Notes under the pieces: model-generated
Told to the model about the DNA's origin: nothing
The model's database searches: none
Seen by the model: the letters and a program-made list of their open reading frames with translations, nothing else
Part shown: piece after piece, positions 1 through 54,509 of the stretch
Position numbering within the stretch: position 1 is the stretch's first letter
Layout: each line of letters starts with the position of its first letter
Translations under genes and position numbers: made by a program
Source: Vicingaceae bacterium
Lineage (GTDB): Bacteria; Bacteroidota; Bacteroidia; Flavobacteriales_E; Vicingaceae
DNA: 54,509 bases
Assembly (NCBI GenBank): GCA_029210015.1
Contig: JARGOE010000004.1
Coordinates: 1-54,509, forward strand
Direction of reading: 5' to 3'

Positions 1-108
1 CGGTTTTAAAAACACACTAAAAATGAAAAAATTAATTTAAATGTTTTTTAACTCTATCGATTTCGCCATACTTTTACCTATTATTTTTACGATCTATATC
101 TTTAAACA

Positions 109-1140
109 ATGAATATAGCTATTATAGGAAAGTTTTACACTGAAGGTTCTGGACTTCATATTGAAGAAACCTTAATTGAAATGGGGCATAAGCCTATCAG
201 GATAGATCCTGAAGCTAAATTCTTACAGTATAAGTTTATGGGCTTTAGGGGCCGAAATATGGCCAAAACTTTTTACACTCAATTTTTGGGTAAAATACCC
301 GCTATTAGGAGAATTAAAGCTAACAAGATTTATAAGGTTTTTAAATCTGAAAAAATTGAACTAAGTATTGTGCTACATGATTATTTCTCTACAGAAGAAA
401 TAACTGAAATCAAAAAAATAAATTCATCTCCAATTGTAATTTGGTTTCCAGATGCTATCAGTAATTTCCAAAAATCAATGTTTTTTGTTGCTGGTTATGA
501 TCATTTGTTTTTTGTAGATAAATATATCGTTGAAAAATTAAAAGAAGAATTTTTACTTAATATACATTACCTTCCACAATGCAGCAACCCTAATCATCAT
601 AAAAGGGTTAATGTTAACGAGAAAGAAAAAGAATTTTATCAATGCGAAATTACAAATGCTGGGAACCTATACCCAAGTAGAATTGCATTGTATAAACATT
701 TAACAAATTACAATTTCAAAATGTGGGGTTCTAAACCTTCCTATTGGCTAAATATTCATGAAATAAATAAAATAATTACTGGCCATGTAGTTTTTAATCA
801 AGAAAAAGCAAAAGCCTTTAGTTCAGCAAAAATTGTATTAAATAATCTACACCCAGCAGTAATTAATGGTGTAAATAAACGTATGTTCGAAATTCCAGCT
901 TGTGGTGGTTTTCAAATCACAAGTCATAGAGATGCTATTAATGAATTATTTGAGGTAGGAAAAGAAATAATTACTTATAAAAATTTTAAAGATCTAAAAA
1001 TGAAGATAGATTATTATTTAGATCCAAAAAATGACGAAGAAAGAAAGAAGATAATGGAAGCAGGTTATAATAAAGTAATGAAAGAACACACTTATGAAAA
1101 TAGGTTAACTCAATTAATAAATACTGTTGAAGTAAACTAG
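109..1140 (+). CDS. CgeB-like family glycosyltransferase
   Basis: 343 aa. The C-terminal half has the pattern of CgeB/Glyco_trans_1_2 proteins: a strand with NAGNLYPSR near residue 180, a WG turn, then SSAKIVLNNLHP and a nucleotide-sugar binding region FEIPACGGFQ near 265. Such proteins are GT-B fold transferases acting in the cytoplasm on polysaccharide or glycoprotein glycans. The ATG lies in AAACAATGAAT with no Shine-Dalgarno site, as usual in Bacteroidota. It is the first complete gene of a ten-gene plus-strand run and ends 2 nt before the next gene. Donor and acceptor cannot be told. Confidence 0.75.
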   Translation: MNIAIIGKFYTEGSGLHIEETLIEMGHKPIRIDPEAKFLQYKFMGFRGRNMAKTFYTQFLGKIPAIRRIKANKIYKVFKSEKIELSIVLHDYFSTEEITEIKKINSSPIVIWFPDAISNFQKSMFFVAGYDHLFFVDKYIVEKLKEEFLLNIHYLPQCSNPNHHKRVNVNEKEKEFYQCEITNAGNLYPSRIALYKHLTNYNFKMWGSKPSYWLNIHEINKIITGHVVFNQEKAKAFSSAKIVLNNLHPAVINGVNKRMFEIPACGGFQITSHRDAINELFEVGKEIITYKNFKDLKMKIDYYLDPKNDEERKKIMEAGYNKVMKEHTYENRLTQLINTVEVN

Positions 1141-1142
1141 CA

Positions 1143-2309
1143 TTGAAAATAAAGGTTAACATAATATCAATAAACCCTATAACAGTTATTCCTATTATCA
1201 GGTACCTTGTTGATTTTTTTATTAAAAACCTAAATAGCCATGTTGAGCTAACCGAAGTACATGTTAAAAATTTAAATAACTATTTCAACAGCATTGAAGG
1301 TTTTAGTTTTAACAATATTGTTGAATATAATAATTATAAAGAGTTTAAGAGTCAAGCAACTAAATCAAAACTTAATAAGTATAAAAAAATTTGTAAGCGT
1401 ATAGTTCCAATATTAAAATCAAAACAGAAACAACTAATTTATACTGCTGATTATCAAGTTGTTTTTTTCATACTCCTTTTTCAAAAAATTTATAAACAAA
1501 GAAAAGTAGTTACTGTTTATCATCAATTTGAATTAATTGAAAAAGACAAACTGAACAGACTTAATCTTTTCTTTTATTCATCAGTATTAAAAAACATAAA
1601 TAAATTAGACCTTGTTATTTTTCCCGAAGTAAATAGACTTAATTATTTTACTAATGAGTCGGGGTTAAATATGGATAAAGCATTCATTTTACCAAATACT
1701 TGTAATGTTGCTAAATCAAACAAACAAATTCAAAAACATACATTATTCAATCAATTTCCAACAGGTTCTTTTATTATAACGCACCTAGGAAGTGTTGGAG
1801 GTCTACAGCATTTCTTCTCAAATTTTATTGAAGCTGCTGAAAAATTAGAAAACAATAAAAACATTGTTTTTCTTTTTTTAGGAAGGAAAGACGAAAGCAT
1901 ATCTAAGTTTATAGAAAATAAAAAATTAACAAATGTGTTTTTTATCGATTCTATTCCACATCAAGAATTACAGCAAGTTTATCCATTTATTGATTTAGGA
2001 GTTATTTTGTATAAAGGTACAGGCTTAAACTATGAATATTGCGCTCCAAATAAACTTTATGAATTATGGGCTAATGGAGTTCCTGTAATTGGCCACACTC
2101 TAAAAGGATTGTCTCCTTTATTTAACAATAGTGAAAAAGGAGTTTTAGTTGATTTTGATAACAGTGATAATATTGTGGATGCAATTATAAAATTAAAAGA
2201 ATTACAAAAAAAAGACAAATCGTTATTACAAAACTTATTCAATGATGAACTGTCCATTAATTCATACTTAATTGAATTACAAGGAAAATTACAAGAACTT
2301 TTAAATTAG
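1143..2309 (+). CDS. GT4-like glycosyltransferase (TTG start)
   Basis: 388 aa GT-B fold transferase. The C-terminal domain shows HLGSVGG near residue 215, FLFLGRKDE near 245, and a donor-site segment CAPNKLYELWANGVPVIG near 300, which fits the GT1/GT4 group. The N-terminal domain is lysine-rich and divergent. The only sensible start is TTG at 1143, 2 nt after the upstream stop, so translation is probably coupled to the upstream gene. It lies in the polysaccharide operon between a CgeB-like GT and wecB. Substrate unknown. Confidence 0.75.
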   Translation: MKIKVNIISINPITVIPIIRYLVDFFIKNLNSHVELTEVHVKNLNNYFNSIEGFSFNNIVEYNNYKEFKSQATKSKLNKYKKICKRIVPILKSKQKQLIYTADYQVVFFILLFQKIYKQRKVVTVYHQFELIEKDKLNRLNLFFYSSVLKNINKLDLVIFPEVNRLNYFTNESGLNMDKAFILPNTCNVAKSNKQIQKHTLFNQFPTGSFIITHLGSVGGLQHFFSNFIEAAEKLENNKNIVFLFLGRKDESISKFIENKKLTNVFFIDSIPHQELQQVYPFIDLGVILYKGTGLNYEYCAPNKLYELWANGVPVIGHTLKGLSPLFNNSEKGVLVDFDNSDNIVDAIIKLKELQKKDKSLLQNLFNDELSINSYLIELQGKLQELLN

Positions 2310-2321
2310 TAAATTTAAAAA

Positions 2322-3446
2322 ATGAGTAAAAAACTACTTTTTATAATAGGTACGAGACCCGAACTAATTAAAGTATTTCCAATTATTAATCACTTAAAAA
2401 CAATTGGTAATACAAGTTACAAAGTTGTATCTACAGGCCAACACAAAGATCTATTAGAGTCTTATTGGAGAGTATTTAATATTAATCCTGATTACCAGTT
2501 AGATATAATTAAAGAAGGCCAAAACTTAACTCAATTAACCTCTAGAGCAATTATTGCAATAGATGAACTTATTGGTGAAATTAAAAATGAATTTATTCCA
2601 GAAATAATTTTAGCTCAAGGTGATACTACTACCGTAATGGCTGCAAGCATGGTAGCTTTTTATAACAATATTGAATTTGCACATATTGAAGCAGGTTTAA
2701 GAAGTTTTAACATGCACCATCCTTTCCCAGAAGAGTTTAATAGAAAAATAGCTGGAATTACTGCAAAATATCATTTTGCCCCAACAATAACATCTAAAGA
2801 TAATTTACTTAGAGAAAATACATCTAAAGAAAATATTTTTGTAGTAGGAAACACTGTGATAGACACTTTAAACTACTTTATCGACTCTAAATTACTAGAG
2901 CAACATAAATTTTTAAATCAAAAGCTAGATAATATTAATGGACCAACTGTTTTAATAACATGTCATAGGCGAGAAAATCACAGTCAAATAAATAATTTAA
3001 TTGAAGCTGTTGAACTATTAAGCTCAGAATATAAAGCGTTAAATTTCATTTGGCCTGTACATCCAAATCCTAATGTAAAAAACAAAGTTGAAAACTCTAT
3101 ATTAACTAGCAAACCAAACGTATTTATAACAGCGCCTCTTGAGTATTTAGATTTAATTAAAATCATTTCTATTTCAACTAAAATAATAAGTGATTCAGGT
3201 GGAATTCAAGAAGAAGCCCCTACATTTGGTGTTCCTGTTTTAATTTTAAGAGAAACTACTGAAAGACCTGAAGCTGTTAACTTAGGACTATCTAAATTAG
3301 TAGGAATGAACAAAGATGAAATTATTACTAATTTCAAAAATTTCAACCCAAAAATTAAAGTTGGATCAAGTAATCCTTATGGAGATGGCAAAACAAGTAA
3401 ACGAATTATTGATATTTTATTGTCATCATCAAAAAATGACAACTAA
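2322..3446 (+). CDS. wecB: UDP-N-acetylglucosamine 2-epimerase (non-hydrolysing)
   Basis: 374 aa, the usual length of non-hydrolysing WecB/MnaA. It interconverts UDP-GlcNAc and UDP-ManNAc in the cytoplasm. Visible family motifs are GTRPELIKVFP near the N-terminus, AQGDTTTVMA near 90, HIEAGLRS near 120, HPFPEEFNRK near 132, a CHRREN motif near 214, and DSGGIQEEAPTFGVPVL with RETTERPEA in the C-terminal UDP-binding domain. Its place inside a GT operon suggests it supplies ManNAc to the glycan. No wecC (UDP-ManNAc dehydrogenase) is seen in the window, so ManNAc may be used directly or be a precursor for an acidic sugar. Confidence 0.93.
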   Translation: MSKKLLFIIGTRPELIKVFPIINHLKTIGNTSYKVVSTGQHKDLLESYWRVFNINPDYQLDIIKEGQNLTQLTSRAIIAIDELIGEIKNEFIPEIILAQGDTTTVMAASMVAFYNNIEFAHIEAGLRSFNMHHPFPEEFNRKIAGITAKYHFAPTITSKDNLLRENTSKENIFVVGNTVIDTLNYFIDSKLLEQHKFLNQKLDNINGPTVLITCHRRENHSQINNLIEAVELLSSEYKALNFIWPVHPNPNVKNKVENSILTSKPNVFITAPLEYLDLIKIISISTKIISDSGGIQEEAPTFGVPVLILRETTERPEAVNLGLSKLVGMNKDEIITNFKNFNPKIKVGSSNPYGDGKTSKRIIDILLSSSKNDN

Positions 3447-3464
3447 AAACATTTATATCATAAA

Positions 3465-4868
3465 ATGAGACTAAATGTAATAGGAATATTAGCAGCAATA
3501 ATTTGCTTTATTTTTTGCCTAATCATACAAGGATACTATTTATCTACTAGTATTGGTTTAGCATTTAGCCTTTTCATAATAATAGATTTCATTACTAAAT
3601 TAGGTAAGGTTTTCCCTTTGAAAGAATTTATCTTATTAATTGCTTCTCTTCAATGGATTGTAGGAGCAAAAATATCTTATTCATTCGGGAAAACACACCA
3701 TAAGTATTACATGTATGTTGATGAAGATGTATATATGAATTATGTTGTTCCAGGAGTTATAGCCCTTTGTGTTGGCTTGTTTTTAATTAATACAAGTATG
3801 CCTATTAAGAAGATAAAAGACCTTTTTAATGAAGAAAATAAAAAAAGAAATATAAAGATAGCATATACCCTAATATTTATAGGCCTTATTAGTAGTTTGT
3901 CAACAAAGTTTTTTAGAATTCCCAGTCTAGCTTTTATTATATTTTTAGCAACTCTACTTCTTTATGTTGGTGTTAGTTATTTGTTTTTCTTATTCCCAAA
4001 ACGAAAATGGTTATTCTTTATGAGTACTTTAGGTGTAACTCTTATTCTATCAATAGAGTCAGGGATGTTTCATAATTTATTATTAGTTGCATCCTTTTTT
4101 GGATTTTTGGTAATACCCTCAAGAACAAATTTCTTTACTAAACTTACATTAATAAGTATTGGAGTCTTTTTTATGTATATGCTACAAGTCATAAAAAAAG
4201 ATTTTAGAGAGGAAATTTTTAGCGGAAAAAATGTTAATTCAATAGAAGTTTTTTATACCCTAATCGAAAGGGAGTTTATAGTAAAAAATGATGATATAGA
4301 AAGTCATAATAACTTAGAGGAAGAACAAAAAAATGCAGATGCTAACAACAGGCTTAATCAAGGATGGATTATAAGTAGAGTTCTAGAGAATGTTCCATCA
4401 AAAAAACCTTTCTTAGGAGGTTCTACAATATGGGAAGCAATTGAAGCAAGTTTATTACCCCGATTTTTAGCTCCAAACAAAAAAGGAACTGAACAAGGGT
4501 TAATTAATTTTAAAGAAATAACTGGTTTATTGCTTTCAAAAAATGCATCAATGGGCCTTTCATTAATAGCAGAGTTTTATGCTAATTATGGTATTGTTGG
4601 TGGATGGGTTGCTATGTTTATTTATGGGTTATTTATAGCATTAATTATAAAATATATTATTAATAAACTCGGTAAAGGTTCTTACCTAATAGTACTATGG
4701 CTAATTGTATTTTTCTTTCAAGTAGTTAAAGCTGAAACAGACTTTATCAAAATATTTAATCATATTATAAAATCTATCTTATTTTTTATGATCGTGAACT
4801 GGGGTTTAGCCTTTATTGGTATCAAACTATTCACTCGACCAATCAATAAAATTGAAGAAAAGAAATAG
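3465..4868 (+). CDS. Wzy-like O-antigen/polysaccharide polymerase
   Basis: 467 aa integral membrane protein with about ten or more hydrophobic segments spread over the whole length. It has a large polar loop near residues 260-340 that contains many charged residues and the segment FLGGSTIWEAIEASLLPR. This layout (many helices plus one big periplasmic loop) and the place inside a GT operon fit an O-antigen polymerase of the Wzy type, which joins repeat units on the periplasmic side. Wzy proteins share little sequence, so the call rests on topology and context. An oligosaccharide flippase is encoded at 30469-31962. Confidence 0.65.
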   Translation: MRLNVIGILAAIICFIFCLIIQGYYLSTSIGLAFSLFIIIDFITKLGKVFPLKEFILLIASLQWIVGAKISYSFGKTHHKYYMYVDEDVYMNYVVPGVIALCVGLFLINTSMPIKKIKDLFNEENKKRNIKIAYTLIFIGLISSLSTKFFRIPSLAFIIFLATLLLYVGVSYLFFLFPKRKWLFFMSTLGVTLILSIESGMFHNLLLVASFFGFLVIPSRTNFFTKLTLISIGVFFMYMLQVIKKDFREEIFSGKNVNSIEVFYTLIEREFIVKNDDIESHNNLEEEQKNADANNRLNQGWIISRVLENVPSKKPFLGGSTIWEAIEASLLPRFLAPNKKGTEQGLINFKEITGLLLSKNASMGLSLIAEFYANYGIVGGWVAMFIYGLFIALIIKYIINKLGKGSYLIVLWLIVFFFQVVKAETDFIKIFNHIIKSILFFMIVNWGLAFIGIKLFTRPINKIEEKK

Positions 4869-4892
4869 AATATTAATATCTCATATTTTACC

Positions 4893-4900
4893 TACTTTTG
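4893..4900 (+). promoter_or_regulatory. candidate -7 element (TACTTTTG) before the FkbM gene
   Basis: TACTTTTG matches the Bacteroidota -7 consensus TAnnTTTG. It lies in the 70-nt gap before the FkbM gene, about 38 nt before its ATG. It also forms the core of a short inverted repeat, CTACT-TTTG-AGTAG (4892-4905). No clear -33 TTG is seen, so it could be chance in AT-rich DNA. Confidence 0.3.
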
Positions 4901-4938
4901 AGTAGTTAAATTAATCACTATCAAACGGTAAGTATTAA

Positions 4939-5838
4939 ATGTTAAAGAAAATTGCCATACCTATAAAATACATTTGGAACCATCCACTTACAAAAAAAAA
5001 TAGGCTTTCAGGATTATTACGTTTTTTTTTATGGCAATTAACATCCAGTTTTAACAAGAAATCTCACCAAGTAAATTGGATAAGAAATTTAAAATTGAAT
5101 GTTAATAAAGGTATGCATGGTGCAACCGGTTGTATTTATGTTGGTCTACCTGAATTTAAAGATATGTCATTCTTATTACATTATTTAGATTCTAACAACC
5201 ACTTTATAGACATAGGAGCAAACGTAGGAGTATATTCTCTTTTGGCGGCAGGAGTTAAAAATTGTGAAACTACTACTATTGAACCTATCCCTTCAACCTT
5301 TAATTATTTATTAAAAAATATTGCTCTAAATAATTTAGATAAAAAAATCACCCCACTAAATATTGGTTTATCGAATAAAAAAGGTCAACTTTTTTTTACA
5401 GAGGGAGAAGATACTATGAACCACGTTTTAGAAAAAGAAACTAATAACTCTATAAATGTAGAAGTAGATATTTTAGATAATATTTTATCACCTACCAAAA
5501 AGAAAAATACCTTAATAAAATTAGATGTTGAAGGTTTCGAATATAATGTACTTTTAGGTGGACAAACCACTTTAAACAATGAAAATTTAACTGCATTTAT
5601 TGTTGAATTAAACGGTTGTGGAGATAAATTTGGCTTTGAAGATAAAATGGTGGATGATGTATTGTTAAAAAATGGGTTCGGAAAATACGACTACAATCCT
5701 TTTGATAGGAAATTAAAAGAAATAGAAAATTTTAATACTGAAGAAAATACACTTTACATTAGAAAATCAAAACTTAATGAAGTTGAGGAAAAATTAAAAA
5801 CTGCTGAAGCCATTACTATTTTCAATCAAAAGATATAA
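4939..5838 (+). CDS. FkbM family methyltransferase
   Basis: 299 aa. The SAM-binding motif I reads HFIDIGANVGVYSLLAAG near residue 92, followed by the acidic TTIEPIP. The FkbM signature LIKLDVEGFEYNVLLGG is near 194. FkbM enzymes are SAM-dependent O-methyltransferases; those in polysaccharide clusters methylate sugar hydroxyls. The gene ends 2 nt before the next GT and probably belongs to the operon. The last 30 residues form a charged helix. The target sugar is unknown. Confidence 0.88.
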   Translation: MLKKIAIPIKYIWNHPLTKKNRLSGLLRFFLWQLTSSFNKKSHQVNWIRNLKLNVNKGMHGATGCIYVGLPEFKDMSFLLHYLDSNNHFIDIGANVGVYSLLAAGVKNCETTTIEPIPSTFNYLLKNIALNNLDKKITPLNIGLSNKKGQLFFTEGEDTMNHVLEKETNNSINVEVDILDNILSPTKKKNTLIKLDVEGFEYNVLLGGQTTLNNENLTAFIVELNGCGDKFGFEDKMVDDVLLKNGFGKYDYNPFDRKLKEIENFNTEENTLYIRKSKLNEVEEKLKTAEAITIFNQKI

Positions 5839-5840
5839 TC

Positions 5841-6998
5841 ATGAAAGTATTGGTTTTTGCAACACATCCTATTCAATACCAAATTCCAATTTATCAGAAG
5901 CTTTCAGGCTATGTAGATTTAAAAGTTATATATCTCCTAAAACAAACTAAAAAAGGACAAGCAGATGCAGGTTTTGGTGTTGAGTTCGAATGGGATATTC
6001 CGCTTTTAGAAGGATATCAATATGACTATTTAAACAATCATTCAACTACTCCATCAAGCTCCACTTATAACGGAATAATTATTAACAAAACTGAACTACA
6101 TGATTTAATGTACGATGAGTCCCCTGATATTGTTTTGCTAAATGGATGGTTTCCAAAAGGTTTAAAACAAATCATCAATTATTGCCATCAACATAAAATA
6201 AAAACTATTTGTAGAGGTGATTCCAACCTAATGATGCCTGGTAACATTATCAAAAAAACTTTAAAAGAAGCCTATATAAGATCTATTTTAAGAAAAATAA
6301 CTGCTTTTTTTTATGTTGGTAATGAAAATAAGAAATACTACTTACACTATGGTATTAAAGAAAGTAAATTATTCCCTGCTTTCCATTGTATTAATACGCC
6401 TTTCTTTCAAGACAAATTCAATGCTATTCAAAAAATAACTTTTAATAAGAACTCAATAAACATTGGATTTTCTGGTAAATTTATTGACATAAAAAACCCT
6501 TTTCTTTTAATTGATGCCGTGAGTAAAAGTGAATTGAAAAGTAAATTAACTATTCAGTTTATTGGAGACGGTCCTTTAAAATCAGAGATTGAACAATATG
6601 CCAAAAACTTAAATGTAACACTTCACTTTAATGGCTTTTTAAATCAATCTGAAATAGTTGAAAAGGGTTATTCTAAAATTGACTTTTTAGTATTACCTTC
6701 TAAAAGTGAAACCTGGGGATTAGTAATAAATGAAGTAATGACTGGCGGAATTCCCGTAATTGTATCTAACACTGTAGGCTGTAATACTGACTTAATTGAT
6801 GAAAGTAAAACAGGTTTTACATTTAAAAATGGTAATGCTATAGATTTAGCTAATAAAATTGACTTAATGATTAAGTTGTTAAATGATGACTCTAATAAGG
6901 TTAATAAAAATGTTTTAACTAAAATAGACCTTTATTCTTTAGAGAATACAGTTAAAAGTTATATGTCAGGAATAAAATCTGTATTACAACCAAAGTAA
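5841..6998 (+). CDS. Glycosyltransferase family 4
   Basis: 385 aa GT-B transferase. The N-terminal domain begins VLVFATHPIQYQIPIYQKL, a common start for GT4 proteins of this type. The C-terminal GT4 domain shows INIGFSGKF near residue 212, FIGDGPLKSEIE near 240, and the donor-site run SKSETWGLVINEVMTGGIPVIVS near 285, including the EX7E-like spacing of glutamates. It probably adds one sugar to the lipid-linked repeat unit. It sits 2 nt after the FkbM gene. Confidence 0.88.
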   Translation: MKVLVFATHPIQYQIPIYQKLSGYVDLKVIYLLKQTKKGQADAGFGVEFEWDIPLLEGYQYDYLNNHSTTPSSSTYNGIIINKTELHDLMYDESPDIVLLNGWFPKGLKQIINYCHQHKIKTICRGDSNLMMPGNIIKKTLKEAYIRSILRKITAFFYVGNENKKYYLHYGIKESKLFPAFHCINTPFFQDKFNAIQKITFNKNSINIGFSGKFIDIKNPFLLIDAVSKSELKSKLTIQFIGDGPLKSEIEQYAKNLNVTLHFNGFLNQSEIVEKGYSKIDFLVLPSKSETWGLVINEVMTGGIPVIVSNTVGCNTDLIDESKTGFTFKNGNAIDLANKIDLMIKLLNDDSNKVNKNVLTKIDLYSLENTVKSYMSGIKSVLQPK

Positions 6999-7020
6999 AT
7001 TAATAGACGTTAAACTATAA

Positions 7021-7998
7021 GTGAATATTAAACTCATATATCGTAAACCCAAGCTAGAATTTAATAGTATTGAAAACGTTTTCGATACTTTAATACCTTT
7101 TTTAAAAGTTGATAAAATCGAGCTACCTTATTTTAGTCAAGGAATTATTAATAGGCTAAAAAATGTTTCATTTACTAAAAAATTAAAGACCAACCTTTAT
7201 CATATTACTGGTAACGATCATTATTTGATTTTAGGATTAAAAAAAAGAAAAACAATTTTAACAATTCACGATATTGAAGTATTAAAAAGAAGTTCAGGAC
7301 TTAAACATTTCTTATTAAAAAAAATATGGTTTGATTTACCTATTAATTATGCCACTAGAATTACAACTATTTCAGATTTTAGTAAAAATGAAATATTAAG
7401 TTTAGGCAATTACAAAAAATCGATTGAGGTTATTTATAACCCACTTACACTACCAATTAAATATCAACCAAAAGAATTTAATCAAGAGCATCCAAACATA
7501 TTACATATTGGTACAAAACAGAATAAAAATCTAAACAGATTAATTGAAGCTGTAAACGGAATTAATTGTCACTTAACAATAATAGGAACTCCCAACAATG
7601 AACAATTAATTAAGTTAAAACAAAATAAAATTAGTTATAGTATAAAATCAAATCTTAATAATAATCAAGTTGTATCAGAATATGAAAACTGCGACATACT
7701 TTCTTTTGTTTCTACCTATGAAGGTTTTGGCTTACCAATTATAGAAGCACAAGCTTGTGGTAGAGTTGTACTTACTTCTAATAGAGCATCTATACCAGAA
7801 GTAGCTAAAGATGGAGCTTATTTTGTTGATCCTTTTGATAGTAATAAAATAAAAAAAGGAATTTTAGATCTAATAAATAATCCTGAATTAAGAAAAAATT
7901 TAATCGAAAAAGGGCTAGAAAATATAAAGCGTTTCGAACCTCAAAAGATTGCCAATCAATATAACGAATTATATACTAGGGTAAATAATGAAAAATAG
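7021..7998 (+). CDS. Glycosyltransferase family 4 (GTG start)
   Basis: 325 aa, a short GT4. The Rossmann segments include ILHIGTKQNKNLNRLIEAV near residue 160, and the donor site is STYEGFGLPIIEAQACGRVVLTSN near 238, then GAYFVDPFD. The start is GTG at 7021; the N-terminus MNIKLIYRKP looks native. The end overlaps the next GT by 11 nt, which suggests translational coupling. It is close to the mannosyl- and rhamnosyl-type GT4 enzymes in layout, but the donor cannot be read. Confidence 0.87.
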   Translation: MNIKLIYRKPKLEFNSIENVFDTLIPFLKVDKIELPYFSQGIINRLKNVSFTKKLKTNLYHITGNDHYLILGLKKRKTILTIHDIEVLKRSSGLKHFLLKKIWFDLPINYATRITTISDFSKNEILSLGNYKKSIEVIYNPLTLPIKYQPKEFNQEHPNILHIGTKQNKNLNRLIEAVNGINCHLTIIGTPNNEQLIKLKQNKISYSIKSNLNNNQVVSEYENCDILSFVSTYEGFGLPIIEAQACGRVVLTSNRASIPEVAKDGAYFVDPFDSNKIKKGILDLINNPELRKNLIEKGLENIKRFEPQKIANQYNELYTRVNNEK

Positions 7999-9127
7999 AA
8001 TCCTCATATTTATCGACTGGTATAAGCCTGGTTTTAAAGCTGGAGGTCCCATTCGTTCCATTAGTAATTTAGTATCTCAATTAAATATTAATTATGAATT
8101 CTATATTATTACTCGTGATACAGATTACTTAGAAACTAACTCTTACACTAATATAAAAACTAATGAGTGGAATGATATTGACAACGCTAAAGTCTTTTAC
8201 TTATCTTCTAAAAATCAAAATAAAACAACTATTAAAAAACTGATTGAAAAAGTTAAACCAAATCTAATTTATTGCAACAGTTTATATTCACCAAAATTTA
8301 CCATTACCCCTATACGAATTGCAAAAAAGTTAAATATTAAAACAGTTTTAGCTGTTAGAGGTATGTTGTCTAGTGGTTCTTTATCTGTAAAAAGTCATAA
8401 GAAAAAAATCTTTTTAGCTCTTGTTAAAGGAACTAATCTATTTAGAAAAACTACTTTTCATGCAACAAGTATTGATGAAGCAACTGATATTGAAAAAGCC
8501 TTTGGAAAAAACATTAAAACTATAATAGCACAAAACTTACCAGAGAATAAAACAATTCCTTTTAAGCCTAAATCAAAAAAAAATAATGAATTAAAAATGG
8601 TTTTTGTTGGAAGAATTGCTCCAGAAAAAAACATCTTATTTGCTATACAAGTTTTAGCCAACTGTACACAAAAAATTGAATTAGATATTTTTGGGCCTAT
8701 TTATAGTCAAGAATATTTTGACACATGTCAAGAAGCCATCAACCAATTACCCGATAATATCGTTGTTAATTATAAAGGAGTTTTAAATCACGAATTATTG
8801 GACGAAACCTTAAATAACTATCATGTTCTTTACCTACCTTCAACAGGCGAGAATTATGGACATATTATATTAGAAGGAATGTGTAACTCATGTATTCCTG
8901 TTATTTCAGATAAAACACCTTGGCAAAATTTAACGCAACAAAAAATTGGTTTTGATATTGATATAATGCAGCCTAATAAGTTTAGTGAAAAAATAGACCA
9001 TTTAGCTAAAATGGATGAAATACCATTAAATAAAATGAGTAAAAATGCATATGGTTTTGCACAAACAATAATTAACGATATAAAGTTAAAAGAAGAATAT
9101 CATAAACTATTTAATCCTAAAGATTGA
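7988..9127 (+). CDS. Glycosyltransferase family 4
   Basis: 379 aa. The N-terminus has the YKPGFKAGGPIRSISNLV motif near residue 13, the glycine-rich acceptor loop common in GT4 enzymes. The C-terminal domain has MVFVGRIAPEKN near 204 and the donor-site run STGENYGHIILEGMCNSCIPVIS near 282. The gene starts inside the upstream GT and is followed by a 40-nt gap with a weak AAGGA site before the carbamoyltransferase. Confidence 0.88.
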   Translation: MKNRILIFIDWYKPGFKAGGPIRSISNLVSQLNINYEFYIITRDTDYLETNSYTNIKTNEWNDIDNAKVFYLSSKNQNKTTIKKLIEKVKPNLIYCNSLYSPKFTITPIRIAKKLNIKTVLAVRGMLSSGSLSVKSHKKKIFLALVKGTNLFRKTTFHATSIDEATDIEKAFGKNIKTIIAQNLPENKTIPFKPKSKKNNELKMVFVGRIAPEKNILFAIQVLANCTQKIELDIFGPIYSQEYFDTCQEAINQLPDNIVVNYKGVLNHELLDETLNNYHVLYLPSTGENYGHIILEGMCNSCIPVISDKTPWQNLTQQKIGFDIDIMQPNKFSEKIDHLAKMDEIPLNKMSKNAYGFAQTIINDIKLKEEYHKLFNPKD

Positions 9128-9167
9128 ATTCATAATTTAGACCACTGAAAAAGGAAACAACGACTTT

Positions 9168-10889
9168 ATGTATATACTAGGAATAAACGCTTATCATGGA
9201 GATTCATCCGCTTGCATTATGCATAACGATAAAATAATTGCAGCATCAGAAGAAGAAAGATTTAGAAGAATAAAACACTGGGCTGGTTTTCCATCTGAAG
9301 CAATTAAGTTTTGTTTAGGTGAAGCGAATATTGATATTACTCAAGTAGATTACATTACTATTTCTCGGGATCCATCTGCCAATTTACATAAAAAAATTAT
9401 TCACTCGGTTAAGAACTTAGTTTCTGTAAAAGCATTAAAAGACCGTTTAGCCAATTCTAAAAAAATAGTAAGTGTTAAAGGTGAATTAGCAAAAGCATTT
9501 GGCATTGATGAAGAAAGTATTAAAGCTGAAGTTAAAAACATAGAACATCACAGAACTCATTTAGCAAGTGCATTTTTTGCTTCACCATTTGAGGAATCTG
9601 CAATACTTTCTATTGATGGCTTTGGTGATTTTACCTCAACAATGATAGCCACAGGAAAAGACAAAAAAATTGAAGTGCTTGACCAAGTTATTTACCCTCA
9701 CTCTGCTGGTATCTTCTATACTTCACTAACCCAATACTTAGGATTTCCTCACTATGGTGATGAATATAAAGTAATGGGATTAGCTCCTTACGGTGAACCA
9801 AAATATGTTGAAGAACTAAAGAAAATCATCATTTTTAAAGACAATGGTTTATTTGAGTTAGACAATAAATACTTCACTCATGCTAAAGAAGGCGTTAGTA
9901 TGAGTTGGGAGAATGGTGATCCATTTATAGAATCTATTTTTTCTAAAGAATTAGAGAATTTATTAGGCCCAGCTAGGCAAAAAGGGGATGAATTAACTCA
10001 GAAACATAAAAACATTGCTACGTCTGTTCAAAGAGTTACCGAAGAATTAATATTTCACATCTTAAACCATTTGCAAAAAAGAACTGGTTTAGAAAATGTG
10101 TGTATAGCAGGAGGAGTTGCACAAAATTCTGTTGCAAATGGAAAGATTTTAGAACGTACTACTTTCGAAAATGTTTATATCCCTTCTGCTGGGCACGATG
10201 CTGGAACAGCTTTAGGTGGTGCATTATGGTTATATAATCACATTTTAGAGAAAGACAGATTACCTGCTATTTATAATGCTTATACAGGTGCAAAATCTAG
10301 CAATAAAGATATCGAAACTTGTTTAAAGGCTGAAAATGTTGAATATACAAGATACAATGACGATGAGTTAATTGAAAAAGTTTCTGATGCCTTAATGGAT
10401 GGAAAAGTTATTGGTTGGTTTCAAGGCAGATCAGAATTTGGTCCTAGAGCTTTAGGTCATCGTTCTATAATCGTTGATCCAAGAAGAACTGATGCTAAAG
10501 AATTATTAAACTCTAAGATTAAACGTAGAGAAAGCTTTAGACCTTTTGCTCCTTCTATTTTAGAAGAGTATGTTTCAGAATATTTTGAGAAAACAGATAA
10601 GGTTCCTTTTATGGAAAAGGTTTACCCTATTAAAAAGGAAAAACATGCTGAAATACCAGCTGTAACTCACGTTGATGGAACTGGTCGTTTACAAACTGTA
10701 GAAAAAGGTGATAGATATTACGATTTAATTGAACGTTTCAGACAAAAAAGTGGAACTCCTATTTTATTAAATACTTCGTTTAATGAAAACGAACCAATAG
10801 TAAACACTCCAAAAGAGGCTTTAGCTTGTTACTTAAGAACCGATATGGATATGTTAGTTTTAGAAAATTGTGTGGTTTCTAGAAAATAA
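9168..10889 (+). CDS. Carbamoyltransferase (NodU/CmcH/TobZ family)
   Basis: 573 aa, typical for the family. The N-terminal ASKHA/TsaD-like domain shows GINAYHGDSSACI at the start, HHRTHLASAFFASPF near 126, SIDGFGDFTS near 146, CIAGGVAQNSVANG near 315 and HDAGTALGGALW near 341. The C-terminal YrdC-like domain has WFQGRSEFGPRALGHRSI near 420 and ILLNTSFNENEPIV near 532. These enzymes move a carbamoyl group from carbamoyl phosphate, through an adenylate, to a hydroxyl. Here the likely target is a sugar of the polysaccharide. It abuts the next GT2 with no gap. Confidence 0.93.
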   Translation: MYILGINAYHGDSSACIMHNDKIIAASEEERFRRIKHWAGFPSEAIKFCLGEANIDITQVDYITISRDPSANLHKKIIHSVKNLVSVKALKDRLANSKKIVSVKGELAKAFGIDEESIKAEVKNIEHHRTHLASAFFASPFEESAILSIDGFGDFTSTMIATGKDKKIEVLDQVIYPHSAGIFYTSLTQYLGFPHYGDEYKVMGLAPYGEPKYVEELKKIIIFKDNGLFELDNKYFTHAKEGVSMSWENGDPFIESIFSKELENLLGPARQKGDELTQKHKNIATSVQRVTEELIFHILNHLQKRTGLENVCIAGGVAQNSVANGKILERTTFENVYIPSAGHDAGTALGGALWLYNHILEKDRLPAIYNAYTGAKSSNKDIETCLKAENVEYTRYNDDELIEKVSDALMDGKVIGWFQGRSEFGPRALGHRSIIVDPRRTDAKELLNSKIKRRESFRPFAPSILEEYVSEYFEKTDKVPFMEKVYPIKKEKHAEIPAVTHVDGTGRLQTVEKGDRYYDLIERFRQKSGTPILLNTSFNENEPIVNTPKEALACYLRTDMDMLVLENCVVSRK

Positions 10890-11645
10890 ATGAACCCAAA
10901 AGTTTCCATAATAACAGTATGTTACAATAGTGCTAAAACTATTGAAGATACTATCCAATCAGTTATTAATCAAACTTACGATAACATTGAATACATTATT
11001 GTTGATGGGCTTTCCACAGATAATACACTAAAAATAGTTAATAAATACCAAGACAAAATTGCCAAAGTAGTTTCTGAGAAAGATGCTGGTTTATACGATG
11101 CTATAAACAAAGGTATTGGATTAGCTATTGGCGATATTATTGCTAACATTAACTCTGATGATTTTTACATTGACAATAATGTAATTGCTGATGTAGTTGC
11201 CAAAATGGAAAAAGAAAAAAGTGATACACTTTACGCTGATTTGTATTATGTAGAAGCTGCTGACACTAATAAAGTAACACGTAATTGGGTTTCTGGAGCA
11301 TATAAAAAAGGTATGTTTTTTAAAGGTTGGATGCCACCCCATCCTACTTTTTTTGTAAGAAAAAGTGTTTACAATAATTACGGTAAATTTAATTTAGAGC
11401 TAAAATCTGCTGCCGATTATGAGATAATGCTTCGCTTTATCCATAAACATGAATGCAGCATAGTCTATTTGCCTCGTGTAGTTGTAAAAATGCGAGTAGG
11501 TGGTGTAAGTAATTCAAGCTTAAAAAACCGCCTTAAAGCTAACAGAGAAGATAAACGTGCATGGGAAATTAATGAATTAAAACCTAAACCTTACACCTTA
11601 ATTTTCAAGCCCCTTTCTAAGGTATTACAGTTTATGAAGAAGTAA
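10890..11645 (+). CDS. Glycosyltransferase family 2
   Basis: 251 aa GT-A fold transferase. It opens with VSIITVCYNSAKTIEDTIQSV, then YIIVDGLSTDNT near 36, the diphosphate-metal motif region NINSDDFY near 87, and an HPTFFVRKS plus ADYEIMLR acceptor region near 150-180. This is the WcaA/WbeA-like type of GT2 found in O-antigen clusters. The ATG begins immediately after the carbamoyltransferase stop. It is the last gene of the operon, and its stop touches the stop of the convergent fcl gene. Confidence 0.9.
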   Translation: MNPKVSIITVCYNSAKTIEDTIQSVINQTYDNIEYIIVDGLSTDNTLKIVNKYQDKIAKVVSEKDAGLYDAINKGIGLAIGDIIANINSDDFYIDNNVIADVVAKMEKEKSDTLYADLYYVEAADTNKVTRNWVSGAYKKGMFFKGWMPPHPTFFVRKSVYNNYGKFNLELKSAADYEIMLRFIHKHECSIVYLPRVVVKMRVGGVSNSSLKNRLKANREDKRAWEINELKPKPYTLIFKPLSKVLQFMKK

Positions 11646-12575
11646 CTAGAATTCGAATTCTTTTACATCGTTCATAACCATCTCCACACCTTCTTTTAAA
11701 GATATTTTAGCTTTCCAACCTAAGTTTTCCAATTTAGATACATCCATTAACTTACGCGGTGTTCCGTTTGGTTTGGAAGCATCAAATTTAAACGTTCCAT
11801 TAAAGTCACTCACTTCTTTCATGGTTTCAGCTAATTCTAAAACGGTAACATCTGTTCCTGTTCCAATGTTAAAGATTTCTTCCCCATCATAGTTTTCCAT
11901 TAAGAAAACACAAGCATCAGCCATATCATCTACATGCAAAAATTCACGCATTGGTGAACCATCTCCCCAAATTTCTATCTCTTGTAAATTATTTCTTTTG
12001 GCTAATGAGAACTTACGAATAAACGATGCAAATAAATGCGAATTTTCTGGATCATAATTATCGTTTGGTCCATACAAATTAGTAGGCATTACCGAAATAA
12101 AATTATCTCCATACTGTCTTCTATAAGATTCACATAACTTAATCCCGGCAATCTTTGCAATGGCATAAGGTTCGTTAGTTGGCTCTAACTCTCCAGTCAA
12201 TAAATACTCTTCTTTTAATGGTTGCGGTGCTAATTTCGGGTAAATACAAGACGAACCTAAAAACAACATCTTTTTTACTTTAGCAATATGACAAGCATGA
12301 ACAACATTTAGTTCAATCATCAAGTTATCATAAATAAACTCTGCTCGATAAATATTGTTAGCTAAAATACCACCAACTTTAGCAGCACTCATAAAGACAT
12401 AATCAGGTTTTTCAGCTGCAAAAAAATCATTTACTTGTTGCTGATTACGTAAGTCTAATTCCTTAGAAGTCCTGGTAATAATGTTCGTAAAGCCATCTTT
12501 ACGTAACCTACGCTCAATAGCAGAACCAACCATCCCTCGGTGTCCAGCAATATATATCTTATCTGTTTTATTCAT
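11646..12575 (-). CDS. fcl: GDP-L-fucose synthase
   Basis: 309 aa, near the usual length. An extended SDR enzyme that makes GDP-L-fucose from GDP-4-keto-6-deoxymannose (3,5-epimerisation, then NADPH reduction). Visible: [15 protein letters not shown]-binding loop at 10-20, SSCIYPK at 108-114 with the catalytic Ser and Cys, Y137-x3-K141, and a His at 180 in the place of the E. coli catalytic acid. It overlaps the gmd stop by 8 nt on the same strand, so the two form an operon giving GDP-fucose to the nearby GTs. Confidence 0.96.
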
Positions 12576-13656
12576 TCTGATTTAAAATATCGTGTCCACC
12601 TTGTTTTAAATATTCATCTCTTTTAAAAAGCTTCATATCAGCTTGCACCATATCTTTACATAAGCTAGCTAAATCATGTTGATGTTTCCATCCTAATTCT
12701 TTTTGAGCTTTAGTTGGATCTCCAATTAACAAGTCAACTTCAGTTGGTCTAAAATATTTTGGATCAATTTCTACCAAAACATTTCCTGTTGCTACATCAA
12801 AACCTTTTTCATTAACTCCTTCACCAGTCCATTCTATCTCAATATCAACTTCTTTAAACGACATGGTAACAAAATCTCTAACAGTAGTAGTTGTTCCAGT
12901 TGCTAATACAAAATCATCTGCCTTATCCTGCTGTAACATTCTCCACATACCTTCTACATAATCTTTAGCATGTCCCCAATCTCTTTTTGCTGATATGTTT
13001 CCTAAATATATTTTTTCTTGTAAGCCTAATTTAATTTTAGCTACTCCTCTAGTAATCTTTCTGGTTACAAAAGTCTCTCCTCGTAATGGACTTTCATGAT
13101 TAAATAAAATACCATTACAAGCATACATATCGTAAGCTTCACGATAATTTTTCACAATCCAAAAGGCATATAATTTAGCTACAGCGTAAGGGCTTCTTGG
13201 ATAAAATGGAGTAGTTTCCGATTGTGGAACTTCCATTACTTTACCATAAAGCTCTGAAGTAGATGCTTGATAAAAACGAGTTTTCTTTTCTAATCCTAAA
13301 ATTCTAATCGCCTCTAACAAACGTAAAGCTCCAGTAGCATCAGCATTAGCTGTATATTCTGGAGTTTCGAAAGAAACTTGAACATGAGACATTGCAGCTA
13401 AATTGTATATTTCATCAGGTTGAACTTCTTGAACTATTCTAATTAAATTGGTAGAATCGGTCATATCACCATAATGCAATTTAAACTTCACATCATTTTC
13501 ATGTAAATCTTGATATAAATGATCTATTCTATCAGTATTGAACAAAGAACTTCTTCTTTTAATCCCATGAACTTCATATCCTTTCTCCAACAACAATTCA
13601 GCTAAATAAGCTCCATCTTGTCCGGTTACTCCTGTAATTAATGCTACTTTACTCAT
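12568..13656 (-). CDS. gmd: GDP-mannose 4,6-dehydratase
   Basis: 362 aa. It converts GDP-D-mannose to GDP-4-keto-6-deoxy-D-mannose, the first step to GDP-L-fucose. The Rossmann motif [16 protein letters not shown] is at the N-terminus; ASTSELYG (131-138) carries the Thr/Glu catalytic pair; [10 protein letters not shown] holds Y157 and K161. [13 protein letters not shown] near 194 is the family's NADP/tetramer loop. It is followed by fcl with an 8-nt overlap. A bifunctional role toward GDP-rhamnose would need another reductase that is not seen here. Confidence 0.97.
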
Positions 13657-13695
13657 TTCTTTAATTTATATGCAATTTTAAGCAAATTTAACCTC

Positions 13696-14166
13696 TTATT
13701 GATTATGATATTTTTCTCCTTTTAAAATGGTGAATGCTCTGTATAGTTGCTCTACAAAAAAAAGCCTTACCATTTGATGAGAGAATGTTAATTTAGATAA
13801 ACCAACCTTTGCAATTGCTCTTTCATACATAAGTTCCGAGAACCCAAAAGGTCCACCAATTACAAACACTATATCATTACCAGAATTCATTCTTTTTTGC
13901 AAAAATTTTGAAAACCCAACAGAATTATACTCCTCCCCTTTTTCATCTAACAATATCAAATAATCATTCGTATTTACTTTTGATAATATTTCCTTTTCTT
14001 CTAACTCTTTTTGCAAAATCACATTAGTCTTTTTTCCTACTTTAACATCATTTATAATAATCAACTCAAAAGAGGCATAGTGTTTCAAACGTTTTAAGTA
14101 CTTGTCTATACCCTCTTTTAGGTATGATTCATCAGTCTTTCCTATAGCAATTAGCTTAATCTTCAT
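13696..14166 (-). CDS. rlmH: 23S rRNA (pseudouridine1915-N3)-methyltransferase
   Basis: 156 aa SPOUT-class enzyme that methylates pseudouridine 1915 in helix 69 of 23S rRNA. The C-terminal knot shows FVIGGPFGFS near 101, LSKLTFSHQMVRLFFVEQLYRA near 122 and the ending KGEKYHNQ, matching the invariant YH tail. Length equals E. coli RlmH. It is divergent from the DUF4783 gene, a usual neighbour in Flavobacteriia. A candidate -7 element lies 52 nt upstream. Confidence 0.95.
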   Translation of the reverse strand: MKIKLIAIGKTDESYLKEGIDKYLKRLKHYASFELIIINDVKVGKKTNVILQKELEEKEILSKVNTNDYLILLDEKGEEYNSVGFSKFLQKRMNSGNDIVFVIGGPFGFSELMYERAIAKVGLSKLTFSHQMVRLFFVEQLYRAFTILKGEKYHNQ

Positions 14167-14217
14167 TAGGCTAAGTTAAAAATTATTATTTTTGACTTAT
14201 AATTAACTAACAATTTT

Positions 14218-14225
14218 CAAATTTA
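14218..14225 (-). promoter_or_regulatory. candidate -7 element (TAAATTTG) for rlmH
   Basis: On the minus strand TAAATTTG fits TAnnTTTG. The inferred start site would give a leader of about 45 nt for rlmH. A -33 TTG at the usual spacing is not clear. Confidence 0.35.
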
Positions 14226-14265
14226 CTTGGCGTGATGTTTGTAATACTGACGCAAAAATTAAATA

Positions 14266-14649
14266 ATGAATAGTATTTTATTAAATCTCTTTTTTGTTTT
14301 CGCATTTCTTTTTGGAAGTCCGTCAATTTCTAACGATTTAACCAATGCTCTTAAAAGTGGTAACTCACAAAAGGTGGCTACTTTTTTTGGTAAATCGGTA
14401 GATTTAAGTACGCCTGATGACGAAGGAGTTTATAGTAAAATGCAAGCTCAATTAATTTTAAAAACATTCTTTTTAAAAAATAAACCAACAGATTTCAAAG
14501 TTCTTCATAATGGAGATTCTAAAAACAACTCGCATTACTCTATTGGCAATCTAATTACTGCTTCAAAAAAGTTTAGAGTTTACATTCTTTATACTGATAA
14601 AGACAGTAAAACCACCGTTTTAGAACTTAAAATAGAATCTGACGAATAA
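14266..14649 (+). CDS. DUF4783 domain protein
   Basis: 127 aa, with an N-terminal hydrophobic stretch (residues 2-20) that looks like a signal peptide. The rest is a small alpha+beta domain with LKSGNSQKVATFFG near 30 and GVYSKMQAQLILKTFF near 54, which fits DUF4783, an NTF2/SnoaL-like periplasmic domain found beside nadC in many Bacteroidota. Function unknown. It reads away from rlmH and into nadC, 54 nt downstream. Confidence 0.8.
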   Translation: MNSILLNLFFVFAFLFGSPSISNDLTNALKSGNSQKVATFFGKSVDLSTPDDEGVYSKMQAQLILKTFFLKNKPTDFKVLHNGDSKNNSHYSIGNLITASKKFRVYILYTDKDSKTTVLELKIESDE

Positions 14650-14676
14650 TTATCGTTTTCCTTTTTTTGATATGCT

Positions 14677-14684
14677 TATCTTTG
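14677..14684 (+). promoter_or_regulatory. candidate -7 element (TATCTTTG) for nadC
   Basis: TATCTTTG fits TAnnTTTG and lies 19 nt before the nadC ATG, within the 54-nt gap after DUF4783. If used, the leader would be about 14 nt. No TTG is seen at the -33 spacing. Confidence 0.38.
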
Positions 14685-14703
14685 TTAAAAATTAACAAAA
14701 AGT

Positions 14704-15540
14704 ATGAGTTATATTGATGATTTAATAAACATTGCCATTAAAGAAGACATTGGCGATGGAGATCACACATCCCTATCATGTATTCCAAAAGAAGCAAAAG
14801 GAAAAGCTCACTTATTGGTAAAAGAAGATGGTGTATTAGCGGGAGTTGATATAGCGAAAAAAATTTTTCAAAAAATAGATTCAGAAATACTTTTTGACCA
14901 ATTTTTAAATGATGGTGACGCAATTAAAGTTGGAGATATTGCATTTACCGTAGAAGGTTCAAGTCAATCTATATTACAAGCAGAACGCTTAGCATTAAAT
15001 TTTATGCAACGTATGAGCGGAATAGCAACCAACACCAACTATTACGTTAATTTACTTAAAGGAACAAATACTAAAGTATTAGACACAAGAAAAACAACAC
15101 CTGGATTACGTGAAATTGAAAAATTAGCTGTTAAGATTGGTGGTGGTTACAACCATAGAATGGGATTGTATGATATGGTAATGATTAAAGATAATCACAT
15201 TGATTATGCTGGCGGAATTGCTGCAGCTATTAGCTCAACACAAAAATATTTAAAATCAAAAAACAAAGATTTAAAAATTGAAATTGAAGCAAGAGATTTA
15301 GCTGAATTAAATGAAATATTATCTGTAGGTGGTGTTCATAGAATTATGTTAGACAACTTTAGTTATGATGATATTAGAACAGCTGTAAAATTGATTGGTG
15401 ATAAATACGAAACAGAAGCATCTGGTGGTATTACTGATAAAACTATTAGGAACTATGCCGAATGTGGAGTTGATTATATTTCTGTGGGTGCTTTAACGCA
15501 TCAAATAAAAAGTTTAGATTTAAGCTTGAAAGCAATTTAA
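14704..15540 (+). CDS. nadC: Nicotinate-nucleotide pyrophosphorylase (carboxylating)
   Basis: 278 aa. It makes nicotinate mononucleotide from quinolinate and PRPP in de novo NAD synthesis. Motifs: EDIGDGDHTS near the N-terminus, LQAERLALNFMQRMSGIAT near 92, LDTRKTTPGLREIEKLAVKIGGGYNHRMGL split over 119-148 (substrate-binding Arg, Lys, His), IKDNHI near 155, IEIEARDLAE near 195 and EASGGI near 238. The stop is followed directly by the TTG start of the BrkB-like gene. Confidence 0.97.
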   Translation: MSYIDDLINIAIKEDIGDGDHTSLSCIPKEAKGKAHLLVKEDGVLAGVDIAKKIFQKIDSEILFDQFLNDGDAIKVGDIAFTVEGSSQSILQAERLALNFMQRMSGIATNTNYYVNLLKGTNTKVLDTRKTTPGLREIEKLAVKIGGGYNHRMGLYDMVMIKDNHIDYAGGIAAAISSTQKYLKSKNKDLKIEIEARDLAELNEILSVGGVHRIMLDNFSYDDIRTAVKLIGDKYETEASGGITDKTIRNYAECGVDYISVGALTHQIKSLDLSLKAI

Positions 15541-16473
15541 TTGAATAAATACCTTAAAATATTAGTTGGTTCAAAGCTTGTTCAAGCACCATTAAACTTG
15601 AGTAAAAGAATAGTTATACCAGGTTTTGACGGAATACCTTTATACGATGTTTTAGAGTTTTTTATTAAAGGAATAATGCTAAACTCTTTAACTACAAGAG
15701 CATCATCACTTGCTTTTCGTTTTTTCTTAGCTCTTTTCCCTTTTATTATATTTTTAGTTTCAATTATCCCCTATATCCCAGTAGATAACTTTCATTCTGA
15801 GTTATTGAATTTATTAGAACAGGTTTTGCCTGGTGATAGTTATGATATGGCTAAGGAAACCATTAATGATTTAGTTAATAAAAAACACAATACACTACTA
15901 TCTTTTGGTTTTATATTTGCTTTTTATTTGGCTAGCAATGGTGTTAATTCGATGATAACAGCTTTTAACAGCTCATATCACGCTGTAAAAAAAGGAAGCT
16001 TTATACAATCTTACCTGAGGTCATTTTTACTTTTAATTATTTTAACATTATTAATGATTATTGCTATTGGCTTAGTAATTTTTAGTGAAATGATAATTGA
16101 TTATCTAGTGTCTCATGGCTTTTTACATGGAGGTGGTGTTATCTTCTTATTAAATGTGGTTAAATACATAGTTATTCTAGCACTATTCTTTTTAGGAATA
16201 TCATCTCTTTATTATTTTGGGAACATTAAAAACGATAAATTTAGATTCGTTTCAGCAGGTTCCACATTGGCAACATTATTAAGCATATTATTATCTAGTG
16301 GATTTGCTTATTACGTTAATCATTTTGCTTCATACAATAAAGTATATGGCTCAATTGGAACGCTTATTGTTATTATGCTTTGGCTTTATTTTAATTCATT
16401 AGTACTTTTAATAGGTTTTGAATTAAATGCAAGTATCAAACATGCAAAATCAACTAAACAAATAAAAAAATAA
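15541..16473 (+). CDS. YihY/virulence factor BrkB family membrane protein
   Basis: 310 aa with about six membrane segments. The family pattern is visible: TTRASSLAFRFFLALFPFIIF near 51, a helix-rich loop, then GSIGTLIVIMLWLYFNSLVLLIGFELN near 271. YihY/BrkB (formerly called RNase BN) has no settled function. The start is TTG at 15541, abutting nadC. The rlmH-DUF4783-nadC-YihY order is conserved in this group, which supports the start and the operon. Confidence 0.9.
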   Translation: MNKYLKILVGSKLVQAPLNLSKRIVIPGFDGIPLYDVLEFFIKGIMLNSLTTRASSLAFRFFLALFPFIIFLVSIIPYIPVDNFHSELLNLLEQVLPGDSYDMAKETINDLVNKKHNTLLSFGFIFAFYLASNGVNSMITAFNSSYHAVKKGSFIQSYLRSFLLLIILTLLMIIAIGLVIFSEMIIDYLVSHGFLHGGGVIFLLNVVKYIVILALFFLGISSLYYFGNIKNDKFRFVSAGSTLATLLSILLSSGFAYYVNHFASYNKVYGSIGTLIVIMLWLYFNSLVLLIGFELNASIKHAKSTKQIKK

Positions 16474-16478
16474 CTGTT

Positions 16479-17048
16479 ATGAAGAAACTACTTTTTATTT
16501 TAACAATCATTCTAATATCAATACCAAATGTGTATTCTCAAAAAACTTTTGGAGATGTTACTATACCTAAAAAAATGATGGTAGGTAAAACTGTTCTTCA
16601 ATTAAACGGTGCTGGGGTTAGAGAAAAAATGTGGATTGATTTATACGTTTGTGGTTTATTTGTAAAAACTAAAACCACTAATGCTCAAAACATTATTGAT
16701 AGCAAAGAACATTGTGCTATAAAAATTCAAATAGTTTCTTCACTTATTACCAGCAAAAAAATGAGTGATGCTGTTGAAGATGGTTTTAAAAATTCCTTAG
16801 GAAAACCAACTAAAGAAATGAGAGTGAAAATTGATAAATTCAAGTCATTTTTTGCAGAGAGTGAAATAGAAGATGGAGACATCTACGACATTATTTATAT
16901 ACCAAGTAAAGGAGTTGTTGTTTTTAAAAATGGTAAAATTCAACCTATAATTGAAGGTTATGAATTTAAAAAAGCATTGTTTGCTATTTGGTTAGGAGAT
17001 AAACCAGCCGATGATGATTTAAAAGATGATTTACTAGGAGATAAATAG
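16479..17048 (+). CDS. Chalcone isomerase-like secreted protein
   Basis: 189 aa with a signal peptide (about 1-20, cut near VYSQ). The mature part has GKTVLQLNGAGVREKMWIDLYVCGLFV near 37 and VVVFKNGKIQPIIEG near 145, followed by LFAIWLGDKPAD, the pattern of the bacterial chalcone-isomerase-like (Chalcone_3) domain. Bacterial members are not known to act on flavonoids; a lipid-binding role is possible. It lies 5 nt after YihY. It is convergent with the GIN lipoprotein gene with a single base between stops. Confidence 0.82.
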   Translation: MKKLLFILTIILISIPNVYSQKTFGDVTIPKKMMVGKTVLQLNGAGVREKMWIDLYVCGLFVKTKTTNAQNIIDSKEHCAIKIQIVSSLITSKKMSDAVEDGFKNSLGKPTKEMRVKIDKFKSFFAESEIEDGDIYDIIYIPSKGVVVFKNGKIQPIIEGYEFKKALFAIWLGDKPADDDLKDDLLGDK

Positions 17049-17049
17049 T

Positions 17050-17796
17050 TTACCGCTTTCTAAGTTTTCCTTTGCCAGATGTATTGCTCAATGTGATTGC
17101 TGGCTCACCATAATAATCTATATTTCCAGTTGATGTAAGTTCAACCAACAGTTTATTGGTAGCGTTTAAAACAATGTCACCAGAGCCACCATTATTTACA
17201 TGTACATTATTTGCTATTAAATTATTAAAGTACATCCAGCCTAACCCTCCAGAATAGTAATAAGCTGAATTACTATTACCTGAAATTGTTATATCTGATG
17301 GGCCAGTATGAAGCAATACAGACAAATCAGTAACATTAACTTTTAAATTAACACTTCCTGTACCATTCCTTGTCTCAAAAAGGAAATTAGAACCTGTAAT
17401 AGTATTATTACTCAAAACAGTTCCTTGTCCAACATAATAGACTTCCATTACATTAGGTAAAGTAAGATAAGCCGTTATAGCACGTTTATAATTTCTTAAA
17501 AATCCACATTTATTATCGCTACTAATTTTTAACTCGTTATCAGAAATATCGGTATTGATATACGGAAGAATATTCTCTCCTGCTTCAATTTTAAGGCTAG
17601 CAATATTACCTTGGGTAATAATTAAATCAATGTTATCTTCTAAAACTATTTTAGTTACCTCTTCTGTAATATTTCTAAACTCAGTTATATCATTCCCACT
17701 ACCCTTAAAACAGCTAGACTCTTTACCACATGATGATGCAATTATTGATATAATTATCAATAAGTTAAAGAAGTAATATGTTTTTAGCAACCTCAT
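17050..17796 (-). CDS. GIN-domain (DUF2807) lipoprotein
   Basis: 248 aa. A hydrophobic start ends in IIASSCGKES, a lipobox with Cys near 23, so the protein is probably an outer-membrane or periplasmic lipoprotein. The rest is a right-handed beta repeat of the GIN/DUF2807 type: VLEDNIDLIITQGN, LKIEAGENILPYI, a YVGQGTV run, then serine/glycine/asparagine-rich turns such as GGSGDIVLNA and STGNIDYYG. These domains are described as head-domain adhesin-like; function is unknown. The start codon overlaps the upstream deacylase stop (ATGA). Confidence 0.85.
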   Translation of the reverse strand: MRLLKTYYFFNLLIIISIIASSCGKESSCFKGSGNDITEFRNITEEVTKIVLEDNIDLIITQGNIASLKIEAGENILPYINTDISDNELKISSDNKCGFLRNYKRAITAYLTLPNVMEVYYVGQGTVLSNNTITGSNFLFETRNGTGSVNLKVNVTDLSVLLHTGPSDITISGNSNSAYYYSGGLGWMYFNNLIANNVHVNNGGSGDIVLNATNKLLVELTSTGNIDYYGEPAITLSNTSGKGKLRKR

Positions 17797-18890
17797 TTAA
17801 CTATATTATAACCAATTCCAAACTCAACAAAATCAGCAACTGCAAAATGTGTTTTTAAGCCTAAATTCAAAAATATTTTATCGCTAACTTGATACCTAGT
17901 AGCAACCCTATGATAAATATAACCTTGCTCTTTATGTTGAGTTAATAAATACCCTCCCATTTCTACTAGTAATGATATGCCTCCAAAATCTAAGCTATAA
18001 ATACCCACTAAACCAACTCTGTAGTTGTCTAAGCTAGTTCCTTCATAAGCTTCTTCTTTAGTTCTTATTAAATCTCTTAAAGATGAATTGTAAAATAAAT
18101 CAGCACCAAAACCAAAAGAACTTTTTGATTTACCTTGTTTAATCATGTTAAACGAATAACTATTTACAAAATACTTAGGTCCTTTAACTGGAGGTATTTC
18201 TTTAACTCCAAAACCAACCATTGCTTTCTTTTTCCATGCCTTATCTCTGTCAGGAATATCAGAAACTATTTTTTCTTCAGTTTCTCCAAATCTATATTTT
18301 AAACCCAAGTTTAATGATGCTATGTTTATTCCTAAATTAGGACGAGCAAAAGAACCATTCGAGAAATGAATAAGTGACAAACCAGCAGAAGCACTAAAAC
18401 TATTACTCAAATTAGCATCCCAACCCATGTTTAAATAAACTAAAGCATTAATTGGTGAACCAATTACTATGTTCTTATAATTTGTAGCTACATCAAAAGG
18501 TTTAGTAATATATCCCAAGCCATAGCCCATTTTTAACCGCCAATTTATTTTTCTTTGATTTAATGATAATTCTACAAAAGAGAAAACACCCAAAGCATTG
18601 CCTAATTCTTTAGGGTTACCTAAATTCATAAACAAACCAGAGATACCTACCCTAGGGTAATCATAGGTTTGTTGCCAATCCTTTTTTCCGGTGGTTTGTT
18701 TGTAAAAAGATATTTCTGCAGCATAGGTATGCCCTTCTACTACTTCATTTACAATTTGTCGGTGTGGTAAAATTGCACCAAAATGATGCGTTTCTTTTAT
18801 ACCAAACTTTGGCTCAAGCTCTTGTGCAAAACCTTTGATAATTAGCAAGCAAAAGCAAATTAATAAACAGTATTTAAGCAGTAATTTTAT
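17793..18890 (-). CDS. Acyloxyacyl hydrolase / PagL-like lipid A deacylase (possible ATA start)
   Basis: Outer-membrane beta-barrel protein. The HFS motif of the PagL active site is visible in GLSLIHFSNGSF, followed by LGLKYRFG, as in the lipid A 3-O-deacylase family (PF09411-type), which removes acyl chains from lipid A. TTG at 18848 would leave only LIIKGFAQ as a leader. Reading further upstream in frame gives a complete signal peptide that begins best at ATA (18888-18890): MKLLLKYCLLICFCLLIIKG followed by FAQ. No in-frame ATG lies before the TGA stop upstream. The start is therefore uncertain. It is divergent from mazG with 37 nt between them. Confidence 0.75.
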   Translation of the reverse strand: MKLLLKYCLLICFCLLIIKGFAQELEPKFGIKETHHFGAILPHRQIVNEVVEGHTYAAEISFYKQTTGKKDWQQTYDYPRVGISGLFMNLGNPKELGNALGVFSFVELSLNQRKINWRLKMGYGLGYITKPFDVATNYKNIVIGSPINALVYLNMGWDANLSNSFSASAGLSLIHFSNGSFARPNLGINIASLNLGLKYRFGETEEKIVSDIPDRDKAWKKKAMVGFGVKEIPPVKGPKYFVNSYSFNMIKQGKSKSSFGFGADLFYNSSLRDLIRTKEEAYEGTSLDNYRVGLVGIYSLDFGGISLLVEMGGYLLTQHKEQGYIYHRVATRYQVSDKIFLNLGLKTHFAVADFVEFGIGYNIVK

Positions 18891-18927
18891 CTTGAAAAAT
18901 TTATTTAGTCAAAAATACTCTTTTATA

Positions 18928-19689
18928 ATGAAGGAAAAACTAGCAGCGTTTGAACGATTATTAAACATTATGGATGACCTAAGGGAAAAGTGCCCTTGGG
19001 ACAAAAAACAAACCATGCAAAGCTTAAGGCATTTAACTATTGAAGAAACTTATGAGCTTACCGATGCTATTTTAGATAATGACTTAGAAGAGGTAAAAAA
19101 AGAGTTGGGTGATATTATGTTACACTTAGTATTTTACGCCAAAATTGGCTCAGAAACCAACACTTTTGATATAACAGATGTATTAAATGGTATTTGCGAT
19201 AAGTTGATACACAGACACCCACATATTTATGGAGATGTAGAAGTTGCAGATGAAGAAGAAGTAAAAGCCAATTGGGAAAAACTAAAATTAAAAGAAGGAA
19301 AAAAATCTGTTTTAGAAGGTGTGCCAAATAGTTTGCCTGCATTGGTAAAAGCAGTTAGAATACAAGATAAAGCTAGAGGTATAGGTTTTGATTGGGATAA
19401 CAAAGAGCAAGTGTGGGAAAAAGTAGAAGAAGAAATTGAGGAGTTTAAAGTAGAAGCTTTAGCCAAAAGTAATAAAATGGAAGATGAGTTTGGCGATGTG
19501 TTGTTCTCTTTAATTAACTACGGTAGGTTTTTAGATTTAAACCCTGAAGATGCTTTAGAAAAGACTAATAAAAAATTTATAAAGCGATTCCGATACATGG
19601 AAACCGAAACAAAAAAGGAAGGTAAAACATTAAGTGAACTAAGCTTAACAGAAATGGATGTGTATTGGAATAAGGCTAAAGAATTATAA
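18928..19689 (+). CDS. mazG: Nucleoside triphosphate pyrophosphohydrolase
   Basis: 253 aa from the ATG at 18928. An open frame reaches back to 18835, but the region before 18928 is the signal-peptide region of the divergent gene and does not resemble MazG. All-alpha NTP pyrophosphohydrolase: REKCPWDKKQTMQSLRHLTIEE-type start near 18, EVKKELGDIMLHLVFYA near 52 with the EExxE/ExxD metal ligands, HRHPHIYGD near 91, then a second MazG domain with WEKVEEEIEEF and EDEFGDVLFSLINYGR. It hydrolyses NTPs to NMPs and PPi as a housecleaning enzyme. Confidence 0.94.
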   Translation: MKEKLAAFERLLNIMDDLREKCPWDKKQTMQSLRHLTIEETYELTDAILDNDLEEVKKELGDIMLHLVFYAKIGSETNTFDITDVLNGICDKLIHRHPHIYGDVEVADEEEVKANWEKLKLKEGKKSVLEGVPNSLPALVKAVRIQDKARGIGFDWDNKEQVWEKVEEEIEEFKVEALAKSNKMEDEFGDVLFSLINYGRFLDLNPEDALEKTNKKFIKRFRYMETETKKEGKTLSELSLTEMDVYWNKAKEL

Positions 19690-19720
19690 AAACCATATTT
19701 TTACATAAAATTCTACAAAC

Positions 19721-20608
19721 ATGAAAAGACTGTTTTTTTATATTGTTTTTTTATCATTTATTGCATGTAGCAAAGAAAAGGATAATCCTAAAGACAATAA
19801 TTCTTGTATCTCTAACCAAAACGCACAAACTATTTCTCATGATGGATTAACAAGAGAGTATATTGTTTATGTGCCTAGATCGTATGACGGTAATACTGCA
19901 GTTCCTTTGGTTTTTAATTTTCATGGCTTTGGTGGTTTAGCATCAGAATATATGTCTTATGCAAATATGCGACCTCAAGCCGATGCTCAAAATTTTATTT
20001 TGATTTATCCACAAGGTTCATGTTTAAACGGTGACTCACATTGGAATGCAAGTTTACCAGGACCAGACAATAAAAGTAATGCAGATGATTTTGGATTTAT
20101 TGAAGCATTAATAACCAAACTGAATTCTTCGTATAACATTGATAATGAAAGAATTTATGCTTGTGGATACTCTAATGGTGGTATGCTCGCATATGCTCTA
20201 GCTTGCTATAAAAATAATTTAATTGCAGGGGCTTGTTCTGTTTCAGGTTGTATGTTAGACAATGACTGCTCACCAACTAACCCTACAGCAATATTATCCA
20301 TCCATGGTACTTCTGATGATGTACTTTCATATAATGGGAATTCATCTTTCAACTCGGTAGCTTTTGCTTTAAACTATTGGACAACTTTTAATAATACTGA
20401 TGGCTCACCTAGCATTGATTCATATAACGATAATGGTACTACAATAGAACATCATGTTTATGCCAATGGCGATAGTAGTGTTACAGTAGAACATTACAAA
20501 GTAATTGGTGGTGGACATGATTGGTTTAACATGAGCTATCAAGGAAACAATACTGGAGATTTAATATGGAATCACCTTTCCCAATACAACATTTACGGTA
20601 AAAGATAA
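19721..20608 (+). CDS. PHB depolymerase/feruloyl esterase-like lipoprotein
   Basis: 295 aa. The N-terminus ends in SFIAC (Cys16), a lipobox, so it is a probable surface or periplasmic lipoprotein. The body is an alpha/beta hydrolase of the LpqC/PhaZ/CE1 type: REYIVYVPRSYDG near 45, VFNFHGFGG (oxyanion region) near 64, nucleophile motif GYSNGG with Ser151, LSIHGTSDDVLSY near 200 (Asp) and GGGHDWF with His266. It probably cleaves an ester on a polymer or small secreted substrate; which one is unclear. It stands alone 31 nt after mazG. Confidence 0.88.
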   Translation: MKRLFFYIVFLSFIACSKEKDNPKDNNSCISNQNAQTISHDGLTREYIVYVPRSYDGNTAVPLVFNFHGFGGLASEYMSYANMRPQADAQNFILIYPQGSCLNGDSHWNASLPGPDNKSNADDFGFIEALITKLNSSYNIDNERIYACGYSNGGMLAYALACYKNNLIAGACSVSGCMLDNDCSPTNPTAILSIHGTSDDVLSYNGNSSFNSVAFALNYWTTFNNTDGSPSIDSYNDNGTTIEHHVYANGDSSVTVEHYKVIGGGHDWFNMSYQGNNTGDLIWNHLSQYNIYGKR

Positions 20609-20614
20609 ATTAAT

Positions 20615-22054
20615 TTACTTTTTCTCTAGCTGATAGTTTATTCTATCAGTGCTATTCACATCAAATTTTAAATCTGCTGTGTAAGATTGAAAATCATTAG
20701 CTTCTATAATAATACTATAGCTTTTTTCAGGATCAACTAACATAATAAATTTACCTGTATTACTATTAGCTTTATAAATACCATGCACCTTTTTAGATTC
20801 ACTATCAATCAAAGTAATTTTTGCAGCAATGGGTTTATCCTTATTTATAATTGCCTTTAGCACATGAAATTGAGCAAACTCATCTTTAACAACTACTTTG
20901 TAAATATCAGTACCACCTTTACCGTCAGGTCTGCAGGTAGATAAATAAGCTACTTTACCCGATGCTACTAAAGAATAATACATGTCATCATCAACAGAGT
21001 TAATAGGGTACTTTAAGTTTTCTGGTTCACTCCATATCCCACTTTCTAAATTTGTTTTAAAAACATCAAATCCCCCCATATTTTGATGTCCTTTAGAACT
21101 AAAATAAAGTGTTTTCTTATCCGAATGTATAAATGGTGCTTCTTCATCCTCATCACTATTTACAATGGGCCCCATATTTAAAGCTCTACTCCATTTACCA
21201 TTAGGTAATCTTAATACTTTATATAAATCTTTGCCTCCATAGCCTCCTGGTTTATCACTTACAAAAAACATCAATTTATTATCTATACTTATTGTTACTC
21301 CCGATTCGTTATAATCAGAATTAACATTGTCTCCCATTTTTAAAGGTTCTTCCCAATCATCTAATCCCATCTTAGATTCATAAATATCTCCATTACGTAT
21401 TAAATACATAGTTTGTCCATCAGAAGAAACTCCACCAATTCTTTCATTTTTTGATGTGTTAATTCCTTTATTTAAAAGCTTTGGAGTATCAAACGAATTT
21501 TGTGCTTTAGCAATGCTGTAGATTTGCCCATCAACTGCATAATACAACATTGATTCATCGGCAATTATTTGAGGTGTAGCTTCAGTTTTAGCTGTACTTA
21601 CTTTAAAATTTTGCAACAAAACATCTCGTTTATTACCTATTGCTATTTGAGCATATTTTACCTTTTCTACTTCTCTTGATATTTGCTCATTTGTCAATTC
21701 CTTTTTACCAGCTATTAGTTTGTATGCATTGTAAAAATTAATTGCTTTTTTAAATTTCATTTTTGCAAACGCAATTGCTGCCTTATACCTAAACAACTCT
21801 ATACTAACTGCACTACTAGATTTTAATAAATGAGCTTCTGCCTTATCGTAATCTTTTAAATAAAAGTTACAAACGCCCATTTTAAAATTAAGCTCTTTGT
21901 TTAAACTATCAGAAGAAAATGCGTGATTGTATATAGATATAGCTGTATTGTAATCTCCTTCTTTTAAATGTTTGTCTGCTGCGCCTACATCTTGAGCATA
22001 AGAGCATAGTACCGAACTATAAAAGAAGATTGTTATAACAACATTTTTTATCAT
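20615..22054 (-). CDS. TPR and PD40 beta-propeller protein (PorE-like, no OmpA domain)
   Basis: 479 aa, with a signal peptide cut after YAQ near 21. Two to three TPR-like helices follow (KHLKEGDYNTAISIYNHAF near 29, KMGVCNFYLKDYDKAEAHLL near 58). PD40/WD40-like repeats run from about 150 to 390, with the typical FFVSDKPGGYGGKDLYKV, LYFSSKGHQNMGGFDVFK and LSTCRPDGKGGTDIYKV. The end is a small carboxypeptidase-regulatory-like beta domain. Gliding and type IX secretion proteins such as PorE share this order but end in an OmpA peptidoglycan-binding domain, which is absent here. Confidence 0.85.
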   Translation of the reverse strand: MIKNVVITIFFYSSVLCSYAQDVGAADKHLKEGDYNTAISIYNHAFSSDSLNKELNFKMGVCNFYLKDYDKAEAHLLKSSSAVSIELFRYKAAIAFAKMKFKKAINFYNAYKLIAGKKELTNEQISREVEKVKYAQIAIGNKRDVLLQNFKVSTAKTEATPQIIADESMLYYAVDGQIYSIAKAQNSFDTPKLLNKGINTSKNERIGGVSSDGQTMYLIRNGDIYESKMGLDDWEEPLKMGDNVNSDYNESGVTISIDNKLMFFVSDKPGGYGGKDLYKVLRLPNGKWSRALNMGPIVNSDEDEEAPFIHSDKKTLYFSSKGHQNMGGFDVFKTNLESGIWSEPENLKYPINSVDDDMYYSLVASGKVAYLSTCRPDGKGGTDIYKVVVKDEFAQFHVLKAIINKDKPIAAKITLIDSESKKVHGIYKANSNTGKFIMLVDPEKSYSIIIEANDFQSYTADLKFDVNSTDRINYQLEKK

Positions 22055-22075
22055 CTATATAAACGAATTATTAAA

Positions 22076-22108
22076 GCTAAGATAGTATTAATAATACAAT
22101 AGCTTAGC
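22076..22108. repeat. Imperfect inverted repeat upstream of the PD40 gene
   Basis: GCTAAG (22076-22081) pairs with CTTAGC (22103-22108), and an inner GTATT/AATAC arm is centred at about 22091, with unpaired bases between the two stems. It lies 22 nt upstream of the PD40 start and is separate from the terminator hairpin further on. It could be an operator or part of the leader. Confidence 0.4.
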
Positions 22109-22147
22109 CAATACTGCCAATTTAATACCAAAAAGTTATATAAAGGT

Positions 22148-22186
22148 AAAAAGTCCGTATTACTATAAGTAATAAGGGACTTTATT
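22148..22186 (-). terminator. Rho-independent terminator after the Nramp-like gene
   Basis: Arms at 22149-22164 and 22168-22183 pair over about 15 bases with one bulge (GTCC against GGGAC, then TATTACT against AGTAATA) around a 3-nt loop. On the minus strand the hairpin ends in GGACTTTTT, a T-run. It lies 27 nt after the Nramp-like stop and would end the long minus-strand operon. Confidence 0.7.
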
Positions 22187-22212
22187 TCTTAAACATAAGA
22201 ATGTGAATAATC

Positions 22213-23442
22213 TTAATTAGAAATCACAACAAAATAAATACTAAACCCAATAAAGTAAAGGATACCCAGCCAGCTAACAACCTTTAATAACAGACCTGGT
22301 TTATTTTCAGCAGGCATTGTTTTTCCGTTAATTACCAAAAAGTTTAAAATTGCAATTATTGGAGAAGAAAGAAACGCAACGGTTGTAGCAAAATCTACTA
22401 AATCTTTCATGTTGGTTAGGTAAAATGCTAAAATAATTACTGTTCCAACTAACAATAATCCTATCCAGAAAAAATAAATCTTTCTATTGTCTTTAGTGCT
22501 TCCTACAACCAAACTAGTCCCTTCAGCCAAAACTCTAGGAGAAGCATCTAAACAAGTTAATGTAGTACTTAGCATAGTTGTAAATGCTGCAATGGCTATA
22601 ATTACATAAGCCCAGCTTCCAATATTATTAGTGTAAATGGCTATTAATTGCTTAGCAAAAGCACCTCCTCCATTTTGTAACTCTAAACCAGAACCATATA
22701 TAGTCAATGAACCTAATGACACAAAACAAAGTGCTAACACTAAGGTTCCCCAATAGCCAATTTTAAAATCAAGCAAGGCAGATTTTAGTTTACTCTTTTC
22801 ATGATTATTTCTTTCTGCAGTCCATAAGGAATGCCAAACCGATATATCTAATGGCGCAGGCATCCATCCCATTAGAGCAATTATAAACAACACATGACTT
22901 TTTTCAGAAAAAGTGAACGAAACCATATATTCTTGATATTGCTCATTATTGCCTGTAAAAGCTGCTATTAATGCTATGATTGTACTAACTGAAAGTGTAA
23001 ATATGATTAGTTTAATAGTTTTATCTAAAATACTGTATTTCCCTATCAATAAAATAGAAGTACAAATTGCCAAAAGAATACTCGACATTACCCATGGCTC
23101 AATAGTAAATCCTGATATTTCTGATGCCAACCCAGCTGTAACCACAGTAACTGCAGATTGGATAATGAACATACTTAAAAAAGTTAATACAAGAAATAGA
23201 TATAATGCCCAATTGCCTATAGATTTATAACCATACAATAAGCTTTTACCTGTACTTGCTGCGTATCTTGGACCAAATTCAAAAAAAGGATATTTTAAGA
23301 TATTAGCTAAAAGTATTGCCCAAACCAGCCCGTAACCAAAATCTGCACCTGCTCTAGTAGATTGCACTAAATGAGAAACGCCTATTGCAGCTCCTGCATA
23401 CAATAACCCTGGTCCTAAAATTTTATACCAAGGTGTTTTCAT
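22213..23442 (-). CDS. Nramp-related membrane transporter, non-canonical metal site
   Basis: 409 aa with about eleven membrane segments. The N-terminus ILGPGLLYAGAAIGVSHLVQ aligns with the Nramp TM1 start GPGFL, and the TM6 region reads GWMPAPLDISVWHSLW. In classic Nramp proteins TM1 has DPGN and TM6 has MPH(N), which bind Mn/Fe. Here these places read GVSH (21-24) and MPAP (194-197), so the metal ligands are replaced. It is an Nramp-superfamily protein by fold, but the substrate cannot be assumed to be Mn or Fe. It is the last gene of the minus-strand glycan run, 3 nt after the methyltransferase. Confidence 0.8.
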   Translation of the reverse strand: MKTPWYKILGPGLLYAGAAIGVSHLVQSTRAGADFGYGLVWAILLANILKYPFFEFGPRYAASTGKSLLYGYKSIGNWALYLFLVLTFLSMFIIQSAVTVVTAGLASEISGFTIEPWVMSSILLAICTSILLIGKYSILDKTIKLIIFTLSVSTIIALIAAFTGNNEQYQEYMVSFTFSEKSHVLFIIALMGWMPAPLDISVWHSLWTAERNNHEKSKLKSALLDFKIGYWGTLVLALCFVSLGSLTIYGSGLELQNGGGAFAKQLIAIYTNNIGSWAYVIIAIAAFTTMLSTTLTCLDASPRVLAEGTSLVVGSTKDNRKIYFFWIGLLLVGTVIILAFYLTNMKDLVDFATTVAFLSSPIIAILNFLVINGKTMPAENKPGLLLKVVSWLGILYFIGFSIYFVVISN

Positions 23443-23445
23443 TAA

Positions 23446-24354
23446 TTACTTTAAAGATTCGTTAAAATCGTTTTTTGGTAGGCTTTCGCTATAAGTGTTC
23501 ATAGCCGTAAATTTTCCTGCTTCTGAAAACGATTTTTTAGACATTTTCTTAACTAATCCTCCTAAATTATTAGCTATTGGCAAAAAGTAAACTAATGTAT
23601 CAGGATGTTTGGACGCATGGAGTTCATGCTCAATTTCATATAACTTTCTGTTTCTATATGTTGGAGGGTAAGCTTCTTTTAACTTCTTATCTGTGTCTTT
23701 TACAATAACATTTACTCCATCCCAAAAATCTTTTTCAGCCTCTTTTCTATCAGTATCATTCAAATTTAATGGGTGGCACTTGGTATAAGATTGAAACATC
23801 AATTTAAACTCTTTATTATTATACAAAAAATCTCTGTTTGCCTGTCTTACATGCCTGTAATTACTATCGTCTATAATAATAATTGCGTTATCTGCTAAAA
23901 AAGGTTTCATCAATTCTAAGCACATTAATTGGCTTCTATAATCATGTGGTCCATCAATAAAATATACTCCAACCTTTTTATCTCCAATATGATTTTTTAA
24001 ATTCTCTAAAGCATCTTCATAATCTTCATTAACAATATTCACATTGTTAAGGTTTAACTTTTTAGTTCTATCATTAACGATTGATAAATTCTTTCCTGCT
24101 TTATCAAAAAAAGCAAAATTATCTATCCCATAAACTTGCGCATTATCTAAGACCCTAGCAACTGACAATAAAGTTAATCCTTGAAAAACTCCAACCTCAA
24201 CATAACATGTGTTTTCATCTAATCTTGCCTTAGAAACATTTTGTAATAAACTAACCATTCGATGTCCTGAAAACCCAGTTAACACTTCATCATCGGTAAT
24301 TATACCTTTACTTTCAACTGCTTCTTTTATCGCCTTATGATACTTTTCAATCAT
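23446..24354 (-). CDS. SAM-dependent methyltransferase (Methyltransf_24 type)
   Basis: 302 aa. Motif I is TCYVEVGVFQGLTLLSVA near 48, then VYGIDNFAF near 74. VGVYFIDGPHDYRSQLMCLELM near 129 and NAIIIIDDSNY near 157 give the IDG-H-Y and IIDD motifs of the class I Methyltransf_24 (cephalosporin-hydroxylase/CmcI-like) group. The C-terminal 110 residues are extra to the core. It likely methylates the product of the nearby cassette. It lies directly after the SGNH gene with no gap. Confidence 0.82.
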   Translation of the reverse strand: MIEKYHKAIKEAVESKGIITDDEVLTGFSGHRMVSLLQNVSKARLDENTCYVEVGVFQGLTLLSVARVLDNAQVYGIDNFAFFDKAGKNLSIVNDRTKKLNLNNVNIVNEDYEDALENLKNHIGDKKVGVYFIDGPHDYRSQLMCLELMKPFLADNAIIIIDDSNYRHVRQANRDFLYNNKEFKLMFQSYTKCHPLNLNDTDRKEAEKDFWDGVNVIVKDTDKKLKEAYPPTYRNRKLYEIEHELHASKHPDTLVYFLPIANNLGGLVKKMSKKSFSEAGKFTAMNTYSESLPKNDFNESLK

Positions 24355-25131
24355 CTATTTATAATGTTTATCTATTAGTGTAAGTAAATTTTCAAGGATA
24401 AATCTACTTCCTTTTTTTGTTAAATGCACATTATCGCAGGTATATTGATGAATTTCTGGCTTAGATAACAAAGTTAAATCAACAACTGTCTGAGTATTTA
24501 AATTACTCAACATTTGTTTACTCTTTTCATAAATCATTACAGAATTAGCAGGCCTAGCCTTATAATTACCTACCCATTCTAAATCTACTGCATTACAACT
24601 TACCCAGATTAAATTTTCAATTTTATTAAATTCTTCAGCTATTAATTCTACCATAAATTCAGGTACAGTTGATGCTGTTTTCTCTCCATTATATTCATCT
24701 GAATACCCATTGAAATCAATCAATTTTTGATAAATCTCATCACCAAAAAAGCGAATTATTTTACTTTTTTTTGATTTAATAATTTCTATGTTTTGAGAAA
24801 TTGGTCTTGGAGCAAAATCCACTACACCAATATGAGCAATAACAAATTGATATTTTTTAGGGGAATTGTGATAATAGTCTAAAAAATCATAAACTGTAGT
24901 AGTTCTTTCTGGACACACATAAGCATCCGTTTTAAAATTCTTAACAAAGTACTTTGTATACCACGAAAAAGCATTGTACTTATGGGTTAGTTTGGTTACA
25001 TCAAAACCACGAGAATCTGTAAATACAAAAACTGAAGGTTTAGATGCATTTTTTATTTTATAAAAAACTAACCTTAGTTTAATAACTAGAGATAATAAGA
25101 AATAGAATATTTCACTCAATTTCCTTTTCAC
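24355..25131 (-). CDS. SGNH/GDSL-like hydrolase or acyltransferase domain protein
   Basis: 258 aa. A hydrophobic N-terminal segment (about 7-24) could be a membrane anchor. An SGNH-type layout follows: block I TDSRGFD with Ser40, a block III-like GVVD (102-105), and block V DNVHLTKKG with Asp233 and His236 near the C-terminus. Such domains are esterases or O-acyltransferase partners. In a glycan operon it may add or remove an O-acetyl group. The usual GxND Asn of block III is missing, so activity is uncertain. Confidence 0.68.
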   Translation of the reverse strand: MKRKLSEIFYFLLSLVIKLRLVFYKIKNASKPSVFVFTDSRGFDVTKLTHKYNAFSWYTKYFVKNFKTDAYVCPERTTTVYDFLDYYHNSPKKYQFVIAHIGVVDFAPRPISQNIEIIKSKKSKIIRFFGDEIYQKLIDFNGYSDEYNGEKTASTVPEFMVELIAEEFNKIENLIWVSCNAVDLEWVGNYKARPANSVMIYEKSKQMLSNLNTQTVVDLTLLSKPEIHQYTCDNVHLTKKGSRFILENLLTLIDKHYK

Positions 25132-25137
25132 TTCTAG

Positions 25138-25932
25138 TTATTTGAATAGTGAATTAAAATCTACTCTATTATAAACATCTAAATTACCACCAACAGTAGC
25201 ATTAATAACCTCCCTGTCGTCCAATTCAAACATTAGTTTTGCCAAACGATAGCTTTTTAAAACATTATGAAGTTTAGGATCGTGCCATTTTTTACCCTTC
25301 CCAAAGTAATCCGGATGAAAATGGTTAACATCATCCTCAGTACTTTCTATAACATTACCATCTACTTTAGCACTATCTGGTATATTGTAACTAAAATCCA
25401 TACCTATTAAATAAACTTTAGAAAACCCTAAATAATATGCTAATTGTAAATTTACAATGGTTACTGATTGACCACAAAAAGCTTCTTCAGATAAATCTTG
25501 AGAAAATCTTGGAGTTTCATAATAAGGGCTAGTATCATTATAAAATGAATAATCTAGATTTAAGAAATAGCGATTATCTCCTTTTTTGAATTTTGATTTA
25601 AACTTAGCTGGAAAAAACATGTAATCACATTGATAATCATTAATCTCATTAATATTATCGTTTATCACATGCGGATCTTCTACTACATAGAAACTAGGCT
25701 TATAACCCATTTCTCTTGTTTTATAGTAAATAGAATTTACTGCAAAACTATACTCATTTTCTAAAAGCTTTAAATCAATTTTATTTAAAGAGGGGCCATT
25801 ACCAACTATAAAACAACGCTCTCCTTTAAATTTATCCTTCAGTTTAGCAATTTCAGATTTGCTTCGACTCATTTTCCCTGGTTGGTCGATTAAGCTATTA
25901 GGAACTAATTCTTTTATTTTTTTCTTCAACAT
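25138..25932 (-). CDS. DUF115/MptE-like protein, possible acidic-sugar transferase
   Basis: 264 aa. After a 35-residue leader comes RCFIVGNGPSLNKIDL (GNGPSL at 44-49), then an AVNSIYY strand, and a later GFSKVYLIGMDFSYN near 178. GNGPSL followed by an ID and a strand is shared by DUF115/Maf proteins and Cst-type (GT42) sialyltransferases. DUF115-type Maf proteins move pseudaminic or legionaminic acid onto flagellin. With a CMP-sugar-synthetase-like gene in the same operon, a transferase for that CMP-sugar is a reasonable guess, but not shown. Confidence 0.68.
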   Translation of the reverse strand: MLKKKIKELVPNSLIDQPGKMSRSKSEIAKLKDKFKGERCFIVGNGPSLNKIDLKLLENEYSFAVNSIYYKTREMGYKPSFYVVEDPHVINDNINEINDYQCDYMFFPAKFKSKFKKGDNRYFLNLDYSFYNDTSPYYETPRFSQDLSEEAFCGQSVTIVNLQLAYYLGFSKVYLIGMDFSYNIPDSAKVDGNVIESTEDDVNHFHPDYFGKGKKWHDPKLHNVLKSYRLAKLMFELDDREVINATVGGNLDVYNRVDFNSLFK

Positions 25933-25935
25933 ATC

Positions 25936-26859
25936 TTATCCCTGTGTTTTATAATACATTAAATGACCAATAGCACTCATACCCATAGCTAAAACAGCTT
26001 CTTTAGCATTTCCACCAATATGAGGAGTACATATAAGATTAGGTAATTTTAATAACTCTAAATTGGTAGGTGGTTCTTCTTCATAAACATCTAATGCCGC
26101 AGCTCTAATGTTTCCAGTAGATAAAGCATCATATAAATCATTCTCTTCAACTATTCCTCCTCTTGCTGTATTTAGTATAATAGCATTTGGTTTCATCATA
26201 TCAAATGACTTTTTATTTAAAATATGCTTTGTATCTTCTGTTAAAGGGGTATGAACAGTTATTACATCACAATTCTTAAAAATATCCTCTTTAGAACTTT
26301 CTATTAAACCATTCTCTTTGTAATAGTCATCCTGATTAATAATATCGTTAACCAATATTTTACAGTTAAATGGTTGTAGCATTTTAACCAATTCCTTTCC
26401 AATAAAACCAACTCCAATAATACCTACTGTTTTACCAGTTAGTTGTTCTCCACCATCTTTTTGCCAGTTACCATTACTTAACAGATTTGAAGTTTGATAC
26501 AAATTACGTAATAAAGAAAGTGCATTCCCCATTACCATTTCTGCAACTGAGATTCTATTCACTCCACCAGTCCACCCTATTCTTACATCATGCTTTTTAC
26601 AAGCTTCTAAATCAATATTATTTAACCCTACACCATATTTTGCAATAATTTTTAAATTTGGTAATTGAGTTAACACCTCATCATCAATTTGATCAAGTCC
26701 AACAATAGCAGCATCAAATCCTATTAAATACTCTACCAATTCTGTTTTTGAAAATCTTAATCCATCACTATTCAACTTAGCATAAGGAAATTCAACTGCC
26801 ATTTTTGCAATTAAATCAGGATGATTAGAAAATGAAGGTGATGTTACTGCTACTCTCAT
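25936..26859 (-). CDS. D-isomer-specific 2-hydroxyacid dehydrogenase family protein
   Basis: 307 aa. The NAD-binding loop is TVGIIGVGFIGKELV near 146; catalytic regions are NTARGGIVEENDL near 230 (Arg), DVYEEEPP near 258 (Glu) and TPHIGGNAKEA near 276 (His). The layout is that of PGDH-type enzymes (SerA, PdxB, GhrB). It oxidises or reduces a 2-hydroxy/2-keto acid. In this operon it could act on a precursor or sugar acid of the cassette. It begins where the HAD gene ends (TAATG overlap). Confidence 0.9.
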   Translation of the reverse strand: MRVAVTSPSFSNHPDLIAKMAVEFPYAKLNSDGLRFSKTELVEYLIGFDAAIVGLDQIDDEVLTQLPNLKIIAKYGVGLNNIDLEACKKHDVRIGWTGGVNRISVAEMVMGNALSLLRNLYQTSNLLSNGNWQKDGGEQLTGKTVGIIGVGFIGKELVKMLQPFNCKILVNDIINQDDYYKENGLIESSKEDIFKNCDVITVHTPLTEDTKHILNKKSFDMMKPNAIILNTARGGIVEENDLYDALSTGNIRAAALDVYEEEPPTNLELLKLPNLICTPHIGGNAKEAVLAMGMSAIGHLMYYKTQG

Positions 26860-27506
26860 TAATTGATTTTTTTTATTACCGATTCCAAACTTAGTAAATC
26901 CTTAATTTTTATAACGCTTTTATTTGCAAAAAGTGCTTCATTTTCCTCATGTTCACGTAATACAAAATGTAAATTATGATGTATTGCCGCATCATAATCA
27001 GTTGTTGCATCTCCAATAAAAACAATCTCTGTGTTACTTAATCCGATTTCAGGTATTAATTGACTACACCATTTAATTTTATTTGTAGGAGAACCACAAA
27101 TCTGTTTAAACAAACTAGTTATTTCTAATTGATCACAAATCTGTTCAATCTCATTTTGGGGTGTCCCAGTAATAATGTATTGCTGATATTCATCACCTAA
27201 TTTTTGAATAGTGTTTAAAGCTCCTTTTACATAAGGACTTTCAACTACTTTTTTTAATACTAAATCAGAAAATTTTTGAGCCCACAACTGAAGTTCGTTA
27301 TCTGTAATATTAATGCCTAAATGTGTTTTATGCCAATATCTAATTTTTTCGAAACGAGAGATTCCGCCATGTTCAATATGATATTGTTCTACTTGCTGAG
27401 CTATTTCTTCTCCAAACTCGATATATAAATCGTAAAACGCTTTTGATTTGATCTCTGTAGATTCTTTAATTACTCCATCAAAATCGTAAAATATAGCTTT
27501 TATCAT
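26859..27506 (-). CDS. HAD-superfamily phosphatase
   Basis: 215 aa. Motif I FYDFDGV gives Asp8 and Asp10, motif II IITGTPQ near 115, and motifs III/IV FIGDATTDYDAA near 169. The helical cap sits between I and II (subclass I, Gph-like). It likely removes phosphate from a small phosphorylated sugar or sugar acid. In a ulosonic-acid route it would take the place of the KdsC/NeuC-phosphatase step. It overlaps the cyclase-family gene by 4 nt. Confidence 0.87.
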   Translation of the reverse strand: MIKAIFYDFDGVIKESTEIKSKAFYDLYIEFGEEIAQQVEQYHIEHGGISRFEKIRYWHKTHLGINITDNELQLWAQKFSDLVLKKVVESPYVKGALNTIQKLGDEYQQYIITGTPQNEIEQICDQLEITSLFKQICGSPTNKIKWCSQLIPEIGLSNTEIVFIGDATTDYDAAIHHNLHFVLREHEENEALFANKSVIKIKDLLSLESVIKKIN

Positions 27507-28171
27507 GCTGTTTTTGCAATTATAGTTACCGGTGCACCATCAGCCTTATCAAGCATAAGTGGAGCAACAATTACTTCTTTAAATTTTGTCTGCGATGTTA
27601 CTTGAGTTAAGTCTACCTCCTCAATTATTAAAATATCGTTCTCAATTAAATATTGTTTATGAGCTTCTCTTCCAGTTTCTCTTTGCTGGTATGAGTTCAT
27701 TGAAATTAAATCAAATGCAATAGCTTTTAGATTAGGAAAGTGTTGTTTTAAATAGCTTGCTGTTTCAGGATGAAATCCAAAACCAAACTCCCAATATTCA
27801 TCTGTGTATCGTTTATTGCAGAAACCTGTTTTTATGAACAGTAATTCTACATTAGAGTTTATATGCTCTATTTCAAGGTCTTGATTTTTGATTAAGTAAT
27901 CTGTTACATTTTTTGCTTCAACATCAATGATACCAACCTGATGATAAATAAAATCAGTTGCTGAATAATCTGTTGATTTTTTTCCAGCAGAAGAAAAATG
28001 GTAAGGAAAATCTAAGTGGGTACCATAATGTGTTGGCATTTCAAATACTGTATTATTACTTGTATCCCCACAACACATATCTCTTACTTGAGAAATTTTA
28101 AATCGATCTCCATTTCCGTAGCCGAAGGCTTTATCATTTAATGGGTAAGATAAAAAAAGTGTGTTACTCAT
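27503..28171 (-). CDS. Cyclase-family (kynurenine formamidase-like) metal hydrolase
   Basis: 222 aa. The complete metal motif HxGTHxDxPxHF is seen as THYGTHLDFPYHF (His48, Gly50, Thr51, His52, Asp54, Pro56, His58). FIKTGFCNKRY near 114 and FGFHPETASYL near 130 follow the family pattern. Members hydrolyse amide or ester/lactone bonds. No tryptophan-degradation gene is nearby, so a kynurenine role is unlikely. A role in lactone or amide chemistry of the sugar acid is an inference from context. It overlaps both neighbours. Confidence 0.87.
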   Translation of the reverse strand: MSNTLFLSYPLNDKAFGYGNGDRFKISQVRDMCCGDTSNNTVFEMPTHYGTHLDFPYHFSSAGKKSTDYSATDFIYHQVGIIDVEAKNVTDYLIKNQDLEIEHINSNVELLFIKTGFCNKRYTDEYWEFGFGFHPETASYLKQHFPNLKAIAFDLISMNSYQQRETGREAHKQYLIENDILIIEEVDLTQVTSQTKFKEVIVAPLMLDKADGAPVTIIAKTA

Positions 28172-29048
28172 TGTTATTTACAATTTCGTTGGCTTCTTGG
28201 ATACAAGCTAATAAACCCTGCCCCATTTCTACATAAGGATTAGGTGTTAATTTTTGACTAGTTTTTGCAGTAAAACTATATGGAGTGTACTTGTAATGAT
28301 TTTTATATCCATCTGCCGAGAGATTAATAGTTAAAGTATCTCCTAATATTTCATTAATCATTTTGAATAACTCTCCTCGCTTAATTCGTTCTACACCGGT
28401 TAACACTAAATGCTTGTTTTTATGTTCTTCATTTTCTATAACATCAGCTGAAAGTTTAGCTGCATCAACTGCATGAATGTACTCTCTTACTTCTTCACCA
28501 TCTCCAGCATGATTAATCTCGCCAGATTTTATTGCATTTTTAACCAAATTAAAGATATAGTTATTCTCAAAATCTCTCTCACTATACAATGAGCCATAAC
28601 GCAAAATAGTATAATCCAAATTGTATTTCTCTTTGTATTCCTCTACAATTTTTTCAGAAGATAGTTTAGATAACCCATAAAAAGAGCCTTTACGACTCAT
28701 TGCATAAGCACTACTAGCGTAAACAAAATGTTTTACCTCATGCTTTACACATAAATCTATAATATTTAAATTTCCCATCACATTCAGCTGAAAAGCCGAA
28801 ACTGGATTTTCAACAGCTTTCTCTAAACTAGCAAAACCAGCTAAATTATAAACTACATCAAACTTATGTTCAGCAAAAAGTTGTCTTAAACTTGCAACAT
28901 CTAAAATATCTGTTTTAACAAATTTATCTGTAGGTATATGATCCGATTCATTAATATCTAATGCCAACACATCATATCCACGCTCTAGTAATTCAGTAAC
29001 TAAATAGCTACCTAAAAAACCTGTCCCACCAAAAACTGCAATTTTCAT
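28164..29048 (-). CDS. NAD-dependent epimerase/dehydratase (extended SDR)
   Basis: 294 aa. The NAD motif GGTGFLG sits at 7-13, followed by a polar LALDINES. The active site shows YASSAYAMS and YGLSKLSSE (Tyr-x3-Lys), as in UDP-sugar SDR enzymes. REYIHAVDAAKL near 190 is the family's HVDD-like segment. It probably epimerises, dehydrates or reduces a nucleotide sugar or sugar acid. It overlaps the downstream cyclase-family gene by 8 nt and lies 6 nt after the aldolase. Confidence 0.9.
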   Translation of the reverse strand: MKIAVFGGTGFLGSYLVTELLERGYDVLALDINESDHIPTDKFVKTDILDVASLRQLFAEHKFDVVYNLAGFASLEKAVENPVSAFQLNVMGNLNIIDLCVKHEVKHFVYASSAYAMSRKGSFYGLSKLSSEKIVEEYKEKYNLDYTILRYGSLYSERDFENNYIFNLVKNAIKSGEINHAGDGEEVREYIHAVDAAKLSADVIENEEHKNKHLVLTGVERIKRGELFKMINEILGDTLTINLSADGYKNHYKYTPYSFTAKTSQKLTPNPYVEMGQGLLACIQEANEIVNNNE

Positions 29049-29054
29049 ATTTGT

Positions 29055-29810
29055 CTATTTTTTAAGTAATGCCATTTGCTCTCTTGCTTTATCTCCTAAA
29101 AAGAAAAAATCTAAAGAAAAAGCTAAGAAAGTATATCCTAAATCTATTTTTGCTTGTGTAAAACTATAATCAGATTGTATTACATGCGCACCTTTAGGTT
29201 TATTTAAAGCATCACAAATTTTGTCATATTTTGCTATAGCTTCTTTTACTTCTGGCAAATCATATTGTCCAGGTTTATTCATAGAAGCTGATAAGTCATA
29301 TGGACCAATTAATGTCGAATCTATTTCTTCAACAGAAAGTATTTCTTCTAAATTAGTAATTGCATCAATATGTTCTATTTGAGCAATTACAACAATATCA
29401 TTCTTTAAGGTTTCTTGGTATTTATCAAACCCAAGTCCATAATCTTGAGCTCTTGATAATCCAACTCCTCTTTTTCCTAATGGAGGATAATAAACATGGT
29501 TTACTAGTTCTTGTGCCTCTTGTTTAGATTTAATCATTGGTACAATAATTCCATCAGCTCCTGCATCTAAAACACGTTTAATAATTACTTCATCATTTCC
29601 GTATACTCTTACAAATGCTTTTATTCCTTTGCCTTGGATAAAGCCTATTAAATTCTGAACACTTTCTATATTTACAGCTGAATGCTCAATATCAATAGTC
29701 AACCAATCGAAACCTGCGGTTGCCATAATTTCAATTACAGCTTGATTAGGGATTGTTACCCAACTACCTAAGGTTAATTGCTTATTTCTTATTTTTTGTT
29801 TTAAATTCAT
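29055..29810 (-). CDS. HpcH/HpaI-type class II aldolase
   Basis: 251 aa. It matches HpaI-type 4-hydroxy-2-oxo-acid aldolases: DIEH with His43, FVRV with Arg68 (pyruvate-binding Arg), QIEH with Glu146 and GPYDLSAS with Asp172 (metal ligands), and the PPLGKRGVG loop near 109. These enzymes join or split pyruvate and an aldehyde. No catabolic hydroxyphenylacetate genes are nearby. It begins at the stop of a CMP-sugar-synthetase-like gene, which makes a biosynthetic aldol step to a 2-keto-3-deoxy acid plausible. Confidence 0.9.
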   Translation of the reverse strand: MNLKQKIRNKQLTLGSWVTIPNQAVIEIMATAGFDWLTIDIEHSAVNIESVQNLIGFIQGKGIKAFVRVYGNDEVIIKRVLDAGADGIIVPMIKSKQEAQELVNHVYYPPLGKRGVGLSRAQDYGLGFDKYQETLKNDIVVIAQIEHIDAITNLEEILSVEEIDSTLIGPYDLSASMNKPGQYDLPEVKEAIAKYDKICDALNKPKGAHVIQSDYSFTQAKIDLGYTFLAFSLDFFFLGDKAREQMALLKK

Positions 29811-30472
29811 TACTTCACTAAGTTAAGTTTTTGAATAGTCTCTGCTAAAATAAAATCTTGCGGCTCATCAATATCTATTGCTTCAATTTTATCGATTTCA
29901 AACATTGTTGGGTTTACCCCTATTCTCTTATTCCCTGCATTAACAAACGATTCTTTTGTAAAGATAAAGATATTAGAATTCTCTTCAAAAAGAGGTGGTA
30001 AATCTTGTGTCCTGATTAATTCGTCAGGGTTATGGTTAACAGGCTTACCATCTTTCCAATACAAACGTGTTTGTAGTTTAGTAACCGAAAACAGTGAGTC
30101 TGAAGTTGAGCTATTAAATTGCTCAATTGATTGAGATAGTGTATCAGTTTTTAATAAAGGATTTGTGCTATGAGTTTGAAGATAAATATCACCATCAGAA
30201 TTATCTAAATCATTTGCAATAACATCATTCATAGAAACAAAGTCTCCACAAATTTCTTGTGGTCTTTGGTGTATTTTTACTTTAGAAAAAACCGAAGCTG
30301 ATTCTGCTATTTTATCACTATCAGTATTGATAATCACCTCATCAATTAATTTACAATTTTGCAATGATTGTAGCACATGATGAAACAATGGTTTACCATT
30401 AAAATCTTTTAAGTTTTTATTTGGCACTCTTTCAGAGTTACCTTTCATTGGCAATAACGCTATTATTTTCAT
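29810..30472 (-). CDS. Acylneuraminate cytidylyltransferase-like (CMP-sugar synthetase)
   Basis: 220 aa GT-A-like nucleotidyltransferase of the NeuA/LegF type. The start ALLPMKGNSERVPNKNLKDF carries the CTP-binding loop (K-G-S-R-P-K pattern), then TDSDKI near 51, HSTNPLL near 102 in the place of the usual QPTSPL, and a C-terminal AIDIDEPQDF with metal-binding Asp. Enzymes of this type activate nonulosonic or ulosonic acids as CMP-sugars. It is 4 nt overlapped with the flippase gene upstream and 1 nt with the aldolase downstream. Confidence 0.88.
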   Translation of the reverse strand: MKIIALLPMKGNSERVPNKNLKDFNGKPLFHHVLQSLQNCKLIDEVIINTDSDKIAESASVFSKVKIHQRPQEICGDFVSMNDVIANDLDNSDGDIYLQTHSTNPLLKTDTLSQSIEQFNSSTSDSLFSVTKLQTRLYWKDGKPVNHNPDELIRTQDLPPLFEENSNIFIFTKESFVNAGNKRIGVNPTMFEIDKIEAIDIDEPQDFILAETIQKLNLVK

Positions 30473-31962
30473 GCTTTTTTGAAAATTTTATTCCATAACT
30501 TATCTATCAAATCATTCATTTCTTTAGAAGATTTAAATAAGTAATTCCCTCCAATAAAAATAAAGGTAATGATTAAACTATTAATCGCTATTTCTATAAA
30601 ATTATTAGACGCAATTGCTGGCTTTATATAAAATACCCCCATTACAATTAAAGCGGCAAAAGCAATTGGAAAATGTTTTAAAGACAATAAATTCATTTTT
30701 AATTTAACTACAACCAAGATGAATTTAATCAATGAATATATAAATATTGTAATACTGGTTGCTATAGCTGCTCCAACTATTCCATACTCACTTATTAAAA
30801 AGTAGTTTGTTATAAAAGTTAATGTAATTAATATTGGAATCAAAAAACCATTCCATTTAAAATGTTTAGTAGCATTAATTATCAAATCTGTTGTACCAAA
30901 AATAACATCTAAAACTTTCGCAATTCCAACAAAAAAGACAGCCCATTTACCAGCCTGATAAATATCTCCATTAGGAATTATCAAAAATAATTCATCAATG
31001 TTATACCAAATAATTAGAAACAAAAACAATCCAATTATTGCCATATTAATTCCAGTTTGTTGATACATATCATTCAATTCGTCTTGTTTATTTTCTGATA
31101 CATTTTTTGACATTATAGGAAAAGCTAATTGATGAACAATTCTTTTAGGCAATTCAATTACTGTAGCAATGAAAAAAGCAATTGTATAAATACCTAGTTG
31201 CCTAAAATCATCTGTTATTCCACTTATCATTACAGAATCTATTTTTCCAACCATAACTACTCCACTAACACCAATAATTAAGTATAAAGCATACTGATAA
31301 ATTTCTTTTTTCTGAGATGGTGTTGCTATCATTTTAGGTTTGGAAAACTTAAATGAATACTTGGCCTTAAAAAATATAAAAAGAATGAGAATCTCAATAA
31401 AATGAGCTATAACAAACCAAAATATTAAATTATAAAAACTAAGAATATTAAAATGATAACAGATTAAGAGTCCAATAAAAAATAATCTTCTATAAATATT
31501 TTTAAAAAAAGAAGTGAAGACAGTTAATGATTTTGTGGCTAAAATTGCCTCCAACAAATATTGATAGATGTAACAAAAAATAATTGGAATTATATATATT
31601 AAATACTCTTTGTTCTTAATTGCATCATCTCCTAATAATTGAATTATATTATCTCTGAATACAACAAAACATATACTCACAAGTATTAATACACTTAAGG
31701 GCACTATAAAAAGTAAACTAATAAAACTGTTTTGTTCTTTTCCTTCTTTAAAAACATGTATAAATCTAGCAGGCAAGCCACTTGTCCCAAACATAATAAA
31801 TGGAAAAAGTAATATAGCAACATCAAAAAGGTAACTAATTATACCTATTTCTAACTCATCTAGAATTGCTGTTTGAAGCCATAAAATATTTATAACTCCT
31901 AAAGCTACCCCTAAATAATTAATGATAGAGGTTGATATAGTTTTTCGGATAACTATCCCCAT
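30469..31962 (-). CDS. Oligosaccharide flippase (Wzx/MATE-like)
   Basis: 497 aa with about 12-14 membrane segments along the full length and short polar loops, as in MOP-superfamily polysaccharide flippases. The N-terminus KTISTSIINYLGVALGVINILW is typical for Wzx. It would move a lipid-linked repeat unit across the inner membrane. It is encoded between a GT2 and the CMP-sugar cassette, overlapping the GT2 end by 10 nt and the cytidylyltransferase start by 4 nt. Confidence 0.85.
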   Translation of the reverse strand: MGIVIRKTISTSIINYLGVALGVINILWLQTAILDELEIGIISYLFDVAILLFPFIMFGTSGLPARFIHVFKEGKEQNSFISLLFIVPLSVLILVSICFVVFRDNIIQLLGDDAIKNKEYLIYIIPIIFCYIYQYLLEAILATKSLTVFTSFFKNIYRRLFFIGLLICYHFNILSFYNLIFWFVIAHFIEILILFIFFKAKYSFKFSKPKMIATPSQKKEIYQYALYLIIGVSGVVMVGKIDSVMISGITDDFRQLGIYTIAFFIATVIELPKRIVHQLAFPIMSKNVSENKQDELNDMYQQTGINMAIIGLFLFLIIWYNIDELFLIIPNGDIYQAGKWAVFFVGIAKVLDVIFGTTDLIINATKHFKWNGFLIPILITLTFITNYFLISEYGIVGAAIATSITIFIYSLIKFILVVVKLKMNLLSLKHFPIAFAALIVMGVFYIKPAIASNNFIEIAINSLIITFIFIGGNYLFKSSKEMNDLIDKLWNKIFKKA

Positions 31963-32846
31963 AAGCCTTTACTTATCCACCATCTAAATTTAACTAGCAT
32001 AACTCCTTTTGATGGCTGGCCTTTAAATAAATAAATACCGAACAACCCAAAAGTTCCTCCCCATTTATAGATTTCGGCTAATGAACGTTTAAAATATTCG
32101 CCTGTTTTTTTTGTTCTTAATTTTTCGGATACTCCTATTCCATTTGCTGCCTTTTTAACAAACTCTTCGGTCAACCTTTCTTTAGGTATTACATGATGAA
32201 CCAACATTTTTGGAAAGTAATATATTGGAGCATTTAAGTTTTTAACTCTAAAAAAAAAGTCTTTTTCCTCCCCCCCAAGCATTGACTTGCCTATCCGACC
32301 TAACTCTGTATTAAAGCCTCCTATTTCATCAAATACAGCTTTAGAAAACCCCATATTAGCTCCAATAGGATATTTGGTTCCTTGGAATTTAGTAATCTCT
32401 GTCCCCATGTCTATAATAGACATCAAAGAAGCTAAAAACTTAGACATCCACTTAGGCAGTTCACATTCTAAAAAAGGCAAAATCTTTCCACCAAAACCAA
32501 TATATTGTTCAGTTGTACTACTTAAATATTGAGTTAATTCTTTAACATAGTTTTCATCCAAAAAAGCGTCATCATCAATAAAAACAATGTATTTACCTTT
32601 TGCTTCAGCTACTCCTCTATTTCTAGCAAAAGATAAACCTTGCTGAGTTTCTAAAAAATACCTATAATTAATATGATTATTGTTCTCACCAAATTCGCTA
32701 CAAATCTTCTCTGTACTATCTGTTGATTTGTTGTTTACTAAAATCAACTCAAAAGCTTCTTTAGCAGATTTCTGTTTAGCTGCACTTTCAAGCATTTTAG
32801 GTAAATACTTATCTCTGTTATATGTGCAAACAATTATTGATATCAT
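31953..32846 (-). CDS. Glycosyltransferase family 2
   Basis: 297 aa GT-A transferase. ISIIVCTYNRDKYLPKMLESA at the start, ILVNNKSTDSTE near 36, ARNRGVAEAKGKYIVFIDDDAFLD with the DDD metal motif near 90, and GGEEKDFFFRV near 190 as the catalytic ED region. The C-terminal 80 residues are basic and may touch the membrane. It is the GT nearest the flippase in this operon. Confidence 0.9.
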   Translation of the reverse strand: MISIIVCTYNRDKYLPKMLESAAKQKSAKEAFELILVNNKSTDSTEKICSEFGENNNHINYRYFLETQQGLSFARNRGVAEAKGKYIVFIDDDAFLDENYVKELTQYLSSTTEQYIGFGGKILPFLECELPKWMSKFLASLMSIIDMGTEITKFQGTKYPIGANMGFSKAVFDEIGGFNTELGRIGKSMLGGEEKDFFFRVKNLNAPIYYFPKMLVHHVIPKERLTEEFVKKAANGIGVSEKLRTKKTGEYFKRSLAEIYKWGGTFGLFGIYLFKGQPSKGVMLVKFRWWISKGLWG

Positions 32847-32849
32847 CGA

Positions 32850-35522
32850 CTATGCTTCATCTAGAGTAGATTCTTCTTGGTTTTTTATAGTAATATATAT
32901 ACCATAACCCATAGCAAGAATAATTATTGCAAAGGATATTATTGAAATAGTATCTCCAATTCCTAACATAGTAGGTTCAAACTTAAATTCTACTTTATGT
33001 TCTCCTGCAGGTATAGGTAAAGATCTTAACACATAATTTGCTCTTAAATGAGATACTTTCTTTCCATCAATATAAGCTACCCAATCATCTTTATAATGCA
33101 TTTCAGAAAACACAGCTAACTGATCAGCTGTTGAGTTTGAAGTATACTGCATATGATTAGGCTTATAATCTGTCATTATGATAGTACCTGTTCCATCAAA
33201 TGATTTTTTTGTTAAAACACTTTCAAAATCTTTACTTACCACAGCTGTTTGTTTTGGATCAACTTTACCTAAAGTAGTTATTTCTTCATCAGCATTATTC
33301 ACTACACTAACATCTTTAACAAACCATGCATTCCCATAAGCATATGGGTTTTCCATTACCAATTTACCCTGATATAAATAATACTTATTGTTAAGCATGT
33401 TTAAGACTTTGGTCTGCTCAGGAGTTTGAAGCATATTTACTTCCTTAGAAATATAAAAATCAATCAAATCTTGGTACCGCGCCATTTTTGCAGCATGGTA
33501 ACCTCCAGTAGATTTATGAAAATAAGCAACTGAAGCACTATTAAAAGGATTATCTAAATTCATAACTCGGTAGTTAGAATTTAAATTTAATGTAGCAAAA
33601 CGCATGCTCTCTTCTATTTTCTGACCATTCTTTCTATCTTCTTTTTTAGCTTCAGAAATTCTTTGCTGAGCTTCTTGTTCTATTTGTGGTTTTTTAGCAG
33701 CTTCTTTATTATAAATATCGTAATCCCCTTGGCTTGCATTTGGAGTATTTTCATACCCAGTTTTTTTCTCCCAAGAAAGATAGTCTCTTTTATTCTTTGG
33801 ATTTTTTTCGTTGTTTAAATACCTTTTATCAACCATCCATACATCAATTAATACAGCAGCAGAAAGTCCAATAATTGCAAATTTAAACTTTATTTTGGCA
33901 GTAATCCATAAATACAAAATGACCAGTGCTAATAATATAAACATTAATGATCTGTAAGCATCAGAGCTAAATGCATCCATTCTAAAGCTAGTTATAGAAT
34001 CTTCTGCATCTGCAGGATTAAAACCTTGAGGTGCCTGGTTATATGTTTGATAAAGTTGATTTAATGTTTGATCTTCAATATCACTAGTAAAATCTAATAG
34101 ACTTGGCATTAAAGCTAATATTAAAACAAAAGCTGCAACTGAACCTCCACCAATCATTATCTTTTTAATATTTTGCTTTGCCCATTCTAAGTTTTTAAAT
34201 ACATGGTTAACAAATAAAACAGCCATTAATGGCAGCAATAAATTTAATACTATAAGGATAGACGCTACAGCTCTAAATTTACTATAAAGAGGTACGTTAT
34301 CAATAAAGAAATTAGTTAACCACATATCCTCAACTGAACCACCTAAGTTTTTACCCCATGCTAACAATAAAGCTAAAACACTTACCCCAACAAAAGCCCA
34401 CTTTAAAGTAGATTTGACAAAAATCAGATACATTATTGCTAATAATATGATAATAGCTCCTATATAATTTGCTCCAGAAGTAAATGGTTGATCTCCCCAA
34501 TATCCACCAAAAAGTTTACCTCCCGATTTTTGATATTGATCTACAGAATAATTGTAAAGCGCTGGATTTTTTTCACGTAATAAATCAAAGTAATCACCTG
34601 TTAAGTTTCTACTATCTCCCTTTGCATTTGGTATAAGAAGATTTAAAGTTTCTTCTTTGCCATAACACCATTGTACGATATAATCTCTATCCAACCCCGA
34701 TGATAAATTAGCTTTTTTACTACTCCCATCTGGATTAATAGTAAGTTCAGGCGACCCCCTCATGGTATCCTTTCCATAAGAATAGGTGTAATAATTAGCT
34801 GTAAAATTTGCTAAGAGCGCAAAAGTACAAGCAAGAACAATCAACCCCGTTCTAATAAAAAATGATTTTAATTCTTTTATCTTAATGTATCTTACCAACT
34901 CAGAAATACCAATAGCTAATAATATAAAAGCTAAATAATAAGTCATTTGTATATGTCCTGCCTTAAGTTCTAAAGCCATAAAAAAGGCCAATAGAGCTGT
35001 TGGCAACAATAACTTCTTGTTCTTATACATCATTATAAAAGCACCTAATACAGCAGGCAAATAAGCTAAAGCACGCATTTTAGTATTATGCCCAGCCTCT
35101 ATAATCAGTAGGTGATAAGACACAAAAGCATAAGCTACGGCACCTAAAATAGCGATATATGTTTCTACTTTTAATGATTTAGAAAGTATGAAAAAAGAAA
35201 GCATTGCTATAAACATAACATCTACAGGGAAAGTGAGCCCTAAAGAAAATAATTTATCAATCCATGTAAACCCGTTTAAATATAAAACATTGACAATGTA
35301 GCCAGGCATTCCTCCAAAAATAGAGTTTGTCCACATGGCTTCTTCTCCATAAAATGTTCTAAAATCTATTAACTCTTTAGCTACAGCTCTCCATGTAGAA
35401 GTATCCCCTTGCATTAAAAAATACCCTTGCATTGCAGGAAAAAAATAGATTGCTCCTAATGCAATAAACACTATAAATATGACTAAATATGTTAAATTCT
35501 TTTTGAAAAAATTGACTATCAT
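32850..35522 (-). CDS. YfhO family membrane protein
   Basis: 890 aa. Around 12 membrane segments fill residues 10-560, with acidic loop residues (QGDTSTWRAV near 38) and a repeated aromatic pattern as in YfhO/GT-C-like proteins. The C-terminal region (about 600-850) is a soluble domain containing a segment near 830 that reads HYKDDWVAYIDGKKVSHLRANY, followed by a last membrane helix. YfhO is linked to glycosylation of lipoteichoic acid in Bacillus; in Bacteroidota its role is not known. It lies in the glycan operon. Confidence 0.88.
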   Translation of the reverse strand: MIVNFFKKNLTYLVIFIVFIALGAIYFFPAMQGYFLMQGDTSTWRAVAKELIDFRTFYGEEAMWTNSIFGGMPGYIVNVLYLNGFTWIDKLFSLGLTFPVDVMFIAMLSFFILSKSLKVETYIAILGAVAYAFVSYHLLIIEAGHNTKMRALAYLPAVLGAFIMMYKNKKLLLPTALLAFFMALELKAGHIQMTYYLAFILLAIGISELVRYIKIKELKSFFIRTGLIVLACTFALLANFTANYYTYSYGKDTMRGSPELTINPDGSSKKANLSSGLDRDYIVQWCYGKEETLNLLIPNAKGDSRNLTGDYFDLLREKNPALYNYSVDQYQKSGGKLFGGYWGDQPFTSGANYIGAIIILLAIMYLIFVKSTLKWAFVGVSVLALLLAWGKNLGGSVEDMWLTNFFIDNVPLYSKFRAVASILIVLNLLLPLMAVLFVNHVFKNLEWAKQNIKKIMIGGGSVAAFVLILALMPSLLDFTSDIEDQTLNQLYQTYNQAPQGFNPADAEDSITSFRMDAFSSDAYRSLMFILLALVILYLWITAKIKFKFAIIGLSAAVLIDVWMVDKRYLNNEKNPKNKRDYLSWEKKTGYENTPNASQGDYDIYNKEAAKKPQIEQEAQQRISEAKKEDRKNGQKIEESMRFATLNLNSNYRVMNLDNPFNSASVAYFHKSTGGYHAAKMARYQDLIDFYISKEVNMLQTPEQTKVLNMLNNKYYLYQGKLVMENPYAYGNAWFVKDVSVVNNADEEITTLGKVDPKQTAVVSKDFESVLTKKSFDGTGTIIMTDYKPNHMQYTSNSTADQLAVFSEMHYKDDWVAYIDGKKVSHLRANYVLRSLPIPAGEHKVEFKFEPTMLGIGDTISIISFAIIILAMGYGIYITIKNQEESTLDEA

Positions 35523-35553
35523 TGGTAAGTTATTTTTGATTTAATTTCAATTT

Positions 35554-37164
35554 TCAATATCCGTTATTTTTCTGAGATAAGAAAATTCTGAAATACTTTA
35601 AATCTACTTTTAAATAATTATAATCTTCTAATATTTTTGTTCTCTCTTCCGGGTAGTAACTAATATTTTCTTTAGGAAAAATTATTGCTCCTATTTTATT
35701 GTTTTTTATCTCTTCCATCTTATCAATGTACAATCCTTCTTTACGAATATAATAACCCGGATTAGCCATTGTATTCTTTCGCATATCAACAATATCAGGT
35801 CTATTTAAATAGTAGCGCAAAGCCTGACCATTAAAAGCGATAATATTTTTTTTGTCTTTAAGTTTTTCTTTTAAAACTGTAACTTCATTATTGAACTCTT
35901 CTCTATATTTTTTATTATCAGACAATTTAGAATTGAAATCTAAATTTAGATAACCAAGAACAACAATTAAAATTAACATAAAACTTAACAACCCTGAAGT
36001 TAATTTGATTTTTGAATTATTCAAATCTATTTTAAAAAGACTGATATGGTAAATTATTGCAAAAATAAATAGCCCTACCACCGGAAAAACATATGTTTTA
36101 TTTAAAATAAAAGGTGTTATTGTAACTAAATAAAACCCTGCAACTATATATGGAAGCTTATAGCTTTTGTCTTCTAAAAGTTTTCTTGAAATGAAAAATA
36201 AAACAACAATAGCTACTATTAATATTGAAAATAAAAAAACATTATCACTCAATAAATTAAGCCATGCTTGCCCCATACTAATTCCAGCGTACTCGTCATT
36301 TCCTTTCAAGAAGATTCTTGCAAAATGCATTATCCATGTTTTAATGGGTGCTAATGTTTTTATAACACCAGGCCAAAGAGCCAAAATCCCTATAAGAAAA
36401 GCCACAAAAACAACCATTAATGATTTTAACAACTGCTTTAACTTTCTAACGAAAATCAATCCAATAATTGCCCCAGAAACTACAAATAATGCCGTTTCTA
36501 ATGCAACAAACATTAGAGCTACCGACAAACCTAAAGCAAAAGCTGTTTTTTTATTAGGCAGATTATACCACCTCATTAAAGTTCCTAAAAAAATTAATGA
36601 ACAAATAAACTGTACTGTATGAAAGTTAAGTCGCTCAAAAGAATAATTAAAGATTGTACTTACCACTAATAAACTAGATAAAATAATAGCATAAAAACAA
36701 GTAGTTAAATTGATTTTTTTCGAAATAAACAAAGCCAGAAACAAACTTAAAATTGCTATAAATCCCAAACAGATATTACTATATCTCAGATTTTTATCAT
36801 TTTGAATAATATCATCTTTATTTATAAATAAGCTCCAATAATAATTAGCTAATGGAGGATGGTAGTGCCTTAAATAAAATGGATTTTCGTTTTCATCAGG
36901 GTAATTAAATTGTTGAACTAATTGACTATTCAACAAGGTATCTTTATCAGCTCTAGCTTTTCCAATTTTATAAAACTCAATAAAGTTTAAACTATTTTTT
37001 TCAAAAGCATTATATGCAACACCTTTTCTTGAAAGTGTCTCATAATTTAATTCATCCCACCCTAAATGATTATTAATATTAGTAAATGATTTCATAGAAA
37101 ACAAAACTAATGCACCCAATAAACATAGGCTAACAACTATATGATATATGCTAAACTTTTTCAC
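35554..37164 (-). CDS. GT-C-like membrane glycosyltransferase (PMT/GT39-like)
   Basis: About 536 aa from GTG at 37164. An open frame runs back to TTG at 37191, but the -7 candidate at 37189-37196 lies upstream of GTG and would be cut by the longer start; the N-terminus KKFSIYHIVVSLCLLGAL also looks native. The first loop has NNHLGWDELNYETL with an acidic DE pair, as in GT-C enzymes that use lipid-linked sugars. About ten membrane segments and a C-terminal soluble tail follow. Substrate unknown; family assignment is by topology. Confidence 0.65.
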   Translation of the reverse strand: MKKFSIYHIVVSLCLLGALVLFSMKSFTNINNHLGWDELNYETLSRKGVAYNAFEKNSLNFIEFYKIGKARADKDTLLNSQLVQQFNYPDENENPFYLRHYHPPLANYYWSLFINKDDIIQNDKNLRYSNICLGFIAILSLFLALFISKKINLTTCFYAIILSSLLVVSTIFNYSFERLNFHTVQFICSLIFLGTLMRWYNLPNKKTAFALGLSVALMFVALETALFVVSGAIIGLIFVRKLKQLLKSLMVVFVAFLIGILALWPGVIKTLAPIKTWIMHFARIFLKGNDEYAGISMGQAWLNLLSDNVFLFSILIVAIVVLFFISRKLLEDKSYKLPYIVAGFYLVTITPFILNKTYVFPVVGLFIFAIIYHISLFKIDLNNSKIKLTSGLLSFMLILIVVLGYLNLDFNSKLSDNKKYREEFNNEVTVLKEKLKDKKNIIAFNGQALRYYLNRPDIVDMRKNTMANPGYYIRKEGLYIDKMEEIKNNKIGAIIFPKENISYYPEERTKILEDYNYLKVDLKYFRIFLSQKNNGY

Positions 37165-37188
37165 AAAAAATTGAATGTCGTAAAAGTA

Positions 37189-37196
37189 CAAAAATA
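37189..37196 (-). promoter_or_regulatory. candidate -7 element (TATTTTTG) for the 14-gene operon
   Basis: Minus-strand TATTTTTG fits TAnnTTTG. It gives a start site near 37183 and a leader of about 19 nt to the GTG at 37164. It is the only clear candidate ahead of the long minus-strand run. No -33 TTG was found. Confidence 0.4.
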
Positions 37197-37246
37197 GCCG
37201 TTTTAATCCAGTACATTTATTACACGTCTATTTTACAATTTATAGT

Positions 37247-37254
37247 TAAGTTTG
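37247..37254 (+). promoter_or_regulatory. candidate -7 element (TAAGTTTG) for the 37270 methyltransferase
   Basis: TAAGTTTG fits TAnnTTTG, 15 nt before the ATG. With the minus-strand candidate at 37189-37196 it makes a divergent promoter pair in a 105-nt gap. A -33 TTG is not evident. Confidence 0.38.
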
Positions 37255-37269
37255 TCTCTTTTATAAATT

Positions 37270-37998
37270 ATGTCAGAATTTCAATTTAAAGAAATAGATG
37301 AAGAGGGAATGGAGACTTTAGATGCCATTTCAGCGGCAGATAAATTCAATAGGTGGATGTATGATACCATTGAACCTCATTGCTCTGGTAAAATTTTAGA
37401 AATAGGAAGTGGAATAGGTAATATCTCTAACTTTTTCCTAAAAAACGGAGCAAATATTACTTTAAGTGATATTAGAGATAATTACTGTGATGCCCTAAGA
37501 AATAATTTTAAAGAGTATAATGCTGAAGTGATAAACGTAAATATTGCTGATGAAGATTTTGATAAAAAATATGCTCACCTGCTAAACTCTTTTGACACTA
37601 TTTTTTCTTTAAATGTTGTAGAGCATATTAAAGATCATTCTTTAGCTGTAAAAAACTGCAGCAAGTTACTTAGGGATAATGGAACTCTCGTAACCTTAGT
37701 TCCTGCTTACCAAGGCATTTATAATGGATTTGATACCGTTTTAGAGCATTACCGAAGATACACTAAGAAAACTTTAACAGAACTCTTAGAAAAAGATTAT
37801 ACCATAACACACAAACAATACTTTAATTTTATTGGAATATTAGGATGGATATTTACTGGTGCAATCCTAAGAAAAAAGACTATTCCTTCAGGTCAAATGG
37901 GCTTGTACAACAAATTAGTCCCACTATTCAAAGTAATTGATAAAATTATTTTTAACAGTATGGGTCTATCAGTTATTGCTGTTGCAAAGAAAAAGTAG
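37270..37998 (+). CDS. Class I SAM-dependent methyltransferase
   Basis: 242 aa. Motif I KILEIGSGIGNISNFFL near 41, then TLSDIRDNY near 62 and SLNVVEHIKDH near 115, the Methyltransf_11 pattern. The C-terminal third has a hydrophobic stretch (FNFIGILGWIFTGAIL) that may touch the membrane, as in enzymes encoded beside polyprenyl-phosphate GT2 proteins. It is convergent with the M42-like peptidase gene across a 40-nt gap that contains only a weak hairpin. Confidence 0.85.
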   Translation: MSEFQFKEIDEEGMETLDAISAADKFNRWMYDTIEPHCSGKILEIGSGIGNISNFFLKNGANITLSDIRDNYCDALRNNFKEYNAEVINVNIADEDFDKKYAHLLNSFDTIFSLNVVEHIKDHSLAVKNCSKLLRDNGTLVTLVPAYQGIYNGFDTVLEHYRRYTKKTLTELLEKDYTITHKQYFNFIGILGWIFTGAILRKKTIPSGQMGLYNKLVPLFKVIDKIIFNSMGLSVIAVAKKK

Positions 37999-38038
37999 AC
38001 TTATCTAAGTAAAAACTTCTTAGCCAAATAGTTAAATA

Positions 38039-38962
38039 TTACAGTTTTTTCATTAAAAGCGAATATATCTCTACCATAGCTTTAATATCTACTTTATGCA
38101 CTTTTTCATCTGGTGTATGAACATTATCTTCAGGCGCTCCAATAAAACACCAATCAAATGGGAAAGGTGAACGTTGTAATGCATTCCCATCACTTCCTCC
38201 AGCACTTTCTACTTCCAATTGAAACGGTATTTTACTTTCTTTAGCAAAACCTAAAATTCTATTAAGATAACTTCTTCTTGGTATTCCAGAATCTCTCATA
38301 GAAATAGCTACGCCTTTTCCATGTTGCACTCCTTTTGTAACCCATGTAATATCAGATATTAGAGCTTGTTTTAAATTATAGGTATCGTATAAGTATTTCG
38401 CTAAGTATCCAACACTTCCTCCTCCATGCTCTTCCCATGTTGAAAAAACTATCGCTCCGTTCTCTAATGTTTTTGCAACCTCTAAAGCATTCCATACCCC
38501 TAAACGATTATCCATATAACAACACTGAATATAGTCTTCTGTTTCTCTAAAATCAGGCTGATAAGTTATAGTAGTTGCCCTATCAATTTCTCTATTAAAT
38601 TTTGCTGAGTAAGTCAAGAATTGATGTTCATCCTCTTCAACATTTAATTCTGCAACTATCTTTCCTTTACTATCTTCACCAACTAATTTAGTTCCTTTTT
38701 TTGCTCCTGGACCACCAATTTTTATCAAATTATTTTCATAACCAACGGTATAGCCTATAGAATCAATATGAGCGAAAATAGCAGTTCTTGGTTCCCCAAA
38801 AACTAAAATAATATTGTCTTGAAATCCGTCTCCAAAAATTATTTTTGGTTGAAATTTCCAACTAGCTTTAGTTTCTTCTATATACTTTAATAAAAAATTT
38901 GTCATATTAGATTCATCTCCAGATGGAGCATGAACAGCACATAATTCTTTTAATAATTTCAT
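38039..38962 (-). CDS. M42/M28-type metallo-aminopeptidase
   Basis: 307 aa. Start KELCAVHAPSGDE is typical of the M42 group. Likely metal ligands are in FAHIDSIGY (His), CYMDNRLGVWNALE (Asp), TWEEHGGGSVGYL (Glu-Glu), SDITWV (Asp) and DNVHTPDEKV (His). It is a cytoplasmic zinc-type peptidase without signal peptide. The dnaN terminator lies just upstream, so it probably has its own weak promoter or depends on read-through. Exact substrate unknown. Confidence 0.87.
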   Translation of the reverse strand: MKLLKELCAVHAPSGDESNMTNFLLKYIEETKASWKFQPKIIFGDGFQDNIILVFGEPRTAIFAHIDSIGYTVGYENNLIKIGGPGAKKGTKLVGEDSKGKIVAELNVEEDEHQFLTYSAKFNREIDRATTITYQPDFRETEDYIQCCYMDNRLGVWNALEVAKTLENGAIVFSTWEEHGGGSVGYLAKYLYDTYNLKQALISDITWVTKGVQHGKGVAISMRDSGIPRRSYLNRILGFAKESKIPFQLEVESAGGSDGNALQRSPFPFDWCFIGAPEDNVHTPDEKVHKVDIKAMVEIYSLLMKKL

Positions 38963-38976
38963 ATTGTTATAAATGA

Positions 38977-39018
38977 AAAAGCTGTCTATTCTTAGATAAA
39001 ACCAGAATGACAGCTTTT
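38977..39018 (-). terminator. Rho-independent terminator after dnaN
   Basis: AAAAGCTGTC (38977-38986) pairs with GACAGCTTTT (39009-39018), with an inner ATTCT/AGAAT arm. On the minus strand the stem ends in GCTGTC-side arm followed by TTTT. It lies 21 nt after the dnaN stop. Confidence 0.7.
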
Positions 39019-39038
39019 AATATTGTAGAATTTTATTC

Positions 39039-40160
39039 TTAGTTATTTAACATTACTGGCATTACCAACATCAGTATTTCTTCAGCTTCATCCGATTTTT
39101 CGGCTGGAGTTAAAATACCAGCTCTATTTGGTGCCGACATTGCAATATTTACTTCTTCAGATTCTAAATTAGATAACATCTCAACTAAAAACCTTGAGTT
39201 AAATCCAATTTCCATATCTTCACCCTCATAAGCACAAGTTAATCTTTCATTTGCTTCATTAGCAAAATCTAAATCTTCTGCAGAAATTTGTAATTCACTC
39301 CCGCTCATTTTTAATCTTACTTGGTGTGTAGTTTTGTTTGAGAATATTGAAACTCTTTTTACTGAGTTTAACAATGAAGTTCTACTTATTGTTAATTTAT
39401 TTGGATTCTCTGTAGGTATTACTGCTCCATAGTTAGGATATTTCCCATCAATTAAACGAGCAATCATTTTTGTTGAGCCAAATACAAACATTGCATTTGT
39501 TTCGTTGTACTCTATAGAAACTTCTTCACCAACACTTCCCAAAACAGCTTTCAACAATGTTAAAGGCTTCTTAGGAAGAATAAAAGTCGAAGCTTTATCT
39601 GCTTTTAAATCTGTTCTAGTGTATTTAACTAATTTATGAGCATCTGTTGCCACAAAAGTCAAATCATCATTATTGATTTCAAAATACACACCTGACATTA
39701 CCGGTCTTAATTCATCGTTGCCAGTAGCAAATAATGTTTTGTTTACAGCATTAGACAACACTGCTCCATCAACACTGATAGTAGAAGGCTTTTCTAATTT
39801 GGGTGTTTTTGGAAACTCAGAGCCATCATGCCCTATTAATTTATATTTACCAAAGTCAGAAGAAATTTCAATTCCAAAAGTAGCCGAATCAATAGTAAAA
39901 GTTAATGGTTGATCAGGAAATGTTTTTAACGTATCTAATAACAACCTTGCAGGAATAGCAATAACTCCATCTTCTTTTGCTTCAATAGAAATTTGAGTAA
40001 CCATTGTAGTTTCTAAATCAGAAGCTGTTATAATTAACTCACCTTTTTTTATTTGAAATAAAAAATCATCTAGAATTGGCAAAGTATTATTCGAATTTAA
40101 TACCCCTCCAATTAACTGCAATTTCTTTAATAAAACTTCACTCGATACGATAAACTTCAT
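39039..40160 (-). CDS. dnaN: DNA polymerase III beta subunit (sliding clamp)
   Basis: 373 aa, the normal length. Three clamp domains are visible: KFIVSSEVLLKKLQLIGGVL start, ITASDLETTM near 55, PVMSGVYFEI and FVATDAHKLVKY near 155-180 in domain 2, and GFNSRFLVEMLSNL near 320 ending VMPVMLNN in domain 3. It holds the polymerase on DNA. It is not beside dnaA, as is common in Bacteroidota. Downstream of lon on the same strand, with a 96-nt gap carrying a promoter candidate. Confidence 0.97.
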   Translation of the reverse strand: MKFIVSSEVLLKKLQLIGGVLNSNNTLPILDDFLFQIKKGELIITASDLETTMVTQISIEAKEDGVIAIPARLLLDTLKTFPDQPLTFTIDSATFGIEISSDFGKYKLIGHDGSEFPKTPKLEKPSTISVDGAVLSNAVNKTLFATGNDELRPVMSGVYFEINNDDLTFVATDAHKLVKYTRTDLKADKASTFILPKKPLTLLKAVLGSVGEEVSIEYNETNAMFVFGSTKMIARLIDGKYPNYGAVIPTENPNKLTISRTSLLNSVKRVSIFSNKTTHQVRLKMSGSELQISAEDLDFANEANERLTCAYEGEDMEIGFNSRFLVEMLSNLESEEVNIAMSAPNRAGILTPAEKSDEAEEILMLVMPVMLNN

Positions 40161-40184
40161 TTGTAATCTTTTTAATTAGGTTAA

Positions 40185-40192
40185 CAAATGTA
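40185..40192 (-). promoter_or_regulatory. candidate -7 element (TACATTTG) for dnaN
   Basis: Minus-strand TACATTTG fits TAnnTTTG and lies 24 nt before the dnaN ATG. No -33 TTG was found at the expected spacing. Confidence 0.42.
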
Positions 40193-40256
40193 CTCGTTTT
40201 AGAAGGGCTGATTTTTTAAATTTTTCATAAATTATTAACAGTTGTTGATAGTGAAT

Positions 40257-42701
40257 TTAAGCTACCTTCATAGCATCCTTAACCTTTTGGTTAGTTAACG
40301 CTAAATCAATAACTTCCATCATACTTTCAACATAATGAAACTTCAATCCTTTCAGGTATTTAGGATTAATTTCTTCTATGTCTTTTTTGTTTTCAACTGA
40401 TAAAATAATCTCTTTAATTTCAGCTCTTTTTGCAGCTAAAATCTTCTCTTTAATTCCTCCTACTGCCAATACTCTACCACGCAAGGTAATTTCTCCAGTC
40501 ATGGCTATATTACTTTTAACTTTACGCTGTGTAAATGCAGATGCTAAGGCAGTCAACATTGTTATCCCTGCTGATGGTCCATCCTTAGGAGTAGCGCCTT
40601 CAGGCACGTGAATATGCACATCCCATTTATCAAATATCTCCGGTTTTAAACCAATCATATCTGAATGAGCTTTTAAATAAGCTAAAGCTATTACTGCAGA
40701 TTCTTTCATTACATCTCCTAAGTTACCCGTCAAGGTTAACTTACCTTTCCCTTTACTTAAACTACTCTCTATAAATAAAATATCTCCTCCAACAGAAGTC
40801 CATGCTAAACCTGTAACTACACCAGCTACATCATTTCCTTGGTACTTATCTTTTGAGTGTCCTGGTCCTAAAATTTTAGTTAAATCTTCCAATGTAATTT
40901 GTTCCGACAACTCCTCTTCCATCACCACTTGCTTGGCTCTATTTCTAACTACTTTTGCAATTTTTTTCTCTAATAATCTAACTCCTGATTCTCTTGTATA
41001 GTCAGTAATTATTTTTTCAATAACTGGTTTAGACAATTTTAAATGAGTTTTTTTTAATCCATGGTTTTTCAACAACTTAGGCAACAAGTGCTTATTCGCA
41101 ATTTCAATCTTTTCTTCAACTGTATATCCATTAATTTCTATAATCTCCATTCTATCACGTAAAGCTGGCTGAATGGTTGATAAAGAGTTTGCTGTTGCAA
41201 TAAATAAGATTTTAGATAAATCGTAATCTAACTCTAAAAAATTATCGTAAAAGGTCTCATTTTGTTCAGGATCTAAAACCTCTAATAAAGCAGAAGATGG
41301 GTCACCTTGATGGCTATTACCTAACTTATCTACCTCATCTAAAACAAAAACAGGATTTGAAGAACTTGCTTTTTTAATGTTTTGAACAACTCTGCCAGGC
41401 ATTGCTCCAATATAAGTTTTTCTATGGCCTCTAATTTCTGCTTCATCTCTAACTCCACCTAACGACATCCTAACATATTTCCTTCCTAATGCTTCGGCTA
41501 CGGATTTTCCTAATGATGTTTTTCCGACACCTGGAGGGCCATACAAACATAAAATAGGAGATTTCATATCACCCTTCAACTTCAGTACAGCCAAGTATTC
41601 TATGATTCTTTCTTTCACTTTTTCTAACCCAAAATGATCTTTATCCAATACTTTTTGAGCTCTTTTTAAATCAAAATTATCTTTGGTTAACTCTCCCCAA
41701 GGTAATTCGATTAATGTTTCTAAATAATTTAATTGAACTGAATATTCTGCTGCTTGAGGGTTTAATCGTTGAAACTTTTGCAGCTCTTTATCAAAACGCT
41801 CTCCTACAGCTTTTGGCCATTTCTTTTTCTTAGCTTTCTTTTTAAAATCTTCAACCTCTTGTTGTTGAGGGTCTCCTCCCAATTCTTCTTGAATTTGTTT
41901 GATTTGTTGATTTAAAAAATACTCTCTTTGTTGTTGGTCTAAATCAGTTCTAACCTTTGATTGTATATCATTTTTAAGCTCTAACAATTGTAATTCTTTT
42001 GTTAAATGCTCTAACAAAGAAGTTGCTCTTTCTATTAATTCAGGTGTTTCTAAAAGACTTTGTTTAGTATCAACATCAGCTTTCATATTAGAAGCAATGA
42101 AGTTGATTAAGAAAGTAGGGCTTTCAATATTTTTTATAGCAAATGTAGCTTCAGTTGGTATTGTTGGCGATTGTTCTATAATCTGAGAAGCCAAATCTTT
42201 AATAGAACTTACTAATGCATTAAAACTTTTTCCTGAAGGTTTCTCTTGTTGGTCAAACGCTTCTATTTTAGCTCTTAAATAAGGATCCTTTTGAGTAATC
42301 TCTTTAACCTTAAATCTTTTTTTTCCTTGAATAATTACAGTTGTATTACCATCAGGCATTCTTAACATTTTAAGAATATACGCAACAGTTCCAACAGAAT
42401 TTAAATCTCCTTCTTGAGGGTCTTCAATATTTCCATTTTTTTGTGAAACAACCCCTAAAGTTTTATTACCCTTATGAGCATCCTTAATAAGTTTAATAGA
42501 TTTATCTCTACCAACTGTAATTGGTATTACTACACCTGGAAATAGGACTGTATTTCTTAAAGGAAGTAATGGTAGCTCCTCAGGAGTATCTTCAGCATTT
42601 ATCTGTTCTTCATCATCTTGTGATAATAATGGGATAAACTCTGCATCATCTTCAAATGATTCCGTTATCATTAAATTATCAAAATCAAAACTATCTTTCA
42701 T
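40257..42701 (-). CDS. lon: ATP-dependent Lon protease
   Basis: 814 aa, full-length LonA. The N-terminal substrate domain begins after an acidic leader with [14 protein letters not shown]; a coiled coil near 230-290 ([20 protein letters not shown]); the AAA+ module has [13 protein letters not shown] (Walker A) near 384 and FVLDEVDK (Walker B). The protease domain has the Ser-Lys pair Ser710 (PKDGPSAG) and Lys753 (GGIKEK). It degrades misfolded and regulatory proteins. The 113-nt upstream gap holds a sigma-54-like sequence, see the findings. Confidence 0.98.
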
Positions 42702-42814
42702 ATCTCTTTATTAAGTCAAATTGACAGTAATTATTCCTAAATGAATAAATAACTGTTGCACCTACTCTTTTTCAAGTGTCGTGCCAATATAATATAACTG
42801 AAATTTTGGCGGTA

Positions 42815-44002
42815 TTATTTGCGATACTTTGCAGATTGTTCAAATATGGCAGCTAAAATTTCTTTATCTGCCTCAGAAAGTTTAACGCCTCTACGTTTCA
42901 TCACAATTTCAGCAACCTCAAAAACCTTATCTAATTTATAAGTACTAACACCTGCTGAACCACCCCAGCTATAAGACGGTATAAAGTTACGAGGAAAACC
43001 ACTACCAAATATATTGGCAGAAACCCCCACAACAGTTCCAGTATTAAACATGGTATTTATTCCACATTTAGAGTGGTCTCCCATTAATAGTCCACAAAAT
43101 TGAAGCCCTGTTTTCTCAAATTTTTCTTTTTGATAAGACCATAATTTTACCTCAGCATAATTATTTTTCAAATTAGAGGTATTAGTATCCGCTCCTAAAT
43201 TACACCATTCACCAATCACAGAGTTTCCTAAAAATCCATCATGTCCTTTATTAGAGTAATCTTGAATAACAGAATTATTCACTTCTCCACCAACTTTAGA
43301 ATATTTACCTATTGTTGTTGCTCCATAAATTTTAGTTCCTAACTTTAGAACACCTCCTTCACATAAAGCTAATCCTCCACGCACAATACTTCCTTCCATT
43401 ACCTCAGCATTTTCACCAATATAGATTGGACCATCTGTACTATTTAAAATAGCAGCTTCTACCTTCGCACCTTCTTCAATAAAAATATGATCACCAAAAA
43501 TAGTATTTGTAGAAGAAATCTTTTGTGACTGCTTACCAAAAGTTACCAATTCAAAATCATCGATTAATGCTTCTTTATTTTTAGAAAAAATATCAGTTAT
43601 CGATTCTAACTCAATCCCAACAAGACTTTCATTAGTATCTTTAATATAGTAAGAACTTTTTTGAAATTGCTCAATAGTACATTTTGCAGCAATCAATCTA
43701 TTCTTATAAAAGAATGCTTCATCTGATATTAGACGATTAACTATAAAGTCAACTAATCTTTTGTTAGGTAGAAAACGAGTATTTATAAAAACATTCTCTT
43801 TTTCATTTTTCAAAGGATATTTAGATCTTAAATATTCTTCTGTTATATAAGAAACTGAAATTGATTGATCTAGTTGAGAAAAATAATGTTGCCATTTTTC
43901 CTCAATAGTTAAAATACCTATTCGAATTTTTGCTAATGGCTTGGTGTAAACCAATGGTAGAAAATCTACTCGCTTATTATCATCAAAAAAAATTACATTC
44001 AT
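42815..44002 (-). CDS. GlmU-like putative sugar nucleotidyltransferase
   Basis: 395 aa from ATG at 44002; a TTG two codons earlier is less likely. The N-terminal half (NVIFFDDNKRVDFLPLVYTKPLAKIRIG) is a degenerate nucleotidyltransferase domain of the NTP_transf_4 type. The C-terminal half is a left-handed beta-helix with hexapeptide repeats (GDHIFIEEGAKVEAAIL, IGENAEVMEGSIVRGG, TKIYGATTIGKYSKVGG). In Bacteroidota this family replaces or complements GlmU in UDP-GlcNAc supply, but activity is not established. It is followed upstream by the L31 gene on the same strand. Confidence 0.83.
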   Translation of the reverse strand: MNVIFFDDNKRVDFLPLVYTKPLAKIRIGILTIEEKWQHYFSQLDQSISVSYITEEYLRSKYPLKNEKENVFINTRFLPNKRLVDFIVNRLISDEAFFYKNRLIAAKCTIEQFQKSSYYIKDTNESLVGIELESITDIFSKNKEALIDDFELVTFGKQSQKISSTNTIFGDHIFIEEGAKVEAAILNSTDGPIYIGENAEVMEGSIVRGGLALCEGGVLKLGTKIYGATTIGKYSKVGGEVNNSVIQDYSNKGHDGFLGNSVIGEWCNLGADTNTSNLKNNYAEVKLWSYQKEKFEKTGLQFCGLLMGDHSKCGINTMFNTGTVVGVSANIFGSGFPRNFIPSYSWGGSAGVSTYKLDKVFEVAEIVMKRRGVKLSEADKEILAAIFEQSAKYRK

Positions 44003-44032
44003 TATCAACTATATTTTGAATAGTACTAAAAT

Positions 44033-44066
44033 AAAAAAGTCCCGATAGATATCGAGACTTTTTTAA
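44033..44066 (-). terminator. Rho-independent terminator after L31
   Basis: AAAAAAGTC (44033-44041) pairs with GACTTTTTT (44056-44064), extended by CCGAT/ATCGA with one mismatch around a 4-nt loop. It has A/T runs on both sides, so it could act in both directions; on the minus strand it ends the L31 transcript. Confidence 0.78.
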
Positions 44067-44083
44067 TAAATATTATGTGTTTT

Positions 44084-44341
44084 TTATTTTTTTGAATGCT
44101 TTGCGTAACGATTCTTGAATTTATCAATTCTTCCTGCCGTATCAACTAAGTTCATTTTACCAGTGTAAAAAGGATGAGACTTGTGAGAAATCTCTAATTT
44201 AATCAAGGGATATTCATTACCATCTTCCCACTTAACTGTTTCAGTTGTATTAGCTGCTGATTTACTCAAAAACGAGTAATCATTACTCATATCTTTAAAC
44301 ACTACAAATCTGTATTCTTCTGGATGTATATCTTTTTTCAT
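44084..44341 (-). CDS. rpmE2: 50S ribosomal protein L31, type B
   Basis: 85 aa. [17 protein letters not shown] at the start, [26 protein letters not shown] near 49 and a basic tail RYAKHSKK match type B L31. The CxxC zinc knuckle of type A is absent, so it needs no zinc. Own promoter upstream and strong terminator downstream: a single-gene unit. Confidence 0.96.
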
Positions 44342-44366
44342 CTTATTATTCTTTTAAAAACGGATG

Positions 44367-44400
44367 CAAATGTAAGTATTAATGACAAACCTACCAACAA
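44367..44400 (-). promoter_or_regulatory. Bacteroidota-type promoter of L31 (TTG-20-TACATTTG)
   Basis: On the minus strand TACATTTG at 44374-44367 is preceded at a 20-nt distance by TTG (44397-44395, within TTGTTGG). Both -33 and -7 boxes fit the flavobacterial consensus TTG-N17-23-TAnnTTTG. The leader would be about 20 nt. This is the best promoter match in the window. Confidence 0.6.
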
Positions 44401-44445
44401 AATAAAAAATATTTTAAAGGCTATACTATTTTTCATTAAAAGAAA

Positions 44446-44453
44446 TATATTTG
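44446..44453 (+). promoter_or_regulatory. candidate -7 element (TATATTTG) for the second CMP-sugar operon
   Basis: TATATTTG fits TAnnTTTG and ends 5 nt before the ATG of the SpsF-like gene, so the transcript would be leaderless or nearly so. No -33 TTG is visible. Confidence 0.4.
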
Positions 44454-44458
44454 TATAA

Positions 44459-45205
44459 ATGTCAACAGCAATAATAATTCAAGCTCGCTTAGGTTCTACA
44501 AGGCTTCCAGAAAAAATGATTTTACCTTTTTATCAGGATAAAAACATTTTATCAATTTTATTAGAAAATTTACTTGAACATTCAAATACTCCAGTAATTC
44601 TTGCTACTACAACCAACCCTAATGACGATAAAATTGCAGATATTGCTAACGAATATAAAATAAACATCTTCAGAGGTGATGAGAACAACGTTTTAGATCG
44701 CTTCATAAAAGCTGCAGAACAATTTAATATTGATAATATAATAAGAGTTTGTGCTGACAATCCTTTTTTACAAATCAATTATGTAAATCAGCTTATATCA
44801 GAAATAGAAAATCATAATGAATTGGATTACATTTCATATACGATAGATAATAAAACACCTGCCATAAAGTCCCATATCGGCTTATTTGCCGAAGCTACTA
44901 CATCCAATACCCTCAAAAAAGTTGCTAGATTAACTGCTAACCCACTTTATCTAGAGCATGTTACAAATTTTATCTATTCCAATGAAAAGTTCAATATAAA
45001 GTTAATTCCAACTCCTAATATTTTTTTTAATAGATTAGATTTAAGATTTACACTTGATACACAGGAAGATTTTAACCTTTTAAAAGACTTATATTTATCC
45101 TATAAAAAATTTAATAATGATATTATTAAGTTGATTGAATATATTGACAACAATAAGTCTACTTTAACACAAATGAATACCCAAATAATAAAAAACAGTA
45201 AATAA
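44459..45205 (+). CDS. SpsF-like cytidylyltransferase (CMP-sugar synthetase family)
   Basis: 248 aa. TAIIIQARLGSTRLPEKMILPF at the start is the CTP-binding loop of the SpsF/KdsB/NeuA group; NVLDRFIKAAE near 82 and RVCADNPFLQ near 98 follow (D-N-P metal region). RLTANPLYLEHVTNFIY near 160 and FTLDTQEDF near 200 match SpsF. The likely role is to activate the acid made by the NeuB-like synthase next door as a CMP-sugar. First gene of a seven-gene plus-strand run; the next gene starts right after its stop. Confidence 0.88.
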   Translation: MSTAIIIQARLGSTRLPEKMILPFYQDKNILSILLENLLEHSNTPVILATTTNPNDDKIADIANEYKINIFRGDENNVLDRFIKAAEQFNIDNIIRVCADNPFLQINYVNQLISEIENHNELDYISYTIDNKTPAIKSHIGLFAEATTSNTLKKVARLTANPLYLEHVTNFIYSNEKFNIKLIPTPNIFFNRLDLRFTLDTQEDFNLLKDLYLSYKKFNNDIIKLIEYIDNNKSTLTQMNTQIIKNSK

Positions 45206-46242
45206 ATGAGTGATACTTACCTTATTGGAGAAATTGGACAGAATCATAATGGTTCAGTAGATATAGCTAAACTAATAATTGATGGGATTTCTAGACCCAT
45301 CGAAGAACATTTATTCCATTTAAATTTAAAGGGAATGGATGCAGTAAAACTGACCAAAAGAGATTTGAATGAGGAATTATCAGCTAGTCAAATGAATCAA
45401 CCCTACAATAACCCGAACTCATTTGGAAATACTTATGGTGAGCATCGTGAATTTTTGGAATTAAATGATGACCAACATTTTGAGATATACAACTATGCCA
45501 AAGCACATAAATTAGATTTTATTGAAACCTTATGCTCTATTGGGTGTTTAAGTGTTCTAAATAAATTTACCCCAGATTATCTAAAGGTGGCTAGTCGAGA
45601 TTTAACTAATCTTCCATTACTAAAAGCCTTAGCCGAAACTAAAATACCAATCATTCTTTCAACAGGAATGGCAGGTAAAAAAGAGTTAGATGAAGGTTTA
45701 AACATTATTTCAAAGGAACATAATATTATCTCCATTTTACATTGTGTTTCTCAATACCCAACTGAACCAAAAAACGTAAACTTAAATTCAATCAATTTTT
45801 TACAAAACAATTACCCTGATTATACCATAGGTTATTCAGACCACACTATAGGAATTTCGACACCGGTTGCTGCAGTAGCTATGGGGGCAAAAATTATTGA
45901 AAAACATGTTACCCTAGATAGAAGAATGAAAGGCACAGATCAAAAAGGATCTTTAGGCCCAGATGGACTAAATAGAATGGTTAGAGATATCCGATTACTT
46001 GATTTATCTATGGGAAAAGAAAGCATTTTTATTGAACCTGAAGTTAAAACTGCAAGAGAAAAACTTGAAAGAAGTATTGCATCTAAAAGGAATATATTAG
46101 AAGGTGAAACTATTGAAGAGAAAGATCTACACATGCTCTCACCTGGTAATGGATATAAATGGTCAGAGAGAAAGTCTTTGATTGGTAAAAAAGCAGCTAA
46201 AGACATCCCTAAAAACGAAATAATCTATAAAGATTTAATCCT

Positions 46243-46246
<4 letters not shown>
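45206..46246 (+). CDS. NeuB/SpsE family sialic-acid-type synthase
   Basis: 346 aa. TIM-barrel part: YLIGEIGQNHNGS near 5, DAVKLTKRDL near 46, ILSTGMAGKKELDEG near 149, QYPTEPKNVNLNSI near 185, GYSDHTIGIS near 212 and KIIEKHVTLDRRMKGTDQ near 231. The two metal-binding His (SDH and EKH) are kept. A C-terminal SAF (antifreeze-like) domain follows from about 284 (RSIASKRNILEGETI). It condenses PEP with an aldose or its phosphate. The usual GPDH motif reads GTDQ. It overlaps the next gene by 4 nt. Confidence 0.92.
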
Positions 46247-47516
<1,270 letters not shown>

Positions 47517-47531
47517 TCCTTTAAATACCTA

Positions 47532-49010
47532 ATGAAAACAAGGAATGAAATAAAGGAGTTTTTTATTAAAATAGAAAAAGAATTACCTGTTAACGAATGG
47601 ATTATTGAAGACGTTCATGTTTGGCCAATACTTCGAATTAAATTATTCCTTCTAATACTCTCCTTAACCGAAAAATCAAATACAAAAGATAAAAGAAAAG
47701 AAGCTCCCAAAAACAAATCAAGCTCAAACAACTTAATAAAGCGGATACAAACACATCGGAAAACAAAACAATATAAAGCCAAGTTAAAGCTTAATAAACT
47801 CAAAAAAGTAGACTACATTTTTGGTGTTGCCTCCATTTATAGATCAACCTTAACCGGTAAATCGCACAATAAATTTGCTGACCCAATCATGGATGGCATT
47901 AACAACAAGTCAATCATAATTGAACATTCTTTAAAACATTTATATGAAGATGGTAAGTTCTACAAAAAAAACAGGGTTTTCTTTTTATACGACCTCATTA
48001 ATTACACCCTTTTTTCTGACAACAGAAGAACTCGCTTAACAGCTCCTAAGAAGAAAATCCTACCTAGGTATGATGACTTTTTAAGCATTCTAAAAGCTGA
48101 AAACATACTTAGCGACAAACTAGAAGAATTTAATAATATCAAGCTTGACAAGCTTATCAATCGCTTTAAAGACTTTGAAGATATTTATACAGAAATATTA
48201 GACAGGACTAAACCTAAAGTGGTATTTACTGTTTGTTACTATAGTTTCCCAGCAATGGTTTTAAATTATGTTGCAAATAAAAGAAACATTAAAACCATAG
48301 AAATTCAACATGGCCCTCAAACTGATATTCACTTAGCTTATGCAAATTGGACCAAACATCCAATAGAAGGGTTCAACACTTTACCTAAAGTTTTTTGGAA
48401 TTGGGACAATTACAGTTATGAGATAATGAATAAGTGGATTGAAAGATCAAATTCAAATTATAGCAATCTTATTGGTGGAAACCCATGGGTTGATTACTTT
48501 CAAAATGATTCTAAAACAAATAAAAACATTATTCTTTACTCTCTACAAAACCTAAAACTTGAGCATCTCTTCCCTGAATACTTAATTGAGTATATAAAAA
48601 CTACTGAAAATTTCGAATGGTGGCTTCGTTTACATCCTCGACAATTAGAATACCTTGATGAAATAAAAAGTTTTTTAAAAAATCATAATATTGAAAAAAA
48701 GGTAAACTTAACAGAAGCTACCAACCTTCCTTTACCTAAAATTTTAAACAAAACTATTGTACACATTACTAACTTTTCAGGATGTACTTTAGAAGCTGCT
48801 CATTTTAACATCCCAACTATTCTTTTAGATCAAAGAGGTAAAGACTCTTTTAATGAAATTATTGCCGAAGGAAAGGCACATTTTATAGAAAACGCTTCAG
48901 TATTTAATACAACTATAACATCACTACTTACTAAAACTATTAATAGTTACCAATCCAACACTAAAGTAGATTATCAAAAAATTATTGACAATGTCTTACA
49001 AGAAAAATGA
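47532..49010 (+). CDS. Probable GT-B-type capsule/acidic-sugar transferase
   Basis: 492 aa, no membrane segment or signal peptide. The N-terminal half is lysine-rich. The C-terminal half is GT-B-like: LIGGNPWVDYFQND near 315, WWLRLHPRQLEYLDEI near 360, and a donor-site run HITNFSGCTLEAAHFNIPTILLDQRG near 415, as in capsule and poly-sialic/Kdo-type transferases. It follows the KdsC-like gene by 15 nt and precedes the ABC exporter. It may use the CMP-sugar of this operon, but the family is not certain. Confidence 0.6.
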   Translation: MKTRNEIKEFFIKIEKELPVNEWIIEDVHVWPILRIKLFLLILSLTEKSNTKDKRKEAPKNKSSSNNLIKRIQTHRKTKQYKAKLKLNKLKKVDYIFGVASIYRSTLTGKSHNKFADPIMDGINNKSIIIEHSLKHLYEDGKFYKKNRVFFLYDLINYTLFSDNRRTRLTAPKKKILPRYDDFLSILKAENILSDKLEEFNNIKLDKLINRFKDFEDIYTEILDRTKPKVVFTVCYYSFPAMVLNYVANKRNIKTIEIQHGPQTDIHLAYANWTKHPIEGFNTLPKVFWNWDNYSYEIMNKWIERSNSNYSNLIGGNPWVDYFQNDSKTNKNIILYSLQNLKLEHLFPEYLIEYIKTTENFEWWLRLHPRQLEYLDEIKSFLKNHNIEKKVNLTEATNLPLPKILNKTIVHITNFSGCTLEAAHFNIPTILLDQRGKDSFNEIIAEGKAHFIENASVFNTTITSLLTKTINSYQSNTKVDYQKIIDNVLQEK

Positions 49011-49128
49011 AAACTCTCTTGGTTTCTTTTTTAAATATACATCAACTATATTTTTATCCTTCAATTCTTTAAATAAGAAAGAATTCACGAAATTTGCGAC
49101 ATAAATCATACGATTCTATAAAGCCCTA

Positions 49129-49914
49129 ATGAGCGAAATAGTAAAAGAGATAAAGAGTATTTACAAAAACAGAGCACTAATTAAGTACATGATTAGTGCA
49201 GAGTTGAAGGGGAATTATAAAGGGACCGTTTTAGGTTTTCTGTGGATGATTTTAGACCCTCTTTTTATGATGTTGGTTTATGTAATACTGGTTAGTGTTA
49301 TTTTTCAAAGAGGAGGTCCACAATTTCCCATCTTATTATTTTCAGCCTTAATTGGATGGAGGTGGTTTTTACAATCTTCTACCAACTCATTAAAAACATA
49401 CATTTCTAATCGAAACTTAATACAATCTATTAACGTTCCGTTAGCCATTTTTCCTATTTCCAAAGTGCTATTAAGCATGATTACTTTCTTAGCATCTTTT
49501 ATTCCTTTAATACCTTTACTATTAATTTTCGATGCCAATTTCAGCATTCATTTACTTTGGCTTCCACTTATTATTATAGTTCAATTAATTTTTACTTTAG
49601 GTGTGAGTTTAATTCTTTCGGTTGCTGGAATTTTTTTTACCGACCTTCAAAACATTATGAACTTTGTATTAAAACTATGGTTTTACTTTTCACCTGCACT
49701 TTATGCAATTTCGTTAATTCCTGAAAAATATATCAATTACTACATGGTTGTTAATCCTTTTGCATCATTGTTTAATTCGTATAAAAATGTTTTAGTTTAC
49801 GGAAAAGCACCTAATGAGTACCTCATTCTTTTTGCAATTGAAGGATTAATTTTTGTGTTTATTGGCCTTAAATGGGTAATTAAAAGTCGTTCATTTATAG
49901 TGAAAAATATATGA
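49129..49914 (+). CDS. ABC polysaccharide exporter, permease (Wzm/KpsM-like)
   Basis: 261 aa with six membrane segments. The start KEIKSIYKNRALIKYMISAELKG is followed by YKGTVLGFLWMILDPLFMMLVY, the ABC-2 polysaccharide-permease signature, and near the end by FYFSPALYAISLIPEKYINYYMVVNPF. It exports a finished glycan chain with the ATPase encoded next. The stop overlaps the ATPase start by 4 nt. The 118-nt gap before it has a short inverted repeat and a poor -7 match (GAAATTTG), so it may be co-transcribed. Confidence 0.92.
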   Translation: MSEIVKEIKSIYKNRALIKYMISAELKGNYKGTVLGFLWMILDPLFMMLVYVILVSVIFQRGGPQFPILLFSALIGWRWFLQSSTNSLKTYISNRNLIQSINVPLAIFPISKVLLSMITFLASFIPLIPLLLIFDANFSIHLLWLPLIIIVQLIFTLGVSLILSVAGIFFTDLQNIMNFVLKLWFYFSPALYAISLIPEKYINYYMVVNPFASLFNSYKNVLVYGKAPNEYLILFAIEGLIFVFIGLKWVIKSRSFIVKNI

Positions 49915-50636
49915 GTTTAATTATAGACGCTAAAAATATAGGTATTAACTTTTCTGCTTCTAAAAGCAGAAGTAGCTTTAAGTCTTTCTTGAAAAATTTT
50001 CTAAAAAAGAAAAACAAAAAAAGATTTTGGGCTTTAAGAAATGTGACTTTTCAAGTAAGTAGAGGAGAGATATTAGGGGTAATTGGAGCAAATGGCTCAG
50101 GAAAAAGCACCCTTTTAAAAGTGGTTGGTGGTATCTTCAGGCCAGATGAAGGAGAAATAAAAATTAACGGAACACCTTCTGCACTTTTGTCATTAGGAAC
50201 AGGATTTAAACCAGAAATATCTGGTTACGAAAATGTTTTTTTAAATGGTGTTATGCTAGGGTTTTCTGAAAAAGAAATTAGAGCAAACATTTCTGAAATT
50301 ATTGAATTTTCTGAATTAGGAGACTTTATTAATCAACCAGTTAAAAACTACTCTTCGGGAATGAAAGCTAGGTTAGGTTTTTCTATTGCGGCTCATTTAA
50401 CCAAAGAAATTATGTTAATTGATGAAGTTTTAGGAGTTGGAGATAAAGAGTTTAAGCTAAAGAGCCAAAACAAAATGAGGGAATTAATTGAAGATAAAAC
50501 TAGAACAGTAATTATTGTTAGTCACAATTTAGAATCAATTAGAGAATATGCAACCAAAGTACTATGGATACATAAGTCTAAGTTTATGATGTTGGATGAA
50601 ACCAATAAAGTACTTGATGCTTATTTGAATGAATAA
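49911..50636 (+). CDS. ABC polysaccharide exporter, ATPase (Wzt/KpsT-like)
   Basis: 241 aa. Walker A GANGSGKS at 59-66, Q-loop region LSLGTGFKPEISGYENVFLNG near 93, signature YSSGMKARLGFS near 145 and Walker B MLIDEVLGVGD near 165, then the H-loop VSHN. The ATPase core is complete, but the C-terminal carbohydrate-binding domain of E. coli O9a-type Wzt is absent. So substrate choice is unlikely to need a terminal cap. The stop touches the stop of the convergent GT-D gene. Confidence 0.94.
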   Translation: MSLIIDAKNIGINFSASKSRSSFKSFLKNFLKKKNKKRFWALRNVTFQVSRGEILGVIGANGSGKSTLLKVVGGIFRPDEGEIKINGTPSALLSLGTGFKPEISGYENVFLNGVMLGFSEKEIRANISEIIEFSELGDFINQPVKNYSSGMKARLGFSIAAHLTKEIMLIDEVLGVGDKEFKLKSQNKMRELIEDKTRTVIIVSHNLESIREYATKVLWIHKSKFMMLDETNKVLDAYLNE

Positions 50637-52151
50637 TTAATCACTAAACAAAGAATGCAGCTCCATATTCCTAGTTCTATACCCCATAATATGGTCAATA
50701 CTAGATCCAAAATCTATCGCTACTCCTCCCTTATCTTTAACCACCTTTAAAATTGGTTTTCCTGCAAAACCAGCAGACAATAAGACAAGCGTACCTTCTT
50801 TAACTAGTCCTGATACTTCAACTTTTAAATCATTGATTATCTCTGGTAAAGATTTATCAAAATCAACTACATTATCCACCTTAGATATTTTTTTAACAGG
50901 TGGACTATGTACAACTTTAACTTTATCATTATTAAATATATTCCCTTCAGGAATATCAAAACAAGTTACAAGAACTACATTAGTTGAAAGCGCTATTATC
51001 TCTGAGAGATATTTTTCATCTACAAAAGCATAATTACAATATTCATCTGTCCAAACTGAACATTTTATTTCATTATTTTTTAAAAACTTAGTCATACCAT
51101 GATATAATACTTTTAATCTAATATCAGCATGATTTAAACTACCAGGTATAAATTTTGTCAAAATTTGGGACAAGCGAATAGAATAAGGCATTCCAATAAC
51201 ATCAGCATCCGAAAAAGTATTTTTAAAATCACTTATTATAGACTTACGTAACTCAGGATCTAAATTTACACCCCACCAAAATTGCTCTAGAGTTTCTTCT
51301 AAATGCTTTTGATGCTCTTTGGAAGAATCAGCAACAGCATATGCTTCTCCATCACCGACCCTTAACAACATAAATGATTTTTTTTCAATCACAGCATTTT
51401 TAACTTTAGCCCTTAATGCTTCCGTTTGAGAAGGCTCATATCTCATATCCATCAAAAGCTCATTTTGAGATTTTTTTATCTCATCCCAACATAAAAGACA
51501 CTCATCAAATACTTCTTTTGCAGGAGATCCAGGAAGATAAAAGTTTTTCATTTCGTTCAACAACCCTTCCGTAACATTTAAGTCATCATTACAATAATTA
51601 CCAGAAACTCCTCTCTTGCAAATAGCATAATAAGGATATGATTTTAAAACAAATTCCTTTTTAACATTTTCATCCTTTACTCCTTCTCTCCATATATCTA
51701 ATAATTCTAAACAATCTTTATATTCTTTCTTGTGAACAAACATTGCGCATACTCCTGGCAAATATATTAAGGGACAATAAGTTTTATAAAGCGTATCAAA
51801 CTTTTCTATTTCTAATTTTAACTCACTAATATTTCCATTCCCTATTAAGGCATAAATGTAATTTCTAAAAGCAAATAATGCTAAAAAGTGTTTTTTCTTA
51901 CTAGCCAATTCATGAATATCTTTCCAAACTAATTCGGGTTCATTTAATTTCATAAAGTAGGCTTGTTTCATTGCAAACCAAGATCTATAAACAATAGAAT
52001 TTGGATTTTTCTTTTGCAATAACATATCAAATTTTTCCCATTCTCTTTTTTTGTATGCCTCATTTAATTTATAATGTAGGACAAGTTGCCATGAAAATTT
52101 ATAGAAATAATTTTTGTAATTACGAACTACATGAGATAATCTGTCAAGCAT
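50637..52151 (-). CDS. GT-D fold glycosyltransferase with helical N-terminal region
   Basis: 504 aa. The first 230 residues are helix-rich and TPR-like (repeated tryptophan/tyrosine-rich 30-residue units). The GT-D core begins near 260 with FMLLRVGDGEAYAV (DGE metal motif at 267-269), continues with DADVIGMPYSIRL near 325, and ends with VLLSAGFAGKPILKVVKDKGGVAIDFGSSID. GT-D enzymes such as DUF1792 proteins are known from serine-rich glycoprotein glycosylation. Here the target is unknown. It lies between the exporter and further GTs, on the opposite strand. Confidence 0.8.
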   Translation of the reverse strand: MLDRLSHVVRNYKNYFYKFSWQLVLHYKLNEAYKKREWEKFDMLLQKKNPNSIVYRSWFAMKQAYFMKLNEPELVWKDIHELASKKKHFLALFAFRNYIYALIGNGNISELKLEIEKFDTLYKTYCPLIYLPGVCAMFVHKKEYKDCLELLDIWREGVKDENVKKEFVLKSYPYYAICKRGVSGNYCNDDLNVTEGLLNEMKNFYLPGSPAKEVFDECLLCWDEIKKSQNELLMDMRYEPSQTEALRAKVKNAVIEKKSFMLLRVGDGEAYAVADSSKEHQKHLEETLEQFWWGVNLDPELRKSIISDFKNTFSDADVIGMPYSIRLSQILTKFIPGSLNHADIRLKVLYHGMTKFLKNNEIKCSVWTDEYCNYAFVDEKYLSEIIALSTNVVLVTCFDIPEGNIFNNDKVKVVHSPPVKKISKVDNVVDFDKSLPEIINDLKVEVSGLVKEGTLVLLSAGFAGKPILKVVKDKGGVAIDFGSSIDHIMGYRTRNMELHSLFSD

Positions 52152-52173
52152 AAAAGTGGATTAACTATAAATT

Positions 52174-52181
52174 CAAAAGTA
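52174..52181 (-). promoter_or_regulatory. candidate -7 element (TACTTTTG) for the GT-D gene
   Basis: Minus-strand TACTTTTG fits TAnnTTTG and is 22 nt before the ATG at 52151. With the plus-strand box at 52222 it makes a divergent pair. No -33 TTG is seen. Confidence 0.35.
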
Positions 52182-52194
52182 CAAAATTTAAACG

Positions 52195-52229
52195 TTGAGC
52201 TTATGGTATTTTTAATTAGTTTATCTTTG
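52195..52229 (+). promoter_or_regulatory. candidate promoter of the GT4 gene (TTG-24-TATCTTTG)
   Basis: TATCTTTG (52222-52229) fits TAnnTTTG, with TTG at 52195-52197 at a 24-nt spacing, one base above the usual range. The ATG follows 7 nt after the -7 box, so the leader would be only a few bases. Confidence 0.45.
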
Positions 52230-52236
52230 TTCGTTA

Positions 52237-53349
52237 ATGGTAAAAACCACTAAAATATGTCATTTAACTTCTGCACATCCAGATGGAGATTTAAGGATTT
52301 TTTATAAGGAATGTGTTAGTTTGGCAAAAGCTGGATTTGAAGTCTCATTAGTGATACCAAATACTAATTCAAGAATAGAAAACAAAGTAAACATTGTTTC
52401 TTTTGAAAGTAACTACATCACTAGAAAAGAAAGGATGACCAAAGCTGTTAACGATGTTTTAAAGCATGCCTTAATTGTTAATGCAGATATTTATCATATC
52501 CATGATCCTGAATTACTTAAAATTGTAAAACACCTTAAAAAGAAAGGCAAAAAAGTTATTTATGATGCGCATGAAGATTTACCAAGGCAAATGTTATCCA
52601 AACACTGGATTTCGAAACCTCTAAGAAAAATTTTATCCGTTTTCATGGAAATTTATGAAAACAACATTGCTAAAAAATGTGATGGTGTAATTACTGCAAC
52701 CCCTTTTATTAAAGACCGCTTTATTAAAGTAAACCCAAACACAACTGATATTAACAACTTCCCTATTATTGAAGAGTTATTAATTGATTACGATTATTCA
52801 AAGAAAACAGATGACTATATCTGTTACGTTGGAGGAATTACAAAAACTAGAGGAATTATAGAACTTGTAACTAGTATTTCTGATTTAGACTGCAAGTTAC
52901 TACTTGCGGGAAAATTTTTAGAAGAAAATCTTAGGGAAGAAACTAGCAAATTAGGTGGATGGGAAAAAGTAGAAGAACAAGGTTTTTTAAATAGAAATGA
53001 GGTTAAAGAACTTTATAAAAAATCAAAAATCGGAATTGTAACTTTACACCCTACAGTTAATTATTTGGATTCTTTACCTGTTAAAATGTTTGAGTATATG
53101 GCTGCAGGAATTCCTGTTATAGCTTCAAATTTCCCATTATGGAAAAGTATAATTGAAACCAATAATTGTGGTTTATGTGTGGACCCTTTAGATTCAAAAG
53201 CAACAAGTATTGCTATTAATAATTTGTTGAATAATCCTGACTTATCAAAAGAAATGGGAGAAAATGGAAAAACATTAGTTCAACAAAAGTATAATTGGAA
53301 AAATGAAGAAATTAAACTAATTGATTTTTACAAAAGAATAATTGAATAA
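52237..53349 (+). CDS. Glycosyltransferase family 4
   Basis: 370 aa GT-B transferase. ICHLTSAHPDGDLRIFYKECVSL at the start, DIYHIHDPELLKIVKHL near 88, YVGGITKTRGIIELVTSI near 196, VTLHPTVNYLDSLPVKMFEYMAAGIPVIASNFPLW split over 267-301 as the donor site with the E-x7-E-like pair. Similar to GT4 enzymes of colanic-acid and capsule clusters. It overlaps the start of the following GT2 by 8 nt. Confidence 0.9.
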   Translation: MVKTTKICHLTSAHPDGDLRIFYKECVSLAKAGFEVSLVIPNTNSRIENKVNIVSFESNYITRKERMTKAVNDVLKHALIVNADIYHIHDPELLKIVKHLKKKGKKVIYDAHEDLPRQMLSKHWISKPLRKILSVFMEIYENNIAKKCDGVITATPFIKDRFIKVNPNTTDINNFPIIEELLIDYDYSKKTDDYICYVGGITKTRGIIELVTSISDLDCKLLLAGKFLEENLREETSKLGGWEKVEEQGFLNRNEVKELYKKSKIGIVTLHPTVNYLDSLPVKMFEYMAAGIPVIASNFPLWKSIIETNNCGLCVDPLDSKATSIAINNLLNNPDLSKEMGENGKTLVQQKYNWKNEEIKLIDFYKRIIE

Positions 53350-54349
53350 AACAGTTTCCATAATAATACCATGTAAAAATGAAGAGCAATACATTGAAAA
53401 GTGTGTTATATCTTTATTGCAAAACACCTATCCCCAAGAGCTAATTACAATTTATGTTTGTGATGGTTTGAGTACAGATAAAACGGTTGAAATTGTAAAA
53501 ACAATTAGTTCTAAAAACTCATCCGTACACCTACTAAAAAACACCAAACAGACTACTCCTTTTGCACTCAACCTAGGATTAAAAAATTCGGATGCTGATA
53601 TTAAAATAATATTGGGTGCTCATGCAGAAGCTGATCCTAATTTTATTTCAGAAAATGTAAAAACTTTTGAAATTGATGATGAAATTGGTTGTACTGGTGG
53701 AATTATTGAAAATGTATACGAAAACAATACTTCTAAAACTATTGGGCTATCAATGTCTTCTTCTTTTGGTGTTGGAAATGCTCATTTTAGAACTGGTGTT
53801 AAAGATGGGTATGTGGATACTGTTGCCTTTGGAGCTTACAAAAAAGAAGTTTTTGAGAAAATTGGTTACTTTGATGAAAGTTTAACACGAAACCAAGATG
53901 ATGAATTTAATTATAGAATAATTAAAAATGGTTTTAAAATATACTTGAACAAGAAAATTAAAAGCAAATATTATGTTCGAGGTAGTTTTGACAAACTATT
54001 TCGTCAATATTACCAATATGGTTACTGGAAAGTTTTCGTGGGTAAAAAACATAAAGCTGTTACTAGTTTAAGACAATTAATACCTTTATTTTTTGTGCTC
54101 TTTTTAATTTCAGGGGCTATTTTATCTTTATTCCACCCCTATTTATTCTATGTCTTTTTGGCTGGAGTCAGCATATATTTAATCGCTGCGTTTATGGCTG
54201 CTTTTAGTTTAAAATCTAATCCTTTTAAAATTGTATCTAGTTTTATTATACTTCACATTAGTTATGGTTCAGGTTATTTTATGGGTATTTTAGATTTTTT
54301 AATTTTAAATAAAAATCCAGCTAAAAAAAGTGAAGCATTAACAAGGTAA
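53342..54349 (+). CDS. Glycosyltransferase family 2 with C-terminal membrane helices (ExoA-like)
   Basis: 335 aa, TTG start at 53342 inside the previous gene. GT-A core: VSIIIPCKNEEQYIEKCVISL, IYVCDGLSTDKT near 36, ILGAHAEADPNFI near 82 (acidic metal region), TGGIIENV near 106, and RNQDDEFNYRI near 181 as the catalytic ED pair. About three hydrophobic segments follow near 240-320. ExoA-like layout, as in polyprenyl-phosphate-linked glycan synthesis. Its stop overlaps the next ATG (TAATG). Confidence 0.9.
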   Translation: MNKTVSIIIPCKNEEQYIEKCVISLLQNTYPQELITIYVCDGLSTDKTVEIVKTISSKNSSVHLLKNTKQTTPFALNLGLKNSDADIKIILGAHAEADPNFISENVKTFEIDDEIGCTGGIIENVYENNTSKTIGLSMSSSFGVGNAHFRTGVKDGYVDTVAFGAYKKEVFEKIGYFDESLTRNQDDEFNYRIIKNGFKIYLNKKIKSKYYVRGSFDKLFRQYYQYGYWKVFVGKKHKAVTSLRQLIPLFFVLFLISGAILSLFHPYLFYVFLAGVSIYLIAAFMAAFSLKSNPFKIVSSFIILHISYGSGYFMGILDFLILNKNPAKKSEALTR

Positions 54350-54509
54350 TGTATACTTCTATTTTAAATAAAGTTAACCTATATAGTATTTATTTGCTAT
54401 CATTTGCAATACCCTTACATGTAAAATTAATTCCACTTCTTATTGTTTTAGTAGTAATTACAAGCTTTGTAAATGGTAGTTTTAAAAATAGAAAGAAGAA
54501 GAATATAAG
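54349..54509 (+). CDS. O-antigen ligase-like membrane protein, N-terminal part
   Basis: Partial gene cut by the window end; 53 codons visible. The ATG overlaps the upstream stop. The encoded start reads MYTSILNKVNLYSIYLLSFA and then PLHVKLIPLLIVLVVITSF, with two membrane segments and a basic end. The length and position after a GT2 fit an O-antigen ligase/polymerase (WaaL/Wzy-type) protein, but only the start is present. Confidence 0.5.
   Translation, partial: MYTSILNKVNLYSIYLLSFAIPLHVKLIPLLIVLVVITSFVNGSFKNRKKKNI

Follow-up and report, generated by a model that had tools for sequence, protein, structure and literature searches.

The window (the whole 54,509-nucleotide stretch analyzed here) carries nine open reading frames (ORFs) between positions 23446 and 30472, all on the minus strand and each overlapping its neighbor or lying no more than 6 bases from it. 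The ORF positions bear out the compact single-strand cluster described in an earlier sequence-only reading, and eight of the nine family labels given there are supported by Pfam (CTP_transf_3, HpcH_HpaI, Epimerase, Cyclase [PF04199], HAD_2, 2-Hacid_dh, MptE-like/DUF115, and Methyltransf_24). The ninth, "SGNH," has no such support: the protein at 24355 to 25131 matched no Pfam or NCBIfam model, so that this label comes solely from inspection of the sequence, by which a possible role in glycan acyl transfer or as an esterase was judged by eye. The minus-strand run extends beyond the nine genes to 13 (22213 to 35522), the extra members encoding an Nramp-family protein and the last three proteins listed below, and minus-strand ORFs go on at both ends. 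The flippase gene also adjoins the cytidylyltransferase gene in G042, G026, and G043.

23446 to 24354, minus: methyltransferase, accessory (PF13578, 7e-17)
24355 to 25131, minus: SGNH-like protein, accessory (labeled by eye; its cluster spans 5 loci, including the window's)
25138 to 25932, minus: DUF115/MptE-like protein (PF01973, 1e-24)
25936 to 26859, minus: PGDH-like D-2-hydroxyacid dehydrogenase, DHDH (PF02826, 3e-56)
26859 to 27506, minus: HAD phosphatase (PF13419, 7e-14)
27503 to 28171, minus: PF04199 metal hydrolase, CYC (PF04199, 1.2e-15)
28164 to 29048, minus: extended SDR (PF01370, 4e-45)
29055 to 29810, minus: HpaI-type class II aldolase, ALD (PF03328, 8.5e-34)
29810 to 30472, minus: NeuA/PseF-like cytidylyltransferase with an HSTNPLL motif (PF02348, 1.7e-30)
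30469 to 31962, minus: Wzx-like polysaccharide flippase, same run (PF01943 [Polysacc_synt], 6e-9)
31953 to 32846, minus: GT2 glycosyltransferase, same run (PF00535, 5.8e-29)
32850 to 35522, minus: YfhO-type membrane protein, same run (PF09586, 2.7e-9)

Conservation of the set was assessed in 86 case loci, comprising the window, L008 to L012, 77 loci from a cytidylyltransferase search, and 3 plasmid loci (80 gathered by cytidylyltransferase similarity). That search confirmed 213 stretches, of which the 80 best were kept; L013, L072, and L078 were then removed as duplicates of L009, L012, and L011. Controls were 40 NeuB loci from 40 genomes, hand-picked from 82 NeuB genomes, mostly at the top of the list and all in the window's class. 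At 80 bits or more, the case loci contained DHDH in 75, ALD in 64 (a count favored by L008 to L012, which came from an ALD search), SDR in 61, HAD in 57, CYC in 31, a YhcH-like protein in 25, and a 6-phosphogluconolactonase-type protein (PGL) in 19, all lower bounds because several loci are contig fragments. Among the controls, SDR was found in 9 and DHDH, ALD, HAD, CYC, YhcH, and PGL in none, a comparison that favors the case counts because cassette sequences were the source of the profiles and controls from one class were set against cases from many phyla. The partnership of DHDH, ALD, and HAD with the cytidylyltransferase is beyond chance, and the same gene set recurs, arranged in four or more different orders, in records assigned to about ten phyla.

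Synthases of the known pathways are nearly absent from these loci. In tblastn searches with one query each, all 40 controls gave NeuB, against a single case locus of the 86 (L068, on the other strand). KdsA was likewise found in one of the 86 case loci, L098; this is the locus from which the query was taken, and its KdsA belongs to a different gene group of that plasmid. By these searches, the cassette falls outside both the NeuB-type pathway and the Kdo pathway (KdsA with KdsB), in keeping with the idea of a dedicated CMP-ulosonate-type cassette nearly always free of both synthases. The original statement that NeuB is missing applies to the cassette and fails for the window, in which positions 44459 to 47516 encode NeuB, a second cytidylyltransferase, and a phosphatase scoring over the NCBIfam KDN-9-phosphate phosphatase cut-off. 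This Kdn-type locus lies 14 kb from the cassette; its NeuB was considered as a cassette partner and dropped because it has its own cytidylyltransferase.

The cassette cytidylyltransferase matches the PseF model at 3e-29, yet its 102 bits fall short of the 205.7-bit cut-off. In a quick tree with 26 control rows, 86 of 87 case rows formed one group (SH-aLRT, 99) outside the NeuB-associated enzymes; the one left out is an additional, distinct enzyme encoded in L074, and the long-branch control L189 falls at the base of the case group. The window's Kdn-locus enzyme had been removed by the length filter. Grouping with KdsB, which would have spoken against the sequence-only reading, was not seen in this tree. 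We propose that the enzyme activates the ulosonic acid. A plasmid search with it returned 75 records, every one below 60% identity, with three among the four best examined, and no relative was found in the viral contigs scanned.

ALD scores 117 bits against the PF03328 threshold of 25 and falls below the NCBIfam equivalog cut-offs for HpaI (187.8 versus 368.8 bits), GarL (152.9 versus 406.75), and RhmA (137.4 versus 441). Its PDB relatives, HpcH and YfaU among them, belong to the 2-keto-acid aldolases. H43, R68, E146, and D172, which we take to be the catalytic and metal-binding residues, are identical in all 56 rows of the cassette ALD alignment, as expected for the intact active site noted earlier. 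The ALD and cytidylyltransferase genes lie within 2 kb of each other in 61 of 64 ALD-bearing loci. Their pairing also held in the window's class, where each of the 15 ALD homologs sharing 46% identity or more, a number that counts the window's own, has a CMP-ulosonate-synthetase-like gene next to it, of NeuA type in 12 and of KdsB type in 3; in these three class-level relatives, a KdsB-type enzyme replaces the NeuA-type cytidylyltransferase. Among homologs below 46% identity, 0 of 10 genomes had such a gene inside 1.5-kb flanks. An order-level ALD search returned the same 46 genomes as the family-level search and nothing further. A protein resembling YhcH and Neu5Ac anomerase, scoring over the YhcH-family cut-off and under the anomerase cut-off, is encoded between the two genes in 18 of 25 loci bearing it (counted by eye); one report describes YhcH as supplying open-form Neu5Ac to an aldolase (PMC8141875).

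DHDH is a more constant member of the cassette than ALD. Among well-flanked loci, DHDH occurs within 6 kb of the cytidylyltransferase in 56 of 59 and ALD in 45 of 59, and DHDH is kept in 13 of the 14 well-flanked loci of the same cytidylyltransferase group that have no ALD, a result at odds with the earlier view of ALD as the defining chain-building enzyme. R233 and E262 of DHDH are present in 70 of 70 rows and H280 in 68, with gaps in the other 2. Its profile matches include PdxB, more weakly than PGDH, and it also resembles hydroxypyruvate reductases. PdxB is a phospho-aldonate C2 dehydrogenase. We propose that DHDH oxidizes C2 of an aldonate to give a 2-keto acid. The HAD protein keeps Asp8 and Asp10 in 53 of 54 rows (the remaining row is a gap) and scores far below the KdsC cut-offs. 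Residue conservation is given here as alignment column counts, which replaced pattern counts (ALD His, 32/56; DHDH His, 32/68; DUF115 GNGPS, 9/21) that were low because the patterns were too strict.

The slot between the SDR and HAD genes is occupied in alternative ways. Among 54 loci with ALD, HAD, and SDR, CYC is present in 27, PGL in 17, and both in none; the exclusivity P value of 1.8e-7 ignores relatedness, because CYC and PGL may partly track lineage. Among recognized genes, the SDR-HAD interval holds CYC in 24 of 27 loci and PGL in 16 of 17. Two PGL proteins scored against the NCBIfam pgl cut-off of 124.45 bits both passed (L022, 192.8; L197, 155.2). Because PGL takes the "cyclase" slot in these 17 loci, CYC, whose HxGTHxDxPxH residues are present in 29 of 29 rows, is probably a lactonase, as its metal motif also suggests. 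In the PDB it matches kynurenine formamidase and hydrolases without a name, but no sugar lactonase; an N-deformylase role, suggested by kynurenine formamidase as the nearest solved relative, was set aside because of the same exchange. The 22 loci without ALD have other lactonase candidates: an MBL protein in 8 (the representative is partially similar to ascorbate-6-P lactonase), SMP-30/gluconolactonase in 2, CYC in 1, and none recognized in 11. No recognized lactonase was found in these 11 or in 15 of 64 ALD loci, some of which are short contigs, and the SMP-30 profile, made from one sequence, missed SMP-30 genes annotated in the L098 and L100 records.

Y124 and K128 of the SDR are present in all 58 alignment rows. 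Its nearest relatives in sequence and fold are nucleotide-sugar 4-epimerases of GalE type rather than aldose or uronate 1-dehydrogenases, and an Arg matching what we take to be the nucleotide-contacting Arg of GalE is invariant (58/58). Oxidation at C1 is therefore suggested solely by the neighboring lactonase, and we propose that the SDR is a sugar (or sugar phosphate) 1-dehydrogenase or, alternatively, a 4-epimerase.

The DUF115 protein is a candidate for the transfer step. Its profile matches the GT42 sialyltransferase CstII at 6.6e-5, and its predicted model falls within the Maf-like fold, with Maf 5mu5 as the best Foldseek match (E value, 5.7e-6; probability, 1.00; TM score over the query length, 0.51). 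H204, present in 22 of 22 rows, aligns in the region of the CstII His that is presumably catalytic. CstII was not among the 50 Foldseek matches listed, and other sialyltransferases gave low TM scores (0.35 to 0.39). The profile match and predicted fold favor the CMP-sugar transferase role assigned earlier, and we propose a Maf-like CMP-ulosonate glycosyltransferase. In G026, the DUF115 gene starts just outside L009 and is visible only in L013.

Oxidative sugar-acid pathways use a dehydrogenase, a lactonase, and an aldonate C2 dehydrogenase. With a probability of roughly 40%, we suggest that the cassette serves to build a CMP-activated 2-ulosonic acid for attachment to a surface glycan, its C2 ketone arising by oxidation and not by addition of PEP to a sugar. 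The SDR would turn an aldose, probably phosphorylated, into an aldonolactone by oxidizing C1. Ring opening to the aldonate would fall to the lactonase, which is of PF04199 type here and of 6-phosphogluconolactonase type elsewhere, and DHDH would then oxidize C2 to yield a 2-keto-aldonate. ALD could then cleave C3-C4 reversibly, with hydroxypyruvate, a substrate open to PF03328 aldolases (PMC7610986), as the three-carbon unit, and so reset the stereochemistry or exchange a fragment. HAD would remove the phosphate, the cytidylyltransferase would form the CMP-ulosonate, the DUF115 protein would transfer it, and the flippase would export the glycan. The substrates and step order, above all at ALD, we infer from the gene set. 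ALD is the weakest point because the oxidative route by itself requires no aldolase. We know of no stereochemical editing role in the HpaI-type family. The epimerase-like SDR, the loci with no recognized lactonase, and the lack of sugar lactonases among the PDB matches of PF04199 also count against oxidation. Slightly less probable than the general reading is the specific version in which PEP-independent oxidation gives 3-hydroxylated rather than 3-deoxy ulosonic acids, through the PGDH-like DHDH, an HpaI-type stereochemical editor, and DUF115/Maf-like transfer.

The same genes could be read as joining pyruvate to an aldose phosphate through ALD to give a 3-deoxy-ulosonic acid, which HAD would dephosphorylate and SDR and DHDH would tailor before CMP activation. 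The PDB relatives of ALD, its distance of at most 2 kb from the cytidylyltransferase in 61 of 64 loci, and the position of YhcH in 18 loci (which fits the oxidative reading as well) all agree with this, and 3-deoxy-ulosonates are the substrates of functionally characterized NeuA- and KdsB-type enzymes. This chemistry, however, offers no job for the 6-phosphogluconolactonase-type protein or the near-constant DHDH, does not predict the exchange of PGL for the "cyclase" in the same slot, and leaves unexplained the loci of the same cytidylyltransferase group that have no ALD, NeuB, or KdsA; we consider it unlikely, if still a serious competitor to oxidation.

Less probable again is a scheme that takes the GalE-like sequence and fold of the SDR at face value, as a 4-epimerase acting on a nucleotide-activated sugar or CMP-ulosonate, with DHDH and ALD supplying hydroxypyruvate and joining it to an aldehyde and the lactonase clearing stray sugar-acid lactones. 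DHDH does resemble PGDH and hydroxypyruvate reductases, and a screen reports that PF03328 aldolases can accept hydroxypyruvate to form 3,4-dihydroxy-2-oxo acids (19 of 571 screened; PMC7610986), but DHDH stays in 13 of 14 well-flanked loci without ALD, and the 6-phosphogluconolactonase-type protein suggests a phospho-aldonolactone as a main intermediate. That sugar-metabolism genes, each of a family common by itself, have grouped by chance, or that a catabolic cluster has an incidental cytidylyltransferase, is very improbable: it is already contradicted by the synteny counts (the recurrence across about ten phyla and at least four orders; the lack of DHDH, ALD, and HAD in all 40 controls), and a flippase and a glycosyltransferase share the run.

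The proposed oxidative cassette shares a NeuA/PseF-like cytidylyltransferase, a HAD phosphatase, a candidate DUF115/Maf-like (possibly GT42-like) transferase, and a polysaccharide locus with the NeuB-NeuA, PseI-PseF, LegI-LegF, and Kdn pathways; in place of NeuB, it has an aldolase, a lactonase, an SDR, and a 2-hydroxyacid dehydrogenase. With the Kdo pathway (KdsD-KdsA-KdsC-KdsB), it shares the logic of a CMP-activated ulosonic acid and, in the three class-level relatives, a KdsB-type stand-in, but hardly ever KdsA, and its HAD is no KdsC by score. ALD has the fold family and four catalytic residues of the catabolic HpaI, GarL, and RhmA aldolases but forms a distinct group tied to cytidylyltransferases. 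The logic of dehydrogenase, lactonase, and aldonate C2 dehydrogenase is that of oxidative sugar-acid routes (glucose-6-P to 6-phosphogluconate, the PdxB step of PLP synthesis, and 2-ketogluconate). In the literature searched, by titles and abstract openings, the gene set was not described and the oxidative route was not linked to CMP activation or glycan export; in PMC10433991, "hexulosonic acid" occurs in the reference list only.

CMP-ulosonic acids (sialic acids, Pse/Leg, and Kdo) provide major surface sugars, and to our knowledge all known routes to them use a PEP-dependent synthase. If the proposal is right, oxidation would join NeuB and KdsA as a third route to CMP-ulosonates, present in many phyla in phosphorylated and nonphosphorylated versions. 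A widespread synthase-free cassette would add a new branch to glycan biosynthesis, predict unrecognized acidic sugars in many bacteria, and suggest functions for this ALD group, a PF04199 group, a PGDH-like group, and DUF115. Public records name such genes "acylneuraminate cytidylyltransferase" and "phosphoglycerate dehydrogenase," labels that the proposed cassette would correct.

We rate the cassette as CMP-ulosonate biosynthesis by a route other than the known ones, in which a sugar or sugar phosphate would pass through a lactone, an aldonate and a 2-keto-aldonate to a CMP-ulosonate for transfer by the MptE-like DUF115 protein. All nine genes proposed at 23446-30472 (minus strand) were present, with neighbors that either overlap or leave gaps of no more than 6 bases. 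Pfam and NCBIfam backed eight of the nine labels given in the sequence-only reading; the SGNH protein had no match. The following genes lie beside the cassette:

22213-23442, minus strand, Nramp-family protein, downstream
30469-31962, minus strand, flippase, upstream
31953-32846, minus strand, GT2, upstream
32850-35522, minus strand, YfhO, upstream

The source assembly (2.43 Mb, with the window as its contig C88) is rated 82.3% complete. A family search found the aldolase in 6 of 46 genomes, the window's own counted. Genome G042 carries all 13 genes with their order kept (71 to 98% identity to the window), and G043 carries the run at 58 to 86% identity, with no counterpart of the SGNH gene and one gene extra. 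G026, from the same genus as the window, matches from YfhO through the PGDH-like D-2-hydroxyacid dehydrogenase (DHDH) at 61 to 90% identity, followed by different genes with a DUF115 homologue beyond. G005 and G006 have the six cassette enzymes, rearranged, at 40 to 59% identity. The G026 genes after the cassette (L009:693-5732) were labeled by eye as MBOAT, SGNH-like, FkbH-like HAD, and methyltransferase genes, and its DUF115 homologue (80% identity) starts at the edge of locus L013 (20273 onwards), hinting at a differently decorated sugar. The window aldolase (29055-29810) and its counterpart at L008:8695-9447, from a genome assigned to a different genus, share 98% identity, whereas the remaining 12 genes of the run share 71 to 95%; this uneven divergence perhaps reflects recombination.

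A named genome collection was scanned with an alignment of six cytidylyltransferases, and two peptide patterns were searched. The best 80 of 213 confirmed stretches were combined with five relatives, three plasmid loci and the window itself; after removal of three duplicates, 86 loci remained. At a threshold of at least 80 bits, these held the cytidylyltransferase (86), DHDH (75), aldolase (64), extended SDR (61), HAD phosphatase (57), and DUF115 protein (34, a low count that weighs against the proposal but arises partly because loci end early), as well as the PF04199 "cyclase" (31), YhcH (25), a 6-phosphogluconolactonase-type protein (PGL; 19), a classical SDR (14), an MBL protein (8), and SMP-30 (2). 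Among 40 NeuB-anchored control loci, the 80-bit counts were 5 for the cytidylyltransferase, 9 for the SDR, 8 for the classical SDR, and 0 for the rest, and the 40-bit counts were 25, 24, 9, 4 for DUF115, and 0 for the rest; both comparisons are tilted toward the case loci by profiles derived from cassette sequences and controls drawn from the window's class alone. Many Bacteroidota loci (e.g., L015, L032, and L047) have the order cytidylyltransferase-aldolase-SDR-lactonase-HAD-DHDH; L062, L063, and L066 (Desulfobacteraceae, Sulfurovum) have cytidylyltransferase-aldolase-DHDH-SDR-cyclase-HAD, L024 and L077 aldolase-SDR-cyclase-HAD-DHDH-cytidylyltransferase, and L043 cytidylyltransferase-HAD-DHDH-cyclase-aldolase-SDR. 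Recurrence of the same genes in differing orders supports their being a functional unit. By record labels, loci with the aldolase span about ten phyla, many being metagenome bins in which some labels may be wrong. The cytidylyltransferases of L052 (labeled Candidatus Wolfebacteria) and L053 (Flavobacteriaceae) are identical over the compared region, probably a binning error.

The sequence-only reading had called for a search of genome neighborhoods for the cytidylyltransferase-aldolase pair, noting that NeuB and KdsA are absent from the cassette. An aldolase-first search of the window's class gave matches at 1e-20 in 25 of 395 genomes. The pairing held in all 15 genomes whose best match had at least 46% identity (the window's included), each with a CMP-ulosonate-synthetase-like gene near the aldolase; for matches below 46% identity, no such neighbor was found within the 1.5-kb flanks examined (0/10 genomes). 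Twelve of the 15 neighbors were NeuA-type and three KdsB-type (G167, G130, and G192); those of G167 and G130 exceed KdsB subfamily cutoffs, and for G192 the matched aldolase is a fragment located where its contig begins. KdsB-type enzymes adjoin this kind of aldolase at L196:9837-10655, L197:10493-11272, and L119:377-1138, with the remaining cassette enzymes present in L196 and L197. Counting against the proposal, the cytidylyltransferase tree is a quick one from which a length filter left out the window's Kdn enzyme, and L189, a long-branch control enzyme, attached at the base of the cassette group. With one query each, NeuB and KdsA were each found in 1 of the 86 loci.

Among 54 loci with aldolase, HAD, and extended SDR, the cyclase occurred in 27, a 6PGL/Glucosamine_iso-family protein in 17, and both in none (hypergeometric 1.8e-7, a figure that takes no account of common ancestry). 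Counting recognized genes only, SDR and HAD flanked the cyclase in 24 of 27 loci and PGL in 16 of 17; in the seventeenth PGL locus, SDR and HAD were still the neighbors, in reversed order. The PGL representative tested passed the NCBIfam cutoff as 6-phosphogluconolactonase, and both kinds accompany KdsB-type enzymes (cyclase in L196, PGL in L197). Among cultivable species, Flavobacterium akiainvivens and Polaribacter glomeratus have the cassette, each with PGL. The 22 aldolase-less loci had an MBL protein (8), SMP-30/gluconolactonase (2), or cyclase (1); the SMP-30 profile, a single sequence, missed SMP-30 genes annotated in the L098 and L100 records. One MBL protein tested showed partial similarity, below cutoff, to L-ascorbate-6-phosphate lactonase. 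This exchange in one position, together with MBL and SMP-30 in aldolase-less loci, points to one functional slot, and we read all four families as opening a sugar lactone. Counting against the proposal, no lactonase was recognized in 15 of 64 aldolase loci or in 11 of the 22 without aldolase.

Of the loci, 59 have at least 6 kb of flank on each side; among these, DHDH lay within 6 kb of the cytidylyltransferase in 56 and the aldolase in 45. Against the proposal, DHDH was not nearby in L022, L064, and L074. It was kept in 13 of 14 well-flanked aldolase-less loci, and a classical SDR adjoins it in twelve aldolase-less loci. The classical SDR tested best matched a glucose 1-dehydrogenase subfamily, below cutoff and nearly tied with many other SDRs. 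HAD was present in 57 of 64 aldolase loci versus 0 of 22 without. These patterns suggest that the cassette has two versions, which seem to be a phosphorylated version (extended SDR, 6PGL or cyclase, HAD, DHDH, aldolase, and cytidylyltransferase) and a version for free sugars (classical SDR, lactonase, DHDH, and cytidylyltransferase).

DHDH acting on an aldonate would yield a 2-keto-aldonate, i.e., a 2-ulosonic acid, possibly a direct substrate of a NeuA/KdsB-type enzyme. Such oxidation would give SDR, lactonase, DHDH, HAD, and cytidylyltransferase roles without NeuB or KdsA. PdxB, in the DHDH family, is a precedent for phospho-aldonate oxidation; its models match DHDH more weakly than PGDH models do. 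Against the proposal, the nearest relatives of the SDR in sequence and fold are GalE-type epimerases. We infer an aldolase step that would fit if the 2-keto acid were its substrate: C3-C4 cleavage and re-addition would alter the stereochemistry at C4 and possibly C3. PF03328 enzymes can use hydroxypyruvate with 2-hydroxyaldehydes (PMC7610986). Of the 25 loci with a YhcH-like protein, 18 have it between cytidylyltransferase and aldolase, which is consistent with an aldolase that takes an ulosonate in open-chain form (PMC8141875). No title or opening of an abstract listed by searches of an open-access library described this gene set.

An 18-sequence DUF115 profile had the sialyltransferase CstII as its best solved match (6.6e-5), and H204, aligned with the CstII His region, is invariant (22/22 rows). 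Only four structural matches to the AlphaFold model (mean pLDDT, 89.4) reach 0.001; matches include Maf (5.7e-6; TM, 0.51), an archaeal HPPK, and human sialyltransferases (E, 6e-4 to 5e-3; TM, 0.35 to 0.39), and CstII is not among the best 50 listed. For Maf proteins of known function, the transferred sugar is pseudaminic or legionaminic acid.

On a Thalassovita plasmid (L098:1-3859), a second gene group adjoins the first, annotated as manno-octulosonate cytidylyltransferase, kdsA, SDR, SMP-30/gluconolactonase, and MptE-like genes. The window carries two distinct CMP-ulosonate-type gene sets on one contig, the other being a Kdn-type locus (44459-47516, plus strand) with a cytidylyltransferase, NeuB, a 249-aa protein without a family match, and a phosphatase scoring over the KDN-9-phosphate phosphatase cutoff. 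Further glycan genes lie at the window ends (109-11645 and 49129-54349), including several glycosyltransferases, a UDP-GlcNAc 2-epimerase, a carbamoyltransferase, an ABC transporter pair, and a GT-D-like protein.
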